From: Anaerolineales bacterium
GTDB taxonomy: Bacteria > Chloroflexota > Anaerolineae > Anaerolineales > Villigracilaceae
Assembly: GCA_014860745.1 (NCBI GenBank)
Contig: JACZJC010000074.1
Location: 124,001 to 188,000 of the forward strand
Length of the DNA: 64,000 nucleotides
Direction of reading: 5' to 3'
Shown here: positions 1 to 64,000 of the stretch, in pieces
Position numbering within the stretch: the first letter of the stretch is position 1
Layout of the letters: every line of letters begins with the position of its first letter
Translations under genes and position numbers: made by a program
The notes under the pieces: model-generated
What the model was told of the DNA's origin: nothing
The model's input: the letters and a program-made list of their open reading frames with translations, nothing else
Database searches by the model: none

Positions 1-100
1 TTTGCAGAAATGAAAAGATTATTTGTCATAAATAGGCCGAAGGGGTCAAGAGGTTATCAACCCGTTTCGCTTAAAATCCATATTTGAAAAGGAGAGTGAA

Positions 101-760
101 ATGAGAAAAATTTTATTTATTACGCTGGCATTAATGCTGGCGGCTTGCGGTGTGGTGCAGCCGGTTCAACAGGAACTTCCCACCCCTATTCTGGCAACCG
201 TACTGGTGACAATCATCCCGCCGACCGAAGTCGTTCCACCGACTGCGATTTCGCTGCCGACACAGGCTCCCACCGAAGTTCCAACCCTGGCAGCTACAGA
301 GACACCAGTACCCACTCTTGTGCCAGCAGCAACAATTACACCCTCTGGTCAAGCATCCGACCTGACGCCGGTGAATGTGGACAATCTCCTGGGCAAAGGC
401 GTATTTGTGAATATTACCTTTTCAAGCGACCGCATTACTTTGAACTGTTACCCGCGGGAGTTCCAAATATCCATGACTGCCATCCATCCCGATGTGACCC
501 GCGCGGAAATGTTCTACCGGGTTTTGGAAGCGCCTCTTTATTTCCGATATTCCGATTGGTTTTTGGTCGGCAACCTGGATACGGACGGAAAAGGCAACTT
601 TTTCACGACGTTTAAAGCCACCGATATCTCCGCAGATTGGCGCGGCCTGGACCAGGCCATTATCGAATTCCAGTTCGCGGGCATCAATAAAGGTGGAGGC
701 GTGGTGGACCGCACCCAGAAGATCGAGAAGCTGGTCACTTATTACAAGAATTGCCCCTAG
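101..760 (+). CDS. Putative lipoprotein, function unknown
   Basis: A 219-residue exported protein. Residues 1-15 are a short lipoprotein signal peptide ending in a lipobox (Leu-Ala-Ala-Cys), so Cys16 should be lipidated and hold the protein on the outer face of the membrane. Residues about 20-85 are rich in Pro and Thr, a typical extended spacer. The rest (about 90-219) looks globular, with aromatic residues and two Cys. I recognise no family. An AAAGGAGAG ribosome site just upstream supports the start at 101. The gene stands alone and is separated from the convergent bactofilin-like gene by a strong hairpin terminator. Export and lipidation are well supported; the function is not. Confidence 0.8.
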   Translation: MRKILFITLALMLAACGVVQPVQQELPTPILATVLVTIIPPTEVVPPTAISLPTQAPTEVPTLAATETPVPTLVPAATITPSGQASDLTPVNVDNLLGKGVFVNITFSSDRITLNCYPREFQISMTAIHPDVTRAEMFYRVLEAPLYFRYSDWFLVGNLDTDGKGNFFTTFKATDISADWRGLDQAIIEFQFAGINKGGGVVDRTQKIEKLVTYYKNCP

Positions 761-770
761 GCGGTAAAAC

Positions 771-803
771 AAAAAAGGACGAGCGTTACGCTCGTCCTTT
801 TTT
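771..803. terminator. Bidirectional rho-independent terminator
   Basis: A perfect 15-bp stem (AAAAAAGGACGAGCG and its complement) closes a 3-base TTA loop. It has A/T runs on both sides, so it can end transcription of the lipoprotein gene on the plus strand and of the bactofilin-like gene on the minus strand. It lies exactly between these two convergent genes. Confidence 0.9.
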
Positions 804-811
804 CTATTAAA

Positions 812-2125
812 CTACGCAGGGACTCTGCGCGCCTGCCAAAGTTCACGACCCCATAGCCATAAAGCGCCGAGGCCAAGGAACATCACGAACAAGCCGAATA
901 TCCAGCCGACGTACGGCAATGCAAGCAGCAGCGCAACGATCACGACACCGATTACCAGCGGCCAGACTTTATGGTCAGCCAGTGCGGGGTTGAAGCGTCC
1001 AAGGATCCATTTTCCACTCAGCCATGCCACCACGATCTTGGTGACAAAGGCCGTGACAAGCACGAAGCCAACAATCAGGACGAAGATGGCAAGAATGCCA
1101 AGCCAAATGATGGTTCCACTTACGCCTCCAAGCGTCAGCATCCCAAATATGACTCCGCCCAGGATCATAACTGTGAGTATGACCAGCAGAGCAAAGAAGA
1201 ACGCAGCGTACGAAACCACGCCCCATCCGAGGCTTGCAGCGGGAGTCGTTTGCAGCTTGCCCATAACCGACTTCATGAATTTGGGGGCCAGCCAGCCAAG
1301 CAACAAACCAAACAGGATCAGAGTGACGATTGTGCGAATCAGGTCAAAGGACCATTGAGCGACTTTTTGTCCCATTGTCGGTTCTTTGTATTGAACGTTG
1401 GTGTCGGCAGCAGGCTCTTTTCGGGTCACCTTTCCGATCACGGAGCCGTCGGGGATTTGAATGTCGCTTGACTGGGTGTACACCAGGTTACCTTCGATCT
1501 TTGCATTCTCACCGATCGTGAATCCAGGTTGTACGCTTGGAACAGGAGTGCCCGTCTGCCACATGTATGCAGATGGGGGAGCGCCTGTCTCCGCATCGCC
1601 GACTTCAGCAACTACGTTTCCGCCGATTTGTCCGCGTAGTTCAAGTGCGCCTGCACCAAACATGGCATCACCGCCGACTTCACCGGAAACCAACGCCTGA
1701 CCGCCGCCAAAAAGGAAATCGCCATCTACAGCGCTTCCTTTTTTAGCTTCGAGGCTTGCGCCCCCGCCAAGCAGATCACCGCCGATGCTAGCTTCTTCGC
1801 CAAGTTGAAGGCCCGCACCTGCGATGCGGACATCATCGGTCACCGTCCCGTTGATCACGACGCTTTGGCCCATGGCGAACAAGTCGCCTTCGACGGTTCC
1901 ATTGATGACAATGACGGAGCCGGAAACGATGAGATCACCTTTGATGGTGCCGTCCAGTGTGAAATTGTTCGCGCCGACATAAACATCATCTTCAATGACT
2001 TCATCTGCCCCGATCACCACGTTGTCGCCGCCGCGGCCGTCAAACGCCAGCGCGGTGGATGTGAAGGTCATGGTTAACAAGGCAATCAGGGAAAAAATAG
2101 AAAGAATTTTGTTGATTGGTTTCAT
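812..2125 (-). CDS. Exported bactofilin-like (polymer-forming) membrane protein
   Basis: 437 residues. Residues 1-27 form a Sec-type signal peptide ending at Ala-Leu-Ala. About residues 30-180 consist of short hydrophobic/Gly turns (patterns such as I-x-G-x-V-x-G-D-L) typical of the right-handed beta-helix of bactofilins and polymer-forming proteins. A polar linker follows, then a C-terminal block of four or five membrane helices from about residue 260. Classical bactofilins are small cytosolic proteins with no signal peptide or membrane domain, so here the helix should sit outside the cell, anchored by the C-terminus. An AAAGGAGA site precedes the ATG. A role in envelope structure or shape is inferred only from the fold. 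Confidence 0.8.
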   Translation of the reverse strand: MKPINKILSIFSLIALLTMTFTSTALAFDGRGGDNVVIGADEVIEDDVYVGANNFTLDGTIKGDLIVSGSVIVINGTVEGDLFAMGQSVVINGTVTDDVRIAGAGLQLGEEASIGGDLLGGGASLEAKKGSAVDGDFLFGGGQALVSGEVGGDAMFGAGALELRGQIGGNVVAEVGDAETGAPPSAYMWQTGTPVPSVQPGFTIGENAKIEGNLVYTQSSDIQIPDGSVIGKVTRKEPAADTNVQYKEPTMGQKVAQWSFDLIRTIVTLILFGLLLGWLAPKFMKSVMGKLQTTPAASLGWGVVSYAAFFFALLVILTVMILGGVIFGMLTLGGVSGTIIWLGILAIFVLIVGFVLVTAFVTKIVVAWLSGKWILGRFNPALADHKVWPLVIGVVIVALLLALPYVGWIFGLFVMFLGLGALWLWGRELWQARRVPA

Positions 2126-2272
2126 GGGAATCTCCTTTGAAAAAAACTACCCAAAAAGGATATACGCCCCGCTGCCTCAGAGGTTGCTATTGGACAACTT
2201 CCCGCCTCTTTTCCCGCTGAAGCCTGTTTCCGTCCGTTTGACATTTCCTCCCTTTTGCATCGCTTTTTGCTG

Positions 2273-2803
2273 CTACATGGGTATCGCGATCAAATTCGCG
2301 GACTCTCCAAAATACCATTTCATAAGTTCAACGAACCAAATGCAAAATTGATCTTTTTCATCTTGAATCCCTGCCCGAATTTCATCCAAACTCAAGTAGC
2401 GGATTTCGGAAATTTCGATTGGATCAAACCGAACTTGTTCTGGGATTATTCTGCCCTCGTAAATTTGACTGATTTCCAAATCTTTGGGACCATATTCCAT
2501 CCTGATTTTCCCCAACGGTTTGAGATCGATCCTTTCCATCCCCAATTCCTCTTTCATGCCGCGGATCGCCGCATCAAGATAGCTTTCCCCAGCTTTGACA
2601 TGCTCCGAGACCGAGCAGTCCAGCAGGGAGGGGGAATTGGCGCGGTCTGCGCTCCGTTTTTGTACCAGCATCCTTCCATCCGCATCGAAAAGAAAGACAT
2701 GCACGCCGCGATGCTGCAATCCCTGCTGGTGGACGGCTGAACGCATCGCCTGTCCGACATTCGCATCTTCATCATTCACCACGTCCAATAATTCATCTGT
2801 CAT
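2273..2803 (-). CDS. Nudix hydrolase family protein
   Basis: 176 residues with a Nudix-type core. The box begins at Gly72 and ends in K-E-E-L-G (residues 84-88), keeping the metal-binding Glu85/Glu86. It departs from the textbook pattern: the first Glu is Ala78 and the Glu of R-E is Gly82. This recalls the isopentenyl-diphosphate isomerase/YfcD branch of the superfamily, so substrate and even reaction type are open. The start codon overlaps the stop of the upstream GlpA-like fusion gene by 4 bases (ATGA), so the two are translationally coupled. In related anaerobe glycerol operons this third place is often taken by a small DUF1667 protein, which is absent here. Confidence 0.8.
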   Translation of the reverse strand: MTDELLDVVNDEDANVGQAMRSAVHQQGLQHRGVHVFLFDADGRMLVQKRSADRANSPSLLDCSVSEHVKAGESYLDAAIRGMKEELGMERIDLKPLGKIRMEYGPKDLEISQIYEGRIIPEQVRFDPIEISEIRYLSLDEIRAGIQDEKDQFCIWFVELMKWYFGESANLIAIPM

Positions 2804-5265
2804 GAGCCAACCTTCTTCTTAATATATCTCGAGATGGCCTGCGCCGCCCATTTGCCTTCCAATGCGCAATGGCCGGCAGTCTCCACACCCCTCAGCAGAT
2901 TCCCCGCTGCAAACACCCCATCGACCGACGAATGGAAATTTTTATCGATCACAGGTCCTTTTGTAACGGGGTTTATTTGCAATTCGCCCATCCGCGCCAA
3001 CTCGTGTTCTGGAATCCAATTGCCAGTAAAAACGACCAGGTCGCATTCCACTTCTTGTTTGCTGCCATCCTTATGAGTGAGCTCGATTCCCTCAACGCGA
3101 TTTTGCCCGAAAATATTCGACACCCGTGTATTCGTCAATATCGATGTACGGGTAAGGATATCTGCCAGCATCCACTTCATCACCACGTACGGAAATTCGA
3201 TTTGATGTTTTGGTTCCTCCGTGACCATCATCGCGCAGTCAATTTTTGCGCTCATTAACGTCATCAAAGCTGACAGACTCACCAACTCCGCGCCGATGAT
3301 AACCGCACGTTTGCCAACAGGCAAATGTTCCTGATAAATAAATCGCTGCAGCGATCCAGTCGTGTAAATCCCCTGCGGACGTTTTCCGGGAATCAACCTT
3401 GCCGCCCGTGGACGTTCCCGCACGCCGGTTGCCAGCAACACGGCTTGCGCTTCAATATTTCCCAATCCATTTGGAGAAGTGAAATTTAATTTGCTGCCAT
3501 CGCCATCCCCGGCGATTGCCTCCCACCCCAAGATCGTCGTGGACGTTTTCACCTCCACATTCAGCTTCTCCGCCAGGTCACAATAATACTTCGCATATTT
3601 CGGCCCCGACCACATCTTCCATATGTCCTCGCGCCCAAAGCCGGTGTGATGACACATGCGCGGCATCCCGCCTGCCTCGGGTTCGCGGTCTACAACAAGA
3701 ATATTTTTGATGCCCTGTTTCTTCAATTCAAGGGCGGCGGAAAGACCAGCAGGTCCGGCACCGATGATTAATACATCTTTTGTCATTGCGAGGAGGGCTT
3801 TGCTCGACGCCTGTCCTGAGCGAAGTCGAAGGGAAGCAATCTCTTTCATGATGATGGGATTGCTTCGGGCAGGAGAACTCTGCCCTCGCAATGACTTTTC
3901 CAGCGCCGCATGACAATTAAATCCCTGGCATCGTCCTTGTGAAGCACGGGTGCGCCTGCGTAATCCATCCAGCGTTGTGGCAGGGATGGGCGCATTCATC
4001 GCATCCATCAACTCGCCGCGCGAGACCCGCTCACAGTGACAGACCATCTCCGCATATGCAGGGTTCGATGCGATCAAATCCGCGTTTTGATGCGGGCGTA
4101 TCAAAGACTGCCCAATGGTCGGCAATTTCACCGTTTTGAATTCACTCTTCAATTTCAAATCAAGGCCTGCGCCGCGCAGCAACTCTACACCATATTCAGC
4201 AATGCCCATCGCGGCAGAAATACCTGTAGACCGAATCCCACCCAGACACAAATAACGAAGCGCCGCATCCATCTCGATCTGATAGTCACTGTGCTCTGTC
4301 GCCGCGCGCAATCCCGCATACGTCGCGGTTACTTCTTCGTCCAAAAGTTGCGGCAGAATTTGTTTGCCTTTATCCAGCAAGAAACTCAAACCATCCGATG
4401 TGGTTTCGGTGGCGGTTTTGTCGGTCAGATCTTCGGCGGTTGGCCCGAGCAAAATATTTCCATACACTGTGGGACTGATGAGCACACCCTTTGTAATGGA
4501 AGTGGGTACTGGCAGCAGCAAATGATTGACCAGACCCCGCGCCATCTTGTCGAAGATGATCAATTGCCCGCGCCTCGGCGTGACCTTGAAACTGGTCTTT
4601 CCAAAATGAGTATTGACCTCGTCTGAAAACAACCCCGCTGCGTTGACGATGTAACGAGCATAAACTGTATTACCCTGTTGGTCGAGTAGTCCCGCGTGCT
4701 CGTCGCGGGACGTATCGAGACCACTATGATTAATATCTTTCACTTGAAAATTCAAAAACAATTTCACGCCATTTTCCACGGCTTGATAGGCAAAGGCCAG
4801 GGGAATGGAAAATGTACAAAGTATCCCCTCGCCGGGGACGAGGAGTCCGCCCAATGCGCCCTCCTCGATGTGCGGCTCGCGCATGTAAATTTCTTTCGCG
4901 GAAATAATTTCCACGTCACGCACGCTGTTTTCATGCGCTTTTTTCAGAAGAGATGGAAGCGCATCGAGTTGGTCCTGGTTCCATGCCACGAGGATTGCCC
5001 CGAGTCGTTCATGGGCAATGTTTGCTTCCATTAGATATTTATCCATCAATGCGTAACTGCGGCGCAGCAATGTCGCTTCGAGAGAGCCGGGTTTTGCATC
5101 GAAACCTGTATGCCAGACGGCTGTGCTGGCTTTCGACGTGCCCATGCCTACATCTGGGTTTGATTCAAGCAGCGCAATTTTTATATCGTACCGGGAAAGT
5201 TCTCTTGCGATTGCGCACCCCACCGCTCCGGCGCCGATAATGGCGATGTCGTAGGTTGTTGTCAT
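2800..5265 (-). CDS. Fused GlpA-like glycerol-3-phosphate dehydrogenase and NAD/FAD oxidoreductase
   Basis: An 821-residue fusion. Residues 1-380 are a DAO-type FAD dehydrogenase (dinucleotide-binding G-A-G-A-V-G at 11-16), oxidising glycerol-3-phosphate to dihydroxyacetone phosphate. Residues 405-455 form a BFD-like [2Fe-2S] domain with ligands Cys409, Cys411, Cys446 and Cys451. Residues 494-821 are a second, pyridine-nucleotide-disulfide-type FAD oxidoreductase (G-A-G-P-A-G at 502-507). In many anaerobes these are two adjacent genes. Here a 114-base palindromic element (residues about 457-495) joins them in frame, and Met494 lies inside the element's terminal repeat. A second, 45-base element encodes residues about 181-196. 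The gene lies downstream of glpK in the same direction. Separate translation from Met494 is possible, but no ribosome site is visible there. Confidence 0.85.
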   Translation of the reverse strand: MTTTYDIAIIGAGAVGCAIARELSRYDIKIALLESNPDVGMGTSKASTAVWHTGFDAKPGSLEATLLRRSYALMDKYLMEANIAHERLGAILVAWNQDQLDALPSLLKKAHENSVRDVEIISAKEIYMREPHIEEGALGGLLVPGEGILCTFSIPLAFAYQAVENGVKLFLNFQVKDINHSGLDTSRDEHAGLLDQQGNTVYARYIVNAAGLFSDEVNTHFGKTSFKVTPRRGQLIIFDKMARGLVNHLLLPVPTSITKGVLISPTVYGNILLGPTAEDLTDKTATETTSDGLSFLLDKGKQILPQLLDEEVTATYAGLRAATEHSDYQIEMDAALRYLCLGGIRSTGISAAMGIAEYGVELLRGAGLDLKLKSEFKTVKLPTIGQSLIRPHQNADLIASNPAYAEMVCHCERVSRGELMDAMNAPIPATTLDGLRRRTRASQGRCQGFNCHAALEKSLRGQSSPARSNPIIMKEIASLRLRSGQASSKALLAMTKDVLIIGAGPAGLSAALELKKQGIKNILVVDREPEAGGMPRMCHHTGFGREDIWKMWSGPKYAKYYCDLAEKLNVEVKTSTTILGWEAIAGDGDGSKLNFTSPNGLGNIEAQAVLLATGVRERPRAARLIPGKRPQGIYTTGSLQRFIYQEHLPVGKRAVIIGAELVSLSALMTLMSAKIDCAMMVTEEPKHQIEFPYVVMKWMLADILTRTSILTNTRVSNIFGQNRVEGIELTHKDGSKQEVECDLVVFTGNWIPEHELARMGELQINPVTKGPVIDKNFHSSVDGVFAAGNLLRGVETAGHCALEGKWAAQAISRYIKKKVGS
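3782..3895. repeat. Palindromic element, TCATTGCGAG family, inside the glpA fusion gene
   Basis: 114 bases (38 codons) bounded by a perfect 11-base inverted repeat, GTCATTGCGAG and CTCGCAATGAC, with a nested pair GAAGCAATC/GATTGCTTC. It also carries the core TGTCCTGAGCGAAGTCGAAG at 3812. The length is a multiple of three and all codons are open, so the flanking dehydrogenase and oxidoreductase domains read through it. A related copy lies between genes at 9652-9733. Confidence 0.85.
4679..4723. repeat. Palindromic element, GGTCGAGTAG family, inside the glpA fusion gene
   Basis: About 45 bases starting with TTGGTCGAGTAG and ending with CGTATCGAGACCA, with an inner GTCCCGCG/CGCGGGAC stem. It stays in frame and encodes residues about 181-196 of the dehydrogenase, a hydrophilic stretch in the FAD domain. 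The same end sequences occur between genes at 5284-5333. Confidence 0.75.
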
Positions 5266-5283
5266 AATCTCTCAATCTCAACT

Positions 5284-5410
5284 GGTGGTCGAGTAGCCCT
5301 GAGCGTTCTTTGCGAAGGGCGTATCGAGACCACATCTCGGAATTTCAAGCGTGAATGAAATTGCTGGTTTCGATACGCGGCGAAAAGATCGTCGCCACTA
5401 CTCAACCAGC
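5284..5410. repeat. Composite palindromic element between glpK and the glpA fusion
   Basis: Fills nearly the whole 148-base gap between the two glycerol genes. The left half runs from GGTGGTCGAGTAG to CGTATCGAGACCAC; the right half is a diverged inverted copy, from GGTTTCGATACG to CTACTCAACCAGC. A CCCTGAGCG...CGAAGGGCG core lies in the left half. It can fold into large hairpins and may affect readthrough between the genes. It is the intergenic counterpart of the insertion at 4679. Confidence 0.8.
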
Positions 5411-5413
5411 GGT

Positions 5414-6904
5414 TTACTCATGAAACTTTTTAACCGCTTCCAGCGCTTTGTCCCACTGTGCTAATTTCATTCCCCTTTTCTCTTTCGTCATATTGGGCTG
5501 GTATATTTTTTCCGCCTTCCAACTACTCGCGAGCTGCTCGAAGGTAGTTCCCAGAGCTGAAACGCCTGCGAGATTTGCAATGCCAATGGCAGTCGCTTCC
5601 AAAGAAGCTGATACTTGCACTTCGAGATTAAGCAAATCCGCGATCATCTGCATCAGGTAGGGGTTGCCGCTCGGCCCGCCGTCCACTTTGAGGTGGGGGG
5701 GAGGCGTGCCCGCATCCTGAGACATGGCAGTGACCACCTCATAGACGCGGCAGGCGATTCCATCCAGCGTGGCGCGGACAATATCATCCGAGGTGGTGCT
5801 GCGGTTCAAGCCAAACATTGCGCCCTGCACGTCGGTGCGCCAATGCGGGGCGGCGAGTCCCTGCAAGGCGGGGACAACGACTACACCCATATCTTTTGAA
5901 TTTTTTGCCGCATCATGACTTGCGGCGGAGTCGGGAATGAATTTCAAATTGTCACGAAGCCATTGCACAGCCGCGCCTGTGACAAAAATTCCGCCGTCGA
6001 AGGCATATGCGGTGTGACCATCGAAATTCCAGCCGACAGTGGTGAGTAATCCGTTGTTCGAAAGTTTTGGTTTGTTGCCGATGTTCATCAAGAGGAAGCT
6101 GCCCGTTCCGAACGAGCATTTCATTTCACCTGCCTTGAAACATGCCTGACCGAACAACGCGGCTTGCTGGTCAACCAAAAGTGCATGTAGGGGCAAGGCT
6201 CGCCCTTGCCCTCCGAAATCCACATCGCCAATATAACCAGCGGATGGTTTGACCTCCGGCATCATAATGCGGGGAACATCAAATAAGTTTAATAATTTTT
6301 CATCCCACTGAAATTTGTGCATGTCGAACAACAGCGTTCGCGATGCCGTGGAAGGGTCGGTGATATGCAATCTGCCGCCGCTTAATTTCCAGATCGTCCA
6401 GGTTTCGGTGGTGCCGAATTTCAATTTGCCTTCGTGCGCTTTCTTGCGAAGCTCGGGATTATTTTCAAATACCCACTTGAGTTTTGGGGCGGAGAAATAG
6501 CTGTCGAGGAGCAACCCGGTTGTTTGGCGCAGCCAGGTTAGGTCGACGGAAGAGGCGGTGTCCTGAGCCAGTCGAAGGGCGAGCGCATCGCAGACGGATT
6601 GTCCGCGTGTGTCCTGCCAGACAATGGCGGGAGTCACAGGTTCGCCCGTATCCTTATCCCAAACAACAAAGGTCTCCCCTTGATTGTCGAAACCGACAGC
6701 GGAGATTTCGTATTTTTTGAGCAAAGGAGCGCAGGCTTCTTTAACCGTGCGGATGATGTCGTTCGGTTCCTGTTCCACCCAGCCAGCCTGTGGAAAACGC
6801 GCCGGCAATTGCGATGAATTCTTTTCAAGCATTTCGCCGTTCTCATTGACGATGACGGCCGTGGTTTGAGTGGTGCCCTGGTCAATGCCGAGAAGGTATT
6901 TCAT
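5414..6904 (-). CDS. glpK: Glycerol kinase
   Basis: 496 residues, close to the usual 500 for the FGGY kinase GlpK, which makes sn-glycerol-3-phosphate from glycerol and ATP in the cytosol. Seen directly: the N-terminal G-I-D-Q-G-T-T phosphate loop, the W-Q-D-T-R substrate segment, the D-Q-Q-A-A-L-F-G-Q motif with the expected catalytic base Asp245, and F-G-T-G-S-F-L. It is first in an operon with the glycerol-3-phosphate dehydrogenase fusion. Two repeat-derived segments lie in the coding frame: residues about 108-116 (a TGTCCTGAGC...GAAGG core) and about 232-240, a few residues before the catalytic Asp. At the second site length is conserved relative to the family, so the repeat seems to have replaced native codons. 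Glycerol kinase is the best call; other FGGY sugars are less likely. Confidence 0.9.
   Translation of the reverse strand: MKYLLGIDQGTTQTTAVIVNENGEMLEKNSSQLPARFPQAGWVEQEPNDIIRTVKEACAPLLKKYEISAVGFDNQGETFVVWDKDTGEPVTPAIVWQDTRGQSVCDALALRLAQDTASSVDLTWLRQTTGLLLDSYFSAPKLKWVFENNPELRKKAHEGKLKFGTTETWTIWKLSGGRLHITDPSTASRTLLFDMHKFQWDEKLLNLFDVPRIMMPEVKPSAGYIGDVDFGGQGRALPLHALLVDQQAALFGQACFKAGEMKCSFGTGSFLLMNIGNKPKLSNNGLLTTVGWNFDGHTAYAFDGGIFVTGAAVQWLRDNLKFIPDSAASHDAAKNSKDMGVVVVPALQGLAAPHWRTDVQGAMFGLNRSTTSDDIVRATLDGIACRVYEVVTAMSQDAGTPPPHLKVDGGPSGNPYLMQMIADLLNLEVQVSASLEATAIGIANLAGVSALGTTFEQLASSWKAEKIYQPNMTKEKRGMKLAQWDKALEAVKKFHE
6187..6211. repeat. GTAGGG-family repeat fragment inside glpK
   Basis: A 25-base hairpin, GTAGGGGCAAGGCTC then GCCCTTGCCC, nearly identical in layout to the left half of the intergenic element at 43548. 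It is read in frame by glpK and encodes residues about 232-240, just before the catalytic motif. Confidence 0.7.
6559..6583. repeat. TGTCCTGAGC...GAAGG core repeat inside glpK
   Basis: A 25-base variant (TGTCCTGAGCCAGTCGAAGG) of the core seen at 3812, here in frame in glpK at residues about 108-116. On its own it is short, and convergence is possible. Three further look-alikes in the window (3812, 5298, 45941) make a mobile origin likely. Confidence 0.55.
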
Positions 6905-6920
6905 AGCGCCTCCGATGATT

Positions 6921-7016
6921 AAACCCTAAAGGTCTTTCACATAAGTCACAAATAGCATCCGCAATAGGAGCATGCTTGAAATTGAATTTGCTTTGCAAAG
7001 GAGACCTTTAGGGTTT
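6921..7016. repeat. 96-base element with 15-base perfect inverted ends
   Basis: AAACCCTAAAGGTCT at 6921 is repeated exactly as its complement at 7002-7016, enclosing about 66 AT-rich bases with no open frame. It lies between the permease terminator and glpK. The perfect ends suggest a miniature inverted-repeat element or a long hairpin in the glpK 5' region. Confidence 0.7.
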
Positions 7017-7024
7017 TTATACTT

Positions 7025-7057
7025 AAAAAGCGGCATCCCTTGCGAGATACCGCTTTT
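7025..7057 (-). terminator. Terminator of the APC permease gene
   Basis: On the minus strand, AAAAGCGG...CCGCTTTT forms a stem with one inner mismatch and a GC-bearing loop, ending in a T run. It begins 16 bases after the permease stop. Confidence 0.8.
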
Positions 7058-7073
7058 ATTGTAACGCGTAGTG

Positions 7074-8609
7074 TTATTGCTCGCCGTATTTCTTTTCGAT
7101 CTCGGCGATCTGTTTCTGGCGTTCCTTGATGCGCTCGCCAGTCGGGGGACCTTCGAAGCGTTTGTTTTCGAAAGCAAACCAGAAGATACCCAACGCAATG
7201 GCCAGTGCAATCGTCAGGTAGAACACCTTTTCATTTGGCGGCTGGAAGCCGGTGATGGCGAGTACGAATCCGCCGATCACTGAAATAATCGCAAGCGGCT
7301 TGGAGAAGGCTCCGAGGTTGAACGGACCTTTTTCCGGCCATCGTGATGTGCCCTCAGCAAAGAAACCGGCAACCACAGGTGAGATATATGAGAAATAAAG
7401 GAAGACCGCACAGGCAGTTGCCAGTACTACAAACGCACCGGAGTAGACGGTGGAAAGCCAGGCAATGGCGGCTGAAACCCAAATGGCGTAGGTGGGAGTG
7501 CGGTAGGTGGTGCTCACATGCGAGAGTAATTTCGAGAACGGCATGCCGCCGTCCCGCGCAAACGCAAACGCCATGCGGGAGGCGGAGGTAAGACCGGCGA
7601 GACCGCACAGATAATTGTTCACTACAATGCCGACGAAAAGGAAGTAGAGCAGCCAGGTGGGCATGAGTGAACTTTCCATTACATATAGGAAAGAGCCCCA
7701 GCCTTTGGCTGCGCCTTCTTCGACGCTGGGCATTGCCAGAACAAAAGAGGCTACCATGAAATAACCGAACAAAACGGAATAGAAAACAGCCTGCCACATG
7801 CCCTTGGGCACATTGACCTGGGCATCGCGGGTTTCTTCCGATGTATGAGCTGAAGCGTCATATCCTGTGATCGTGTAACACACCAGGATGAGACCAAAGA
7901 GGAAGGCAAACCCCAGGCTCTCCGTCCGTGGAATGACATCACCGCCCGCTGCGCCGGTGACGTTGGTAAATGTGAAGAGGCGGCTGAAATCCAGGGGGAC
8001 GGGTGAGAAGGCGAGCAGAGCAATGGTCAATATGACAGCGACAATGAAAATGAAGTAACCGCTGAAATCGGTTAATTTAGTGGTGAGTTCGATGCCATAA
8101 TGATTGAACAAGCCGTGGCTGATCAAAATAAGCGCAACTGCCACAAGCTGATTACCTGCGGTAAACGAAGCGGGATCCATATTGAAGATGCCTACCAGGA
8201 TCAGGTCACGGAAGAGCAGCCACACACCTACATCCACGGAGGAAACCACGAAGAAGAGTCCCAACACATTGAACCAGGCAGTGATCCAACCCCATCCGCG
8301 CCCGCCCAACATGGAAGCCCAGTGATATAACCCCCCGGCGGTGGGATATGCCGAAGCGATTTGCCCCATGGACAGGGAAACGATAATCGCAACGATACCG
8401 CCAACGAGCCAGCCTATACCGACCCCGGCCCCGCCCGTGGAACTGAATCCAAGCGGAAAAGCGGTAATACCGCCTGCCAAAATACAAATGATCGAAAAAG
8501 AAATAGCGAAGTTTGAGAACCCGCTCATGCGCCTTGCAAGCTGTTGCGCATACCCCATTTTATGCAGGTGACTCTTGTCGTGCTCTTGCACCTTATCTGC
8601 TTTGCTCAT
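7074..8609 (-). CDS. APC-superfamily amino acid/choline-type permease
   Basis: 511 residues, about twelve hydrophobic segments. The N-terminal block (S-G-F-S-N-F-A-I-S-F-S-I-I), the following Gly-rich helix 1 region and the P-T-A-G-G-L-Y-H-W motif are typical of the amino acid/choline transporter branch of the APC superfamily, which takes up GABA, choline or amino acids by ion symport. The C-terminus is a charged cytosolic tail. I place the start at 8609, where AAAGGAGA lies about ten bases upstream; an upstream extension is possible but has no ribosome site. It has its own terminator and a perfect 16-base palindrome about 95 bases upstream, so it is probably a separate regulated unit. Context next to amine-demethylating enzymes favours an amine or amino acid substrate; this is inference. 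Confidence 0.85.
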   Translation of the reverse strand: MSKADKVQEHDKSHLHKMGYAQQLARRMSGFSNFAISFSIICILAGGITAFPLGFSSTGGAGVGIGWLVGGIVAIIVSLSMGQIASAYPTAGGLYHWASMLGGRGWGWITAWFNVLGLFFVVSSVDVGVWLLFRDLILVGIFNMDPASFTAGNQLVAVALILISHGLFNHYGIELTTKLTDFSGYFIFIVAVILTIALLAFSPVPLDFSRLFTFTNVTGAAGGDVIPRTESLGFAFLFGLILVCYTITGYDASAHTSEETRDAQVNVPKGMWQAVFYSVLFGYFMVASFVLAMPSVEEGAAKGWGSFLYVMESSLMPTWLLYFLFVGIVVNNYLCGLAGLTSASRMAFAFARDGGMPFSKLLSHVSTTYRTPTYAIWVSAAIAWLSTVYSGAFVVLATACAVFLYFSYISPVVAGFFAEGTSRWPEKGPFNLGAFSKPLAIISVIGGFVLAITGFQPPNEKVFYLTIALAIALGIFWFAFENKRFEGPPTGERIKERQKQIAEIEKKYGEQ

Positions 8610-8704
8610 GTGATACGATCTCCTTTGGTTTAATTTTTTGGAAACGATCAGAAACAAAATGCGGTTGTGCAAAAAAGAGATATGGGTTTATCCACATCCT
8701 CCTC

Positions 8705-8720
8705 CTCCCAAATTTGGGAG
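8705..8720. promoter_or_regulatory. 16-base perfect palindrome, candidate operator
   Basis: CTCCCAAATTTGGGAG is a perfect dyad 95 bases upstream of the permease start. On the minus strand a weak TATACA -10-like box lies just upstream of it (8729-8734), so the dyad would overlap the transcription start, a typical repressor position. No second copy was found in the other intergenic regions I checked. Confidence 0.45.
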
Positions 8721-8837
8721 ATTTCCACTGTATAGTCTGTATTGAAAACACTGACTTTCTTGTATCGGTTCGGCGAATAACCCAGAAAAAAATCCATGTG
8801 AGAAAACGAACAAGAAAGCCGGTTGTTTAACAAAGAA

Positions 8838-8872
8838 ACAAGGATGTACGAAATGAATTCATACACCCTTGT
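8838..8872 (-). terminator. Terminator downstream of the CbbY-like phosphatase gene
   Basis: On the minus strand ACAAGGGTGTATGAA pairs, with three mismatches, with TTCGTACATCCTTGT, followed by TTCTTTGTT. It starts five bases after the stop codon and would end the minus-arm operon running from the dehydrogenase to the phosphatase. Confidence 0.6.
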
Positions 8873-8876
8873 CCGA

Positions 8877-9638
8877 TTATTTTTCGAACAACTCCACCAG
8901 CTGTTTCACATGCACAACGCCATCGAACCCATTGATCTCGCCCTTGCGCATCTCCGCCTTTTCGCCAGCCGGATCGCCCAGGCAGGAAACGATCACATCG
9001 CCCGCGTTCACATCTTCTTTCTCGGTGTAGTGATTCGTGGTGACAATGGTCTTCATCCCCGCGGCTTTTGCGGCTTTCACGCCGTTCTTCGAATCTTCCA
9101 CGACAAATACTTCATCGGGATTCAATCCGAGCTTGGAAAGCGCGAGGTTGTAAATTTCAGGATCAGGTTTCTTGTTCTTGACCACATCACCAGCCAGCAC
9201 GATTTCGAATTTGATATCCGAGAGGATTTTTTCCGTGATGGCTTTTGCCGCCTGTTCATTGGATGTGGTGCAGATCGCGATCTTCAAGCCCGCGTCCATC
9301 GCCTCTTTCATGAACCGATGAATGCCCGGGCGAAGCGGCAGTTTGCCCGTCTCGATCAGTTCCACGAACAGGGCGGTCTTCCGCTTATGCATTTCCTTGA
9401 CGAGGTTGTCAATCTCCTCTTCGGTCAACGGTTTCGAGAAGCCTTTGGTCTTCCAATGATGCTTCATGCGTTCCTTGCCGCCCGCGATCTGGAGCAGTTC
9501 ATGGTAATAGTCCACGCTCCACTCGTCGGTGAAACCGAATTCCTTGAAAGTCATATTGAACGAGACGCGGTGACCATCCCGTTCCGTGTCGATGATCACC
9601 CCATCCTGGTCGAAGAATACTGCTTTTATTTTTGACAT
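8877..9638 (-). CDS. HAD-family phosphatase, CbbY-like
   Basis: 253 residues. The HAD nucleophile motif is F-F-D-Q-D-G-V (Asp10, Asp12), followed by D-T-E-R-D-G-H-R-V-S-F-N, which strongly recalls CbbY, the phosphatase that removes xylulose-1,5-bisphosphate and related misfire sugars. Motifs II-IV are present (T-T-S-N, K-N-K-K-P-D-P, V-E-D-S-K-N-G). The start at 9638 has GGAGG six bases upstream. A longer open frame reaches further upstream, but that part is the palindromic element at 9652-9733 and antisense of the aminotransferase. It is last in a minus-strand series with an aldolase, aminotransferase and kinase, so it probably dephosphorylates a phosphorylated intermediate; the substrate is unknown. 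Confidence 0.85.
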   Translation of the reverse strand: MSKIKAVFFDQDGVIIDTERDGHRVSFNMTFKEFGFTDEWSVDYYHELLQIAGGKERMKHHWKTKGFSKPLTEEEIDNLVKEMHKRKTALFVELIETGKLPLRPGIHRFMKEAMDAGLKIAICTTSNEQAAKAITEKILSDIKFEIVLAGDVVKNKKPDPEIYNLALSKLGLNPDEVFVVEDSKNGVKAAKAAGMKTIVTTNHYTEKEDVNAGDVIVSCLGDPAGEKAEMRKGEINGFDGVVHVKQLVELFEK

Positions 9639-9651
9639 ATCAGCCTCCATA

Positions 9652-9733
9652 TCATTGCGGGTGCGGTGCGCGAAGCGGTCCACCAGAAGCAGTTTCATCG
9701 TTCTGGGGATTGCTTCGCTTCGCTCGCAATGAC
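9652..9733. repeat. Palindromic element, TCATTGCG family, intergenic copy
   Basis: Begins TCATTGCGGG and ends CTCGCAATGA, with an inner GATTGCTTC as in the copy at 3782-3895. It fills the gap between the aminotransferase and phosphatase genes. Confidence 0.75.
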
Positions 9734-9736
9734 AAA

Positions 9737-10843
9737 CTATTTCTTCATCCCAAAGAATTCGCGGATAGTATCCACGAACATGCGGTTCTCTTCCTTCGAG
9801 CCGATGGTCACGCGGAACCAGCCGTCGCTCCCGTATTTCTTGCTTTCGCCCCGCAGGATGATGCCTTTGGTTTCGGCAAAGGCAAGGACTTCCTTGCCCG
9901 TCTTGCCCGTTTCGCCGCAATCGAAGAGGATATAGTTGGCTTTGGACGGCATGACGTAAAACCCGGGGATGTCGCTGAGCGATTCGGTGATGAAATCCAC
10001 TTCGCTGTTGTTGAACTTGACGCGCTCCTCGAGCCCTTCCTTGTCTTCAAAGGCCGCCAGCGCCGCCCACATGGGAATCGTGCCCACGTTCCACGGAAGC
10101 AGCGATCCCGCGATCTGGTCGATGACTTCCTTGTTCGCGATGGTGTATCCGAAGCGCATTCCCGCCAGGCCGTAGGCCTTCGAAAGCGTGCGCGTGATCA
10201 ATACGTTCTTATACTTCTTGGTCAACTGCACTTGCGACATGCCCAGCCCGGCATATTCCACATAGGCTTCGTCAACGACAAAGGGAATACCCAGCTCAGC
10301 AATTGTGACGAAGTGCTTCGCATCCATGAAGTTGCCGGTGGGGTTATTTGGGTTGGCGACCACGATGATCTTCGTCTTGTCGGTGACTGCTTTGATGATC
10401 GCGTCGGGGTCGTAATGCATGAGATGATCTTTGTAAACCATCGGCACAGAGACCATTTTTGCACCGAGCAATGTCCCGCGCAGGCCGTAAATTCCGAAAC
10501 AGGGCGTGTGCTGAATGACTTCCTCGCCGGGCTGAATGAACATGCGGAAGATGTTATCGTACACTTCACTCGATCCGTTTCCGATCATCACATTTCCAGG
10601 GCCGTCCACATTGTTCATCTCTGCGATCTTGGTGCGCACCACCAGACCCTGGTCAGGGTAGCGATTCGCCATCTTCGCATATTTGTACATCGCATCCAGC
10701 ACTTTTTCAGAGGGAGGGAGCGGATTCTCGTTGGACATCATGCGATGAAGTTTCGGGTCTCTCCATGCTTTCTCGATGTGGTCCGAAATATACATTGGGA
10801 TGCCCTTTACCCATGGGGCGTAATATTCTTCGATTTTCTTCAT
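9737..10843 (-). CDS. Histidinol-phosphate-aminotransferase-like PLP enzyme
   Basis: 368 residues of the fold-type I, class II aminotransferase family. The PLP lysine is Lys222 in S-K-A-Y-G-L-A-G-M-R, with Asp191 in V-D-E-A-Y for the pyridine nitrogen and the N-P-N-N-P-T-G loop near residue 165. The N-terminal S-N-E-N-P-L-P-P-S and R-Y-P-D motifs are HisC hallmarks. No other histidine gene is nearby; its neighbours are an aldolase, an APH-type kinase and a HAD phosphatase. It may therefore act on another amino-phosphate, as CobD-type decarboxylases and other HisC paralogues do. AAGGAG lies seven bases before the ATG. Family confidence is high; substrate assignment is not possible from sequence. 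Confidence 0.85.
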   Translation of the reverse strand: MKKIEEYYAPWVKGIPMYISDHIEKAWRDPKLHRMMSNENPLPPSEKVLDAMYKYAKMANRYPDQGLVVRTKIAEMNNVDGPGNVMIGNGSSEVYDNIFRMFIQPGEEVIQHTPCFGIYGLRGTLLGAKMVSVPMVYKDHLMHYDPDAIIKAVTDKTKIIVVANPNNPTGNFMDAKHFVTIAELGIPFVVDEAYVEYAGLGMSQVQLTKKYKNVLITRTLSKAYGLAGMRFGYTIANKEVIDQIAGSLLPWNVGTIPMWAALAAFEDKEGLEERVKFNNSEVDFITESLSDIPGFYVMPSKANYILFDCGETGKTGKEVLAFAETKGIILRGESKKYGSDGWFRVTIGSKEENRMFVDTIREFFGMKK

Positions 10844-10910
10844 TCGTTAACTCCTTAAGATTAATTATGTTTTATCTGAGGCAGGTAAATCCAACTATCA
10901 GATTACGTGC

Positions 10911-11786
10911 CTACGCTTTTCCAGCTGAACCAAGTTTATCGATCCAGTGCATCACCGCCTTGCGGGTTGCGTCGCGGACAAAGACATCCAGTTTGCCCGG
11001 GTCGTATTCGTCGCGGTGGGCGTTGATGTATTCCCATTTTGCGTCGATCAGCGTATGTTTCAACTCGGTGGAGACGTTAAACTTCGCGCCGCCAGCCTGG
11101 AGCAGCTTGACGATGTAATCATCGGGCAGGCCGGTACCGCCGTGAACGACCAGCGGAGTTTTGATGCCATTGCCGTTCAACATCTTGTGGATGGTGGCCA
11201 TGCGCTCAAAGTCTATCTTCGGATTCTTTGTTTTGTAAACGCCATGGGCGGTGCCAATAGCCGGGGCGAAGATATCCACACCCGTGCGCTCGACGAATTC
11301 AATCGATTGTTCTGGATTCGCCAGCTGCGCTTCATCTTCCGCCACTTTGATCTGGTCTTCCACGCCGCCCACAGTTCCCAACTCGCCCTCGACAGAGATA
11401 TTTCCCACGCTGTGGCAGTAATCCACTACTTCCTTGGTCTGGCGGATGTTCTCTTCGTAGGATTGTTTCGAGGCATCGATCATGATGTTGGTGTAGCCTG
11501 CGTCTGCGCATTTTTTGCAGTAGGCAATGTCTGTGGAGTGATCGAGGTGCAGGCAGACTGGAATCGGCGCCGACTCAGCCAGTGTACGATAGATGGCAAC
11601 CATCATTTTCGTGCCGAGGAATTGCGAAGGCTTGACGGAGGTTTGCACGATGACGGGAGCCTTTTTTTCGATGGCCGCATCGATCACCGCCTCGAACTGG
11701 ACGAGGTCCGTGATATTGAACGCCCCGACAGCGTATCCATTTTTTGCCCCCTCGATCATTATTTCTTTTGCATTTACGATTGACAT
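10911..11786 (-). CDS. Class II (zinc) fructose/tagatose-bisphosphate-type aldolase
   Basis: 291 residues. Zinc ligands expected for class II aldolases are present: His83 in H-L-D-H-S, His181 in G-T-A-H-G, His215 in V-V-H-G-G-T-G, with catalytic Asp82 and the E-G-E-L-G loop (Glu133, Glu135). The enzyme would reversibly cleave a ketose-1-phosphate or bisphosphate to dihydroxyacetone phosphate and an aldehyde. A strong AAGGAG precedes the ATG. The placement between a kinase and an aminotransferase rather than with glycolytic genes suggests a special ketose phosphate made by the local kinases. Standard fructose-1,6-bisphosphate aldolase cannot be excluded. Confidence 0.88.
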   Translation of the reverse strand: MSIVNAKEIMIEGAKNGYAVGAFNITDLVQFEAVIDAAIEKKAPVIVQTSVKPSQFLGTKMMVAIYRTLAESAPIPVCLHLDHSTDIAYCKKCADAGYTNIMIDASKQSYEENIRQTKEVVDYCHSVGNISVEGELGTVGGVEDQIKVAEDEAQLANPEQSIEFVERTGVDIFAPAIGTAHGVYKTKNPKIDFERMATIHKMLNGNGIKTPLVVHGGTGLPDDYIVKLLQAGGAKFNVSTELKHTLIDAKWEYINAHRDEYDPGKLDVFVRDATRKAVMHWIDKLGSAGKA

Positions 11787-11863
11787 GATTTTCTCCTTGC
11801 TTAGTTATGCTTTTGAATGGCTGAACTCTTATAAAAGGATGAATATCTTCTCTTCATCCTTTA

Positions 11864-12799
11864 TCACTTTTTCTTAGCCACATCCTTCAACCACTGCTCC
11901 CAACGGGAGTCAGTCACATGTTGGCGGAAACGCGCGAACCATAAGTCGGCGTACCCCTGGAAGTCCTCCTCCAGTTTGGAAATGCCGGTTTGCGTGGTGC
12001 CCCACATGGATTCATGCAGCTCAGACATGGGCCACATCAGTTTCAGGCGTGCAAAATGCCTGGGGGTCACCTCCCCAAAATATTCGTTAAGGAAGAAGCG
12101 CACCTGGTCATCGTTCAGGCGGTGATGGTGGCAGAAGTTCGCAAGGTCGAAGAATATATCACCCATGCCGGCGTACTCCCAATCCAGCAGGCGAATCTCG
12201 CCGATATCACCGGGGACTTCCTCCTCCAGCCAGTTCAGGTTCAACAGGTCGTCGTGGCAGGGGGTGGGTGTGTAGGGATCTTTTTCCAGCGCCTTTTTTA
12301 CTTCGTTGGTCTTCTGCATGATCCAGTCCCAATCGTGCGGGAATTTGCAGTCGTTGCTCTTCGATACTTTTTCCAGCATCTCCACGCGGCGAAAGACGTT
12401 GAACTCGCCCTTCAATTTCGGCCCGCGCTTGTGGAAGAGGCGGATCTTTTTTACTATCCGTGCCAGGTAATCGGGCTGCTTGATCGCCTCCGGGGGGATG
12501 GGTTTTCCGGTAATAAACCGGGTAACGATATATCCTTCCGGTTCGATAAAATACACAACATCCGGGGCAATGCCCAGCTGCCCCGCCGCATAATTCGCCG
12601 CATATTCCACATCACGCTTGATCCCTAATTGATGTGTGCCCTCCCCGGCGAGTCGGATCACATAGGATCTTCCTTCTGCATCGATCTTGAAATTCAAATT
12701 CGTAATGCCGCCGCTCAGCGGAGTCTTTTTCACGTTCTTCGAATCGCGCAGGAACGGCACTTTCTCTATTGCTTTATCGATTTGCAATGTCATGGACAT
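11864..12799 (-). CDS. Choline/ethanolamine-kinase-like phosphotransferase (APH fold), copy 1
   Basis: About 311 residues. The N-lobe has L-S-G-G-I-T-N-L-N-F-K, the nucleotide loop of choline/ethanolamine kinases and LicA. The Brenner motif is intact (C-H-D-D-L-L-N-L-N) and the metal-binding Asp lies in L-L-D-W-E-Y-A, followed by D-I-F-F-D-L-A-N-F, as in choline kinases. It should phosphorylate an amino alcohol or sugar using ATP. I place the start at 12799, where GGAAGG is nine bases upstream; the first in-frame ATG touches that ribosome site. It is paired with a dehydrogenase-GcvT fusion upstream, as is copy 2 at 21025. The exact substrate is unknown. Confidence 0.8.
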   Translation of the reverse strand: MSMTLQIDKAIEKVPFLRDSKNVKKTPLSGGITNLNFKIDAEGRSYVIRLAGEGTHQLGIKRDVEYAANYAAGQLGIAPDVVYFIEPEGYIVTRFITGKPIPPEAIKQPDYLARIVKKIRLFHKRGPKLKGEFNVFRRVEMLEKVSKSNDCKFPHDWDWIMQKTNEVKKALEKDPYTPTPCHDDLLNLNWLEEEVPGDIGEIRLLDWEYAGMGDIFFDLANFCHHHRLNDDQVRFFLNEYFGEVTPRHFARLKLMWPMSELHESMWGTTQTGISKLEEDFQGYADLWFARFRQHVTDSRWEQWLKDVAKKK

Positions 12800-13025
12800 G
12801 AATGGCATCCTTCCAAAATTGGATTTAGATTCGATTATTGCGGAATTCGTACGGCCTTACTGAAAATGATGGTTATATTTACGGCAGCAATGCCTCCTTC
12901 CAGTCTTCCATCCTTTGGCAGGGGAGGAAATTCAAACACTGTGAACTTGCAATCTGATTATCCGATTTGCAGGTGCGATGTACATTCACAAAATCGCTTC
13001 TTACCGAACTGAACCCTGTTCCTGT

Positions 13026-15458
13026 TTACTGACGAATTCGTTCGCCTTTGGCATCCCACAACACAGCCGGCGCAACTTCCGCGCTGACCTGCTCGCCAAA
13101 AAACTCAATCTCCAATTTTGTGCCAACCTTTGCATATTCCATGGGAAGGTAGGCGTACGCAATGGATTTGTTGATCGAATAACCGAAGCCGCCGGAGGCC
13201 ACCCAACCCACGAGTTTTCCGTCAGAGCGGATGGGTTCCTTGCCTAGCGCAATCGTGCGGTCATCGGAGATCGTGATTGTGCATAGTTTGTTCTTAATAC
13301 CTTCCGCTTTTTGTTTCACCAGCGCATCCCTGCCGATGAAATCCTTTTTATCCAATTTCACCGCAAAACCAAGCCCCGCTTCATAGGGAGTGTAATCCGG
13401 CGAAATCTCACCACTCCAATAACGATAACCCTTTTCGAGCCGAAGAGTGTCAATGGCCTTATAACCACCGGCCACCATGCCTTCAGGAGCGCCTGCCTCC
13501 CAAAGCGTATCCCAGAGACGCAAGCCATATTCCATCGGGCAGTAAAACTCCCAGCCCAGCTCGCCGACATACGTTACGCGCGAAGCGATGACGGGGACAT
13601 CGCCCACATTCATTCGCCGGGCTGTCATATATGGGAAGTTCGCATTCGAGACATCCTCCATTGCGACTTTTTCCAAAATTTTCCGCGCCTTCGGCCCCCA
13701 TAAACCGATACAGGCGTAGTTTGAGCAGACATCTTCAAGGGTCACACTGCCGTCCTCAGGCATGTTGAGTGAAAGCCACGACATATCATGCTGCCCAAAT
13801 GCCGTGCCAGTAACGATAAAGAAGCGGTCTTCAGCCAGCCTTGTGACGGTGAAATCGCATTCGATACCGCCGCGTTTATTGAGGCATTGGGTGTAGGTAA
13901 TCGCGCCGAGCGGTTGGTCCATTTCATTGGCGCAGACATAATTGAGGAATTTCAACGCGCCGGGTCCGCGCACTTCAAATTTATTGAAGGATGTTTCGTC
14001 GAAGAGACCGGCGTTCTCGCGGGTCATTAAATGTTCGTAACCGATCGCCCGCGACCAGTTGTGGCGCGCCCAGCCTTTAGGTTCATGCCCGTGTGTGGCA
14101 AGCTCTTCATATTTCCGAAACCAGTTTGGGCGCTCCCAGCCCATCTTTTCGCCAAAGTGACAGCCAAGATCTCGCAGGCGGTAATAGGTGGGGGAGGTGC
14201 GCACATTCCGCTTTGAAAGGCGTTCCTCACCGGGAAAATGAATGTCGTAATATTGGGTATAGGTTTCAAAGGTGCGGGCTACCGCATATTCCAGGCTGTT
14301 ATAGTTGGGGCCAAAGCGGCGGACATCCAGTCGCCACATATCCCACTCGGGGTTGCCATCCACGATCCATTCCGCCATTACTTTGCCGATGCCGCCTGCA
14401 CCGGCAAGTCCGTGAGCGCAGAATGCGCAAGCCACCCAAAAACCTTTAACAGATGTTGGGCCAAGCAAAAATTCTCCATCGGGCGTAAAGCCTTCCGGTC
14501 CGTTTAACAGCTTAATAACTTCCGCGCCTTCGATTGCTGGCACACGGCGGATGGAATTTTCCATCAATGGGGTGAAGCGTTCCCAGTCCGGCGGCAGCAA
14601 TTGGTATTTGAAATCTTTTGGAATGCCATTCATGCCGAAGGTTGCAGGCTGGCGTTCGTAACCGCCCGTCACCAATCCGCCAACTTCTTCGCGCCAATAA
14701 ACCAGCAGGTCGGGATCTCGCAGGTTGGGGAACTTGCTCGTCACGCCTTCGATGGGCTTGGTCATAATGTAAAGATGTGCCATCGGGATGACCGGCAGAC
14801 TCAGCCCGACCATTTTCCCGACTTCGCGTCCCCACATACCTGAAGCGTTCACCACAACCTCGGTCTTGATCGTACCCTTATCTGTCACCACCTCGCTGAC
14901 GCGGCCGTTCTTCAAATTGATTTTTTCGACATTGGTGTTGGTGAAAATTTTTGCGCCGCGGTTCTTTGCACCGATGGCGAGCGCATTTGTGAGGCCTGTT
15001 GGATCGATGCTGCCATCGTTGGGAGTGTACGCTGCGCCAACCACCCCTTTGATATCCATCAATGGGAACAAATCCTGCGCCTCTTTCGGCGAGATCAATT
15101 CCATGGGTACGCCAAAGGAATTAGCCATGCCCACAAGGCGCTTGGTTTCCTCCATGCGTTCCGCTGAGGAAGCAAGACGGACCCCGCCGACCTCACGCCA
15201 GGATGTGTCCTGTCCTGTTTCGGCCTTGAGGCTGCGATACAAATCCGTGCTGTAGTGCATCATGCGCGTCAGGTTCGCATCCGAGCGCATTTGGCCGACC
15301 AAACCTGCTGAATGCCAGGTGGAGCCTGCTGTTAACTCGTGCCTTTCAAGAACAACCACATCTTTCCACCCCAGTTTTGTCAGATGATAGGCAATGCTTG
15401 CCCCGCCCACGCCTCCGCCGATGACTACCACTTGCGCTTGTGTTGGAAATTCAGACAT
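13026..15458 (-). CDS. Dimethylglycine/sarcosine-dehydrogenase-type FAD enzyme fused to GcvT domain, copy 1
   Basis: 810 residues. Residues 1-430 are a DAO-type FAD oxidase fold (G-G-G-V-G-G near residue 14) with G-S-T-W-H-S-A-G-L, where His49 matches the histidine that covalently binds FAD in dimethylglycine and sarcosine dehydrogenases. The C-terminal part, about 430-810, is the folate-binding aminomethyltransferase (GcvT) fold, with L-R-L-E-K-G-Y-R-Y and Y-E-A-G-L-G. Such enzymes oxidise an N-methyl group and pass the one-carbon unit to tetrahydrofolate as methylene-THF. GGAG six bases before the ATG supports the start. It is first in the minus-arm series with the kinase and aldolase. Which methylated amine it uses is undetermined. 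Confidence 0.9.
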   Translation of the reverse strand: MSEFPTQAQVVVIGGGVGGASIAYHLTKLGWKDVVVLERHELTAGSTWHSAGLVGQMRSDANLTRMMHYSTDLYRSLKAETGQDTSWREVGGVRLASSAERMEETKRLVGMANSFGVPMELISPKEAQDLFPLMDIKGVVGAAYTPNDGSIDPTGLTNALAIGAKNRGAKIFTNTNVEKINLKNGRVSEVVTDKGTIKTEVVVNASGMWGREVGKMVGLSLPVIPMAHLYIMTKPIEGVTSKFPNLRDPDLLVYWREEVGGLVTGGYERQPATFGMNGIPKDFKYQLLPPDWERFTPLMENSIRRVPAIEGAEVIKLLNGPEGFTPDGEFLLGPTSVKGFWVACAFCAHGLAGAGGIGKVMAEWIVDGNPEWDMWRLDVRRFGPNYNSLEYAVARTFETYTQYYDIHFPGEERLSKRNVRTSPTYYRLRDLGCHFGEKMGWERPNWFRKYEELATHGHEPKGWARHNWSRAIGYEHLMTRENAGLFDETSFNKFEVRGPGALKFLNYVCANEMDQPLGAITYTQCLNKRGGIECDFTVTRLAEDRFFIVTGTAFGQHDMSWLSLNMPEDGSVTLEDVCSNYACIGLWGPKARKILEKVAMEDVSNANFPYMTARRMNVGDVPVIASRVTYVGELGWEFYCPMEYGLRLWDTLWEAGAPEGMVAGGYKAIDTLRLEKGYRYWSGEISPDYTPYEAGLGFAVKLDKKDFIGRDALVKQKAEGIKNKLCTITISDDRTIALGKEPIRSDGKLVGWVASGGFGYSINKSIAYAYLPMEYAKVGTKLEIEFFGEQVSAEVAPAVLWDAKGERIRQ

Positions 15459-15537
15459 CCTATGCTCCTATTACGATGATGGACGATCGGGTCATTGGAA
15501 TGTTCTATCGGTTATCGTCCGTGATCGATGCTCGAAT

Positions 15538-16347
15538 TTATTTCTGCCAGACCGAATCCGGGCGGGCCATTTCTGCCACAATATCGAAGGTGGAGATTGC
15601 ACCCAGCGGGAAGGAATCGGGATCTGCCTTGTCAACTACCACCAGCCTGTGATGATAGTTTTGGATCATCATATCGGCTGCTTCGCGCAGGCTGGCATGG
15701 ATGTCGATGGTCAGAGCAGGGTGCATCACGTCTCGCACGATCAATTTCTCGTCGACCCCGTCCTTGATCAGTCCCATTAAGTCATGCCCGCTTACCACAC
15801 CGAGGATCTTTCCCTTTGCATCCACGACCAGCACCGAGCGCCAGCCGGAGGAAGTCATCGCCCGCGCTGCGGAGACGACGGGGGTCTTCCCGCGGCAAAC
15901 CAGGATCGCGTCGGACATGACATCGCCAACCTTGTCCCGTTTTGTTTTCATTGCACCGGCAATGCTCGCCACAAAATCGGAAAGCGAAATAATGCCGACG
16001 GTTTTTCCTTTTTCGATTACCAAAAGACGGCTTATCTTTTTTTCCATAATGATGCGGGCTGCATCAGCGAGGGGAGTGTTTGCTTCAACAGAATCAACTG
16101 GCTGCGACATGAGATCCGCGGCGGTTAATTTTCGCATCACGGCCAGGCTCTCCTCATCCGAAGAGAGCCATTCGCCCGCCATCAGGTCAAAATCTGAAAT
16201 GACGCCGAGCGTGCGCCCATCACGGTCAGTGACGACCAGGGCGTGGACGTGGTGTTGGTCCAATAAGACTGCCACCTGCCCCAATGTGGCATCCGGTTTG
16301 CATGTGATGAGTCCAGCGTGCATGAGGTCTTTTACAAGCTTGGCCAT
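15538..16347 (-). CDS. Four-CBS-domain protein
   Basis: 269 residues made of two CBS pairs: about 8-65, 75-130, 140-197 and 205-262. Each has the recurrent pattern of D-V/L-M near the start and G-V/I-I/V-S-x-x-D near the end. CBS pairs bind adenine nucleotides and act as energy or ligand sensors. No enzymatic domain is attached, so it would act on a partner. AAGGAG lies upstream of the ATG. It follows the nucleotidyltransferase-like gene by nine bases and so shares its transcript. Regulation of the amine island is a guess from position only. Confidence 0.85.
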   Translation of the reverse strand: MAKLVKDLMHAGLITCKPDATLGQVAVLLDQHHVHALVVTDRDGRTLGVISDFDLMAGEWLSSDEESLAVMRKLTAADLMSQPVDSVEANTPLADAARIIMEKKISRLLVIEKGKTVGIISLSDFVASIAGAMKTKRDKVGDVMSDAILVCRGKTPVVSAARAMTSSGWRSVLVVDAKGKILGVVSGHDLMGLIKDGVDEKLIVRDVMHPALTIDIHASLREAADMMIQNYHHRLVVVDKADPDSFPLGAISTFDIVAEMARPDSVWQK

Positions 16348-16356
16348 ATCGACTCC

Positions 16357-17145
16357 TTAAACTTCGTCTACTTCTTTGTACCATTTAACGCGGTCGCCGA
16401 CTCTGTCACGGATGCGCCAGGCGAGCGGTTTAGGTTCGTTATTCAGGCGCGCAACGATCTTGTCCACCTGTAGGGTCACTTTTGATTTTTGCTCATCGGT
16501 AAGTTGTTCGTAATGTTGGGCGAGTTGTTTTACTTTTTCAAGGTTCATTGTGGTCGTCCGCCATAACCCCCACTCGTTGGCGCATAATTGTGCCGCCAGT
16601 TTAATGTTGATGGTCTCTTTATCGATGTCCCCCAGCGGATGTTCCAGCAGCAGCATGATCGTATCGATGATATCCTTTTCGTTAATCTGAACGATCTGCA
16701 TTTTTTCGAGGAGCAATTCGGTTAAGGGAATAGTCGGGGAGTCGACCTCGAGCCGGTCTTTCCAGTAGATCGCGTGGCAGAAATCAAGTTTTTCGTAGAA
16801 GACGTCCACATGAAGTCCGTTGCCAGGTTTATCGAAAATGGCGCGTTCGCCTTCCGAAGAAATAAAAACTTCGCGGTTCTCGCTATACCCCAGGGAAGCC
16901 ATCATTTTTGTGATCTGTTTATTTTGCTTGCTGTATGCCCCAAAATCAATATCTGTATAAGCGCGGCCCATTGCGGCTTGCAGGTATCCGAACTGAGGAC
17001 AGTGTATTTGAAAAGCCAGCGAGCCGATCACCCTCAGGAGGATGCCTGCATCCTCACTGGCTTTAAGGATTGTTTTTAATTCGTTCTCAAATTTCTCGCG
17101 CTCTGACTGGTCTTGCTCACCCATCCCAATGGAACTTTTCGTCAT
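16357..17145 (-). CDS. Nucleotidyltransferase-fold protein, function unknown
   Basis: 262 residues. The N-terminal half has the features of a minimal nucleotidyltransferase fold: V-I-G-S-L-A at about residue 40, A-Y-T-D-I-D-F about 25 residues later, and H-V-D-V-F as a third acidic site. The middle, with I-P-L-T-E-L-L-L-E-K and several acidic helices, resembles proteins annotated as nucleotidyltransferase or AbiEii-like. The C-terminus is helical and charged. The start at 17145 is chosen because GGAGA lies six bases upstream; an upstream ATG would place the ribosome site inside the gene. It is divergent from the DeoR regulator. No antitoxin partner is visible. Confidence 0.7.
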   Translation of the reverse strand: MTKSSIGMGEQDQSEREKFENELKTILKASEDAGILLRVIGSLAFQIHCPQFGYLQAAMGRAYTDIDFGAYSKQNKQITKMMASLGYSENREVFISSEGERAIFDKPGNGLHVDVFYEKLDFCHAIYWKDRLEVDSPTIPLTELLLEKMQIVQINEKDIIDTIMLLLEHPLGDIDKETINIKLAAQLCANEWGLWRTTTMNLEKVKQLAQHYEQLTDEQKSKVTLQVDKIVARLNNEPKPLAWRIRDRVGDRVKWYKEVDEV

Positions 17146-17238
17146 ACAAATCTCCTGCAAAGAGAGCTAGGCGCGAAGGCCGATGGAAAACGAATATAAT
17201 CGGAACATTCATATTATTATAATGAAAAAGTCAAAAAC

Positions 17239-17267
17239 TTGCAAATTTCATCAGATTCTTATATAAT
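17239..17267 (+). promoter_or_regulatory. Sigma-70-type promoter of the DeoR-family regulator
   Basis: TTGCAA (17239-17244), 17-base spacer, perfect TATAAT (17262-17267). The predicted start lies about 43 bases before the regulator ATG. AT-rich sequence on the other strand of the same gap probably drives the divergent nucleotidyltransferase-CBS operon. Confidence 0.7.
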
Positions 17268-17316
17268 GCGGCATCAAAGTGAGCAATTTCCTTCAACCCC
17301 AGGCCGAGACTAATAG

Positions 17317-18111
17317 ATGAGCAAACCTCTCATTCCAGCCCAACGGCGGGAGCGAATTCAGGAATATCTGGCTATTCACCAAATCGTCCGCACGGTTGAT
17401 TTGTGTGAAATGCTGGAAACTTCCGAAGCCACCGTTCGGCGTGATCTGGAATGGCTGGAACAGAAGGGAATTCTCGAGCGCACACATGGGGGCGCGATCT
17501 TAAACCAGCGCATGATCCTCGAACAGGAATACCAGCAGCGGGCCCAGCATCACCCGGAAGAAAAAAGACGCATCGGCGAACTTGCCGCATCCTTGATCGT
17601 GGAGGGTGATATTGTTTTCATCAACAGCGGCACAACGGCCACTCAGGTTCTTCAGCATATCCCCCGCAATTCCCGCATCACGGTTTTTACGAACAACGTT
17701 AGCGCGGTGATGGAACTCGGCGACCCGGGATACCACTACTTTATGACGGGAGGCGAATTCCAATCCCGTTCCAATTCAATCGCCGGCCGCTTCGCTCTCG
17801 ACAGCCTGGGGCTGGTCTATGCCAATAAAACGATCCTTGGCGTTGACGGAATCTCCCTAAAGCACGGCTGCACCGTGCCCACCAACCCCGAAGCGGATGT
17901 TGTCCGCAAAATGATCGAACGCACAAAGGGGCAGGTGATCGTCGTCGCCGACCACAGCAAATGGGGCGTGGTTTCGAATTTCCAGGTTGCAAATATTGAT
18001 GAGATCGACAAACTTGTGTCTGATGAACGACTTGATTCTTCGGCGCTGGAATCGCTTGCAGATCACAAAGTCTCTTGCTTGATCGCGGGTTCCACGCCCG
18101 TTCCGGCCTGA
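17317..18111 (+). CDS. DeoR/GlpR-family transcriptional regulator
   Basis: 264 residues. Residues about 8-62 are a DeoR-type helix-turn-helix, with the recognition helix in T-S-E-A-T-V-R-R-D-L-E-W-L and the usual R-T-H-G-G-A ending. The rest is the sugar-phosphate-isomerase-like sensor domain, with I-N-S-G-T-T (phosphate-binding loop), T-N-N, V-D-G-I and V-A-D-H-S-K-W-G. This family usually represses catabolic operons and is released by a phosphorylated sugar or polyol. It sits at the fork between two catabolic arms and is the natural candidate to control both. A good promoter lies upstream, but no clear ribosome site precedes the ATG. Confidence 0.9.
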   Translation: MSKPLIPAQRRERIQEYLAIHQIVRTVDLCEMLETSEATVRRDLEWLEQKGILERTHGGAILNQRMILEQEYQQRAQHHPEEKRRIGELAASLIVEGDIVFINSGTTATQVLQHIPRNSRITVFTNNVSAVMELGDPGYHYFMTGGEFQSRSNSIAGRFALDSLGLVYANKTILGVDGISLKHGCTVPTNPEADVVRKMIERTKGQVIVVADHSKWGVVSNFQVANIDEIDKLVSDERLDSSALESLADHKVSCLIAGSTPVPA

Positions 18112-18142
18112 CGCGCCCGGTTATTATTTTTGGAGAAGCCTG

Positions 18143-19141
18143 ATGTCATTTCTGTTTTCAAAAAAGCCCAAGAAAGAACCTACCCGTTTGTTCTTTGCCA
18201 CTGATATTCACGGCTCTGAGCGCACGTTCCGCAAGTTCATAAATGCGGGAAAATTCTACAACGTCAATGTGATCGTCATGGGCGGGGATATTCAAGGCAA
18301 GTTGATGATCCCCATCATCAAGGAGTCGAACGGGCATCATCGCGCCACGGTGCAGGGACGTGTGGAGCGGCTTACCACGGATGATGAATTAAAAGCACTC
18401 ACAGGCAAGCTGGATATTCTGGGTTTCTATTACAAGGTCATGGAAGAGGATGAATTCCGCGCCTTGCAAGCCGACCCAAAATCTGTGGAGACTTTATTCA
18501 ACGAGCTTGCCCGGCAAAAATTGACGAATTGGGTAAATCTGGCCGAAGAACGATTGAACGGTACCGGGATAAAATGCTTCGTCACGGGCGGCAATGACGA
18601 TGAGTGGGATGTTTTGAATGTAATGAAAACAGAACCTACAAAATCCTTTTTTGCCTGTGAAAACGAAATGGTGCAAGTTGATGACGATCATACAATGATC
18701 TCGATTGGTATAAGCACGCCGACTCCCTGGAATACCCCGCGCGAGGTTTCCGAGGAGGAATTAGGTGCAATGATAGAAAAAATGGCCGGGCTGGTCCCTG
18801 ATATGAACAAGGCCATTTTTAATTTCCACGACCCGCCAAAAGACTCTACTTTGGATACCTGTCCTATGCTGGATTGGGACAAGGATCCCCCGCAGCAAAT
18901 TGTTCAGGGAGGGCAACCCATTATGCACGGGGCAGGAAGCGCAGCCGTCCGCGAGGCGATCGAAAAACACAAGCCAATGCTTGGTCTGCATGGTCACATC
19001 CATGAATCCCAGTCTGTTGCAAAAATAGGGCGCACCACCTGCATCAACCCGGGCAGTGAATATGCAGAAGGCGTTCTGCGCGGCTGTCTGGTGACCTTTC
19101 TAGACGGCGATGTGCAGGGCTATCAAATGACAAGCGGCTGA
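18143..19141 (+). CDS. Calcineurin-like metallophosphoesterase
   Basis: 332 residues. Dinuclear metallophosphoesterase motifs appear in order: D-I-H-G (Asp21, His23), G-G-D-I-Q (Asp49), G-G-N-D-D in place of G-N-H-D, F-H-D-P-P, and G-H-I-H-E near residue 290, with N-P-G-S-E-Y next. It is likely a cytosolic phosphomonoesterase or phosphodiesterase. No signal peptide or membrane helix. GGAG precedes the ATG. It lies 31 bases after the DeoR gene and is probably cotranscribed. In this setting it could release phosphate from an organophosphate intermediate; its substrate cannot be read from the sequence. Confidence 0.85.
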   Translation: MSFLFSKKPKKEPTRLFFATDIHGSERTFRKFINAGKFYNVNVIVMGGDIQGKLMIPIIKESNGHHRATVQGRVERLTTDDELKALTGKLDILGFYYKVMEEDEFRALQADPKSVETLFNELARQKLTNWVNLAEERLNGTGIKCFVTGGNDDEWDVLNVMKTEPTKSFFACENEMVQVDDDHTMISIGISTPTPWNTPREVSEEELGAMIEKMAGLVPDMNKAIFNFHDPPKDSTLDTCPMLDWDKDPPQQIVQGGQPIMHGAGSAAVREAIEKHKPMLGLHGHIHESQSVAKIGRTTCINPGSEYAEGVLRGCLVTFLDGDVQGYQMTSG

Positions 19142-19293
19142 TAAAACGCCCCGCAGGTTTTTTTGATTAATCCTGTTTGGAAATCAAACCCGCAGGACGA
19201 TGAATGAAAGGAGGCGGCACATCCAGATCGTGTGGTTGATTTTTAAGGAGATTGTATACGGATTGAATTAATTCAAACCAAAGGAGAAAAGAA

Positions 19294-20922
19294 ATGGCTA
19301 CAGCTACGGCAAAACCAGAAGTCTTTACTCGAAAAGCCTCCGGGCTTGTACGTGTTATGTCTCCGTTCTCAGCTTTCGTCTATAACATTTTGACGATGGG
19401 CTTGATCTTTCCCTGGACGTATCTTTGGGCGCCGGGTGCGTTGCCGGGCGGCAAACTCGTCTGGGGAATTTTGCTCGCGATGGTGATCGAAATTCCCATT
19501 GCGCTTGTGTATGTGTGGCTTTCCACAGCCATGCCCCGCTCCGGCGGTGACTATGTTTTTCAGAGCCGCGTCTTTGGCGGCGGTGTGGCGTTCACGGTTG
19601 TGATGTCCGGCTATGTCATCTGGATCCTGCAATGGGTTGCCCTGTCGGGATGGCTGCTGGCATATTTGGGATTTGCGCCCTTGTTCCTTGGGCTTGGCGC
19701 ATTTACCGACAACGCTGCCATGACCAACCTGGGGTTGTGGTTCACCGGCTCGACGGGCATCATCATCACCAGCATTCTTAATGCCTTTGTTGCCATGATG
19801 ATCCTCATCAGCGGTTTCAAGAATTATGTCCGCTTCCAATCTGTGATGATCGTTGGCACCCTGCTTGCCTTTATTACCATGCTGGCTGTACTTTTCACGG
19901 GGAACCCCGATTCTTCTGTGGCGAAGTTGGATGCATTTGCGCTTGCCATCAGCGGTGTATCGAACTTTGTTCAAACCGCCAAAGACGCCACCGTCGCGGC
20001 AGGTATCGACCTGAATCCTCCCTTCAGCATGATCGCGACCTTGCTGGTTGCGCCCATCGCATGGACATCCCTGCAGTGGGCGACATATTCTGCCCAGCAG
20101 AACGGTGAGATTAAGAATGCGCGCTCGTTCAAGGACCAATTGTTCATTATCGTCGGTTCGTTGATCTTTACCGGCATTCTGCTTGCCATCCTCGCCGCCG
20201 CTCTTGAGAAGGCAGTGGGCACAGAGTTTCTTTACATTGCCGGTGCTGGATATTGGTCTTTGATTGGCGAAGCAACCATTTCCGGTTTCTGGCTGTGGCC
20301 CAATATTATTGCTGTGGCGCTGTCTGGCAGTCCGCTGGTGGTCATCATCATCGGCCTCGGCTATATCCTAAACTCGCATCAGATTGTCCACAACTGCTAC
20401 ATCGGCATGACGCGCGTCATGGTCGCCATGTCGCTCGACCGCCTGCTCCCCGAAGCGATTAGCAAGGTGGACGACAAACGCCATACGCCGGCCAATGCGC
20501 ATTGGGCGTATTTCATCGCCAGTATCCCGGTCATCCTGTTGTACAACCTGTACCCCGGCTGGGTTGGGCTGACACTTGGTGTAACGTTCGCCTGTGGTTA
20601 CGTGTTCGTCATCACCTGCCTGGCAGGTGCCTTGCTCCCATATCGCGCAAAGGATGTATACGAGTCTTCGCCCGGCGCAGCCTACAAGGTTGGCGGCATT
20701 CCGCTGGTGACTATTCTGGGCGGGCTTGGTTTTATCTTTGGTACGGTCTTCCTATTGATGTTCATGTTCGATCCGCGTCTCGGTCTGACCAGCCCCCTGG
20801 CTTACCAGATCGTGTTCGGTGTACTGCTCGTTTCGGCGATCTGGTATTTCATTGCCAAGAATACGCAGAAATCCAAAGGCATCAACGTGGATTACGCCTT
20901 CAAGGAAATTCCACCGGAATAA
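19294..20922 (+). CDS. APC-superfamily amino acid/amine permease, copy 2
   Basis: 542 residues with about twelve to fourteen hydrophobic helices. The first helix region (S-P-F-S-A-F-V-Y-N-I) and the P-R-S-G-G-D-Y-V-F-Q-S-R segment fit APC-family transporters, which import amino acids and polyamines by ion symport. It is only distantly similar to the permease at 7074 and lacks its choline-branch motifs, so the two arms use different transporters. AAAGGAG lies before the ATG. A GTAGGG-type palindrome follows the stop, then the kinase copy 2. It is likely the importer for the amine processed by the plus-arm enzymes. Confidence 0.85.
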   Translation: MATATAKPEVFTRKASGLVRVMSPFSAFVYNILTMGLIFPWTYLWAPGALPGGKLVWGILLAMVIEIPIALVYVWLSTAMPRSGGDYVFQSRVFGGGVAFTVVMSGYVIWILQWVALSGWLLAYLGFAPLFLGLGAFTDNAAMTNLGLWFTGSTGIIITSILNAFVAMMILISGFKNYVRFQSVMIVGTLLAFITMLAVLFTGNPDSSVAKLDAFALAISGVSNFVQTAKDATVAAGIDLNPPFSMIATLLVAPIAWTSLQWATYSAQQNGEIKNARSFKDQLFIIVGSLIFTGILLAILAAALEKAVGTEFLYIAGAGYWSLIGEATISGFWLWPNIIAVALSGSPLVVIIIGLGYILNSHQIVHNCYIGMTRVMVAMSLDRLLPEAISKVDDKRHTPANAHWAYFIASIPVILLYNLYPGWVGLTLGVTFACGYVFVITCLAGALLPYRAKDVYESSPGAAYKVGGIPLVTILGGLGFIFGTVFLLMFMFDPRLGLTSPLAYQIVFGVLLVSAIWYFIAKNTQKSKGINVDYAFKEIPPE

Positions 20923-20947
20923 TACAATCTTTATGAGCGTCTGAAAC

Positions 20948-21005
20948 GTAGGGACACAGCGGGTCGACAATGATTGTGACGATAAATATTTCGCTGTGTC
21001 CCTAC
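20948..21005. repeat. Palindromic element, GTAGGG...CCCTAC family, intergenic
   Basis: 58 bases with 14-base perfect inverted ends, GTAGGGACACAGCG and CGCTGTGTCCCTAC. It lies in the gap between permease copy 2 and kinase copy 2, 20 bases before the kinase ATG. Its ends match the family at 43548 and 41488, but the inner sequence differs. Confidence 0.85.
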
Positions 21006-21024
21006 AATCTTATAAGGAGAATTA

Positions 21025-21924
21025 ATGTCAGTCATCGAAGAAGTGGTTGCAAAAATCGAAGATTGGAAAGGGAATGATATATCCATTCAGCCGTTATCCG
21101 GCGGACTGACCAACACCAACTTTAAAGTGGATGTAGACGGGATTCCATATTTTGTGCGCGTACCCGGCGAAAGCACGGAACTGCTGGCCATCGACCGCAA
21201 GAACGAATACTACAACACCAAAGCTGCTGGTGAGGCGGGTGTGGCGCCGAGAATTCTTCATCACCTGCCCGAATACAATGTGATGGTGATCGAATTCCTG
21301 AATGGAAAGACGATGTCGAAGGAAACGTTGGGCGAAAAAGGGATGCCGACCCGTATGGCGCAGGCCATCAAAAAATTGAATCAAGGCGCGCGCTTCTTTT
21401 CGGACTTCAACATGTTCCGCCTCACGGAGTATTACCTCCGCCTGTGCAGTGAGCGTGGAATAAAAATCCCGAAGGGATATGATGAACGCATGGAGACGGT
21501 CAAGCTCATTGAACAGGCCATGAGCGTCAGGCCGTTACCCACCGTCCCATGCAATAACGACTTGCTGGCTGAAAATTATATTGACGATGGAAATCAGCTC
21601 TGGTTGATCGATTATGAATACAGCGGGAACAACGATCCGACTTTCGAGTTGGGCAACACCTGCCAGGAAATGCAATTTAACGACGAGCAGATCGCGGAAG
21701 TCTGTGCGGCGTATTTTGGTGAGGCAAAAACGGATATGATCGCCCGCATGAAATTGAACATGATCATGTCAGATGTGGGCTGGGGATTGTGGGCCGCCAT
21801 TCAGGCGAAGATATCCACCATCGATTTTGACTTTTGGGGCTGGGCCATCGAACGCTGGGGCAGGGCCGAGGAAAAAATGGATTCGAACGAGTTTGAGGGG
21901 TGGCTGATGGACGTGAAAAATTAA
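21025..21924 (+). CDS. Choline/ethanolamine-kinase-like phosphotransferase (APH fold), copy 2
   Basis: 299 residues, homologous in layout to copy 1: the same L-S-G-G-L-T-N-T-N-F-K nucleotide loop and the C-terminal L-I-D-Y-E-Y-S-G-N-N-D-P metal site of choline kinases. In the Brenner motif the usual His is Asn (C-N-N-D-L-L-A-E-N), while catalytic Asp and the last Asn remain. The change may tune or weaken catalysis. AAGGAG lies before the ATG. It is followed by the second dehydrogenase-GcvT gene, as copy 1 is linked to the first. An ATP-dependent kinase of an amino alcohol or related compound is the best call. Confidence 0.8.
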   Translation: MSVIEEVVAKIEDWKGNDISIQPLSGGLTNTNFKVDVDGIPYFVRVPGESTELLAIDRKNEYYNTKAAGEAGVAPRILHHLPEYNVMVIEFLNGKTMSKETLGEKGMPTRMAQAIKKLNQGARFFSDFNMFRLTEYYLRLCSERGIKIPKGYDERMETVKLIEQAMSVRPLPTVPCNNDLLAENYIDDGNQLWLIDYEYSGNNDPTFELGNTCQEMQFNDEQIAEVCAAYFGEAKTDMIARMKLNMIMSDVGWGLWAAIQAKISTIDFDFWGWAIERWGRAEEKMDSNEFEGWLMDVKN

Positions 21925-21975
21925 TTGCGCAGCGGAGTTGCAAATCCGCCTTACGCAAAATAAAAGGTGAAATAA

Positions 21976-24405
21976 ATGAAAACGCAAGCGGAAATTGTTG
22001 TGATCGGCGGCGGGATTTTCGGGGCGCAGGTTGCGTATCACCTTGCAAAGTACGGGCGCAAGGATGTTGTGATCATCGAAAAGGGCGAGATCGCGAGCGG
22101 TGAATCGTCTCATGCGGCGGGGCTGGTGACCCAGTTTGCCACCTCGCAGGCCATGCTCAAATTCCGCATGTACAGTGTTGAGTTGTACAGTGAGCTGGGA
22201 TTGTTCAACCACGTAGGCAGTTTACGAGTCGCTTCCAGCAAGGAACAACTTAAAGAGTTGGAGCGCAGCGTGAGTCGCGCCAAGGCATTGGGTTTGGATT
22301 GCGAAGTCATCGGCCCTGATGAAGCGGTGAAACATATGCCGCAAATTTCAAACAAGGATTTATACGGCGGCATTTATCTCCCGCGGGATGGGCAGCTCGA
22401 CCCGTATATTACAACCACTTCAATGGCGAAGTTTGCCAAAGACCTCGGTGTGGAAATATATACGAACACCCGTGTGACGGGGATCAAGCTTTCGGCGAAG
22501 GGGGAGATCGAGCGAGTGGTGACAGATAAGGGCGAGATCCGATGCGAGATCGTCATCAATGCGGCGGGGTTGTGGGCTCCGCGCATCGCCGCCATGGTGG
22601 GACTGCACTTCCCAACCACCCCAGTGGACCATCAACATATCGCATTGCGGGCTGTGCCCGGCCATGAATTTTCGTCAGACACGCCTTGCTTGCGAGACCC
22701 AGACAATTTGGTGTACATGCGCCAGGAAGCAGGCGGACTTGTCATTGGTGGGTACGAACCAAAACCGCTGCCGCGTTGGATCGACGGCACGCCATGGGAA
22801 CATGGCAGCAAGAGTTTCCCCGGCGATTTTGACCAATTTGAAATGCTGCTCGAAGGAGCCATCCGACGGCTGCCATTTTTGGATCAAGCCGGTATCATCA
22901 CTCTGGTGCGACATCCGGGCGCGTACACGCCGGATTGCCAGCCCTTGTTGGGTCCGATGGCTGGAGTGCGCGGAATGTGGATGATGGCGGGCATTTCTCT
23001 CAATGGATATGGCGGCGCAGGCGGAATGGGCAAGCTGCTGGCTGAGTGGATCATCGAAGGCGAAGCGCCGATGGATGTGTATGCCTACCGTGCCACCCGC
23101 TTTGGCAATTATTATTCAGACCCCGTATATGCGGCAGACCGTACAGTGGAAAGTGTCAAGTATTACTATCGGATGAGATTCCCGCATGACGAACATGAAA
23201 CAGCGCGGCCACATCGTGTGAGTCCGGTCCATTTCCGTTTGATGGAAAAAGGCGCAGTCTATGGCGAAAAGTTTGGCTGGGAACGCGTAAATTATTTCGA
23301 ACCAGGAAAGGAATCGCGCCGCATGGGGGAGGATCAGCGCCAGTTTGGCTGGAACAAGCCGCCGTTCTTCGACCGTGTGGGGCAGGAGCATGTTGCCACC
23401 CGCGAACGCGTCACGCTTTTCGACCTGACCTCGTTTGGAAAGATCGAAGTGAAAGGCAAAGGCGCACTGCCTTTGTTGCAGCGCCTGACAGACAGCGACA
23501 TCAACAAGCCTGTCGGCAGTGCAATTTACACGCAATTCCTGAACACACGCGGCGGGATTGAATCGGACTTGACCGTTACGCGTTTGGGTGAGGATAATTT
23601 CTGGGTTATCACAGGTTCGGGATTCATAGCGAACGATCTGGCGCGTATCCAGATGCATGTGGATGAAAAAGATGGTGAGGTATCCATCCGTGATATCACG
23701 CAGGATTATGCCTGTCTTGCTCTGTGGGGACCGAAGGCGCGCGCGGTGTTGTCGCAGATTACCACCAGCGATGTATCAAATTCCGCCCACCCATATTTAC
23801 AGACCAAGCAGATCGATATCAACGGCACAAAGGTGTACGCACAACGTGTCAGTTATGCGGGCGAGTTGGGTTGGGAGCTTTACATTCCCAATCAACGCGC
23901 CACGCCCGTGTGGGATATGCTCATTGAAGCGGGCAGGGAGTTTGGTCTTGAAGTCGGCGGTTACAAGGTGCTTGATTCATTGCGGCTTGAGAAAGGCTAT
24001 CGTTATTTCACGACCGATATCACCCCGTCTGAAACTCCCTACGAAGGCGGGCTTGGCTTCTGCGTTCATCTCGATAAAGGCGACTTCATTGGCCGGGATG
24101 CCCTGGTCAAACAAAAAGCAGAGGGCATCCGCCGCAAACTATGTACCCTTACCTTAACCGATGGTGATGAGTTCACTCAAATCTACGGCGGCGAAGCAAT
24201 TTATCACAAAGAAAAGGTATTATCCCGCGTCCGCAGCGGTGGATATGGATATACCTTGAAGAAGAATATACTGTATGCCTACCTGCCCATTGAAATGGCA
24301 AAACAGGGCAACCGCTTCATTGTTGACCTGATAGAAGGTCGGCGTGAAGCGGAAGTGACCGCGTCTGTGTTATTCGACCCGAAAGGCGAGAGGGCGCGCG
24401 CGTGA
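21976..24405 (+). CDS. Dimethylglycine/sarcosine-dehydrogenase-type FAD enzyme fused to GcvT domain, copy 2
   Basis: 809 residues with the same two-part build as copy 1: FAD domain (G-G-G-I-F-G near residue 11; His46 in G-E-S-S-H-A-A-G-L as likely covalent FAD ligand) and a C-terminal folate-binding GcvT domain with L-R-L-E-K-G-Y-R-Y and F-I-G-R-D-A-L-V-K-Q-K-A-E-G-I. The latter stretch is shared almost exactly with copy 1, but the FAD domains differ clearly, so the pair is an old duplication with distinct substrates. It should remove N-methyl groups oxidatively and load tetrahydrofolate. It stands between kinase copy 2 and the PfkB-like gene. A short AAGGTG site precedes the ATG. Confidence 0.9.
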   Translation: MKTQAEIVVIGGGIFGAQVAYHLAKYGRKDVVIIEKGEIASGESSHAAGLVTQFATSQAMLKFRMYSVELYSELGLFNHVGSLRVASSKEQLKELERSVSRAKALGLDCEVIGPDEAVKHMPQISNKDLYGGIYLPRDGQLDPYITTTSMAKFAKDLGVEIYTNTRVTGIKLSAKGEIERVVTDKGEIRCEIVINAAGLWAPRIAAMVGLHFPTTPVDHQHIALRAVPGHEFSSDTPCLRDPDNLVYMRQEAGGLVIGGYEPKPLPRWIDGTPWEHGSKSFPGDFDQFEMLLEGAIRRLPFLDQAGIITLVRHPGAYTPDCQPLLGPMAGVRGMWMMAGISLNGYGGAGGMGKLLAEWIIEGEAPMDVYAYRATRFGNYYSDPVYAADRTVESVKYYYRMRFPHDEHETARPHRVSPVHFRLMEKGAVYGEKFGWERVNYFEPGKESRRMGEDQRQFGWNKPPFFDRVGQEHVATRERVTLFDLTSFGKIEVKGKGALPLLQRLTDSDINKPVGSAIYTQFLNTRGGIESDLTVTRLGEDNFWVITGSGFIANDLARIQMHVDEKDGEVSIRDITQDYACLALWGPKARAVLSQITTSDVSNSAHPYLQTKQIDINGTKVYAQRVSYAGELGWELYIPNQRATPVWDMLIEAGREFGLEVGGYKVLDSLRLEKGYRYFTTDITPSETPYEGGLGFCVHLDKGDFIGRDALVKQKAEGIRRKLCTLTLTDGDEFTQIYGGEAIYHKEKVLSRVRSGGYGYTLKKNILYAYLPIEMAKQGNRFIVDLIEGRREAEVTASVLFDPKGERARA

Positions 24406-24416
24406 AAATGAATTTT

Positions 24417-24493
24417 AAACACGAAGGACACAAAGGTCACGAAGGAAGTGCAATAAAAGGGTTTCCCCTTTGTGTACTTCATGCCCTTTGTAT
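24417..24493. repeat. ACACGAAGGACACAAAGG-type palindromic repeat
   Basis: The left arm (AAACACGAAGGACACAAAGG...) is mirrored, with several mismatches, by the right arm (...CCTTTGTGTACTTCATGCCC). It occupies the gap between dehydrogenase copy 2 and the PfkB-like gene, so an in-frame ATG at 24472 is repeat sequence rather than the true start. Confidence 0.65.
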
Positions 24494-24504
24494 TTAATTT
24501 TTTT

Positions 24505-25602
24505 ATGGATCAAAAGAAATCAAATAACCTTGCGTATATTGGCTTCGGCATGTTGACGCCCGTCTACATCATGGCGCTGGATAAGCTCCCAAAACGTAAT
24601 ACCGGCGCGGTCGTTCATCAGGTCAGCGAATATGTTTACGACGATGCAGCGATCATTGCCTGCAATCTACGTCAATGGAATGTGCCTACTGCCATGATAG
24701 GCACTTCCGTCGGTGACGACCTGCTCGGGCGCCATGTTGCAGATACCTTGAAAAAAATGGGAGTGCAGGGCAGGGTGCGTTTTACAAAAAAATATAAAAC
24801 GCCGCTCGAAGTCAACGTCTCGGACAGAAAAGGCGCGCGCACCTATTTCTGGCAGCGCTCCGAGGAAATCCTGAGTACGTTGGATACCGCCGACCTTTCC
24901 TTGATTAAGAAATCCAAATTGCTGTACGTGGATTGGTACGACGGCGACGCGCACATCCTGCGCGCAATGAAAGAGGCTCACCGCCGTCATGTGCCGGTCT
25001 TCCTGAATTTTGAGCATGGGCATAACCATCCAGAACTGCTCAAGAAATACGCGGGTTTGGTCACGATCTGCCAGGCGGTGACGGATGCCGCCCAGATCGG
25101 CAAAAAACAAGCCATGTTATCTGTGGCGCGTAAACTGTTTAATTCTGGTATAAAGACAGCCATCATCACCATGGCCAGCCAGGGCTGTATGGTTGTCCAC
25201 GGCGAGGAGATCATCCGCGTGCACGCGCCCAAGGTAAAAGCCGTGGATGGATCAGGCGCAGGCGCAACTTTCTCCTCAGGTTATATTTATGGTTATCTTC
25301 ATGGGTGGAGTCTCGAAGATTCCGTCCGTTTTGCGATTGCGGCGGCATCCCTCAAGGTGACCCATTCCGGTTTGAAGATGCACCCGCTGCAGGAGATCGC
25401 AGCATTGGCGAGGACCCTGCGGGTTGACCACATGGTCTATCGCGGCGACCAGTTCCATACGATGAGAAAATTATTTCGACTTCCGCAAAGCGGGCCGCTT
25501 GTCGATAACGCTTTGGTTTCCGGCGGACGCAAGCTGGCTGAAAAGTTTTTACCAAAGAAAAAGATCGAACGCAGAAAGATCAAGAGATCGCTGGTTGAAT
25601 AA
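24505..25602 (+). CDS. PfkB/ribokinase-family protein with an altered catalytic motif
   Basis: About 365 residues of ribokinase fold. Seen: N-terminal G-x-G and substrate segments, the D-D-L-L-G-R-H element, and the C-terminal family signature as D-G-S-G-A-G-A-T-F. In active PfkB kinases that signature reads G-A-G-D, the Asp being the catalytic base; here it is Ala254. The protein may be a weak kinase, use another residue, or act as a binding or sensing protein. The C-terminal 60 residues are basic. I start at 24505 because the longer frame begins in a repeat; no ribosome site is clear. Placed between demethylating enzymes, a sugar- or amine-linked role is plausible but unproven. Confidence 0.75.
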   Translation: MDQKKSNNLAYIGFGMLTPVYIMALDKLPKRNTGAVVHQVSEYVYDDAAIIACNLRQWNVPTAMIGTSVGDDLLGRHVADTLKKMGVQGRVRFTKKYKTPLEVNVSDRKGARTYFWQRSEEILSTLDTADLSLIKKSKLLYVDWYDGDAHILRAMKEAHRRHVPVFLNFEHGHNHPELLKKYAGLVTICQAVTDAAQIGKKQAMLSVARKLFNSGIKTAIITMASQGCMVVHGEEIIRVHAPKVKAVDGSGAGATFSSGYIYGYLHGWSLEDSVRFAIAAASLKVTHSGLKMHPLQEIAALARTLRVDHMVYRGDQFHTMRKLFRLPQSGPLVDNALVSGGRKLAEKFLPKKKIERRKIKRSLVE

Positions 25603-25646
25603 CACCGTTGATTCATAAGCACGAATTTATTGGAAGGAAAAGACTC

Positions 25647-27083
25647 ATGACCTTTGCAACTCTTTTGACCCAGGAACAAGTGGAACGGATCCACGAGGCC
25701 TCGCTCGAGATTTTGGAAGAAGTCGGCCTCAAAGTCCGTTACGAACCCGCCCGCGAACTATTTAGACTGCATGGATGTCATGTGGAAGAGGAACGCGTGA
25801 AATTCCCGCGCGCTATCGTGGAAAAATTCCGCAAAATGGCGCCGCCGTCATTTACATTCCACGGGCGCGACCCGAAATTCGATAGAACAATTCCCCGCGA
25901 CAGCCCGGTCATTGTTACAGCGAGTTCAGCGCCTGATATCATCGATCCAGTTACGGGCGAGGAAAGACGCGCCGAGTCCATCGATATCGCGCGCATTGCC
26001 CATCTCATCAACGAACTGCCCGGCTACGACATTTTCTCCATCTCCACGTTGGCGGATGACGCGCCTGCGGATCAATTCACAATCTCGAGGCTGTATCCGT
26101 CCATCAAGTATTGTCTTAAACCGATCCGTGTCACCACAACGAACATGAAGGATACGTATAGCGTGATGGAAATGGCGTATATGGTTGCGGGCGGGAAGGA
26201 GGCGTATGCGGAGCATCCGTTCCTGACGCATCACTATTGCCCTGTGGTCTCGCCGCTGACGATGGATAACCTCTCCACTGAAAATGTAATGTTCTTTGCC
26301 AAAGAAGGACTGCCTGTTTATCCGACCATTGTGCCGAATGCGGGACTTACTTCCCCCATGTCGATGGCAGGGTCTTTGACACAGGGCAACGCGGAATTTT
26401 TATCCGCGCTGGTGTTGATGCAAATGGTAAAGGAAGGCACGCCCACGATTTATGCAACGCTTGGGACGGTTGCTGATATGCGCTCGGGCGCTTACACATC
26501 CGGAGCGATTGAGTGCGGCATGCTGCACATGGCCTTTGCTCAGATTGCGCGTTTTTATAATGTCCCATGCGGCGGTTACATCGGCCTGACGAATGCAAAA
26601 GTGAACGATGCGCAGGCTGGCTATGAAACGGGCATGTCCGGGATTGCCGGCCTGCTCTCCGGCATGGATATGTTCAATATAGGCGGGTTGATCGACGCCC
26701 TCAAGACCTTTGATTTTGCCAAGGCCGTCATCGATGATGAAGTGGCACAGATGATGAAACGCATGAAACGCGGAATTAATTTCAGCGACGATGAACTTGG
26801 CTTGTCGCTTATCAAGGAGATCGGACCCGGAGGCTCCTTTATCACCGCCAAGCATACGATCAGCCGCATGAAGACCGAGGCTGTGATGACAAAATTGGCC
26901 GACCGTGACGCCCGCACAATTTGGGTGAAGAAGGGTTCCACCGATATTCAAACCCGCGCCATGAAGAAGGCAAAGGAAATCATGACCAGCAACACCGGCT
27001 CGTTGATTTCTCCCGAGCTGGATGCAAAACTTCGCGCGGCATTCCCGGGAATGGTGGCGGGCGAATTGCTGCCGATCGAATAA
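25647..27083 (+). CDS. MttB-superfamily methyltransferase, non-pyrrolysine type
   Basis: 478 residues, whole-length member of the trimethylamine methyltransferase (MttB) family of TIM-barrel enzymes that move a methyl from a quaternary or tertiary amine to a corrinoid protein. There is no in-frame amber codon, so this is the non-pyrrolysine branch, whose characterised members act on glycine betaine, carnitine or proline betaine. Landmarks: T-N-A-K-V-N-D-A-Q-A-G-Y-E and the L-S-G-M-D-M-F stretch. GGAAGG before the ATG at 25647 decides the start; a longer frame lacks one. No corrinoid protein or MtgA-type partner lies in this window. Together with two dimethylglycine/sarcosine dehydrogenases, stepwise demethylation of a betaine is a reasonable inference. 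Confidence 0.85.
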   Translation: MTFATLLTQEQVERIHEASLEILEEVGLKVRYEPARELFRLHGCHVEEERVKFPRAIVEKFRKMAPPSFTFHGRDPKFDRTIPRDSPVIVTASSAPDIIDPVTGEERRAESIDIARIAHLINELPGYDIFSISTLADDAPADQFTISRLYPSIKYCLKPIRVTTTNMKDTYSVMEMAYMVAGGKEAYAEHPFLTHHYCPVVSPLTMDNLSTENVMFFAKEGLPVYPTIVPNAGLTSPMSMAGSLTQGNAEFLSALVLMQMVKEGTPTIYATLGTVADMRSGAYTSGAIECGMLHMAFAQIARFYNVPCGGYIGLTNAKVNDAQAGYETGMSGIAGLLSGMDMFNIGGLIDALKTFDFAKAVIDDEVAQMMKRMKRGINFSDDELGLSLIKEIGPGGSFITAKHTISRMKTEAVMTKLADRDARTIWVKKGSTDIQTRAMKKAKEIMTSNTGSLISPELDAKLRAAFPGMVAGELLPIE

Positions 27084-27109
27084 TGTCTGAAAATTAGTCT
27101 GGAGATTTT

Positions 27110-27730
27110 ATGTTTCGTTTATTCAAGCGCCGCGAAGATGTTTTTCAAAAACTGATCGAAGAACAGGCTTCCATTACGTACGAGTCCTTGAGGCTGCTGA
27201 TCAAATACCTGGAGACAGGCGAAGCCGAAGTGGCCGAGCAGCTTTCCATCAAGGAAAAAGAGGCGGACGAAGTCAGGCGCATCCTGATCGATGAATTGAA
27301 CCGTACCTTTGTCACGCCGTTCGACCGCGAGGATATTTTTGCCCTCTCCCGATCCATTGATGATGTGGTGGATTATGCCGACAGCACTGTGATTGAAATG
27401 GTCATCCTCAAAGTCGATTCCACGCCTTACATGCTGCGGATCGCTTCCTTGCTAAGGGATGCGGCCTACGAGATCTGGCACGCCGTTCAGCGCCTTCCGA
27501 AACATCCAATGGTAGCCATCGATCATGCCCAACGCGCCAAAGCGCTTGAAAACCGCGTGGAGGCCGTCTATCGAGAGGCGGTTGCAGACCTGTTCAGCGG
27601 CCCTGAAGACCTGCATCACGTTGTGGAAATGTTGAAGATGCGCGAAGTCTACCGTCATCTTTCCAATGCGGCGGACCGCGGTGATGAGGCGGCAAATATC
27701 ATTGCAGATATTGTTGTAAAGAAAACTTAA
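27110..27730 (+). CDS. PhoU-like DUF47 protein (phosphate transporter accessory)
   Basis: 206 residues, all helical, with the paired acidic motifs of DUF47/PhoU proteins: E-K-E-A-D-E-V-R-R near residue 50, T-P-F-D-R-E-D-I-F-A-L, I-D-D-V-V-D-Y, and in the second half N-R-V-E-A and D-R-G-D-E-A-A-N. These bind metal clusters in the family. DUF47 proteins are nearly always encoded next to a PiT-type phosphate transporter and modulate it. Here the transporter begins ten bases downstream, so coupling is clear. GGAG precedes the ATG. Confidence 0.9.
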   Translation: MFRLFKRREDVFQKLIEEQASITYESLRLLIKYLETGEAEVAEQLSIKEKEADEVRRILIDELNRTFVTPFDREDIFALSRSIDDVVDYADSTVIEMVILKVDSTPYMLRIASLLRDAAYEIWHAVQRLPKHPMVAIDHAQRAKALENRVEAVYREAVADLFSGPEDLHHVVEMLKMREVYRHLSNAADRGDEAANIIADIVVKKT

Positions 27731-27740
27731 CAAGGTGTTA

Positions 27741-28727
27741 ATGCCTCCTGAATTGATCCTTGTTATTATCCTGGCATTGGTGTTCGAGTTCATCAACGGG
27801 ATGCGCGATTCGAGCAATATTGTGGCAACCATGATCTCATCGCGGGCGTTTCATCCGCAGACCGCATTGGGCGTCACTGCAGTTGCAGAGTTTTTAGGTC
27901 CCTTTCTCTTCGGCGTGACCGTGGCAAAGACGGTTGGCAGCGATATCGTCGATTCCCATCTTCTGACCCTGCATGCGCTTGTCGCCTGCCTGTTGGCCGC
28001 CATCGTTTGGAATCTGATCACATGGTTTTTGGGTATCCCAAGCAGTTCCTCGCATGCCTTAATCGGAGGCCTGATCGGCGTGGTCATATTTACGGCCGGC
28101 CCTGGAGTGATCAACCTTCCTGCAATTTACAAGGTGCTGGCCGGTTTGTTCCTTTCCCCCCTGGCTGGTTTTGCGGCGGGCTTTCTGGTCTTGCGGTCGA
28201 TCTATTTTCTTGCGCACAATGCCTCTCCAAACATCAATGAAATCTTCAAGCGAGCCCAGTTGTTTACTGCGATTAGCCTTGCGTTCAGCCATGGGACGAA
28301 TGACGCACAAAAAACGATGGGCATCATCACGCTGAGCTTATTGATCAGTGGTGTGTTGAGCGATTTTACCGTTCCGTTCTGGGTGATTGCTGTCAGCGCC
28401 TCGATCATGGCGCTTGGAACTGCACTGGGCGGCTGGAGGTTGATACGCACGTTGGGCGGTAAATTCTACAAAATACGACCGGTGCATAGTTTTGCCACTC
28501 AATTGACATCCGCTTTTGTGATTTTGGCGGGGTCTCTTGCCGGCGCACCGGTCAGCACTACGCAGGTGGTGAGTTCCGCCATCGTGGGGGTGGGCGCCTC
28601 GGAACGTTTTGGTAAAGTTCGTTGGACGGTGGTTTCAGATATCCTCACTGCCTGGCTGATCACCATCCCGGTCAGCGGGTTGATCTCGGCAGGTATTTAT
28701 TGGTTAATAGTGAGCGTGGCAGGGTGA
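27741..28727 (+). CDS. PiT-family inorganic phosphate transporter
   Basis: About 328 residues, nine to ten membrane helices. The two family repeats are present: F-I-N-G-M-R-D-S-S-N at the N-terminus (usually G-x-x-D-A-A-N) and F-S-H-G-T-N-D-A-Q-K in the second half, plus G-I-P-S-S-S-S-H-A and A-P-V-S-T-T-Q-V. It imports phosphate with protons or sodium, or exports it under some conditions. I prefer the ATG at 27741 to a GTG two codons earlier. It forms a pair with the DUF47 gene. In a region rich in phosphatases and kinases it may balance phosphate released from organophosphates. Confidence 0.9.
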   Translation: MPPELILVIILALVFEFINGMRDSSNIVATMISSRAFHPQTALGVTAVAEFLGPFLFGVTVAKTVGSDIVDSHLLTLHALVACLLAAIVWNLITWFLGIPSSSSHALIGGLIGVVIFTAGPGVINLPAIYKVLAGLFLSPLAGFAAGFLVLRSIYFLAHNASPNINEIFKRAQLFTAISLAFSHGTNDAQKTMGIITLSLLISGVLSDFTVPFWVIAVSASIMALGTALGGWRLIRTLGGKFYKIRPVHSFATQLTSAFVILAGSLAGAPVSTTQVVSSAIVGVGASERFGKVRWTVVSDILTAWLITIPVSGLISAGIYWLIVSVAG

Positions 28728-28774
28728 TGGTGTGGAAAAAATCAATTCCTTGGGTCATTCATTCAAAGCGCAGT

Positions 28775-28803
28775 TTGACTTTGAATATTGATAATGCTAA
28801 AAT
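28775..28803 (+). promoter_or_regulatory. Sigma-70-type promoter of the ABC importer operon
   Basis: TTGACT (28775-28780), exact 17-base spacer, TAAAAT (28798-28803). The start would lie about 97 bases before the solute-binding protein gene, leaving a leader that includes a second Shine-Dalgarno and an 11-codon frame. Confidence 0.75.
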
Positions 28804-28847
28804 GTACTTCTTTAAATAAACGGATCGGAGGTGCAAGGAAAAGAGAA

Positions 28848-28883
28848 ATGATAAAGGTCGCGTCATTTGTCCAGTCAAACTAA
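28848..28883 (+). CDS. Possible 11-codon leader peptide upstream of the ABC importer
   Basis: Within the predicted 5' leader, GGAGG lies 16 bases and AAGGAA about ten bases upstream of an ATG that opens an 11-codon frame (start Met-Ile-Lys, stop TAA at 28881). It ends 23 bases before the real gene. No attenuator hairpin is evident, so chance is quite possible. Confidence 0.25.
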   Translation: MIKVASFVQSN

Positions 28884-28906
28884 TTTCATATAGGAGATAG
28901 AGAGAA

Positions 28907-30034
28907 ATGCGTACTAAAAACTTTGCTTATCATTTGCTCGCCCTGTTCGTGATTGCAGCCACATTGTTATCCGCTTGTGGTGGGGGTGGCGATACGGGGG
29001 CACCCGCAGCGTCTGGCGATGCTCTTTATGATGCCGCTAAGGCGGAAGGCATGCTCACCACGATTGCGTTGCCCCATGATTGGTGTAACTATGGTGGAGT
29101 GATCGAGGCGTTCAAAGCCAAATATCCGGGCATCGAAGTCAATGAATTGAATCCGGATGCTGGCTCGGCCGATGAAGTTGAAGCCATCAAAGCCAACAAA
29201 GACAACAAGGGTCCCCAGGCTCCAGATGTGATCGATGTTGGTTTTGCGTTCGGCGAATCTTCCAAAGCGGAAGGCCTCATCCAGCCCTATAAAGTCTCCA
29301 CCTGGGATACCATCCCTGATGATGCCAAGGACCCTGAAGGCTACTGGTATGGCGACTACTATGGCGTATTGGCTTTCCTGGTGAACACAGATGTCCAGCC
29401 GGATGTTCCCCAGGATTGGGGAGACCTGCTTGATCCCAAATATAAGGGCCAGGTCGCGCTTTCAGGTGACCCCCGCGCCTCCAATCAGGCTATCCAATCA
29501 GTTCACGCTGCTGCACTAGCCAATGGCGGCTCCCTAGATGATGCCCAGGCTGGTCTTGATTACTTTTCTAAAATGAACGCTGCTGGAAATCTCATTCCTT
29601 TGATCGCCAACAACGGTCTGGTTGCTACAGGCGAAATCCCTGTCCGTATTACCTGGGACTATAACGCGCTTTCGGCAATTGACACGTTTGAAGGTAATCC
29701 AAATGCTACAGTTGTGGTTCCTGCTACCGGTCGTTTCGCTGGTGTGTATGTTCAGGCCATCAGCGCCTATGCCCCGCACCCCAATGCTGCCAAACTTTGG
29801 ATGGAATTCCTCTATTCAGATGAAGGCCAGATTTTGTGGATGGAAGGCTACTGTCACCCGATCCGTGAGGCTGATTTACGCGCACGCGGCGTGATTCCTC
29901 AGGAATTGCTCGACAAGTTGCCTGATGTTTCCGGTGCTGTCTTCCCAACCCTTGATCAACTCAACACCGCAAAAGAATTGATCACTGCCAACTGGGATTC
30001 TGCAGTTGGTGCCGACGTTCAAGCTGCCCCGTAA
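28907..30034 (+). CDS. ABC transporter solute-binding lipoprotein (iron/spermidine/2-aminoethylphosphonate type)
   Basis: 375 residues. A lipoprotein signal ends in L-S-A-C with Cys24 as the lipid site, followed by a Gly-rich linker. The mature part has the two-lobe fold of family 1/6/8 binding proteins, with L-V-N-T-D, W-G-D-L-L-D-P-K-Y-K-G and late Y-S-D-E-G-Q motifs seen in proteins for ferric iron, polyamines and 2-aminoethylphosphonate. AGGAGA precedes the ATG. It is first in an operon with two permeases and an ATPase. Downstream is an alkaline-phosphatase-superfamily gene and upstream a phosphate transporter, which favours a phosphorus- or amine-containing ligand; ferric iron remains an alternative. 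Confidence 0.85.
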   Translation: MRTKNFAYHLLALFVIAATLLSACGGGGDTGAPAASGDALYDAAKAEGMLTTIALPHDWCNYGGVIEAFKAKYPGIEVNELNPDAGSADEVEAIKANKDNKGPQAPDVIDVGFAFGESSKAEGLIQPYKVSTWDTIPDDAKDPEGYWYGDYYGVLAFLVNTDVQPDVPQDWGDLLDPKYKGQVALSGDPRASNQAIQSVHAAALANGGSLDDAQAGLDYFSKMNAAGNLIPLIANNGLVATGEIPVRITWDYNALSAIDTFEGNPNATVVVPATGRFAGVYVQAISAYAPHPNAAKLWMEFLYSDEGQILWMEGYCHPIREADLRARGVIPQELLDKLPDVSGAVFPTLDQLNTAKELITANWDSAVGADVQAAP

Positions 30035-30055
30035 CCCTGATTTGATGTTATAGCA

Positions 30056-30083
30056 CGAGACCCTGCCGTATGGCGGGGTCTCG
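30056..30083 (+). other. Stem-loop after the solute-binding gene
   Basis: CGAGACCCTGCC pairs with GGCGGGGTCTCG around a GTAT loop, with one mismatch. No T run follows, so it is more likely an mRNA-stabilising or partial-attenuation hairpin that keeps the binding protein more abundant than the permeases, as is common in ABC operons. Confidence 0.6.
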
Positions 30084-30116
30084 TCCTAGCAAGGCTAGTT
30101 CTGAGGATATAAGACC

Positions 30117-31007
30117 ATGGCACAGACCACTGTTAATCCCCAAAATAGTGCTGCGACGGACACGAATTGGAAGACATGGATCGGGGTGGTTCCATTTTTT
30201 CTGTTTGCAATCCTGTTTCTTTTCCTGCCGTCCATTCGTTTGTTTACAGCAAGTTTTTCAGCACCGGACGGTTCCTTCACCTTCGATAACATTATTCAAT
30301 TGTTCTCGGAATCCTATATTATCAACGCCTATAAACTTAGTATTCAGATCAGCGCCATCACTGCATTGGGGGGCGGGATTCTTGGGTTTTTGCTTGCCTA
30401 TTCTGTCACAGTGGGTGGTTTGCCCAAGCCATTACGCTCCGTTTTGATCACCTTTTCCGGAGTTGCCTCCAATTTCGCGGGTGTTCCCCTTGCTTTTGCG
30501 TTTGTAGCCACCATTGGACGGCAGGGATTTATCACTCAGGTATTAAAGGAAGTTTTCAAATTAAATATTTATGACGCAGGTTTTAATTTATATAGTTTTA
30601 TCGGGTTAAGTTTGGTCTACATGTACTTTCAATTCCCGCTGATGGTTCTGATTATGGCGCCCGCATTGGATGGATTAAAAAAGGAGTGGCGTGAAGCTGC
30701 TGAAAACCTTGGGGCAAACACCACCCAATACTGGCTGAAGGTTGCCATGCCGGTGTTGCTGCCTTCCATTCTTGGGGCTATGATCCTTCTTTTTGGAAAT
30801 GCCTTTGGCGCATATGCCACCGCCTATGCCCTGACTGGCGGCAGGCTTGGCATCGTTACCATTCAAATCGGTGCCCAGATACGCGGCGACGTATTATATA
30901 ACCCCGGTCTTGGGTACGCCATGGCAATTGGAATGGTCGTTATCATGGCGATCTCGCTGGCTGGCTACTCCTGGCTCCAGGCAAAAACGGAAAGGTGGTT
31001 GAGATGA
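30117..31007 (+). CDS. ABC transporter permease 1
   Basis: 296 residues with six membrane helices after a polar 20-residue N-terminus. The cytosolic EAA loop that docks with the ATPase is E-W-R-E-A-A-E-N-L-G-A followed by P-V-L-L-P-S, typical of the PotB/FbpB/PhnU group. GAGG lies upstream of the ATG. Its stop overlaps the next permease start by four bases, so the two form a heterodimer made in step. Confidence 0.88.
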   Translation: MAQTTVNPQNSAATDTNWKTWIGVVPFFLFAILFLFLPSIRLFTASFSAPDGSFTFDNIIQLFSESYIINAYKLSIQISAITALGGGILGFLLAYSVTVGGLPKPLRSVLITFSGVASNFAGVPLAFAFVATIGRQGFITQVLKEVFKLNIYDAGFNLYSFIGLSLVYMYFQFPLMVLIMAPALDGLKKEWREAAENLGANTTQYWLKVAMPVLLPSILGAMILLFGNAFGAYATAYALTGGRLGIVTIQIGAQIRGDVLYNPGLGYAMAIGMVVIMAISLAGYSWLQAKTERWLR

Positions 31008-31834
31008 ACTTTATTACCCGACTTCGAAAGTTCCCTTTCTGGAGCTGGCTTTGGTTCATCATTGGTGCGCTCTATTTTATATTGCCCCTGCTCGCAACCT
31101 TTGAATTTTCGTTGAGTTGGGACCCGGCGAACCCCCTCAAGGCATATCAAAGAGCGTTTGAGGATAACCGGTTTTGGAATAGCTTCATGTATTCAAATGT
31201 CCTCGCTCTTGCCACCATTGTGGTAAGTATTATATTAATCGTGCCCACAGCCTATTGGATTCGCTTACGCCTGCCTCAGGCGCGCCGTATCGTCGAATTC
31301 ATCACCTTGATGCCTTTTGTTGTGCCTGCGATCATCCTTGTTTTTGGCTTGATTCGCATCTATAGCACCCCATTCTCCATCCCGTTTACAGATGTTGTCT
31401 TTATGCAGCCTCTCACGAATTTTAAAATGGGCACAAATATTCTGATCGTCGGCGGATATGTCGTACTTGCCATGCCTTACATGTACCGGTCTGTGGACAC
31501 TGGCATGCGTACCGTGGATATTCGCACGCTTACAGAAGCATCCCAGAGTCTCGGCGCCAACTGGTTCGTTATCATTACTCGTGTAATTTTACCGAACATC
31601 CGTGCAGCCCTGCTGAGTGGTGCGTTGCTCACCTTTGCCATTGTAGTTGGTGAAGTGACGCTTGCGTCATTCCTGGGGGTAAACGCTTTTGGCCCGTATC
31701 TTTTCCTGCTCGGGCAACATCGTGCCTATGAACCTGCGGCACTTTCCTTTGTCAGTTTTCTGCTTACTTGGTTAGCCATGGGATTGATCCAACTTGTGAC
31801 CGGCGGGCAGGGGCAAGCCGCAGGCACCCATTAA
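31004..31834 (+). CDS. ABC transporter permease 2
   Basis: 276 residues, six membrane helices, PotC/PhnV-like. The EAA loop reads T-E-A-S-Q-S-L-G-A-N then V-I-L-P-N-I. I place the start at the ATG in the ATGA overlap with permease 1; an in-frame GTG nine bases upstream exists but is less natural. It pairs with permease 1 and the ATPase 20 bases downstream. Confidence 0.88.
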   Translation: MNFITRLRKFPFWSWLWFIIGALYFILPLLATFEFSLSWDPANPLKAYQRAFEDNRFWNSFMYSNVLALATIVVSIILIVPTAYWIRLRLPQARRIVEFITLMPFVVPAIILVFGLIRIYSTPFSIPFTDVVFMQPLTNFKMGTNILIVGGYVVLAMPYMYRSVDTGMRTVDIRTLTEASQSLGANWFVIITRVILPNIRAALLSGALLTFAIVVGEVTLASFLGVNAFGPYLFLLGQHRAYEPAALSFVSFLLTWLAMGLIQLVTGGQGQAAGTH

Positions 31835-31853
31835 TCTTCGACGGAGATTTGAT

Positions 31854-32915
31854 ATGACCCATCTTGCGCTTAAGAACGTTTCAAAACACTTTGGCAATTT
31901 CACAGCCGTCCGTGATTTCAATCTTGATGTGAACAAAGGCGAATTCGTTTCCTTTCTAGGACCCTCCGGCTGCGGTAAAACGACAACGCTTCGCATGATC
32001 GCTGGTTTTGAAATCCCATCCTCTGGCGAGATAACAATCAATGGGGCCGATATCACAAATAAGTCTCCCAACCAACGTAATGTAGGGATGGTATTTCAGT
32101 CATATGCGCTCTTCCCAAATATGACAGTTGCCCAGAATATTGGATTTGGTTTACAGGTTAGGAAAGAAAAGGAAGCCGACGTAAAAGACCGTGTAGCTGA
32201 GATGCTTTCGATTATAAGCCTTGAAAGCAAGGCAGACAGCTATCCGTACCAGCTTTCTGGCGGGCAAATGCAACGCGTCGCCCTTGCCCGAGCGTTGGCC
32301 ATCCGTCCTGAAGTATTACTTCTCGACGAACCTCTCTCGGCGCTGGACGCCAAGATTCGCGTTTCCCTCCGCGGTGAAATACGCAGCATTCAACAGAAAC
32401 TGGGCATCACAGCCATTTATGTCACTCACGACCAGGAGGAGGCCTTGTCGCTCTCAGACCGAATTGTGGTCATGAATATAGGAGAAATGGAACAGATTGG
32501 AACGCCATTCGAGATATACAATTTTCCAACAACTGTATTTACCGCGAATTTCGTCGGCACCTTAAATACCACATCTGGTGAAGTGCTTGATCCATTAAAA
32601 GGACTTGTGACCGTGGATGGTGTGCAATTTGAAAGCGCTTCTGATATAAAAAGCAAAAGAAAAGGCGATAAGGTCCGCGTTGCCATCCGCCCGGAGAGAT
32701 TTAATTTTGTCTCCCAGGAAAAGAAGGCCAATATTTTGGATTGCACAATTGAAAGCATCAATTTTCTTGGCTCCATTGTTCGAATTCAGGTGAAGATTGG
32801 CAATACCAAATTCTTTGTGGATACGTTCAACAACCCCTTCCTTGATTTGCCAAATATAGGCGCCAAGGACCAGGTGACCTGTTCAAAAGAAGCCGTGCTG
32901 GTATTGGACGAATAA
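31854..32915 (+). CDS. ABC transporter ATPase (PotA/FbpC type)
   Basis: 353 residues. Walker A G-P-S-G-C-G-K-T-T near residue 38, Q-loop F-Q-S-Y-A-L-F-P, signature L-S-G-G-Q-M-Q-R, Walker B L-L-L-D-E-P-L-S-A-L-D and switch His in V-T-H-D-Q-E-E-A are all intact. The C-terminal 110 residues form a TOBE-type regulatory domain, with A-I-R-P-E-R-F. GGAG before the ATG. It powers the importer encoded just upstream, and its gene is followed by the operon terminator. Confidence 0.92.
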   Translation: MTHLALKNVSKHFGNFTAVRDFNLDVNKGEFVSFLGPSGCGKTTTLRMIAGFEIPSSGEITINGADITNKSPNQRNVGMVFQSYALFPNMTVAQNIGFGLQVRKEKEADVKDRVAEMLSIISLESKADSYPYQLSGGQMQRVALARALAIRPEVLLLDEPLSALDAKIRVSLRGEIRSIQQKLGITAIYVTHDQEEALSLSDRIVVMNIGEMEQIGTPFEIYNFPTTVFTANFVGTLNTTSGEVLDPLKGLVTVDGVQFESASDIKSKRKGDKVRVAIRPERFNFVSQEKKANILDCTIESINFLGSIVRIQVKIGNTKFFVDTFNNPFLDLPNIGAKDQVTCSKEAVLVLDE

Positions 32916-32931
32916 TGGGTTGATTGAATTG

Positions 32932-32966
32932 AAAACGGTTCGGCGTAAACATGCCGAACCGTTTTT
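32932..32966 (+). terminator. Terminator of the ABC importer operon
   Basis: AAAACGGTTCGGC pairs perfectly with GCCGAACCGTTTT around an eight-base loop, then one more T and a short T/A tail. It ends 13 bases before the ATG of the phosphatase-superfamily gene, which would need some readthrough or its own promoter. Confidence 0.85.
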
Positions 32967-32979
32967 CATTGAGGTAGTG

Positions 32980-33795
32980 ATGAACAAAGTGATTCTTGTC
33001 CTTTCTGATGCGCTGCGCTACGACGTGGCAAAAGTTAATATGGGGTTTCTGGGTCATTTGGTGGAAACCAAACAAGCCAGCCTGTATAAAATAAACGGTG
33101 AATTGCCCAGCATGTCCCGTCCCATGTATGAAACCATCCACACGGGTGTGCCTTCCAGCGAGCATGGGATTGTGGCGAATTCCATTGTCAGGCTGTCGAA
33201 CAAGCCGAATGTGTTTCAGGCCTTGAGGAGTGCGGGAAAGGTCACGGCTGCGGCGGCGTATTATTGGTATTCGGAATTATATAATCGCGCCCCCTACAAC
33301 CCCGTGGACGATAAAGAAACCGACGATGAATCACTTAATATTCAGCACGGACGTTTCTACACCGAAGACGAATATCCGGATATTGAACTCTTCAACAGCG
33401 CGGCGCACCTTGTTCGCAAGTATTCCCCCGATTATCTGCTGCTTCATCCGATGGGTATGGATTATCACGGTGAAACCTTCGGTTCCGACTCGAAGGAATA
33501 CCGCAATCACGCCATTTATCAGGATTCAAAACTTGCGCCGCTCATCATGGAATGGCGCGATCTGGGATATACAATTTTTGTCAGCGGGGATCACGGCATC
33601 AATGCCGATGGGGGACACGGCGGGACAACCTATCAGCAGCGCACCGTGCCGTTTTTTGTGATTCAGCCGTCGGTGGCAGGAAGAGGCGAGGTGGATGAAT
33701 CCCTGTCCCATTTGCAAATCGCACCCACCATCCTGAGTCTGTTGAACGTCCCCATTCCTGAGACGATGAAATCCAAGCCGTTATTTTTCGACTAG
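32980..33795 (+). CDS. Alkaline-phosphatase-superfamily hydrolase (NPP-like)
   Basis: About 271 residues. Metal ligands of the superfamily are visible: Asp10 in L-S-D-A-L-R, Asp161 and His163 in M-G-M-D-Y-H-G, Asp204-His205 in S-G-D-H-G, and His213 in G-G-H-G-G. The nucleophile is probably Ser46 (P-S-M-S-R-P), matching the Thr or Ser of nucleotide pyrophosphatase/phosphodiesterases and phosphonoacetate hydrolase. It is shorter than typical NPP enzymes and has no signal peptide, so it acts in the cytosol. Its start is set by GAGG before the ATG at 32980. The gene follows the ABC operon after a terminator, and its 3' end overlaps the convergent PfpI-like gene by 15 bases. Hydrolysis of the imported organophosphate is a plausible inference. 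Confidence 0.85.
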   Translation: MNKVILVLSDALRYDVAKVNMGFLGHLVETKQASLYKINGELPSMSRPMYETIHTGVPSSEHGIVANSIVRLSNKPNVFQALRSAGKVTAAAAYYWYSELYNRAPYNPVDDKETDDESLNIQHGRFYTEDEYPDIELFNSAAHLVRKYSPDYLLLHPMGMDYHGETFGSDSKEYRNHAIYQDSKLAPLIMEWRDLGYTIFVSGDHGINADGGHGGTTYQQRTVPFFVIQPSVAGRGEVDESLSHLQIAPTILSLLNVPIPETMKSKPLFFD

Positions 33796-34305
33796 TGCCT
33801 TGACCAGCTCGCGGTTGAAATCGGGGATATCCGCCACGACCCGCCCCCAAACCTGGTTGCCCTCTCGAAAGGCAGGTTCATCCACCCAGACTCCGCCCAC
33901 GTTGACAAGATCATCCTTGATGCCCGTGGACCCCGTGACGTGCTGACCTTGTTTGATGATGCCAGCGGAGATGGCAGTGGAGCCGCCGTGGCAAATGATG
34001 CCGATGATCTTATTGGCATCGTTCATTTTTCTGACGAGATTTTTCACAGCGTCATACCGGCGTAACTTATCCGGCGCCCAACCGCCAGGGATGACCAGCG
34101 CGAAAAGCTCGTTTGCATTTAAGGATTCGATCAATGTATCGGGGGTGATCGTTAAGCCGTTTTTCCCCTTTATGGATTTCAGGTCAAGACTGGCGGTGAG
34201 TACCTGCGCGCCTTCCTCCTGCAAGCGCATCATGGGAACAAAATATTCATAGTCTTCAACGCCTTCAGCAACCAGAACCGCAATTTTTTTACCTTGTAAA
34301 CGCAT
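33781..34305 (-). CDS. DJ-1/PfpI-family protein
   Basis: 174 residues of flavodoxin-like fold. The nucleophile elbow is G-I-I-C-H-G-G-S with Cys105-His106, and a conserved acidic residue lies in the N-terminal V-A-E-G-V-E-D-Y-E-Y segment, as in PfpI/YhbO proteins. Members act as deglycases, glyoxalases or stress chaperones; old protease labels are doubtful. It is convergent to, and overlaps by 15 bases, the phosphatase-superfamily gene. Confidence 0.88.
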   Translation of the reverse strand: MRLQGKKIAVLVAEGVEDYEYFVPMMRLQEEGAQVLTASLDLKSIKGKNGLTITPDTLIESLNANELFALVIPGGWAPDKLRRYDAVKNLVRKMNDANKIIGIICHGGSTAISAGIIKQGQHVTGSTGIKDDLVNVGGVWVDEPAFREGNQVWGRVVADIPDFNRELVKALVEK

Positions 34306-34384
34306 TTCAACCTCTTTTCTTTGGGGAATGGGAAAATAAACAGTTTTGATTTTATACGAATCGACGGCGCAAGCCGTCCCGTTT

Positions 34385-34804
34385 TTATTCGCCGATGATC
34401 TTTACTAATACCCGTTTTTTCCGCCTGCCATCGAATTCACCGTAAAAGATTTGTTCCCACGTTCCGAAATCCAATTCGCCGTTCGTCACTGCCACCACCA
34501 CTTCACGTCCCATTACCTGGCGTTTCATGTGCGCGTCTGCGTTGTCTTCGCCGGTGTCGTTATGCCGGTACTCACCTGTCGGTTCGTGCGGCGCGAGCCT
34601 TTCGAGCCATTTATCATAGTCGTGATGCAGGCCGCTCTCATCATCATTGATGAAGACGGAGGCAGTGATGTGCATGGCGTTCACAAGACACAATCCCTCG
34701 CGGATGGCGCTCTCACGCAGGCATTCCTCGACTTGGGGCGTGATGTTCACGAACCCGCGCCGGGCGGGGATATTAAACCAAAGTTCTTTTCGGTAGGATT
34801 TCAT
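34385..34804 (-). CDS. YjbQ/UPF0047-family protein
   Basis: 139 residues matching the whole YjbQ family. Conserved signs are [27 protein letters not shown] and the C-terminal [15 protein letters not shown]. The His/Asp cluster suggests a metal site. Some members can replace thiamine phosphate synthase weakly; the main role is unclear. It stands alone between the PfpI-like gene and a receiver gene. Confidence 0.9.
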
Positions 34805-34856
34805 TTTTATAGAATAGTTGGGGGGGATAAATGCATCCGCGCAGGGGCGTCGAGCT

Positions 34857-35222
34857 TTATAAGCTTAGCGCGGACTGAATTCTTTCGGAAAAATCATTCG
34901 GGCGGATGGGTTTGGTAATGAAGTCCATTGCGCCTGCGTTGAACGAATCTCTTTTACTGCCGATATCATCCAGGGCTGATACCATAATGACTGGAACCTT
35001 TTTTAAACCCGAGTCGGACTTGATTATTTTACATAATTCGATGCCGTTGACGCCTTCCATCATGATATCCAGCAGGATGAGGTCGGGCTTGATGGTATCC
35101 GCCACTTCGATTGCGAGCCTGCTAAGGTTCACGGAGGTGGGCTGGTGCCCGTTTATTTTGACAAGGCTTTCCAGCAGTGAAGTAGTTTGGATATCGTCAT
35201 CCACGATCAAAATTTTCGCCAT
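34857..35222 (-). CDS. Stand-alone response-regulator receiver protein
   Basis: 121 residues, a single CheY-like receiver. Acidic pocket Asp8-Asp10, phospho-acceptor Asp52 (L-L-D-I-M-M), and the conserved Lys in F-I-T-K-P. No output domain. GGAGG lies before the ATG. It forms a tandem with the similar receiver upstream, next to c-di-GMP genes, so both may relay signals to partners encoded elsewhere. No kinase is adjacent. Confidence 0.88.
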
Positions 35223-35311
35223 GGGTAGGCCTCCATAAAGAACTATTTTATTTTTACTACGAAATTCATCTCTCGAAAAAGCCGCTCATGGCTGTTTGAG
35301 CCGATGGCCGT

Positions 35312-35677
35312 TCAATTAATGCCGGGCAGCAGGGCTTCTATTCTCGAAACCAATTCATCCAGATCGAAAGGTTTTGTCAGGTAATCGTTCGCGCCGAAGG
35401 TGGTGGCTTTGCTGTTGCTGTTGTCCAGCGCGGTGATGATCAGGATCGGCGTGCGGGAAAAATTCGGGTCGGCGCGCAGCATCCGCGTGAGGGTGAACCC
35501 GTCGGGCGGCGGCATCATGATATCGAGGATGATAAGGTCGGGATGCAGGGATTTTGCGGTCTGGATGGCCTTGGAGCTTTCGTTGATGGCCGTGACCAGA
35601 TATTTCCTCGAGGAAAGGAATCTTTCGAGGAGTGTAGTGACTTTATCGTCGTCGTCAACGATCAGGATTTTCACCAT
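35312..35677 (-). CDS. Stand-alone response-regulator receiver protein
   Basis: 121 residues, a second lone receiver with Asp52 (I-L-D-I-M-M), acidic pocket at 8-11 and Lys in Y-L-T-K-P-F. It is clearly related to the receiver downstream but only moderately similar, so not a recent copy. The ribosome site (AGGA) is weak. It lies 89 bases upstream of the other receiver, in the same direction and probably the same transcript. Confidence 0.88.
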   Translation of the reverse strand: MVKILIVDDDDKVTTLLERFLSSRKYLVTAINESSKAIQTAKSLHPDLIILDIMMPPPDGFTLTRMLRADPNFSRTPILIITALDNSNSKATTFGANDYLTKPFDLDELVSRIEALLPGIN

Positions 35678-36005
35678 AAAATATTTTTCCTAAAGGACGG
35701 TTTGGCTAATGAAAGGTCAGCGAAGGAATAATTTTTTTTCAAAGCGGATTTGGCATCAGTGACATTCATATTATACCCTTTGTATTTCTTGGAGGGATGC
35801 TGGAATTCAGCAGCGGGGGAGTGCTCTCGGGGTTGCCTCTGCCCGGGAGGGTGGGCAGGCGTCGGCGCGGAAGGAGGCGTGTCTCTTCGTTGAAGGTAAG
35901 TTCCAGGCTTTTATCCGCATCCCATTGTAAAATATCCGTTTATGAATATACTATAATCAGATGACTCGCCAAATGCATTAATGGTGTGTTGAAAGGAGAT
36001 GCTTC
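35678..36005. other. Gene-free stretch with a candidate promoter for the PilZ gene
   Basis: 328 bases with no credible open frame, RNA gene or repeat. Near its end, TTGTAA (35925-35930) and TATACT (35947-35952) are 16 bases apart, a weak sigma-70-like promoter on the plus strand; TATAAT overlaps at 35952. AAAGGAGATG just before 36006 is the PilZ ribosome site. The left half presumably holds the promoter of the divergent receiver genes, but none is clear. Confidence 0.45.
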
Positions 36006-36362
36006 ATGGACTCAGAAAGGCGAAAGGAAAAGCGTCGGAAGTTTACGTATTATATGCGTGTGATGGATGCCAATACGCTGCAGCCCATTGGATATCTGAC
36101 AGAGATCAGCGCGATAGGAATTCAGGTGGATAGTGAAAAACCCCTGCCGCTTCATGCGGCTTTCAAACTGCGCCTGGATCTGCCGGCAGATATTGCGAAT
36201 AAAACCAACATTGTCTTCAATGCGCGCAGCAAGTGGTGCGAGCCGGACCGCATGGTCCCTAATTCATACAATATCGGTTTTGAGGTGACCTTGCTCTCGC
36301 ACGAAGATACAGTCATTTTTAACCGCATGATCGAAAAGTATGGATCAACCAGGGACGTGTAG
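36006..36362 (+). CDS. PilZ-domain protein
   Basis: 118 residues forming one PilZ domain. The c-di-GMP arginine motif is the basic N-terminus (R-R-K-E-K-R-R-K-F). The second motif, normally D/N-x-S-x-x-G, is E-I-S-A-I-G, a conservative change. A strong AAAGGAG site precedes the start. It is convergent with the GGDEF-EAL gene, and the pair plausibly makes and reads c-di-GMP. Outputs could include the Tad pilus genes near 55-61 kb, but there is no direct evidence for that. Confidence 0.85.
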   Translation: MDSERRKEKRRKFTYYMRVMDANTLQPIGYLTEISAIGIQVDSEKPLPLHAAFKLRLDLPADIANKTNIVFNARSKWCEPDRMVPNSYNIGFEVTLLSHEDTVIFNRMIEKYGSTRDV

Positions 36363-36385
36363 GCCTCCCGCATTTTTTCTTGGTA

Positions 36386-38473
36386 TTAAACACCAATGGG
36401 TCCGGGGAACTCTTTCTCGAGAAGCTTGGATATTTCCATTCCGGAGATGGGAGAGCCGAGCAGGAATCCCTGCGCGTTATCGCAGAGCAGGGATTGTAAG
36501 AACGTAAGCTGCTCTACTTTTTCCACACCTTCACCGACCACTTCAAGGCCTAGGGAGCGGGCCATGGTGATGATGGCCGCGATCAACGATTCGTTTTTTG
36601 GATTGTTTTGGATATCCTGAATGAAGGATTGGTCGATTTTCAAGACCTTGAGAGGGAATTGTTTTAAGTAACTGAGAGAGGAATACCCGGTCCCAAAATC
36701 ATCAAGGGATGTGTGGACTCCCTGCGCATTCAATTCGTTCATGATTTTGACGGTGTAATCTTTGTCCCGCACGGCGACGCTTTCGGTAATTTCCAACCGC
36801 AGGGCTTCACCGGGCAGACCGGTCTCCGTAAAGATCCGCGTGATCTTTTCAACGAGGTTTTTATCCTGGAACTGACGGGCGGAAATGTTGACAGATACCC
36901 AGAAATTTGGATGCCCCGCCTCTCTCCAGGCTTTGGCCTGGGCGCACGCTGTACGCAGGACATATTCTCCAATCGACAGGATCAGACCCGTATCCTCGGC
37001 AACCTGAATGAAATCCTGCGGCGCTAGCAGGCCCCTCAATGGATGGAGCCAGCGCAGCAGGGCTTCCGCGCCGACAGGTTTGCCGTTTGCAAGGGAAACG
37101 ATCGGCTGGTAATGCACCAGCAATTCATTCCGCTCGACGGCATGTTTCAATTCTCCCTCGATGCGGATCAGTTCGATCGCGCTCGTGTGCATGGTATCGT
37201 CGAACACTTGATATTGGTTTCCGCCCATCGACTTGGCGTAATACATTGCAGAATCCGCATCCCGCAGAAGTTCCCCGGCGGTTGAATACCTGCTGTTGAA
37301 CAGTACGATGCCGATGCTGGCAGCCGGGGATCGTTCTACAACACCCAGCAGGGTGGTTGTGATCAACTGTCCCTTGATTCGGTCCGCGACTCGCCGCGCG
37401 TTGTTGATGTCGCTCACCGTATCGAGCAATATGGCGAACTCGTCTCCACTCAGGCGGGAGATCGTGTCATTGGGTCGCAGGCATTGCTTCAGGCGGTTGG
37501 CTGCGGTGATGAGCAATTGATCGCCAAAGGCATGACCAAGGCTGTCGTTGACGACTTTGAACCGGTCCAGGTCGATGAACATCACTGCGAATAAATCTTC
37601 TGGGTTGCGCTTTGTTCGCTCCAGGCGGTTTTGCAAACGGTCTAAAAAGAGCACCCGGTTCGGCAGGCCGGTCAGCGCATCGTGGACTGCATCGTGAGCC
37701 AGGCGTTCTTCCGCCAGTTTTCTTGCAGTGATATCGGATTGCGATCCCGCCATCCGGTAGGCATGTCCTTTCGCGTCCCTCACGGCCAGGCCGCGGCTGA
37801 CCCCCCATCGATAGGCGCCGTTGGAATGTTTTATTCGATATTCACATTCAAAATGGGGGGTCACGCCTTTAAGATGCGCCGCAAGGTTGTCTTGAACCTG
37901 CTTCTGGTCATCCGGGTGAACAAGCTTGAACCAGTCATTGGGATCGGTGCCGATTTCATCCTCCTTGAAACCGAGCATTTCTTTCCAGCGGATCGAGTAA
38001 TAAATTTCGTTTGTCTTCAAATTCCAGTCCCAAATGCCGTCGTTGGCGGCGCGGACGGCCAGCGCGTAGCGCTCTTCGCTGGCGCGGAGTTTACGGTCCA
38101 TGCTGTGTTTATAGAGCGCCAGGGCAATATTTGAATTTAGATCATGGGCTTCGAGCGGTGTGGTGATGTAGCCGTAGGCCTGGGCTTTCACTGCGCTTTG
38201 CAAAGTGCTTGTATCAGCATGCGCGCCGATAAAAACCACTGGGATGTCGAAATTGGCATGGATGTGTTTCGCGGCCTTTAATCCGTTGACCTGGCCCTGG
38301 AGGTGAAATTCCATTAGAACAAGATCGGGCTGTAGCTCCTCCACTTTTTGGATGGCGGTTTCCCCGCGGTCCGCCTGCCCGGCAACAATATAACCAAGGC
38401 TTTCCAGCTTGGCGGCGATGTTCAGGGCTGTCTCAGCCTCGTTTTCTGCGATGAATATTCTCTCTTTGGGCAT
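36386..38473 (-). CDS. REC-PAS-GGDEF-EAL protein with a degenerate receiver
   Basis: 695 residues. Receiver-like domain 1-120, PAS/PAC 130-255, GGDEF 260-425 (active-site S-G-D-E-F at 342-346), EAL 435-690 (E-A-L-L-R-W from Glu470, with D-D-F-G-T-G-Y and G-E-G-V-E). Both cyclase and phosphodiesterase motifs look intact, so it may make or break c-di-GMP. The receiver is unusual: the phospho-acceptor Asp is Glu55 and the conserved switch Lys is Thr105, so it cannot be phosphorylated normally and may be locked or act as a docking domain. No membrane helices, thus cytosolic. The gene is convergent with the PilZ gene. Confidence 0.92.
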   Translation of the reverse strand: MPKERIFIAENEAETALNIAAKLESLGYIVAGQADRGETAIQKVEELQPDLVLMEFHLQGQVNGLKAAKHIHANFDIPVVFIGAHADTSTLQSAVKAQAYGYITTPLEAHDLNSNIALALYKHSMDRKLRASEERYALAVRAANDGIWDWNLKTNEIYYSIRWKEMLGFKEDEIGTDPNDWFKLVHPDDQKQVQDNLAAHLKGVTPHFECEYRIKHSNGAYRWGVSRGLAVRDAKGHAYRMAGSQSDITARKLAEERLAHDAVHDALTGLPNRVLFLDRLQNRLERTKRNPEDLFAVMFIDLDRFKVVNDSLGHAFGDQLLITAANRLKQCLRPNDTISRLSGDEFAILLDTVSDINNARRVADRIKGQLITTTLLGVVERSPAASIGIVLFNSRYSTAGELLRDADSAMYYAKSMGGNQYQVFDDTMHTSAIELIRIEGELKHAVERNELLVHYQPIVSLANGKPVGAEALLRWLHPLRGLLAPQDFIQVAEDTGLILSIGEYVLRTACAQAKAWREAGHPNFWVSVNISARQFQDKNLVEKITRIFTETGLPGEALRLEITESVAVRDKDYTVKIMNELNAQGVHTSLDDFGTGYSSLSYLKQFPLKVLKIDQSFIQDIQNNPKNESLIAAIITMARSLGLEVVGEGVEKVEQLTFLQSLLCDNAQGFLLGSPISGMEISKLLEKEFPGPIGV

Positions 38474-38577
38474 AGGCTCTCCGGTATAGGGCGCTGTTCA
38501 TAATTTCCGCATCATACGTTTCATTTAAACCTGTCAGGTCTGGTTCGTGGTGATCTTCACCTCTTCCCTACAAGACC

Positions 38578-38934
38578 CTAATAAACGATCACATGATCTG
38601 CTTCGACAGTCCAATCGCCGAGCAAATCCATGCTGCCCATTTCAATACCTTCTGTGAAATCTTCCAACCCGAGACCTCGGGCTTCTGAGCAGGTTCCTCA
38701 AGTGGCAACTTTGCCGCGCCTGGCCAGTGACTTGACCATGCGCTCGACGTTGTAATATCCCTCAGGCGTCTTTTGTCCCTTGCGGGCGCAAAAGATACCA
38801 TCGGCAACCAGAAATACTTTTATCTCCACTGCCTCGCGTTTGACCAAATTCATGGCATGGCGCAGGGCGTTATAGGAGCGTTCATTACCGTACGGGGCGT
38901 CGTTGATAATGAATAGATAACTTTTTGTTTCCAT
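38578..38934 (-). CDS. DsrE-family protein, probable selenoprotein (in-frame TGA at codon 79)
   Basis: If the TGA at 38698-38700 is read as selenocysteine the product is about 118 residues, a full-length DsrE-family (COG1553-like) protein. Before the TGA: F-I-I-N-D-A-P-Y-G and the K-T-P-E-G-Y-Y-N-V-E-R segment typical of the family. After it, in the same frame: G-T-C-S-E-A-R-G-L and a complete C-terminus with D-L-L-G-D-W-T-V-E-A-D. Homologues carry C-G-T-C at this site, so Sec79 replaces the first cysteine. An 18-base hairpin with a GGUC loop begins 14 bases after the TGA, matching bacterial SECIS geometry. An AAAGG site precedes the ATG at 38934. The end, read as TAG near 38578, is slightly less certain. 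A nonsense mutation is the main alternative; selA-D are not in this window. Confidence 0.75.
38666..38683 (-). promoter_or_regulatory. SECIS-like stem-loop downstream of the DsrE TGA
   Basis: On the mRNA, AGCCCGA pairs with UCGGGUU (seven pairs, one G-U) around the loop GGUC. The loop starts 21 bases after the UGA; in E. coli fdhF a GGUC loop follows its UGA by a similar distance (about 18). Bacterial SECIS elements lie inside the coding region just behind the UGA and need a G at the start of the loop, which is satisfied. Confidence 0.7.
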
Positions 38935-39021
38935 TGGATTCGCCTTTCTTCAATTATTTTTACTGCTTCTTCGCGCAACCCAGCTCCACCAGTCCTCCCC
39001 CAACCGATAGGACGGAGGGGG

Positions 39022-42000
39022 TCAGCCTTCCACAATCTTCACCTCTTCTTCCGTCAACCCATACAACTCATAGACAAGACCATCAATCGCCCCGTCCACA
39101 GACTTGATTTGGCGCTCATAGACATCCATCTCTGCCTGCGTCTTCGCCCCCGCCTTGGACTTGTGCAGCTCCAGCATTTGACTCACCAGCGCGACCATCT
39201 TCTCGTGCTGTGACGTTTCGGTGGGGTTGTTGAAGTCAATAGGATGAATAGGTAGTTTCTTTATATAGGCGATTTTCATTTGCGAGAATATTTCACCAGT
39301 TGAGCCAATGTTGTTCTGAAAATAAAAATCAAGAAGCCTTGAGTTAATTAAACCCAATATGTATTTCAGGTTATAAGATTTATCTATTACTGTAGTGCTA
39401 TGTAGGGAGTTCTTAACAAAATAATTATTTCCCTCATCAAGGACACCTATAAGCTTTTTAGCATTTTGACGAGTTAAAATCTTTTCCTGCCTATAGACTT
39501 CTGGATTCCGAAGCCATACACCTGACCGACTTAATTTCTCGAAATCAGAATGCGATTTTGCGCTTTGTTTTGCTTTTTGCTGCTTCCTTTTCAATTCCTC
39601 ATCCACAAGGGATTTATCATAGCAAATAAATCTTCCTGTCCACTCGATAGAATAGCGGGAAACTTCATTTCCTTCTAACCATTTTTCGTAACGTCCATCT
39701 TGTTTTTTGTCAGAGAGAAGCAAATCTTTTATTTCACCAAGAATAATCCCGTCTTTCACGTCACACACTACATCCAAATCCACTGCATTATTACGTATTG
39801 TAGAAATCAAGCCACCAAACTCTTCATTTTGTTTTACATTAAGCAAATACGAGTCATTCTTCAAGAATGTTGATTGGGAAACCTTGTTGGTTATATATTC
39901 ATTGTTTTGTAAATCAACTATGTCACTCCAGATTTCAACTACATTCTTTTGAGGATTCGATTCTTTGGTAAGAATAAAAATTGATGTATCAACTGCAGCT
40001 CCAAAAACTGCTTTCTTGAATGCTAGAATGTTATTTATAGCTGTTTGTTCTAATAACATTTTTCGCAAGCCTGACAATTGCGCATTTGTCAGCAAACGAT
40101 TTGAGACAATCAAGCCACACTTACCTTGATCCCGTAATATAGCCAAACTTTTCTCGATGAAGAGAGCAAATGTGTTTGCTCTGCCGACAGCAGCCGAGTA
40201 AGTCTTAAGATAATATTCAGTTATATCTTTTACTGTTGATTCAACTGAGATGTAAGGCGGGTTACCTATAATTGCGTCAAATCCACCAGCATTCATTATT
40301 TCAGGGAATTCAGATTTCCAGTCAAAAGCTCGTGTCTGTTTCATTTCTTCTATATTTGGAAACATCTGCCCCGCAAAATAATCATTCCCAATCAAACTAT
40401 TCCCATTCTTGATATTCTGACTCAGATCAGGCAGAACCGTCTGATGAAAGAGCGTGCGTTCCTCGGTCAGTTCGCCTTCGCGCAAATCTTCCAAGGCCTT
40501 CAACGAAAGCGAGAAGCGCGTCACCTCCACGGCTTGCGGGTCAATGTCCACGCCGAAGAGATTGTTCTTCAAGATGTCGCGCTTCAACTTGGCGGTCAGG
40601 CGAATCTGTCCGCTCTCGTCACGGTAGAAAGACTCACGGTCACGCTTTTCCTTGCCCGCCCGCGCAAAATAATCCTTGTGCCATTCGATCAGCTTGCCAT
40701 ACGCGCCCAGCAAAAACGAACCCGACCCGCACGAAGGGTCAAGCACTTTTATTTTGGCAACATCCGCGGGCGTGAGTCTCTTCCCCTCTCCAGACGGCGC
40801 TCTTCCGTCTGGGGAGGGGCCAGGGGAGGGGTCCTTCAATAAACTGCCCAACGTATTCTCAACGATGTAATCCACAATGTACTGCGGGGTGTAATACACG
40901 CCGCCCGCCTTGCGTACCTCGGGCTTCTCCTCGATCTTCACCTGCTTCTCAGTCGTCCGCACCACACGGCCCAAAAAGCGTTCGTAGATCGTGCCGAGGA
41001 TTTCCACAGGCAGCACCGCAAAGTTATACGGCGAGTTCTCAGGCTGCAAGTCTGTGATCACAGCTTGAACCACTTTATTCGAAACAAAAACATTTTCCAG
41101 TTCAGGACGAGGCGCGAAGATACTGCCGTTATAGAAGTTGTTCAATTCCTCGAAGATCGTCTTGCAGGATGAAAACCAGCCCGCGTCACGCTGCGCGGCC
41201 CCCAAGCCTGCCTCTGTCACCCGATCTTTTATCTCGCTGAGATAGTCTCTGTCCACCTCTCGGTCAGACAGCGCTTTGATAAAGATCAAACGGTCGATCA
41301 ACAATTGCACCGCCGCCGTGATCAAATCACCATCGGCAGAAGGATTAAGCTTCTTCATGTCCTTCGCCAGCAGCACCCGCCAGCCGTCCTTCTCATCGTC
41401 CATTTCCGCAAGGAAAGCCTTATCAGGCGGAATACGGTTGGCTTTTACTTTCTGCGGCGAAAGATAACGAGACCAAAGCCCGTTGTTGGGACGGGGCTTG
41501 CCCCCGTCCTTGCCTTCAGGGCGACCGTGAAGTTCGCCCCTACGCGAATCCTCCATCACATGATTTCTCTCGAACAACTCCCACAACTCATCGAACTTAT
41601 CCACATAATCCGTGTACTTCCAATCGATCACACGGAAGTTATTCACCGCCTCAGGCTTCGCCGCGAAAAGCGTGCAGTCCAACACGATGAACTCCTGAAA
41701 ATCGGTCAGGATGGCAAAGTCGATCTTCTCCGAAGGCTTGCTGTTCTGCGTGGAATAGGCGTAGGAATACACCTGATACAGCCAGCGCGGGTCTTTCATC
41801 GAATACTTGACCTGCTTGGCGTCCATCACCAGCACGTCGCGCCCGTCCAGGTTCAGGATGTAATCGGGGCGCAGTCCCTTCCGGTTCGTCACCTGCACCT
41901 TGAATTCATAATGCGCATGCGAAAGCCCTTCGTTTTCCGTGTTCCAGTTCAAATAACGGAACAAGGGACGGATAAAGTTATTCTCGATCTGCGCTTCCGC

Positions 42001-42087
42001 CGCCTTCTCAAGCGTGGCTTCGTGCGCGCGAAAATCTTCAACAAGTTTAATAATTTTGGTGTGGGCTTCCACTTTGGAATAGGTCAT
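39022..42087 (-). CDS. Single-chain type IIG-like restriction-modification enzyme (Eco57I family)
   Basis: About 1021 residues. The N-terminal 170 residues hold a PD-(D/E)XK-type nuclease core (R-P-D-Y-I-L-N ... V-M-D-A-K-Q). The middle is the N6-adenine methyltransferase: motif I D-P-S-C-G-S-G-S-F near residue 450, motif IV N-P-P-Y near 600. The last 350 residues are the target-recognition part. DNA is cut or methylated by one polypeptide. GGAG five bases before 42087 sets the start. Two repeat elements are read in frame, at residues about 182-200 and 420-437, both in linkers. From about 39.2 to 40.3 kb, the recognition region, the DNA is visibly richer in A/T than the rest, suggesting separate acquisition. 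No separate methylase or specificity gene is adjacent. Confidence 0.85.
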   Translation of the reverse strand: MTYSKVEAHTKIIKLVEDFRAHEATLEKAAEAQIENNFIRPLFRYLNWNTENEGLSHAHYEFKVQVTNRKGLRPDYILNLDGRDVLVMDAKQVKYSMKDPRWLYQVYSYAYSTQNSKPSEKIDFAILTDFQEFIVLDCTLFAAKPEAVNNFRVIDWKYTDYVDKFDELWELFERNHVMEDSRRGELHGRPEGKDGGKPRPNNGLWSRYLSPQKVKANRIPPDKAFLAEMDDEKDGWRVLLAKDMKKLNPSADGDLITAAVQLLIDRLIFIKALSDREVDRDYLSEIKDRVTEAGLGAAQRDAGWFSSCKTIFEELNNFYNGSIFAPRPELENVFVSNKVVQAVITDLQPENSPYNFAVLPVEILGTIYERFLGRVVRTTEKQVKIEEKPEVRKAGGVYYTPQYIVDYIVENTLGSLLKDPSPGPSPDGRAPSGEGKRLTPADVAKIKVLDPSCGSGSFLLGAYGKLIEWHKDYFARAGKEKRDRESFYRDESGQIRLTAKLKRDILKNNLFGVDIDPQAVEVTRFSLSLKALEDLREGELTEERTLFHQTVLPDLSQNIKNGNSLIGNDYFAGQMFPNIEEMKQTRAFDWKSEFPEIMNAGGFDAIIGNPPYISVESTVKDITEYYLKTYSAAVGRANTFALFIEKSLAILRDQGKCGLIVSNRLLTNAQLSGLRKMLLEQTAINNILAFKKAVFGAAVDTSIFILTKESNPQKNVVEIWSDIVDLQNNEYITNKVSQSTFLKNDSYLLNVKQNEEFGGLISTIRNNAVDLDVVCDVKDGIILGEIKDLLLSDKKQDGRYEKWLEGNEVSRYSIEWTGRFICYDKSLVDEELKRKQQKAKQSAKSHSDFEKLSRSGVWLRNPEVYRQEKILTRQNAKKLIGVLDEGNNYFVKNSLHSTTVIDKSYNLKYILGLINSRLLDFYFQNNIGSTGEIFSQMKIAYIKKLPIHPIDFNNPTETSQHEKMVALVSQMLELHKSKAGAKTQAEMDVYERQIKSVDGAIDGLVYELYGLTEEEVKIVEG
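40780..40831. repeat. CCTCTCC...GGGGAGGGG hairpin repeat inside the restriction enzyme gene
   Basis: About 52 bases with a CCAGACGG...CCGTCTGG stem and C/G-rich flanks, read in frame as a Pro/Gly/Ser-rich insert (residues about 420-437) just before methyltransferase motif I. Its composition differs sharply from the conserved sequence on both sides. Confidence 0.65.
41488..41543. repeat. GTAGGG-family composite element inside the restriction enzyme gene
   Basis: Contains GGGACGGGGCTTGCCCCCGTCC followed by GGGCGACCGTGAAGTTCGCCCCTAC. The same two blocks, in the same order and orientation, make up the intergenic element at 43548-43613. Read in frame it gives a Gly/Arg/Lys-rich linker at residues about 182-200, between the nuclease and helical domains. 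Confidence 0.8.
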
Positions 42088-42157
42088 TGTCTCTCCCATG
42101 GAATTTGACCTGATTTTACAACAAAAAGACCCCTTCCATCCTTCTTACGGCTGGAAC

Positions 42158-43534
42158 TCACCCCGCCAGCAATTCATCCACCGCGTTTGCCAGTTCCCGC
42201 AAGTTGCTTACTTTCAATACATTGCTGCATAGCGGCGCGTACCTGGGCATGTCACTGTCGTCGTGCCACATGGTTTCGGGTTCAGGGTTCAGCCAGATGG
42301 TGCGAGTGGCGCGGCGGGACATGTGCGAGAAAATGTCGAGGCGCGGGTCGTTGTAATTATTGCGCCCATCCCCGACGAGGATAAGCGTCGTTCCGCTGTT
42401 GAGCGTGTCCATATACTCGCTGTTGAAATCATTTAACGCCCAGCCGAGGTCAGTGTTGTAATGTCCGCTGGGCATGCGCCACAAAACGGACTGGATCGCC
42501 TCATCCGCATTCGTACCGCTGAAATCCTCTGAAATCGATTCAAGATGGTCAATGAAGGCAAAGGCATGCGTCTTGCGGACTTGCCCCTGCAAGGCAAAGA
42601 GAAAGCTCAGCATCAATTCCGAGCAAAAGCGCATGGACGTGCTCACATCACAGATCACCACGATCTTCGGTTTGTGGACTTTATCGCGGTGTTTGATCTC
42701 CATCGGCACGCCGTGATATTTCAAATTCGCGCGGATGGTCGCCTTGGGGTCCATCTGCCCGCTTTTCATGCGTTTTTGCCGCAGGGCGATCCGAGTCCGC
42801 AAGGCGGCGGCGAGTCGCTTCACTTCGCGCTGTAAAAGTTTTTTATCTTCATCAGATAACGCATGGAACGGACGGTTCATTAAATTATCGATATTTTCGC
42901 CGCGCGGTTTCTCACTCAGATTCTCGGCAATGCGCTCGCCCGCAAATTGATCGATCTGCTCCTGCATGCCCCGCATGTTCTGTTGGATCATATTTCGGAT
43001 CTGCTCGACGCGCTCGCGGCTCATGCCCATCTGCGCGAGTTGTTCCATCAACTCCTTCAATGCCTTCTGCACTTCGGGGAACGCCATCGCGCGCATCATG
43101 CGCTGCGCCATCCAGTTTTGATAATTGAGATTGTCGGCCTGATTCAACCCGACCAACTGACCCAGCGCCTCCAGCTCCGCACGGGACAACTGCTCGCCGT
43201 TCATCAGCCTTTCCATCCGCTGACGGAGATTCTCCGCAAACTGCTTCAATGCCTCGGCCAGCATTTGGATTTCTTCCGGCGTCAGATCATCCATCGGATT
43301 TCCGCCCATCATCGGCGGAGTCCCAGAGCCGAAGAACAGCGGAAATAACTTGTCGAAAGTGAGAAGGTCTTTTACATCCTTGATAAGCGTTGCCCGCAGC
43401 GACAGCCGAAACGACTCACGATCCTGAATCCCCATTAAATCCACAGCGGAAAACGCCTCCGCGCTTTCTGCTAAAGACACGCGCACCCCGCTCGCGCGCA
43501 ACGCTGCAATTAACTGTAAGATACGGGATTCCAT
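42158..43534 (-). CDS. VWA-domain protein (CoxE-like)
   Basis: 458 residues. The N-terminal 280 are mostly helical and Met/Gln/Arg-rich. The C-terminal 160 form a von Willebrand A domain with the MIDAS motif D-V-S-T-S (near residue 300) and G-D-G-R-N-N later. CoxE-like VWA proteins work with MoxR ATPases to insert metals or remodel protein complexes. A MoxR gene lies directly upstream in the same direction, separated only by a palindromic element, so they should form a pair. No obvious client gene is adjacent. Confidence 0.88.
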   Translation of the reverse strand: MESRILQLIAALRASGVRVSLAESAEAFSAVDLMGIQDRESFRLSLRATLIKDVKDLLTFDKLFPLFFGSGTPPMMGGNPMDDLTPEEIQMLAEALKQFAENLRQRMERLMNGEQLSRAELEALGQLVGLNQADNLNYQNWMAQRMMRAMAFPEVQKALKELMEQLAQMGMSRERVEQIRNMIQQNMRGMQEQIDQFAGERIAENLSEKPRGENIDNLMNRPFHALSDEDKKLLQREVKRLAAALRTRIALRQKRMKSGQMDPKATIRANLKYHGVPMEIKHRDKVHKPKIVVICDVSTSMRFCSELMLSFLFALQGQVRKTHAFAFIDHLESISEDFSGTNADEAIQSVLWRMPSGHYNTDLGWALNDFNSEYMDTLNSGTTLILVGDGRNNYNDPRLDIFSHMSRRATRTIWLNPEPETMWHDDSDMPRYAPLCSNVLKVSNLRELANAVDELLAG

Positions 43535-43547
43535 GATTTGTATTCCT

Positions 43548-43613
43548 GTAGGGACAGGGCTCGCCCCTGTCCCTTTTGCATATACGAGGGCGACCGTGAA
43601 GGTCCGCCCCTAC
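43548..43613. repeat. Palindromic element, GTAGGG...CCCTAC family, intergenic copy
   Basis: 66 bases: left hairpin GTAGGGACAGGGCTC/GCCCCTGTCCC, a short AT spacer, right block GGGCGACCGTGAAGGTCCGCCCCTAC. It fills the gap between the MoxR and VWA genes. It is nearly the same as the in-gene copy at 41488-41543, and its left half matches the piece in glpK at 6187. Confidence 0.85.
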
Positions 43614-43616
43614 GAA

Positions 43617-44579
43617 TCAATTCCCTGAAAACTTTCCAAAATCATCCGCAGGCGGACGTTGCTTCGGTTGCGGCGGACTCGTCAACTGCCGCTTCGCCTT
43701 TTGCAAATCCGCTTCGTGCTTCAATAAGACCGACAGCGTATCCTCCAACACATCCTTGTCCAAATTGGACGCATTCAACGCCACCAGCGCGTTTGCCCAA
43801 TCCAGCGTCTCGCTGATGGATGGGGATTTTCTCATATCCGCTTTGCGAAGTTTCTGCACGAATTCCACGGCTTGCTGTGCCAGCTTGGGATTCAAGTCTG
43901 GCACTTTCAAATGCACCACCGCCAGCTCTTCCTGCAAAGTGGGGTAATCGATGAAGAGATATAAACAACGCCGCTTCAGGGCTTCGGAAAGTTCGCGCGT
44001 GTTGTTGGAGGTCAGCACCACGAAAGGTTTGTGTTTTGCCGCCAGCGTTCCCAACTCCGGCACAGAAACTTGAAAATCGCTCAACACTTCCAGTAGAAAG
44101 GCTTCAAATTCGGCATCGGCTCGGTCGATTTCGTCGATCAATAAAACCGTTGGATTTTCGCTCAGAATGGCCTTCAACAGCGGACGTTGTAACAAAAAAC
44201 GGTTCGAGAAAAAAACATCTTCCTCCTTTGCCAGTTTGTCCGCCGCTTCGGCAAGCGATTCCGCTTTGCCAAGGGTGTCGTTCAGCTTGTCGCGCAGTAG
44301 TTGCGTGTACAGCAACTGCTTCGAATACTCCCACTCATACAACGCCTTGGATTCGTCCAATCCTTCATAGCATTGCAGGCGGATCAACTCGCGCCCAGTT
44401 GCAGATGCTATCGCTTTGGCCAATTCCGTTTTGCCCACTCCGGCCGGCCCTTCGGCAAGAAGCGGCTTGCCCAACTTCTGCGCGAGATACACGATCGTCG
44501 CGATCTCATCCGATGCGATGTATCTCTGTTTATTCAATTCAGATTTTACGGTTTTTGTTGAGTCGAAAAGTGTTGTCAT
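43617..44579 (-). CDS. MoxR-family AAA+ ATPase
   Basis: 320 residues. Walker A G-P-A-G-V-G-K-T near residue 45, Walker B L-L-I-D-E-I-D-R-A-D, sensor 1 L-T-S-N-N-T-R-E and the R-R-C arginine stretch fit MoxR/CoxD chaperone ATPases. The final 30 residues are Pro/Lys-rich. I place the start at 44579, where ATGA overlaps the stop of the upstream gene, giving coupling. It is followed by the VWA gene, its usual partner. Confidence 0.9.
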   Translation of the reverse strand: MTTLFDSTKTVKSELNKQRYIASDEIATIVYLAQKLGKPLLAEGPAGVGKTELAKAIASATGRELIRLQCYEGLDESKALYEWEYSKQLLYTQLLRDKLNDTLGKAESLAEAADKLAKEEDVFFSNRFLLQRPLLKAILSENPTVLLIDEIDRADAEFEAFLLEVLSDFQVSVPELGTLAAKHKPFVVLTSNNTRELSEALKRRCLYLFIDYPTLQEELAVVHLKVPDLNPKLAQQAVEFVQKLRKADMRKSPSISETLDWANALVALNASNLDKDVLEDTLSVLLKHEADLQKAKRQLTSPPQPKQRPPADDFGKFSGN

Positions 44580-44887
44580 TGGGTATCCCATAACTTCTTA
44601 AGTGGATCGATTTGTTCCCAGCCTTTGTTCTTTTCCACGTGTTGGACCTGCAGATCGGTGAAATGGGCGTCCAGCACGGCGGCGCGTTCCTGGGCCAGCG
44701 GCGGGACGCAATAATCCTCTTCTTCCCAAATTGCCACGCCGTCCGATTGCCAGCGCGCGTTATCCAGTCCGTTTTGAAGCGCCTGCCCGAACGGACGCAT
44801 CGCGCGGATCTCCCCTGAATCCAGCCATTCGCGCAAACGGTTCATCTTTGATGCAATCGGCCTGGCTGTGACGAGATAGTATGCCAT
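44576..44887 (-). CDS. Small conserved-looking protein, function unknown
   Basis: 103 residues, no signal peptide or membrane helix. It begins M-A-Y-Y-L-V-T-A-R-P, then a basic helix, a W-E-E-E-D-Y-C segment mid-protein and a Lys/Trp-rich end. The first strand and size loosely recall YciI-like or other ferredoxin-fold dimers, but I cannot assign a family. GGAGG lies upstream of the ATG, and its stop overlaps the MoxR start (ATGA), which supports a real gene cotranscribed with the MoxR-VWA pair. Confidence 0.75.
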   Translation of the reverse strand: MAYYLVTARPIASKMNRLREWLDSGEIRAMRPFGQALQNGLDNARWQSDGVAIWEEEDYCVPPLAQERAAVLDAHFTDLQVQHVEKNKGWEQIDPLKKLWDTQ

Positions 44888-44905
44888 CTCTGCCTCCTTC
44901 GTGAA

Positions 44906-46084
44906 TTAGACCTTTAAACCAATTGTTCGATATACATTCAGATTCGCTTCCAATTCTTTTTGAAGAGTGAATCGATTCAAAATGGATTCTCTCGCAGATT
45001 TACCAAGTGCGCGCCGTTTCTCATTATTATCTAACAATCCCAGGATTTTTTCGGCGAGTGAATTTTCATCTTTGACGTTGACGAGCAAGCCGTTCTTTCC
45101 ATCTTCAAGCACATCGAGCACACCGCCAACCGGTGTGACAATGACGGGTATTTCGCAGGCCATTGCTTCGAGCAGGGCGTTCGGCATTCCGTCGCGCAGG
45201 GATGGGTGAACGAAAACATCCATCAACGAATAGTACGCGGGAAGATCGTTGTGGGGGATAGGACCTGTGACGATGATTTTGGAATTTGGATGTTCGCTTC
45301 TAAACTCGTCGAAAACTGCTCGGTCGTCCCCGGGCCGAATCTCCCCGACGATGAAAAGGGTGGTGGGGCGAATTTTATTAACCTGCGCGTAGCCAAGCAG
45401 GAGAGTTGTCAGCCCTTTTTTCTCGCGCAGTTCACCCACAAAACCAACCACGGTGCTTCTTTCTTTTTTCGCTTTTTCACTTTCCAACCCAATCATCTCG
45501 GCCAATACTTCATTCCTTTCCAGTGGCGTGAAGCGATCGGTGTCAATGCCATTCGGAATCAGATGTATCTCGCGGTTTATAAATGCTTTTGCTTTTTTCG
45601 CCAGCTCGCTTGCATTGGTTGTCACTGCACCGGCGTTTTGCAGGGCATACATCACGTGCGAAAATTTTAGCGGGTCGAATGCGGCGCGTTCGATATCATT
45701 GCCGCGGATGGAGACAACGCTTGGGATGTTCAAATATTTCCCTGCGTATGCGCCGACGAATCCCGCCATTGGAAGAAAATAGGCATGGATCAAATCAAAA
45801 GGTTCGCGTTTGTGTTCCTCCACGATGAGTTCGAACCAATCCACGAGCGTATCGTCCATGCGTTTATGCGCGCCGAAACGCGTGACAAGAACTTTGCCGG
45901 AGCGGAGAGTCTGTTTGTTGGCGGCTGGCAGGCTGAAGTCTGCCCTGAGCGAGGCCGAAGGGCTTGGAGCAAAGACGCGGACATCATGTCCAATAGTTGC
46001 AAGCGATTCCCCCAATCGTCCTGTGGAGATTGCGAGACCGCCGATGTCTGGTGTATACTTTTCGCTCAATAAAGCAATTTTCAT
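44906..46084 (-). CDS. Family 4 glycosyltransferase
   Basis: About 392 residues, GT-B fold. The N-terminal L-L-S-E-K-Y-T-P-D-I-G-G and the C-terminal donor-site motif D-G-M-P-N-A-L-L-E-A-M-A are classic for GT4 enzymes that add sugars from nucleotide-sugar donors to lipid or glycan acceptors. No membrane helices, so it works at the inner membrane face. A palindromic-core insert (45941-45963) encodes part of an Ala/Ser/Leu-rich loop near residues 41-48. The ATG at 46084 lies only 11 bases from the divergent start at 46096, and no ribosome site is visible for it. Confidence 0.88.
   Translation of the reverse strand: MKIALLSEKYTPDIGGLAISTGRLGESLATIGHDVRVFAPSPSASLRADFSLPAANKQTLRSGKVLVTRFGAHKRMDDTLVDWFELIVEEHKREPFDLIHAYFLPMAGFVGAYAGKYLNIPSVVSIRGNDIERAAFDPLKFSHVMYALQNAGAVTTNASELAKKAKAFINREIHLIPNGIDTDRFTPLERNEVLAEMIGLESEKAKKERSTVVGFVGELREKKGLTTLLLGYAQVNKIRPTTLFIVGEIRPGDDRAVFDEFRSEHPNSKIIVTGPIPHNDLPAYYSLMDVFVHPSLRDGMPNALLEAMACEIPVIVTPVGGVLDVLEDGKNGLLVNVKDENSLAEKILGLLDNNEKRRALGKSARESILNRFTLQKELEANLNVYRTIGLKV
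45941..45963. repeat. CCCTGAGCG...GAAGGGC core repeat inside the glycosyltransferase gene
   Basis: TGCCCTGAGCGAGGCCGAAG plus GGC, a close match to the core at 3812 (three changes in 22 bases). Read in frame it falls in a surface loop between the first strands of the enzyme. Confidence 0.55.
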
Positions 46085-46095
46085 GAGGTGGCTCA

Positions 46096-46383
46096 ATGGC
46101 AGAAAAATGTGAAATGATTATTGGTTATCTGGTCCCGCATCAATGCGAGAATCCTGCGCTTGGCAAATGTGTAAAATGCGGGCGAGGTTTTTGCGATGAA
46201 CATACCAATGCAACCCGGCAGGGCCGTGTATGTCTTGCCTGCCAGCAGGGACTTGAGATGCCGGTCGCTTTACCGATTGCTGCTGCTTTGTTCACGCCCG
46301 CTGACCTGGATACCTTTGGCCGCACCAGCCGCTTCAATGACGACGCCGATGACGGCGGCGATCTGTTTTCCGATTTGAGTTAG
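46096..46383 (+). CDS. Small zinc-binding (B-box-like) protein
   Basis: 95 residues. Cys and His are spaced like a B-box-type zinc finger: H-Q-C, then G-K-C-V-K-C, F-C-D-E-H and V-C-L-A-C, enough for two zinc sites in the first 55 residues. The rest is an acidic, low-complexity tail. GAGGTGG lies four bases before the ATG. It is divergent from the glycosyltransferase, with 11 bases between start codons, and its stop overlaps by four bases the stop of the convergent radical SAM gene. Similar small proteins are common in Chloroflexi and usually unassigned. Confidence 0.7.
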   Translation: MAEKCEMIIGYLVPHQCENPALGKCVKCGRGFCDEHTNATRQGRVCLACQQGLEMPVALPIAAALFTPADLDTFGRTSRFNDDADDGGDLFSDLS

Positions 46384-47540
46384 TACGGCCCGATGGCTTC
46401 CCAAATCTCTTTATTCTGTCCGATAAAATCATCGCACCGCCTGCATGGAGCCAATGCGGGCGGATGCATTTTTAATCGTATGTTGCGATAAACTGCCCCC
46501 TCCCAAATTTCTTTGAAAGATTGTTGATGGATATTGCCAATGGGTGGAATTTTTTCGCGGGTCATGCAGCACACATACACATTGCCATTGAAATCGATGA
46601 GGCTGTGAGTCCAGGGAGCATAACAGGGATGCCTGTCATAATAGCCGAAGGCGTATCTGCCCGCGCGTCCCAAGCGGACCTCGGACTCGCTCCTGCCGAA
46701 TGGATATGCGTCTTCATCTGATACGATCAAACCCAGGGCCAGTGCGCGTTCCGCAATCCTTGGGCCGATCTCTTCATTGAATAAAGCAATGTCCTTCTTT
46801 CGCATGGACAGGATCTCGCCGCAATGGTCGTCCACTGGTATTAGGTTGATGCCGTCCGCGCCGAGTTCGTGAGCCAGGTCCGGGAGAGTTTCCAGCGTTT
46901 GGTAATTCGTGCGGCTGACCACCGTGTTGATGCGGATGTTCAACTTGCCTTTGTGTTTGTAGCGGCGGAAGAGTTCCACGGCTTTGACCGTGGCTTTGAA
47001 GGAACCCTCCACACCTCGGATTTTCTCGTGCATCTTGCGGATGGGGGAGTCGATGGAAATATTCACTCCGCGTAATCCGCACTCGATGAGCTGTTTGGCT
47101 TTCTCTTTTGTGACAAGCGTGCCGTTCGTCGTCATGGTGACTTTGATGCCGAGCGATGAAGCCAATTGCACAAAATCAGGGATGTGTGGACGGAGCATCG
47201 GCTCGCCGCCTGAGATGTGGATCTTCTTTGTCCCCAACTCCCCAAGTTCGCTGATGACTTCCATGAACCGATTCGCTGGAACGGGCGGCTCGCGTGTCTC
47301 ACGCCAGTGATTACACATCTCGCATTTCAAGTTGCAGCCGTAAAACACCTTGAACTTAACGTAGAGTGGCTTGAAAGGGCGCGCGTTTAGAACCGCGTTG
47401 AGCAATTCGTCCCTGTTCTTTTCGAGCTCGGAGTTATACATCCATCGCTTGTCCAAATTATCGATAAAATTTCGGTTGTATTTATAATGACTGCGGATCA
47501 AATAAATTCTGTCGCAGATGTGAATCCCTGCAAAAATCAT
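46380..47540 (-). CDS. Radical SAM/SPASM protein
   Basis: 386 residues. The radical SAM cluster motif is C-N-L-K-C-E-M-C near residue 80, with G-G-E-P for SAM binding and I-S-I-D later in the barrel. A C-terminal SPASM-type region has Cys in H-P-C-Y-A-P-W, V-Y-V-C-C-M and C-R-R-C-D-D. Such proteins modify peptides, or sugars and heads of cofactors; no precursor peptide gene is visible nearby. The first 50 residues look family-unlike, and a shorter start at an internal Met (near 47441) is possible. Confidence 0.85.
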   Translation of the reverse strand: MIFAGIHICDRIYLIRSHYKYNRNFIDNLDKRWMYNSELEKNRDELLNAVLNARPFKPLYVKFKVFYGCNLKCEMCNHWRETREPPVPANRFMEVISELGELGTKKIHISGGEPMLRPHIPDFVQLASSLGIKVTMTTNGTLVTKEKAKQLIECGLRGVNISIDSPIRKMHEKIRGVEGSFKATVKAVELFRRYKHKGKLNIRINTVVSRTNYQTLETLPDLAHELGADGINLIPVDDHCGEILSMRKKDIALFNEEIGPRIAERALALGLIVSDEDAYPFGRSESEVRLGRAGRYAFGYYDRHPCYAPWTHSLIDFNGNVYVCCMTREKIPPIGNIHQQSFKEIWEGAVYRNIRLKMHPPALAPCRRCDDFIGQNKEIWEAIGPY

Positions 47541-47657
47541 GTGCTATGATTGTGGGACTGGAGTGAGAGTGCCAGGAAATCCGAAACGAAAAAGTACAAA
47601 GTAATTTTATCACTCCGTTCCCTTTTACCCCTTTCTAAATTTGCCTGATATTTTTCC

Positions 47658-48554
47658 ATGCGCCTCAAAGCCGATATTACCCTTTTTATTATCTCCATTA
47701 TCTGGGGATCCGCCTTTGTCGCCCAGCGTGTCGCCGGGCAGGTCGGGAGCGTTTATATCTTCAACGGAGTCCGCTATTTGCTGGCGGCTCTGGTTGTCCT
47801 TCCGTTCGCATTCCGCTCGTTCAAAAACGCGAATTCAAAACTGTCCAATGGACAAATCAAATGGATGGCTGTAGCGGGTGTTTTTCTATTCATCGCGAGC
47901 GCCTTCCAGCAAGCGGGAATGGTATATACCACGGCAGGGAATGCGGGCTTCATTACCAGTCTCTACGTGGTGCTGATTCCGATCATTTTGTTTACCTTCT
48001 GGGGTGAGAGGTCTCATCGGTTGTTCATAATCGCAGTTGTCCTGGCGTTGGTGGGAGCTTTTCTTCTCTCCACGGGCGGGGAATTTTCTCTCCATCTCGG
48101 TGATTCTTTGGAATTGATTGGCGCGTTCTTTTGGGCAGCGCATGTGATCGTGCTTGGCAAGTTCGCCTCCAAATTTGAATCCATGTCCTTTTCGGTTGGG
48201 CAGTTGGCGGTCTGTGGGGCGCTTAATCTTGGTATCGGGATTTTTGTTGAGCCAATGCCGTTGTTCAACTCAAACCTGCTTTTTGCCATCGCCTACACGG
48301 CATTTCTGTCGTTGGGCTTGTGTTACACCCTGCAGATTTGGGCGCAGAGGCATACGCCTCCCGCCGACGCGGCCCTCATCCTCAGCCTCGAATCGGTGTT
48401 TGCTGTTGTTTCAGGTTGGCTGTTATTGGATGAGAGGCTCGCTCCCATTCAAATTTTTGGCGCGTTCCTAATCTTTGCAGCCGTTGTCCTCTCGCAGTTT
48501 AAGGAATGGACATCAGGTACAATAGACCGCGACCATCTGGTTGAGGGGCGATAG
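47658..48554 (+). CDS. EamA/DMT-family transporter
   Basis: 298 residues with ten predicted membrane helices in two EamA repeats. W-G-S-A-F-V-A near the N-terminus and P-P-A-D-A-A-L-I-L-S-L-E-S-V-F in the second repeat are family signatures. DMT proteins export amino acids, metabolites or drugs. No ribosome site is obvious. It precedes an acetyltransferase gene by 33 bases, perhaps cotranscribed. Confidence 0.9.
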   Translation: MRLKADITLFIISIIWGSAFVAQRVAGQVGSVYIFNGVRYLLAALVVLPFAFRSFKNANSKLSNGQIKWMAVAGVFLFIASAFQQAGMVYTTAGNAGFITSLYVVLIPIILFTFWGERSHRLFIIAVVLALVGAFLLSTGGEFSLHLGDSLELIGAFFWAAHVIVLGKFASKFESMSFSVGQLAVCGALNLGIGIFVEPMPLFNSNLLFAIAYTAFLSLGLCYTLQIWAQRHTPPADAALILSLESVFAVVSGWLLLDERLAPIQIFGAFLIFAAVVLSQFKEWTSGTIDRDHLVEGR

Positions 48555-48587
48555 CCTTCAACCATCAATCTGCCAACAAGCAACCTC

Positions 48588-49163
48588 ATGAATCCCGACG
48601 AACTCGACCTGTCCTTCCATCCGCTTACACAAAAACTCTGGCGGGATTTCGAATTGCTTTTCGGCGATAATGGCGCCTGCGGGGGTTGCTGGTGCATGTT
48701 TTGGAAGTTGCGCGGAAAAGCCTTCAGCGAAAATACAGGTGATGCGAACCGGCAAACGCAAAAGTCGATTGTGGATGCGAAAACCGTGCCGGGCTTGCTG
48801 GCTTATTCCGAAGGGTATCCCGTAGGATGGATCGCGATCGAACCGCGCAGCGCCTATCCCAAGCTTGCTCATTCGCGGGTTCTCCTCCCGGTGGACGATC
48901 AGGAGGTCTGGTCGGTCACCTGCTTTTTCATTGAAAAGCATCACCGCCGCAAAGGAATTGCGGTTGAATTGCTAAAAGCGGCCGTCAGGCATGTCAAAAA
49001 ATGCGGCGGTAAAATTGTGGAAGGTTACCCTGTGGATTCGAATACTATCCAGCCCGACCCTTTTGTCTTCACTGGCACGGCCGCAACCTTTATCAAAGCG
49101 GGCTTCAAGGAAGTCGCGCACAATTCGCCCACCCGCCCCATTTTTCGATTCGTAATCGTATAA
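48588..49163 (+). CDS. GNAT-family N-acetyltransferase
   Basis: 191 residues. Acetyl-CoA motif A is R-R-K-G-I-A-V-E-L-L, with V-T-C-F-F-I before it. An unusual N-terminal C-G-G-C-W-C-M-F-W cluster marks a known GNAT subgroup of unknown substrate. Its stop codon directly precedes the start of the next gene (no bases between), so the two are coupled. Confidence 0.88.
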   Translation: MNPDELDLSFHPLTQKLWRDFELLFGDNGACGGCWCMFWKLRGKAFSENTGDANRQTQKSIVDAKTVPGLLAYSEGYPVGWIAIEPRSAYPKLAHSRVLLPVDDQEVWSVTCFFIEKHHRRKGIAVELLKAAVRHVKKCGGKIVEGYPVDSNTIQPDPFVFTGTAATFIKAGFKEVAHNSPTRPIFRFVIV

Positions 49164-50444
49164 ATGACATTTCAACCTCCTTCAAAATCCCTCACCCCTC
49201 GTGATTATCAATTCATTACGCTGGTCGCAATCCTGTTTTTGATCGTTTCCGCCGCGCTCGTTTCCGCGAATCTTACTCTTAAGCATGGCGGCGGTGATTT
49301 TTACGTTCACTGGGTTGCAAGCCGTGGATTTATCTTTGAGAAGACCGACCCCTATAGCGGGCAAATTCCCGCCCGCGTGCAGGAATTGGTTTATGGGGAT
49401 GCGGCGAAGCCGGGCAACGAACCATATATTTTGGATACGCCTTTCCATCTTTTGCTTCTCTATTTTCCATTCTCGCTTCTTTCCGACCCCCAGCTTGCCC
49501 GGGCGATCTATACCTTAATCCTCGAACTGGCATTGTTCGCGCTTGCCCTGCTAAGCCTGCGCCTAACCGATTGGGAAGTTCCGCGGTATTTTTGGATATT
49601 ATTCCTTCTTTATTGTGTTTTCAATTTTTACACCTTCCAGGCCATCCTGTCGGCCAGTCCCGTTATATTGCTTGGTCTTGCCTACGCAGGGATTTTGCTT
49701 GCGCTAAAAAATGACCAGGACGAACTTGCGGGCGCATTGACGGCGGTCTCTTTATATTATTGGGAGGTTGGCGGGCTGTTTTTATTACTCATTTCCTGGC
49801 GCGCCTACCGCGAGGGGCGCGGAAGATTCTTTGCGGGGTTGGGCATGCTTACGATAGTGCTCGCGGCGATCTCATTTCTTTTATATCCGAACTGGATCAT
49901 TCCCTATCTTCGGGCTGGTATGAATAACCTGCGTGCAGACTTTGGATTTTCCACGCATGAGGTCTTTCGATATTTTTTTTCGGCGCAGAGCAATCTTATT
50001 GCCTGGATCTTCATCGGCAGCCTGGTCATTGCCCTCGGCTATGAATGGAGCACTGCTCTCACTGCTGACTCGCGGAAGTTTTATTGGACAGCCTGTCTTT
50101 CGTTGGCGGCTTCTCCTCTGCTTGGATTCCGCACAGAGATGGAACACCTTGCTATTCTAGTCATTCCGCTTGCCTTCATCTTTTCCATCGTCCAGGACCG
50201 ATGGCAGCGGATTGGAAATGGACTCGCCATCATGATTCTACTGGTTGGATTTTTTGCGCCATGGGCGGTCTTTTTCCTTGGCCTGCCCCGCCTGGGCCGT
50301 ACGGCTGAAGAAATTCTATTTCTCTTCCTCCCTCTTTTTACTGTCCTTGGCTTATACTGGATTCGCTGGTGGGCAATCCGCCCGCCGCGCGTTTGGGCAG
50401 ATTTGGCGAATCGCCGTTCCCAAATTCCAAATCGCAACTCATAA
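49164..50444 (+). CDS. Polytopic glycosyltransferase-like membrane protein (GT87/DUF2029 type)
   Basis: 426 residues with about ten membrane helices. The first outside loop has G-G-D-F-Y-V-H-W and a D-P-Y-S-G segment, like the acidic site of GT87/DUF2029 and GT39 enzymes that use polyprenyl-phosphate sugars. It starts right after the acetyltransferase stop. Two more large membrane proteins of similar type follow, so the trio may assemble or decorate a surface glycan. Function by family resemblance only. Confidence 0.7.
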   Translation: MTFQPPSKSLTPRDYQFITLVAILFLIVSAALVSANLTLKHGGGDFYVHWVASRGFIFEKTDPYSGQIPARVQELVYGDAAKPGNEPYILDTPFHLLLLYFPFSLLSDPQLARAIYTLILELALFALALLSLRLTDWEVPRYFWILFLLYCVFNFYTFQAILSASPVILLGLAYAGILLALKNDQDELAGALTAVSLYYWEVGGLFLLLISWRAYREGRGRFFAGLGMLTIVLAAISFLLYPNWIIPYLRAGMNNLRADFGFSTHEVFRYFFSAQSNLIAWIFIGSLVIALGYEWSTALTADSRKFYWTACLSLAASPLLGFRTEMEHLAILVIPLAFIFSIVQDRWQRIGNGLAIMILLVGFFAPWAVFFLGLPRLGRTAEEILFLFLPLFTVLGLYWIRWWAIRPPRVWADLANRRSQIPNRNS

Positions 50445-50463
50445 TCAAAAACTTTTAACTCAT

Positions 50464-52029
50464 ATGTCCTTCCGAACATATTTTTTCCTCTTCCTCTCCG
50501 GCTTGATCCTGCCGCTCATCATCGCGCAATTTCAACCCTTTCCCGGTTACCTGGATTCGGATTATTACTTTGCGGGCGGGATTCAACTCTTCGAAGGGAA
50601 TGGCTTTACCGAACCCTATTTATGGAATTATCTCGATGGCACAACATCCTTGCCGCATCCCTCCCACACCTATTGGATGCCGCTCGCTTCCATTGTCTCC
50701 GCGTTGGGAATGTGGGTGACAGGCCAGGCTGACTACGCTTCAGCAAGGCTGCCCTTCATATTCATTGCAGCGCTGGTGGTGCCGGTCACTGCCGCGGTTG
50801 CCTACTCGTTCTCTAAGAAAAGGGATGCAGCATTTCTCTCTGCCCTGCTTGCGATATTTTCTATCTACCACGCCCCATTCGTGGGTGTAACGGATAACTT
50901 CAGCCTCTTCATGTTGTTCGGTGGATTGTATTTCCTAAATGCCGCAAAGATTCTTGAAGACCCATCCCGCACTCGAAATTGGTTTTTCCTCGGCCTGCTT
51001 GCCGGTTTGCTGTCTCTTTCCCGCAGTGACGGCCTGCTCTGGCTCGCACTCACTTTTTTGTTTGCAATTTGGCGTGCGCCCAAAAACTCTATTTTACGTA
51101 TTGCAAGTTACACATTTCGAAGCTCAATCATCGCTCTCATCGCCTTCCTCCTCATCATGTCTCCCTGGTATTTGAGGAATTTAAATACCTTTGGGTCGCT
51201 TATGGCTCCAGGAGGAAGTCGTGTTTTGTGGCTGGAAAACTATGACCAGACCTTTATCTATCCGCCTGAAAAACTCAGCATGGGATCATTCCTCGCGAGC
51301 GGCTGGAACGAAATCCTTTCGGACAGGTTGTGGGCATTTGGCACAAACCTGCAAAGCGGAATTGCCGCGCATGGTGGCATTATTTTGTTCCCATTTATCG
51401 TTGCGGGTATCATTTATTTTCGAAATGATGAGCGCGTCAGGCTGGCGGTTGTTGCCTGGTTGATTCTATTTTTCGTAATGACCTTCTTCTTCCCGTTCGC
51501 CGGCGCGCGTGGGGCATTCTTCCATGCGGGGGCGGCGCTCCAACCCATGTGGTGGACTCTCGCGCCATTGGGTCTCGACGAGATTCTACTGTCCCTGAGA
51601 AAACGCAACTGGGGCAACGACTGGACCAGGGTCCTATTTCGAAGCGTCTTGGTCATGATTGCAATGATCCTCACCGTTTTTGTGGTTAACCTTCGTCTGT
51701 TCAGCCTGGAATGGGGGGAAGGCGAAGCGGTCTATCCTGCCGTGGAAGAATTCCTGCTCAAAAACGGAATCAAAGAAAATGACATTGTCATCGTGCGCAA
51801 TGCGCCGGGTTATTATATTGCCACCATGCGGCCTGCCATTTCAATCCCATACGGCGGTGAGGAGGTCATCCTCGCTGTGGCGGAGCAATTCGGCGCGGAT
51901 TATCTCGTGCTTGAATCGAGGGCAGCCCTGCCGCAAATAAAAAACCTGCTGGAAAATCCGCAAGGCCATGCTGGTTTTATTTATTTAGGTGAAATCAATG
52001 AAGCGCACATCTTCAAACTCGATGATTGA
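50464..52029 (+). CDS. GT39-like membrane glycosyltransferase
   Basis: 521 residues, around ten to twelve helices, then a soluble C-terminal tail. L-D-S-D-Y-Y in the first outside loop is the acidic motif expected of GT39/ArnT-type enzymes, which move sugars or amino sugars from lipid carriers outside the membrane. H-P-S-H-T-Y-W-M-P follows in the same loop. I start at 50464; a longer frame upstream overlaps the previous gene. Its stop overlaps the next gene by eight bases. Confidence 0.75.
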   Translation: MSFRTYFFLFLSGLILPLIIAQFQPFPGYLDSDYYFAGGIQLFEGNGFTEPYLWNYLDGTTSLPHPSHTYWMPLASIVSALGMWVTGQADYASARLPFIFIAALVVPVTAAVAYSFSKKRDAAFLSALLAIFSIYHAPFVGVTDNFSLFMLFGGLYFLNAAKILEDPSRTRNWFFLGLLAGLLSLSRSDGLLWLALTFLFAIWRAPKNSILRIASYTFRSSIIALIAFLLIMSPWYLRNLNTFGSLMAPGGSRVLWLENYDQTFIYPPEKLSMGSFLASGWNEILSDRLWAFGTNLQSGIAAHGGIILFPFIVAGIIYFRNDERVRLAVVAWLILFFVMTFFFPFAGARGAFFHAGAALQPMWWTLAPLGLDEILLSLRKRNWGNDWTRVLFRSVLVMIAMILTVFVVNLRLFSLEWGEGEAVYPAVEEFLLKNGIKENDIVIVRNAPGYYIATMRPAISIPYGGEEVILAVAEQFGADYLVLESRAALPQIKNLLENPQGHAGFIYLGEINEAHIFKLDD

Positions 52030-53488
52030 ATTTTCAAAACGCGACCTCGCGATCCTCGCTTTTGCGGTAATTTTGATTGCGGCAATTTATTTGCTGACGA
52101 GTCGTTTCATGTATGCGGTCGGCTTTCCTCTCGATGATTCGTGGATTCACCAGACCTACGCGCGCAATCTTGCGTTGAACGGTGAGTGGGCGTTTCGCAC
52201 CGGCATTCCATCCGCAGGCTCCACCTCCCCTTTATGGTCGGCATTGCTTGCCCTCGGTTTTTTATTAAACCTTTCACCATACATCTGGACTTTTTTTCTT
52301 GGCAGCTTAACTATATTTGCCCTCGCCGTACTATGTGAATGGGCTGCCCGTACATTGATAAGCTCCTACCGCCCAAAAATTCCGTGGGTCGGAATTTTCA
52401 TGGCGATTGAATGGCATCTGGTTTGGGCGGGATTATCTGGCATGGAAACCCTCCTGCATGGATTGATCCTTACGGTTGTGCTTGTTTTGCTGATGACGGG
52501 AACGCATCGCTACTTAACGTTGGGCCTGCTCACCGGACTATCGGCCTGGGTCCGCCCCGACGGTTTGACGCTTATGGGGCCTGTGTTGTTGACAATTATT
52601 TTTACCGCAGGCGATACGCGTTCGCGAGTCAGCGCTGTCATCCGCTATTTCATCGGCTTCGGCTCATTGTTTGGTTTATACCTGTTGTTCAATTTATCCA
52701 TTGGCGGGACGCCGATGCCGAATACCTTTTACGCCAAGCAGGCCGAATATACGACCTGGCAAACCCTTCCAATCTCCGTTCGGCTCGGACAGATGTTTCT
52801 GCAGCTGCTGGTTGGGCCAAGCCTGGTATTAATCCCAGGCGTTATCGGCTGGCTGGTTAAGTCGATCCGTGAGCGGATGTGGGGGAGTCTGGCTGCAATG
52901 CTCTGGTGCGCCGGGTATTTTGGTCTTTATATTTCACGCCTGCCGATGTATCAGCATGGCCGCTATATCATGCCCGCCATGCCGGTGTTTTTCCTGTTTG
53001 GTCTGCTGGCTTTTGCCGAGTTCGATAAGAGTAAACTTTTCTCACGATACCATTGGGTTGCTCAAACACTGTGGCGTGGCGCCGTCGCCATGCTTGCGCT
53101 CAGTTTTATTATCCTTGGCGCGCGGTCCTATGCACAGGATGTGGCGGTTATCGAAAGCGAAATGGTTGTTGTGGCCAAGTGGGCTGCCGAAAACATCCCC
53201 CCTGCTTCAGTCATTGCGGCTCACGACATCGGCGCATTGGGATATTTCGACCAGCATCAACTGATTGACCTCGCCGGGTTGATCTCGCCGGAGGTCATCC
53301 CCTTTATTCGCGACGAGCCTCGCATCGCCGCCTTTCTGAACGAAAGAAATGCGGACTATGTGATCGCCTTTCCGGAGTTTTACCCCAACTTATTGGATGA
53401 CCTGCCTGAAGTTTTTTCCACAAATAGCGAAATCACCCGCAGCCTCAACCAGGAGAACATGGGCGTTTATCTGTGGAAAAGCCCTTAA
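52022..53488 (+). CDS. Polytopic membrane protein, glycosyltransferase-like
   Basis: 488 residues, about ten helices. The first loop has the acidic D-D-S-W-I-H-Q-T-Y-A-R motif; S-T-S-P-L-W-S and W-V-R-P-D-G-L-T follow, patterns shared by GT39-like families of bacteria. The C-terminal soluble part contains A-A-H-D-I-G-A-L-G-Y, common in these proteins. The start at 52022 overlaps the stop of the upstream gene; an ATG 11 codons earlier is an alternative. Last of the three-gene membrane set. Confidence 0.72.
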   Translation: MIEFSKRDLAILAFAVILIAAIYLLTSRFMYAVGFPLDDSWIHQTYARNLALNGEWAFRTGIPSAGSTSPLWSALLALGFLLNLSPYIWTFFLGSLTIFALAVLCEWAARTLISSYRPKIPWVGIFMAIEWHLVWAGLSGMETLLHGLILTVVLVLLMTGTHRYLTLGLLTGLSAWVRPDGLTLMGPVLLTIIFTAGDTRSRVSAVIRYFIGFGSLFGLYLLFNLSIGGTPMPNTFYAKQAEYTTWQTLPISVRLGQMFLQLLVGPSLVLIPGVIGWLVKSIRERMWGSLAAMLWCAGYFGLYISRLPMYQHGRYIMPAMPVFFLFGLLAFAEFDKSKLFSRYHWVAQTLWRGAVAMLALSFIILGARSYAQDVAVIESEMVVVAKWAAENIPPASVIAAHDIGALGYFDQHQLIDLAGLISPEVIPFIRDEPRIAAFLNERNADYVIAFPEFYPNLLDDLPEVFSTNSEITRSLNQENMGVYLWKSP

Positions 53489-53540
53489 TGGGTTAAAATG
53501 AATTTGTTACAAAATAAATCATGGAGAGAATGGGCTTGGG

Positions 53541-54242
53541 ATGAACCAAATAACCCTCTTGGTCGTTGACGACCATCCGCTGTTTCGCCAGGGTGTTGTG
53601 GACGCGCTGTCTCTGGAACCCGACATGCGCATTATTGCCCAGTCTGCCACTGGGGATGAGGCGTTGGAATTGATCCGGACGAAGAAACCGACCATAGCTG
53701 TCCTGGATGTCAACCTGCCGGGCATGAACGGACAGCAGATCACCCATCAAGTGTCACAAGAGCGACTGCCCACCCGCATTATCCTTATGACGGGTTATGA
53801 CGATGTCGAGCAGGCAATTCACGCCGCGCTCGCTGGTGCCCACGGCTACTGCTCGAAGGATATCGAACCGCAATCCCTTTCACGGATCATCCGCGAAGTT
53901 GCGGAGGGCAAATTTGTTTTTGCAAATAATGTCTTCACCCACCGTGAGTTGGAGTTATGGGTGGAGGATAGAATGGAAGGCGCACGCCGCTCTTACAGCG
54001 AGCCTGGAACACCTTTCCATCCATTGTCGGATCGCGAGATGGAAGTTCTGGCATGTGTGGTGCGCGGCATGAGCAATAAAGAGATCGCCTCCTTGTTGGG
54101 TATCAGCCATCAGACGGTAAAGAATCATGTGACTGCCATCCTGCGGAAATTCGGGGTTGAAGATCGGACCCAGGCTGTTGTATATGCTTTGAAACGTGGG
54201 TGGGTAACTCTGAAAGATACGGATATTCGACCCCTGGAGTGA
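53541..54242 (+). CDS. NarL/LuxR-family response regulator
   Basis: 233 residues. Receiver 1-125 with phospho-acceptor Asp56 (V-L-D-V-N-L-P) and a LuxR-type helix-turn-helix at about 165-225 (L-S-D-R-E-M-E-V-L ... N-K-E-I-A-S-L-L ... V-K-N-H). It is followed after seven bases by a soluble histidine kinase, its likely partner. Located just upstream of the Tad pilus genes in the same direction, so it could control them. Confidence 0.92.
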   Translation: MNQITLLVVDDHPLFRQGVVDALSLEPDMRIIAQSATGDEALELIRTKKPTIAVLDVNLPGMNGQQITHQVSQERLPTRIILMTGYDDVEQAIHAALAGAHGYCSKDIEPQSLSRIIREVAEGKFVFANNVFTHRELELWVEDRMEGARRSYSEPGTPFHPLSDREMEVLACVVRGMSNKEIASLLGISHQTVKNHVTAILRKFGVEDRTQAVVYALKRGWVTLKDTDIRPLE

Positions 54243-54249
54243 TCGTATA

Positions 54250-55254
54250 ATGGAAAAAGAGACGCTGGATTATCAAAATGAATTAAGCGAAACCCAAAGG
54301 GCTTTGCGTGAGGTTACATTAATGATCGAGCAAAGCCATGGGGAGTTGACTAAGATTACACAGCGGAATACGGCAATTTCATCCCATCTCCAGCAGGCAC
54401 AGAAACAAGGCGCTTCCCCTGATGAGCTGAAAATGGCGTATGAATCCGCGCTGGATGCACAGCAGCGTCTCTTCGTGATGCGCGGTCAATTGGAAAAATT
54501 ACAGAACGATAAGACCCATTTTGAGAAATATAAGGCATTTTTGGAATCGGTTGTTTCGGGGGGAGGCGAGGGTACTGCCATGGCAAATCAAACGGCGGGC
54601 GCCAAAAGCCAGATGGCAGGGATTGAGATGATCGTCAATGCCCAGGAGGCGGAACGCCAGCGGTTGTCTCGCCAGATGCACGATGGTCCAGCCCAGGCCC
54701 TCTCCAATTTTATCCTGCAGACAGAAATTGCAATGCGCTTGCTTGATATCGACCCGGCGCAGGCGAAGGATGAATTGGGGAATTTGAAAACCGCGGCCAT
54801 GAGCACCTTCCAAAAGGTGAGGAATTTTATTTTTGAACTCCGCCCAATGATGCTGGATGACCTGGGCCTGACACCCACATTAAAAAAATATGCAGATGCA
54901 TTCAAGGATCAAACAGGGTTGGATGTGAGTTTAACCGTCACCGGTGTAGAGCGACGCCTTGAGCCGTATTTGGAAGTGATGCTCTTTCGCGCCGTCCAGG
55001 AATTGCTTGGTAATGCGGCTCGCCACAGCCAGGCAACTTTGATAAAAGTGCTGGTGGATCTTGGGGCCGATCTGATCCGCGTCAGTGTGGATGATAACGG
55101 GAAGGGATTCGACCCTGAAACATTGAAGGAATCATCGAATTTGGGCTTGAAATTAATCCGTGAGCGGGCTGAAATGCTGGGTGGAAACTTTGAAATAGAC
55201 AGCCTGGCGGGATCCGGGGCCAGGATATCCTTTACTGTTCAAGCGAAGAATTAA
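54250..55254 (+). CDS. Soluble HisKA_3-type sensor histidine kinase
   Basis: 334 residues. Residues 1-100 form a coiled coil with no known sensor domain. The dimerisation helix has R-Q-M-H-D-G-P-A-Q-A, His144 being the phosphorylation site as in DegS/NarX. The ATP-binding domain has N-box Asn255 (E-L-L-G-N-A-A-R-H-S) and D-D-N-G-K-G-F-D. No membrane segment, so it senses a cytosolic cue or partner. Paired with the NarL-type regulator just upstream. Confidence 0.9.
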   Translation: MEKETLDYQNELSETQRALREVTLMIEQSHGELTKITQRNTAISSHLQQAQKQGASPDELKMAYESALDAQQRLFVMRGQLEKLQNDKTHFEKYKAFLESVVSGGGEGTAMANQTAGAKSQMAGIEMIVNAQEAERQRLSRQMHDGPAQALSNFILQTEIAMRLLDIDPAQAKDELGNLKTAAMSTFQKVRNFIFELRPMMLDDLGLTPTLKKYADAFKDQTGLDVSLTVTGVERRLEPYLEVMLFRAVQELLGNAARHSQATLIKVLVDLGADLIRVSVDDNGKGFDPETLKESSNLGLKLIRERAEMLGGNFEIDSLAGSGARISFTVQAKN

Positions 55255-55358
55255 TAGTTCCTGATTTGCGGTAATTTCTTTACAGTTTTGTAGGCTGACT
55301 TGCGAAGGAAAACCCAATTCCCGATATCCCCCGTAATATGTTTTTGCCATTTTTCTTG

Positions 55359-55364
55359 TATAAT
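55359..55364 (+). promoter_or_regulatory. Candidate -10 box of the Tad pilus operon
   Basis: A perfect TATAAT lies about 62 bases before the cpaB start, in the 171-base gap after the kinase gene. No good -35 is seen at the right distance, so an activator may be needed. Confidence 0.35.
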
Positions 55365-55425
55365 GAATATGTTATAAAACAGCCTGTTAATATGCAACCT
55401 ATTTACTCCATGAGAGGAGAAGATT

Positions 55426-56532
55426 ATGCGCCGTGGAAGAACTTTGATTCTAGTTTTATTGATCATCATAATTGGCTTGATAGTGGGGTTCGTAGCCATC
55501 CGCCAATTTATCTTAAATTCCCAGGCTCAGGAACAGCAGCCCGCTTTTGTTGACGTTTATTATGCCGCTCAAAATATTCCGCAAGGCGGTCCAATTACGG
55601 AAGACGTGCTCCTGACAATGAGCATTCCCCAGGAGAATGTGGTTGCTGTAATGTTCACCAGGGATGAACTATCGTTGCTCACGAATAACAAAGTGGCGAA
55701 ATTTCCACTTGACCAGGGTGTCGTTATTACTGAGCCCATGGTCAGCGATTCTTCGGCAGCTGTGCCAATTTCGGGACCACAGTGGGCTTCCTTGATTCCG
55801 CCCGGAATGACCGCCATGTCCATCCCAGCCAGCCGACTGTCGTTATCCGGATATGCGGTCAATGATGGCGCTCATGTAAATATCAATGCCTGCCTCCTCT
55901 TTGTGGATGTAGACCCAACCTTCCAGACCATCCTTCCCAACTTGACTGCGGTACTCACAGGTACAGGTTTGGGCTCCGTGCAGGGTGCGGAAGGTACGGG
56001 TTTTGCCGTAGAAGGATTGCCGATTCTTTCCCTCGGCGTTGCTTCAGCGGGTTCTGCGCAGGGTAGATTGGAATTAGACCCCTCGCTTCAACAACCCTAT
56101 TATCTGATTCCGTCCGAAGCACAGCGGCCTAGAATGGTATGTCAGATGCTTCTCCAAGATGTGGTGGTGATGAAGATGGGCACCTTCCCGTTGATCCCAT
56201 CGGCGTCTATCACAACTCAACCGGCTGCTGCCGATGCTCAAGCCCAGGAGCAGGCTGCTCCAGCCGCGCCTGATATTGTTACCTTAATTGTGACACCGCA
56301 GGATTCGATTACGCTTTCCTACTTAATGTACACCAATGCACAAATTTCGTTGACTCTTCGAAACCCCAGCGATCAGGCTCGCCAGGCAACCGAGGCATCC
56401 ACATTGCAATTCCTGCTAAGTCAATATAACATCCCCGTTCCCGCAAAGCTGCCATATGCCATGCAGCCTTCTTTAACCACCCTGATCTCACCATTCCTTC
56501 CCAATGACACGGTTACCGTACCTCCTCAATAA
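55426..56532 (+). CDS. cpaB: CpaB/RcpC-like Flp pilus assembly protein
   Basis: 368 residues. One N-terminal membrane helix (about 6-28) follows a basic M-R-R-G-R, then an SAF domain (Y-A-A-Q-N-I-P-Q-G and F-P-L-D-Q-G-V-V-I-T) as in CpaB/RcpC. The rest is a periplasmic or external region with an Ala/Gln-rich linker near residues 265-285. CpaB helps assemble Tad pili, often with an outer-membrane secretin that is missing here. GAGGAG precedes the ATG. First in the Tad gene series. Confidence 0.85.
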   Translation: MRRGRTLILVLLIIIIGLIVGFVAIRQFILNSQAQEQQPAFVDVYYAAQNIPQGGPITEDVLLTMSIPQENVVAVMFTRDELSLLTNNKVAKFPLDQGVVITEPMVSDSSAAVPISGPQWASLIPPGMTAMSIPASRLSLSGYAVNDGAHVNINACLLFVDVDPTFQTILPNLTAVLTGTGLGSVQGAEGTGFAVEGLPILSLGVASAGSAQGRLELDPSLQQPYYLIPSEAQRPRMVCQMLLQDVVVMKMGTFPLIPSASITTQPAAADAQAQEQAAPAAPDIVTLIVTPQDSITLSYLMYTNAQISLTLRNPSDQARQATEASTLQFLLSQYNIPVPAKLPYAMQPSLTTLISPFLPNDTVTVPPQ

Positions 56533-56563
56533 ATAATACTGGCTAACGATTGGATATTGTTGT

Positions 56564-57808
56564 ATGGCTGCAGATAAAATCCGGGTACTTATTGTAGATG
56601 ACATCGCAGAGACGCGTGAAAACGTCCGCAAACTATTACAGTTTGAGTCGGATGTGGATGTTGCCGGTGCGGCAAGGACTGGCAAGGAAGGCATCCAGCT
56701 CGCCCAGGAATTGGATCCGGATGTAATCTTAATGGACATTAATATGCCGGATATCGACGGCATAACAGCCACGGAGGAGATCCGGCAAAAATCGCCTCAT
56801 GTTCAGGTTGTGATTTTGTCCGTTCAGGGCGACCAAAACTATATGCGCAGGGCGATGCTTGCCGGCGCCCGGGATTTTCTGACAAAACCTCCCATGGGGG
56901 ATGAGTTGATCTCTGCGATACGACGGGCCGGTGAAATGGCCCACGCAGAACGATTGAAGGGTGCCAAGCAATTGCATGGAGGTTCGTCTGCGGCTGGTGG
57001 TCCGGTATCCATGGCCAGTTTTGCGCCGCCATCAAGGGGAAAGATTATTACAATTTATAGCCCAAAAGGCGGCACTGGAGTCACAACAATCGCCGTTAAC
57101 CTGGCAATTACATTAAATAATGAGGATACTCGGGCTGTCCTGGTGGACGCGAATCTACAGTTTGGCGATGTAGCGGTATTTTTGAATGAACAAGGAAAGA
57201 ACACCATTCTTGAGCTGGCTCCCCGCGTGGATGAGCTGGAACCTGATGTCGTTGAAGATATATTGATAAAACATGAAGCGTCTGGTGTCCGAATTCTTGC
57301 AGCGCCTCAACGTCCTGAATTGGCGGAGAAAGTAAGCGCGGATCAATTTTCCAAAGTATTGCAGTTCCTGCAGGGAATGTACGCATATGTAGTGGTAGAC
57401 ACATCCCCAATTTTGACGGATGTAATCCTGGCCACCCTGGATATCAGCGATGTAATTGTGCTGGTTACAACCCAGGAAATTCCAGCAATAAAAAATTCCC
57501 GTTTGGTGCTTGACCTGATGACTACGATGGGGGTAAATAAAGACCGGATCGTGTTTGCAATGAATCGTTATGACAAACGAATTGCGATTACGCCGGACCG
57601 GATAAGCGAGAATTTAAAGCATGAGGTATCGGTTTCGATACCGCTTGATGAGAAAGTTGTCATTACCTCGGTGAATCGGGGAGTTCCCTTCATGCTGGAC
57701 AACAATAAGTTGCAGCCAGTTGGAAGGGGGATTTTTTCCCTTGCAGAGGTGGTTCGCGCACGGCTTAGTATTTTAGAAGTTGAAAATGATGCAGCAATTA
57801 AGCGATAA
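56564..57808 (+). CDS. cpaE: CpaE/TadZ-like pilus localisation ATPase with N-terminal receiver
   Basis: 414 residues. Residues 1-125 are a receiver with Asp58 (L-M-D-I-N-M-P) and Lys in L-T-K-P-P. Residues 160-400 are a MinD/ParA-type ATPase with deviant Walker A K-G-G-T-G-V-T-T from Lys168; the second Lys of the standard motif is Val, as is usual for TadZ/CpaE. It probably places the pilus machine at a cell site, in response to phosphorylation. Follows cpaB by 31 bases. Confidence 0.88.
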   Translation: MAADKIRVLIVDDIAETRENVRKLLQFESDVDVAGAARTGKEGIQLAQELDPDVILMDINMPDIDGITATEEIRQKSPHVQVVILSVQGDQNYMRRAMLAGARDFLTKPPMGDELISAIRRAGEMAHAERLKGAKQLHGGSSAAGGPVSMASFAPPSRGKIITIYSPKGGTGVTTIAVNLAITLNNEDTRAVLVDANLQFGDVAVFLNEQGKNTILELAPRVDELEPDVVEDILIKHEASGVRILAAPQRPELAEKVSADQFSKVLQFLQGMYAYVVVDTSPILTDVILATLDISDVIVLVTTQEIPAIKNSRLVLDLMTTMGVNKDRIVFAMNRYDKRIAITPDRISENLKHEVSVSIPLDEKVVITSVNRGVPFMLDNNKLQPVGRGIFSLAEVVRARLSILEVENDAAIKR

Positions 57809-57819
57809 GGAGATTTGCC

Positions 57820-59277
57820 ATGTCGTTGCTTCGACGAATTGAAAAAGGTCAGGGTGGGGCGCAGGAGGGTGCCGCTCCGTCACCTGCGCCACAACCGTCA
57901 GGTGGCGGAAGCGGGCAAACAGGCGGTGGAGGCGGAGGTGGTGATTCATCCCGCCTTTCCTCGTTACAGGCTCGGCGTGTAAGCGCTCCGATTACATCCC
58001 CGCAGGCGGGTTCCTATTTCGACTTAAAGACACGGGTTCAAAATAAACTCCTTGCTGAGATCGATCCCTCCATGGATGTCTCTCGGACCGATGAAGTCCG
58101 CCGTACCATCCAGGGTTTATTCGAACAGATCCTTGTGGAGGAGAACATCGTTCTTTCGCGTCCCGAGCGGGCGCGCCTATTCGAGCAGATTTCTGCCGAA
58201 ATCCTCGGCCTTGGTCCGTTGCAGGCACTTTTGGAAGACGACACCATTACTGAAATCATGGTCAACGGGCCGAAGAATATTTACATTGAGCGTAAGGGTA
58301 AACTTCATCGGGTGCCTGTGACTTTTGAAAGCAACGAACATTTGATGCGCATCATCGACCGAATCGTTGCGCCTTTGGGGCGCCGCATCGACGAGTCCAG
58401 CCCGTATGTGGATGCCCGCTTACAGGACGGCTCCCGTGTTAATGCGGTCATTCCGCCGATCTCGCTGGTGGGACCTGTTTTGACAATTCGTAAGTTTTCC
58501 AAGAACCCGATCACGGTTGAGCAGATGATCCAGTTTGGCTCGGTTACGAATGAATCGATCCAATTTTTGAAAGCATGTGTAGAAGCGCGATTAAACATCG
58601 TAATTTCCGGTGGTACGGGTTCAGGCAAAACAACGCTTTTGAATGTGCTCTCGAGCTTCATTCCGTCGGATGAGCGTATCTTGACAATTGAAAATGCAGC
58701 GGAATTGCAATTGCGCCAGGAGCATGTGGTAACGCTTGAATCCCGCCCGCCCAACATCGAAGGGCGCGGCGAGATCACGATCCGCGACCTGGTGATCAAT
58801 GCCCTGCGTATGCGCCCTGAAAGAATTATCGTAGGGGAATGCCGCGGCGGTGAAACATTAGACATGCTCCAGGCCATGAACACTGGTCATGACGGATCCA
58901 TGACGACGGCCCACGCCAATTCGCCGCGGGATGCGATCGCGCGTATCGAGACGATGTGTCTTATGGCGGGCATGGATCTCCCGGTCCGTGCGATTCGCGA
59001 GCAAATTGCCGGGGCGGTGGATGTAATTTGCCAGCAGGAACGTATGCGGGATGGTACACGCAAGGTGACGACCATTGCCGAGGTGAGCGGTATGGAAGGC
59101 GATGTGATTACCATGACCGATATTTTTATTTTCGAACAAACCGGTATGGAAAATGGCAGGCTCGTTGGCCGCCTCAGACCGACCGGACTGCGCCCCAAGT
59201 TTATGGATAAGATCGAGGCAGCGGGCATTCACCTGCCGCCTTCCATCTTTGGCATTGGCGAACGCCGAAGGTATTAA
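57820..59277 (+). CDS. cpaF: CpaF/TadA secretion ATPase
   Basis: 485 residues. After a Gly/Pro/Ser-rich first 50 residues comes the N-terminal helical domain and the GspE-type ATPase: Walker A G-G-T-G-S-G-K-T-T with Lys270, acidic box, R-P-E-R-I-I-V-G-E-C and the His box G-H-D-G-S-M-T-T-A-H-A-N-S-P. It is the cytosolic motor that powers Flp/Tad pilus assembly. AAGGAGA lies before the ATG. Gene order cpaE-cpaF-tadB-tadC is standard. Confidence 0.95.
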   Translation: MSLLRRIEKGQGGAQEGAAPSPAPQPSGGGSGQTGGGGGGGDSSRLSSLQARRVSAPITSPQAGSYFDLKTRVQNKLLAEIDPSMDVSRTDEVRRTIQGLFEQILVEENIVLSRPERARLFEQISAEILGLGPLQALLEDDTITEIMVNGPKNIYIERKGKLHRVPVTFESNEHLMRIIDRIVAPLGRRIDESSPYVDARLQDGSRVNAVIPPISLVGPVLTIRKFSKNPITVEQMIQFGSVTNESIQFLKACVEARLNIVISGGTGSGKTTLLNVLSSFIPSDERILTIENAAELQLRQEHVVTLESRPPNIEGRGEITIRDLVINALRMRPERIIVGECRGGETLDMLQAMNTGHDGSMTTAHANSPRDAIARIETMCLMAGMDLPVRAIREQIAGAVDVICQQERMRDGTRKVTTIAEVSGMEGDVITMTDIFIFEQTGMENGRLVGRLRPTGLRPKFMDKIEAAGIHLPPSIFGIGERRRY

Positions 59278-59314
59278 TTTTCCGTGAAAGAATGGATCGT
59301 TTTTAAGGAATAAA

Positions 59315-60268
59315 ATGACCTGGATCATCATCATTGGCGGCATCATCCTGATCGTTATTCTGATCATTGGCGTGATCGTCTCTTCCAATAGCGAGCGGGC
59401 GCTTGTTGAAGAGCGTTTAAGCCAGTATCTTGGTGACGACAAACAGGATATTGACCGGGAAGCCCAGCGGACAGTATTAACGGATTGGGTATCGAGACGG
59501 GTTGAGAAGACCTCCTATGGGGATCGGGTGGCCCGTGAACTTGCGCGTGCGGATCTAAAATTTAAAGTCGCGGAATATTTTGTTCTGATCGCGTTTTGTA
59601 TATTGCTGGTGGGGTTATTGGCCTGGCTCCTGGGAAGCCGTCATCCTGTTTCAGCTTTAATGGGAGCGGTTGGTGGTGCTTTCGTTCCGCGTTTTTATGT
59701 AAAACGCCAGCAAAAGCAGCGGCTGCAAAAATTTAATGATCAACTGTCCGATATGCTAAACCTGATGGTGAACGGCCTGCGGGCTGGGTATTCGACCATG
59801 CAGGCAATGGAGGCGATCAGCAAGGAGCTCCCTTCGCCCATCAGCGATGAATTTCGGCGTGTGGTCCAGGAGATGCAGATCGGTATTTCGATGGAAAATG
59901 CGCTTGTGAATCTTTTGAGGCGTATTCCAAGTGAGGATTTGGATTTTGTTGTAACTGCGATAAACGTTCAACGTGAAGTCGGTGGCAATCTTTCGGAAAT
60001 TTTGGATAACATTTCATTTACCATTCGCGAGCGTGTTCGCATCAAGGGCGAGGTAAGAGTGCTTACTTCCCAGGTGCGTACATCGGGCACGGTTCTTTCC
60101 CTGATTCCATTCTTTCTTACATTGATCCTGTGGTTTCTCAACCCGGATTATTTGTTATCGGTCACGGCGGGCGGTCCACTCTGTACAGCGGCAATCATAT
60201 GTACAGTGCTCGGCTTGATCAGCTCCAGCTACTTTATCATGATGCGCATAGCGGATATTGAGGTGTAA
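59315..60268 (+). CDS. tadB: TadB inner-membrane platform protein
   Basis: 317 residues. One N-terminal helix, a further helix pair near residues 88-125, the GspF-type cytosolic domain (F-N-D-Q-L-S-D-M-L-N-L-M-V-N-G-L-R-A-G-Y-S) and C-terminal helices at about 265-310. It pairs with TadC to form the pilus platform on which CpaF acts. AAGGA precedes the ATG. The next gene starts two bases after the stop. Confidence 0.92.
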   Translation: MTWIIIIGGIILIVILIIGVIVSSNSERALVEERLSQYLGDDKQDIDREAQRTVLTDWVSRRVEKTSYGDRVARELARADLKFKVAEYFVLIAFCILLVGLLAWLLGSRHPVSALMGAVGGAFVPRFYVKRQQKQRLQKFNDQLSDMLNLMVNGLRAGYSTMQAMEAISKELPSPISDEFRRVVQEMQIGISMENALVNLLRRIPSEDLDFVVTAINVQREVGGNLSEILDNISFTIRERVRIKGEVRVLTSQVRTSGTVLSLIPFFLTLILWFLNPDYLLSVTAGGPLCTAAIICTVLGLISSSYFIMMRIADIEV

Positions 60269-60269
60269 T

Positions 60270-61238
60270 ATGGCAGGAACAATTATAGCCATTATAGTTA
60301 TTGTTGCAATTCTAGGCGGTGCTACCCTGCTTGTCGTGGTTGGGATGCGATACGCAAGGCAGGGACAGGAGAACGATATTGATGTGGTGATGTCCCGCCT
60401 TGCGGAGGCCACGCAAAGGGGCGAATCGGTGTCTCTTGAGGATATCGAGTTACAGCAGCCGTTCATGCAGCGAGTGGTGATTCCTGTAATCAAAAAAATC
60501 GGCGAGATTTCGACGCGGTTTACACCTCAGAAACTTCTTGAGGTAACCACCCTTAAACTGGAATTGGCCGGTAACCCCGGCCGGATCGATTCCTCCACAT
60601 TTCTGGCGACCCGTTTTATAGGTGCGGCTGTGTTTGGCGGACTATTGCTCCTGATTTCCACTTTGCCAACGGTGGAATGGCCTTTTGCGAGAGTGATTTT
60701 GGTCGTTGGCATTTTCACAGCGTTGGGATTTTTCTTCCCCCAATTGTGGCTTCAAAGCCGTATCAACAGCCGACAGAATGAAGTACGCAAGGCGATGCCG
60801 GACGCGCTCGACCTCCTAACGATTTGCGTGGAAGCTGGGCTGGGATTTGATGCTGCCATGTCAAAAGTAAGTGAAAAGTGGGAGAATGAACTCTCGATCA
60901 TGTTTGGTCGCGCCATTCGAGAGGTTCAATTGGGCAAAACACAGCGCGAGGCTTTGCGGGATATGGCGGATCGAATTGGTTTGGCTGAGTTGACGAGTTT
61001 TGTAGCCGCCGTAATCCAGAGCCAGATACTCGGTGTGAGCCTGGCCAAAGTGTTGCGTATTCAATCGGACCAGATGCGCGTAAAACGCCGTCAGTTTGCC
61101 GAGGAACTGGCGCATAAAGCCCCGGTGAAGATGATCATTCCAATGGCATTGTTGACATTTCCGTCGATTATGATCATCCTCATGGCGCCTGCAGCCTTCC
61201 AGATTGCTGGTGCATTCGGACCTTTCCTGGGTAATTAG
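60270..61238 (+). CDS. tadC: TadC inner-membrane platform protein
   Basis: 322 residues. N-terminal helix (1-25), a hydrophobic pair near 115-155, a GspF domain with M-P-D-A-L-D-L-L-T-I-C-V-E-A-G-L-G-F-D-A-A, and C-terminal helices. The start at 60270 is supported by GAGGTG; a longer frame begins inside tadB. Pilin, TadE-type pseudopilin and prepilin peptidase genes are not seen in the window. Confidence 0.92.
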   Translation: MAGTIIAIIVIVAILGGATLLVVVGMRYARQGQENDIDVVMSRLAEATQRGESVSLEDIELQQPFMQRVVIPVIKKIGEISTRFTPQKLLEVTTLKLELAGNPGRIDSSTFLATRFIGAAVFGGLLLLISTLPTVEWPFARVILVVGIFTALGFFFPQLWLQSRINSRQNEVRKAMPDALDLLTICVEAGLGFDAAMSKVSEKWENELSIMFGRAIREVQLGKTQREALRDMADRIGLAELTSFVAAVIQSQILGVSLAKVLRIQSDQMRVKRRQFAEELAHKAPVKMIIPMALLTFPSIMIILMAPAAFQIAGAFGPFLGN

Positions 61239-61279
61239 AAAAAATATATCGCATACCTTTTCGTAGTAGGGGTCGTGTT

Positions 61280-62005
61280 ATGAACTGGAAATATGCAATT
61301 TATCATTCGTTTTGGAATATGCTTGATTTGGTCGTTCCTCCCGTGTGCGGTGGGTGTAAGCAGACCGGCAAGCGCTGGTGTGACGATTGCCAAAAACGGG
61401 TACATAAGTTAACCGGGATTTTATGTGATATTTGCGGCCTTCCGCAGGATATGCCTGGAACGTGTAAGGCTTGTCTTGCTGAGAAGCCGCATTTTCGCGC
61501 ATTAAGGGCGTGGGCGGTTTTCTCCGATCCTGTGCAATCGGCATTGCATAAATTGAAATATCGCCGCGATGTTTCGATGGGAGATTTGCTCGCCTACGAG
61601 ATGCTTCCTTTTGTCAGGGATTTGAACTGGTCGATTGATCTTGTTGTGCCAATCCCGCTTGGAAGGCAAAGATACAAGGAACGGGGATATAATCAGGTTG
61701 GAATGATCGCAAAACCGCTGGCACTGGCTTTGGGTATGCGATACGCACCGAAAGAGTTGATGCGGCGTAAAGAGACGCGCTCGCAAGTGGGGCTGACGAG
61801 AGCCGAGCGCAAGTCAAATGTTCAAAATGCGTTTCAGGCAGGAATGGGAGTGGCTGATAAGTCCGTGTTGATCATGGACGATGTTTCCACAACAGGATCG
61901 ACTTTATCAGCCGGTGCGGAGGCGCTCTATTCTGCAGGCGCCAGAAATGTCTATGCGTTGACTGTCGCACGCGCATTGCCCCAGCATGGACTGATGCATG
62001 CGTAG
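61280..62005 (+). CDS. comF: ComF-family phosphoribosyltransferase-like protein
   Basis: 241 residues. A zinc-ribbon start (C-G-G-C ... W-C-D-D-C ... C-D-I-C-G ... C-K-A-C) is followed by a type I phosphoribosyltransferase domain with the PRPP loop L-I-M-D-D-V-S-T-T-G-S-T near residue 205 and R-G-Y-N-Q. ComF helps single-stranded DNA enter the cell in natural transformation. It follows tadC by 41 bases, and could share a transcript with the pilus genes. Confidence 0.9.
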   Translation: MNWKYAIYHSFWNMLDLVVPPVCGGCKQTGKRWCDDCQKRVHKLTGILCDICGLPQDMPGTCKACLAEKPHFRALRAWAVFSDPVQSALHKLKYRRDVSMGDLLAYEMLPFVRDLNWSIDLVVPIPLGRQRYKERGYNQVGMIAKPLALALGMRYAPKELMRRKETRSQVGLTRAERKSNVQNAFQAGMGVADKSVLIMDDVSTTGSTLSAGAEALYSAGARNVYALTVARALPQHGLMHA

Positions 62006-62049
62006 CGTTTTGTGTTTGTGAATCGACACCCAAATTTAAGGAGGATCTT

Positions 62050-62613
62050 ATGCCCAACAAAGTGGAAGTTCAGACACGCAATATCCGTTTGACCGAAAAG
62101 ATCGAGGAGTATGTAAATAAAAAAGCAGGGAACCTAGACCATTACCTGCCTGCGATTGAAGAGGCACGGGTGGAGTTGTCCCACCATAAGGCTGCCCGCG
62201 ATGCCAACGACCGTAATGTGGCGCAGATTACTGTCTTTGGAAAGGGATTTACCCTGCGCACGGAGGAACGAGCGGATGAGACTCTTACCGCCTTTGACCA
62301 GGCAATGGACAATTTGCAGCGCCAGATCGAAAGGCATAAGGGGAAGCATTATCGCGGGCGCGGCGACGGCCGATCTGCCGCAGAAGTTGCAGATGAGGTG
62401 ATCGACGAGGATACGGGCGAACTTTCCCCGCTGTTTGCCCGCAGGAAGAAATTTGTCCTTTACCCGATGAGCGAGGATGAAGCGATTGTACAGATGCGAA
62501 ACCTCGGGCACGATAACTTCTTTATCTTTTATAATGCGGAAACGAGCAAGATCAACGTGTTGTACCGCCGCCGAAATGGAAGTTATGGTTTGATCGAACC
62601 GGAACTTGGTTAG
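62050..62613 (+). CDS. hpf: Long-form ribosome hibernation promoting factor
   Basis: 187 residues with both domains of long HPF: N-terminal ribosome-binding beta-alpha fold (1-105) and C-terminal dimerisation domain (about 125-185, F-V-L-Y-P-M-S-E-D-E-A and V-L-Y-R-R-R-N-G-S-Y-G-L-I-E-P). It pairs 70S ribosomes into inactive 100S dimers under stress. A very strong AAGGAGG site precedes the ATG, and a terminator follows. Confidence 0.95.
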   Translation: MPNKVEVQTRNIRLTEKIEEYVNKKAGNLDHYLPAIEEARVELSHHKAARDANDRNVAQITVFGKGFTLRTEERADETLTAFDQAMDNLQRQIERHKGKHYRGRGDGRSAAEVADEVIDEDTGELSPLFARRKKFVLYPMSEDEAIVQMRNLGHDNFFIFYNAETSKINVLYRRRNGSYGLIEPELG

Positions 62614-62621
62614 GCGGAATG

Positions 62622-62657
62622 AAAACCAGGCTGGGAAATTTCTCAGCCTGGTTTTTT
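62622..62657. terminator. Bidirectional terminator between hpf and the Lgt-like gene
   Basis: AAAACCAGGCTG pairs perfectly with CAGCCTGGTTTT around a 10-base loop, with T runs on both strands. The right arm overlaps the last codons and stop of the convergent Lgt-like gene. Confidence 0.9.
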
Positions 62658-63374
62658 GATCGGGTTGATGCGGAGTTCGATAAGCACAAAACTAATGACC
62701 AATACGACCCATGCCATGACCTGATTTTGGTTATAACGGTCGAAGATCAGAGCTGCATCGCCGCGGAAGGCTTGGATGAAAAGCTGCGCGCCTGCCGTGC
62801 ATGCGATGAAGGTGAGGAAGAGAATGCCCGGGCGCGGATTCTGTTTCTGAAACCAGAGCAGGCTAAAGATCAGGAGAGAGGCGAGCGTCTCATAAATTTG
62901 AGTCGGGTGACGGAGGGCATTCCACAGGTCAATTCCCCAGGGAAATGTTGTTTCCTTTCCAAAGGCGGAGCCTGCCGCGAGATGACTTAATCCTGTGCCG
63001 ATTGCAAGAATGGCGAAAAATGGGACGAGCGCATCAAGGGTGGGCCAAAGAGAAAGGCTGCGGCGCTGGCCATAGATAAGCAAAAAGAGGAGTCCAATTG
63101 CGACTCCGCCGAACGGGTCGAAGATATCGGGGTTGATGGAGACAATGCCTGAGGGACTCTTGGCGAAGGTTGTGATGTTTTGGAGGACGAAGGAAAGCCT
63201 TCCGCCAATGACGAACGCAAGCAGGCCATAGAAAATGATATTGTTCAATTCCTCCCTGCTGACGCCGTGACGTTCGGAATGTTTTTCAGCAAGCGTAAGA
63301 CCGATCCATGAAGCGGCGATCAACAGGATCATGTGCCGCGGGGGAGCGAAGAGATTTTGAAATAGGATAAGCAT
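62643..63374 (-). CDS. Lgt-like membrane protein with altered key residues
   Basis: 243 residues, seven predicted helices, resembling prolipoprotein diacylglyceryl transferase. The H-P-T-Q-I-Y-E motif (from His156) and the late Arg in A-F-R-G-D are kept. Two residues important in E. coli Lgt are changed: the His of S-F-H-G-G is Phe88 (D-P-F-G-G), and the Arg ending N-G-E-L-W-G-R is Lys140. It may have another activity. Its start follows the TlpA-like stop with no gap, so the two are coupled. Confidence 0.8.
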   Translation of the reverse strand: MLILFQNLFAPPRHMILLIAASWIGLTLAEKHSERHGVSREELNNIIFYGLLAFVIGGRLSFVLQNITTFAKSPSGIVSINPDIFDPFGGVAIGLLFLLIYGQRRSLSLWPTLDALVPFFAILAIGTGLSHLAAGSAFGKETTFPWGIDLWNALRHPTQIYETLASLLIFSLLWFQKQNPRPGILFLTFIACTAGAQLFIQAFRGDAALIFDRYNQNQVMAWVVLVISFVLIELRINPIKKPG

Positions 63375-63914
63375 TTATTTCAACGCCTCCTCGATGCGGG
63401 TGCGAAGCAGCGCTTCGGACATCGGTCCGCCAATGACCACTTCGGTGATGATGCCTTCGCGGTTGATAAAGTATGAGGATGGCAGGGAACGGACCTGATA
63501 AGCCGCGCCTGTTTCGCCTGTTTCATCCAGCAGGATGGGAAAGGTGAGGCCGTATTCCTCGACGAAGGGGGTGACAGCAAACGGGTCGTCCTGGTAGGTC
63601 ATGTTTACGCCGAGGACGATGAAACCCTGGTCGTTATATTCCTGATACATTCTTTGAATTGCGGGCATTTCCGCGCGGCAGGGCGGGCACCATGTTGCCC
63701 ACAGATTGACGAGTACAGCTTTTCCTCGAAGTTCAGAAAGTGTGAATTCTTCGCCTTGCGGGGTTTTGAGGTTAATGTCGGGCGCGCTGAAACCTGCCTG
63801 AGGTGCGGAGGTTCCGGCCATGGCTGCAGTGGTCGGATCGGCGCTGATGAAGATCCACGATGCGCCTGCGATGAGGATGAGGATGTAAAGAGTGATGCGT
63901 TGGGAACGGTTCAT
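63375..63914 (-). CDS. TlpA/ResA-like membrane-anchored thioredoxin
   Basis: About 179 residues. An N-terminal membrane anchor (about 8-25) precedes a thioredoxin fold outside the membrane with active site W-C-P-P-C (Cys76, Cys79) and the cis-Pro loop S-L-P-S-S-Y-F. Such proteins reduce disulfides of extracytoplasmic proteins, for example in cytochrome c maturation. I start at 63914; an ATG 19 codons earlier (63971) has an open frame but adds a polar stretch. Coupled to the Lgt-like gene downstream. Confidence 0.88.
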   Translation of the reverse strand: MNRSQRITLYILILIAGASWIFISADPTTAAMAGTSAPQAGFSAPDINLKTPQGEEFTLSELRGKAVLVNLWATWCPPCRAEMPAIQRMYQEYNDQGFIVLGVNMTYQDDPFAVTPFVEEYGLTFPILLDETGETGAAYQVRSLPSSYFINREGIITEVVIGGPMSEALLRTRIEEALK

Positions 63915-64000
63915 GATTTGATGGGTTTTGGATGTAAAATAGAAACAACTTCCTTTTGTATCTGTAGCCATTGATTTACCAAATCTTACTATGTTTTTCA

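Follow-up and report, generated by a model that had tools for sequence, protein, structure and literature searches.

A probable DsrE-family selenoprotein gene with its own SECIS hairpin in a genome of the Anaerolineales

The literature places DsrE-like selenoproteins with a UxxC motif in Pfam family PF02635 in the Sargasso Sea (2005, PMC1088965), in Desulfovibrio vulgaris (2006, PMC1794560) and, under the names DsrE 1 and DsrE 2, in the GOS data set (2008, PMC2398784). Reviews of 2022 and 2026 also list them (PMC9312934, PMC13188914), the latter describing the functions of such proteins, in the sections cited here, as largely uncharacterized. According to the same partial set of texts, three selenoproteins were recorded for Chloroflexota in the 2006 survey (PMC1794560), and the bacterial SECIS (bSECIS) consensus comprises a loop of 3-9 nt with G at its positions 1 and 2, a stem of 4-16 bp, a spacing of 16-37 nt and an energy of -7.5 kcal/mol or lower (PMC13188914). 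No description of an Anaerolineae branch was found in the available sections of the open-access literature on selenoproteins, DsrE and Chloroflexota or Anaerolineae, and the corresponding sections of PMC5736913 and PMC5424206 contain no DsrE. A sizeable Anaerolineae/Chloroflexota branch of DsrE selenoproteins seems, therefore, to be undescribed.

The window, that is, the whole 64,000-nucleotide stretch of DNA that was analysed, lies on contig C18 of a 4.32-Mb draft genome (G000; 82 contigs, estimated completeness 98.24%, estimated contamination 3.58%). Its minus strand carries, from an ATG at 38934 to a TAG at 38580-38578, a DsrE gene of 118 codons in which a TGA is the sole in-frame interruption. 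Judged from sequence analysis, and with a probability of roughly 0.96, this gene would encode a functional DsrE-family selenoprotein and carry the corresponding SECIS element. The features of the locus are the following:

36386..38473, minus strand: downstream neighbour, response regulator-PAS-GGDEF-EAL protein (Pfam)
38578..38934, minus strand: predicted gene of a 118-residue DsrE-family selenoprotein, with Sec from UGA codon 79 and a TAG end
38666..38683, minus strand: putative bacterial SECIS hairpin, 7-bp stem of 38683-38677 with 38672-38666, GGUC loop at 38676-38673
38689..38691, minus strand: Cys82 codon, probable resolving thiol of UxxC, Cys in 55/55 Sec and 56/56 Cys homologues
38698..38700, minus strand: in-frame TGA, predicted Sec79 and position 1 of U-G-T-C, only TGA or Cys codons here among 115 loci
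38788..38790, minus strand: Cys49 codon, third conserved thiol, Cys in 54/55 Sec and 54/56 Cys homologues
38943..38947, minus strand: AAAGG, Shine-Dalgarno-like candidate read from the sequence, 8 nt 5' of the ATG
39022..42099, minus strand: upstream neighbour, Eco57I-type restriction-modification methylase (Pfam)

The initial annotation had described a frame broken only by a TGA at codon 79, standing at the position of the first Cys in the C-G-T-C of homologues and followed by a family C-terminus. All three parts are borne out: the 118-residue read-through frame contains that single stop at 38700-38698, the homologue alignment places it on the first Cys, and the read-through product matches the Pfam DsrE model PF02635 over residues 4-117 (66.6 bits, cut-off 22.7). 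Gene and TGA were rightly located at 38578-38934, but the strand, which is the minus one, had been left unstated; the plus strand was discarded as the coding strand of this interval, since the one frame of it that was translated holds no DsrE-type protein. With U-G-T-C at 79-82 and membership of PF02635, the product fits the definition of the DsrE-like selenoprotein by Zhang and Gladyshev. No selenoprotein model of NCBIfam release 20 matches it at E up to 1, so that such genes may be misannotated; at this threshold, TusD and TusC models give sub-threshold matches, and TusD TIGR03012 reaches 30.4 bits against a cut-off of 89.25. A listing of open reading frames of at least 60 residues contains a 78-residue fragment (38934-38698) and leaves the rest of the frame unlisted; the present reading recovers the full gene, of which mechanical ORF calling leaves only the first 78 codons.

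Homologues were collected at three depths. Among 61 near genomes (60 relatives and the window genome; E 0.001 or better), 16 gave matches, and the 15 full-length ones, the window's own included, each contain exactly one TGA at the same column, as had been predicted for related genomes; the sixteenth, in G055, is weak (26%) and without a stop, and G003 has an additional second match of 24 residues. The gene is patchily distributed within the genus, being present in 12 of 37 genomes, and the homologous protein L018 is 91% identical to that of the window gene. The window genome itself holds five further DsrE-family matches, all without a stop. In a phylum sample of 400 genomes (1e-10), 32 genomes match, and the 36 matches listed comprise 6 TGA copies in 5 genomes and 30 copies without a stop. 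A species-wide scan of one genome per species (84,980 species) yielded 524 relatives of a Sec query, and its best 80 loci have TGA in 46 and a Cys codon in 34, counts that do not represent natural frequencies because they come from the best 80 of 524.

Pooling 15 near-genome loci, these 80 and 27 from the phylum sample gave 122 loci and, after removal of 7 exact duplicates, 115 distinct ones (including the best 80 of 524), in which the Sec column is TGA in 57, TGC in 46, TGT in 12 and never anything else. Left out of the pool were the near-genome loci L032 and L033 and six phylum-sample matches without a locus, among which was the second TGA copy of G176; the genes of L043 and L044 were in the set before. 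For the hairpin and tree counts, the near-duplicates L077, L105 and L133 were dropped and the partial L069 was excluded. Two Sec gene copies per genome or MAG were seen in G176 and in the pairs L094 with L095 and L081 with L083.

The seven-pair hairpin with a GGUC loop that had been reported 21 bases after the TGA is real, but it is the apical loop that lies at 21 nt, the stem starting at 14 nt. With a spacing of 21, a loop of 4, a stem of 7 bp, GG and -8.9 kcal/mol, it falls within the published bSECIS limits, as do 47/55 Sec genes, 10/56 Cys genes and 148/2711 upstream control positions in the set that includes the best 80 of 524; the eight Sec genes outside these limits are L024, L075, L079, L080, L092, L101, L107 and L114. 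Fold energy alone is ordinary (-13.1 kcal/mol over 50 nt, z -0.12 against dinucleotide shuffles), and the comparison of energy with shuffles was set aside as uninformative. All seven pairs appear in 0.6% of 20,000 synonymous recodings of the window gene with its protein sequence fixed, and it is the comparison across homologues that takes the hairpin far beyond chance. In register, after removal of near-duplicates, the five core pairs are complete in 50 of 55 Sec genes versus none of 56 Cys genes (best 80 of 524 included); synonymous recoding of the Sec genes (1000 trials) keeps all five in a mean of 1.9 and a maximum of 7 of 55, and the Cys genes form a mean of 1.57 pairs, close to their null of 1.55. 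The five Sec genes without the full core in register are L024, L075, L092, L124 and L130. Two MAG Sec forms among them, L130:4226-4270 from Actinomycetota and L124:520-564 from Armatimonadota, do have a hairpin 3' of the TGA, but in another register, a hint that the SECIS was rebuilt or that these forms arose separately.

Among the matches listed, loop positions 1-2 of the fixed register are GG in 55/55 Sec genes, synonymous choice for the commonest residue is nearly invariant (Gly +10 is GGG in 39/39, Leu +9 is CTC in 39/40), and the clearest covarying pair is C-G in 38 Sec sequences and U-A in 13. At 3 of the 7 pairs, both partners have changed and still form a pair; cells changed on both sides, which count sequences and not events, number 24 versus 8.8 in shuffles, with 0 of 500 shuffles as high. 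Three of five covariation measures exceed every shuffle, and two stay within the shuffled range, namely pairs changed on both sides (135/500) and further pair types (59/500). RNAalifold arrives at the same five pairs as the core. From 53 sequences, with the window gene and its near-copy L042 (G429) held out and L018 kept in training, a covariance model was built that scores 55.8 bits at the window site, with E of about 6e-16 genome-wide by a rough calibration, and 20.1 bits at the next-best site of the genome, so that the SECIS search proposed as a check was passed. The structure is thus conserved beyond the demand of the protein according to recoding, RNAalifold, the held-out model and three of the five covariation measures. 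An Rfam scan of 38500-38950 detected no SECIS, its sole hit being a PYLIS_3 match attributable to chance (E 3.9). Of 17 further genome sites matched by the model, the next-best ones inspected (L159, L160 and L161) lack, as judged by eye, both this hairpin and a convincing frame and were dismissed as chance. Together with the Cys homologues as a natural negative set, the 55 SECIS sequences and their covarying pairs provide training material for a SECIS model.

An AlphaFold2 model computed from 15 rows, with Sec modelled as Cys (pLDDT 83, pTM 0.81), has as its best PDB match by fold E. coli YchN (1jx7; 32% identity, TM 0.82); next come DsrEFH and further entries of DsrE type, and TusBCD is also among the matches. 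In profile alignments, Sec79 falls on the first Cys of the YchN CKTC and on the DsrE Cys in 2hy5. SelB and Sec-tRNA(Sec) would bind the hairpin just 3' of UGA79, and the ribosome would then insert Sec instead of stopping, yielding a 118-residue protein of YchN/DsrE fold with a Sec79-Gly-Thr-Cys82 centre. In this centre, the selenolate of Sec79 could accept sulfane sulfur as Se-S, and Cys82, perhaps with Cys49 in its place, could resolve the Se-S so that the sulfur is handed on or released as sulfide. The fold, the relay cysteine and the sulfur-related neighbours of relatives suggest, therefore, a sulfane-sulfur (persulfide) carrier or reductase acting via Sec79 and Cys82, a role whose chemistry, partners and physiology are deduced and to which we give about even odds.

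The neighbours were compared over up to 4 kb of flank at the 46 Sec and 34 Cys loci of the best 80 of 524, each neighbour family being named from one representative (Pfam, NCBIfam). Against the neighbours of these 80 loci, no conserved operon is seen at the window locus and a sulfur-gene neighbourhood is absent from it; a relative of the adjoining methylase occurs near 2/46 Sec and 0/34 Cys loci, and this neighbour is not conserved. Within the same best 80 of 524, an ArsR or ArsR-rhodanese gene lies near 18/46 Sec loci, in 13 of those 18 on the same strand and no more than 111 bases upstream, an SQR-like flavoprotein near 13/46, a cysteine desulfurase near 6/46 and a relative of a lactamase-fold/rhodanese protein near 4/46. 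The name SQR denotes a likeness and not an assignment, because the representative scores 241 bits against the NF049943 cut-off of 525, and an SQR-like partner elsewhere in the window genome was sought and rejected, as there is only a weak 25.5-bit match to the protein of the relatives. At least one of ArsR/rhodanese, SQR-like and lactamase/rhodanese genes is found at 22/46 Sec versus 15/34 Cys loci of these best 80 of 524 and, being about equally common beside the Cys forms, such sulfur neighbours speak to the role of the family and not to selenium. A small double-zinc-ribbon protein has relatives downstream of the gene at 6/46 Sec loci (L083, L086, L097, L105, L109 and L112) and near 0/34 Cys loci of the best 80 of 524. 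Elsewhere in the window, 11864-27083 contains two FAD-oxidoreductase/GcvT fusions (13026-15458, minus strand; 21976-24405, plus strand), an MttB-family methyltransferase without an in-frame TAG (25608-27083, plus strand) and, close to these, two choline-kinase-like proteins, and it is perhaps a methylated-amine or choline catabolic island.

A true selenoprotein could also have another job, as a thiol-disulfide or peroxide reductase or in metal(loid) detoxification under an ArsR regulator, an alternative that contests only the functional half of our explanation and that we consider somewhat less probable than a sulfur role, if a real competitor. As a redox motif, UxxC is generic, the single ArsR-rhodanese gene that was scanned among the neighbours exceeds the cut-off of the metalloregulator subfamily NF033788, and P-type ATPase relatives (Pfam E1-E2_ATPase) occur near 4/46 Sec and 0/34 Cys loci of the best 80 of 524; however, the protein has the DsrE/YchN fold with Sec at the sulfur-relay cysteine, and rhodanese, SQR-like, lactamase-fold/rhodanese and cysteine desulfurase genes are among its relatives' neighbours. 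Extending the sulfane-sulfur role to the lineage, we tentatively propose that one lineage of Anaerolineae has kept Sec, without reversal to Cys among the matches listed, in a dedicated carrier of sulfane sulfur whose gene, in many members, is next to those of an ArsR-rhodanese sensor and of an SQR-like flavoprotein that oxidises sulfide, together possibly forming a selenium-based relay for sulfide oxidation or persulfide detoxification.

The presence of selA, selB, selC (tRNA-Sec) and selD, which had been named as a check, was confirmed for all four in the window genome: a tRNA-Sec of 93 nt and 68.5 bits, called by ARAGORN as tRNA-Sec with anticodon tca, selB at 347 bits, selA at 546 bits and a pair of selD genes that score 361 and 358 bits, both above the cut-off. 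Each selD gene contains one in-frame TGA in the context ACAG-U-ASK, which we take to be the usual Sec position of SelD, and therefore at least two further genes of this genome need UGA decoding. The selD pair (L035 and L036, on contigs C41 and C2) shares 266 of 311 residues in an ungapped alignment and reflects either a duplication or assembly contamination, estimated at 3.58%. In 14 control genomes, tRNA-Sec exceeds its cut-off in 5, selB in 2, selA in 1 and selD in 2; since RF01852 matches all 14, with 5 over cut-off, the tRNA-Sec was judged by length, score and anticodon. As a discriminator among relatives the tRNA is useless and was abandoned, at least 61 bits being reached in 42 of 61 genomes (11/15 carriers of the DsrE gene and 31/46 others). 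At 63 bits or more it is found in 11/15 carriers; the other four (G013, G030, G038 and G049) have no clear tRNA-Sec, and selB is over cut-off in three of them, with only a fragment in G038.

All that the sequence reveals of codon 79 is that it is TGA, so that UGA might in principle be recoded as Trp or Cys and not as Sec. This is very improbable in view of the complete Sec machinery, including tRNA-Sec(tca), and the position-specific hairpin; moreover, homologues of the genus, such as L019 and L022, use TGA as a true terminal stop, and the column elsewhere holds Cys and never Trp among the matches listed.

Still less probable is a pseudogene, or an ordinary DsrE gene of the Cys form recently hit by a nonsense mutation, a reading for which the in-frame stop, the patchy occurrence in the genus and the position of the window gene outside the sulfur neighbourhood of its relatives could be adduced. 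Further stops in relatives, which would have counted against the selenoprotein reading, are present as a trace, in 2/57 Sec loci: L079, which sits in the window gene's own 12-row subclade, has a late TAG, and L110 has a TGA and a TAA, and both are perhaps decayed or badly sequenced. Against a pseudogene stand the identical TGA in 57 of the 115 distinct loci (best 80 of 524 included), a SECIS kept by synonymous constraint, and the selection and tree described next. From codon +14 to the end, comparison with nine relatives gave dN of 0.016-0.205 and dS of 0.84 or more, saturated in three, rates by which the part of the gene after the TGA evolves as coding sequence under purifying selection. Over the SECIS codons, which offer only 10 or 11 synonymous sites, dS is lower than in both flanks in 8 of 9 pairs, the exception being L071, where it is slightly higher than that before the TGA.

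In the tree, which is based on 117 columns only and has many weak forks, 53 of the 55 Sec rows among the matches listed fall into a single group (96/99) that contains no Cys row. The Actinomycetota Sec row L130 adjoins this group (88/85) and the Armatimonadota Sec row L124 stands apart. By title or kinship, 49 of the 53 rows (among the matches listed) are Chloroflexota; the group also takes in two rows with the label Bacillota (L094, L095), one with Pseudomonadota (L084) and one with Desulfobacteraceae (L118), through either transfer or mis-binned contigs. The conservation described here refutes the pseudogene reading and agrees with the earlier argument that a random nonsense mutation fails as an explanation. 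A sequencing or assembly error of TGC or TGT into TGA, conceivable in a draft of 82 contigs, has a negligible probability, as the same TGA recurs in independent assemblies of the genus, the order and other phyla, accompanied by a hairpin that the Cys genes lack.

The locus would thus add a well-supported selenoprotein branch to Chloroflexota. The gene had been announced as a new selenoprotein, and both member and branch are new, but the kind was described in 2005, according to the cited part of PMC1088965. If the sulfane-sulfur role is correct, a testable question is raised, namely why selenium is used in a sulfur carrier.

The published DsrE-like selenoproteins resemble the window gene, in the portions of the literature cited, by PF02635, UxxC, a predicted SECIS downstream of the UGA and Cys homologues, and differ in that none is placed in Chloroflexota there; the likeness to the published protein WP_014524487.1 is one of description, and in our tree the Desulfobacteraceae Sec row L118 falls within the Chloroflexota group (among the matches listed). 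YedF, according to the sections cited (PMC5322559), has a DsrE-like domain with a CGXC motif and is linked to selenium use, but it carries an extra N-terminal SirA-like domain and Cys, not Sec, is described in its motif. DsrE3A and DsrE4 of sulfur oxidisers are likewise DsrE-type proteins, and DsrE3A carries and transfers thiosulfate; both are, however, Cys proteins, and DsrE3A has Cys-X7-Cys instead of U/C-x-x-C (PMC4175335, cited in part). DsrE and TusD, subunits of DsrEFH (2hy5) and TusBCD (2d1p), share the fold, with the DsrE cysteine aligned to Sec79, whereas the window gene has no partner subunit genes directly beside it and its TusD score remains below the cut-off given above. E. coli YchN (1jx7) has Cys for Sec and, in the profile alignment, no Cys at the position of Cys49, but it is the best solved relative, with 91.3 bits by profile and its CKTC at the position of UGTC.
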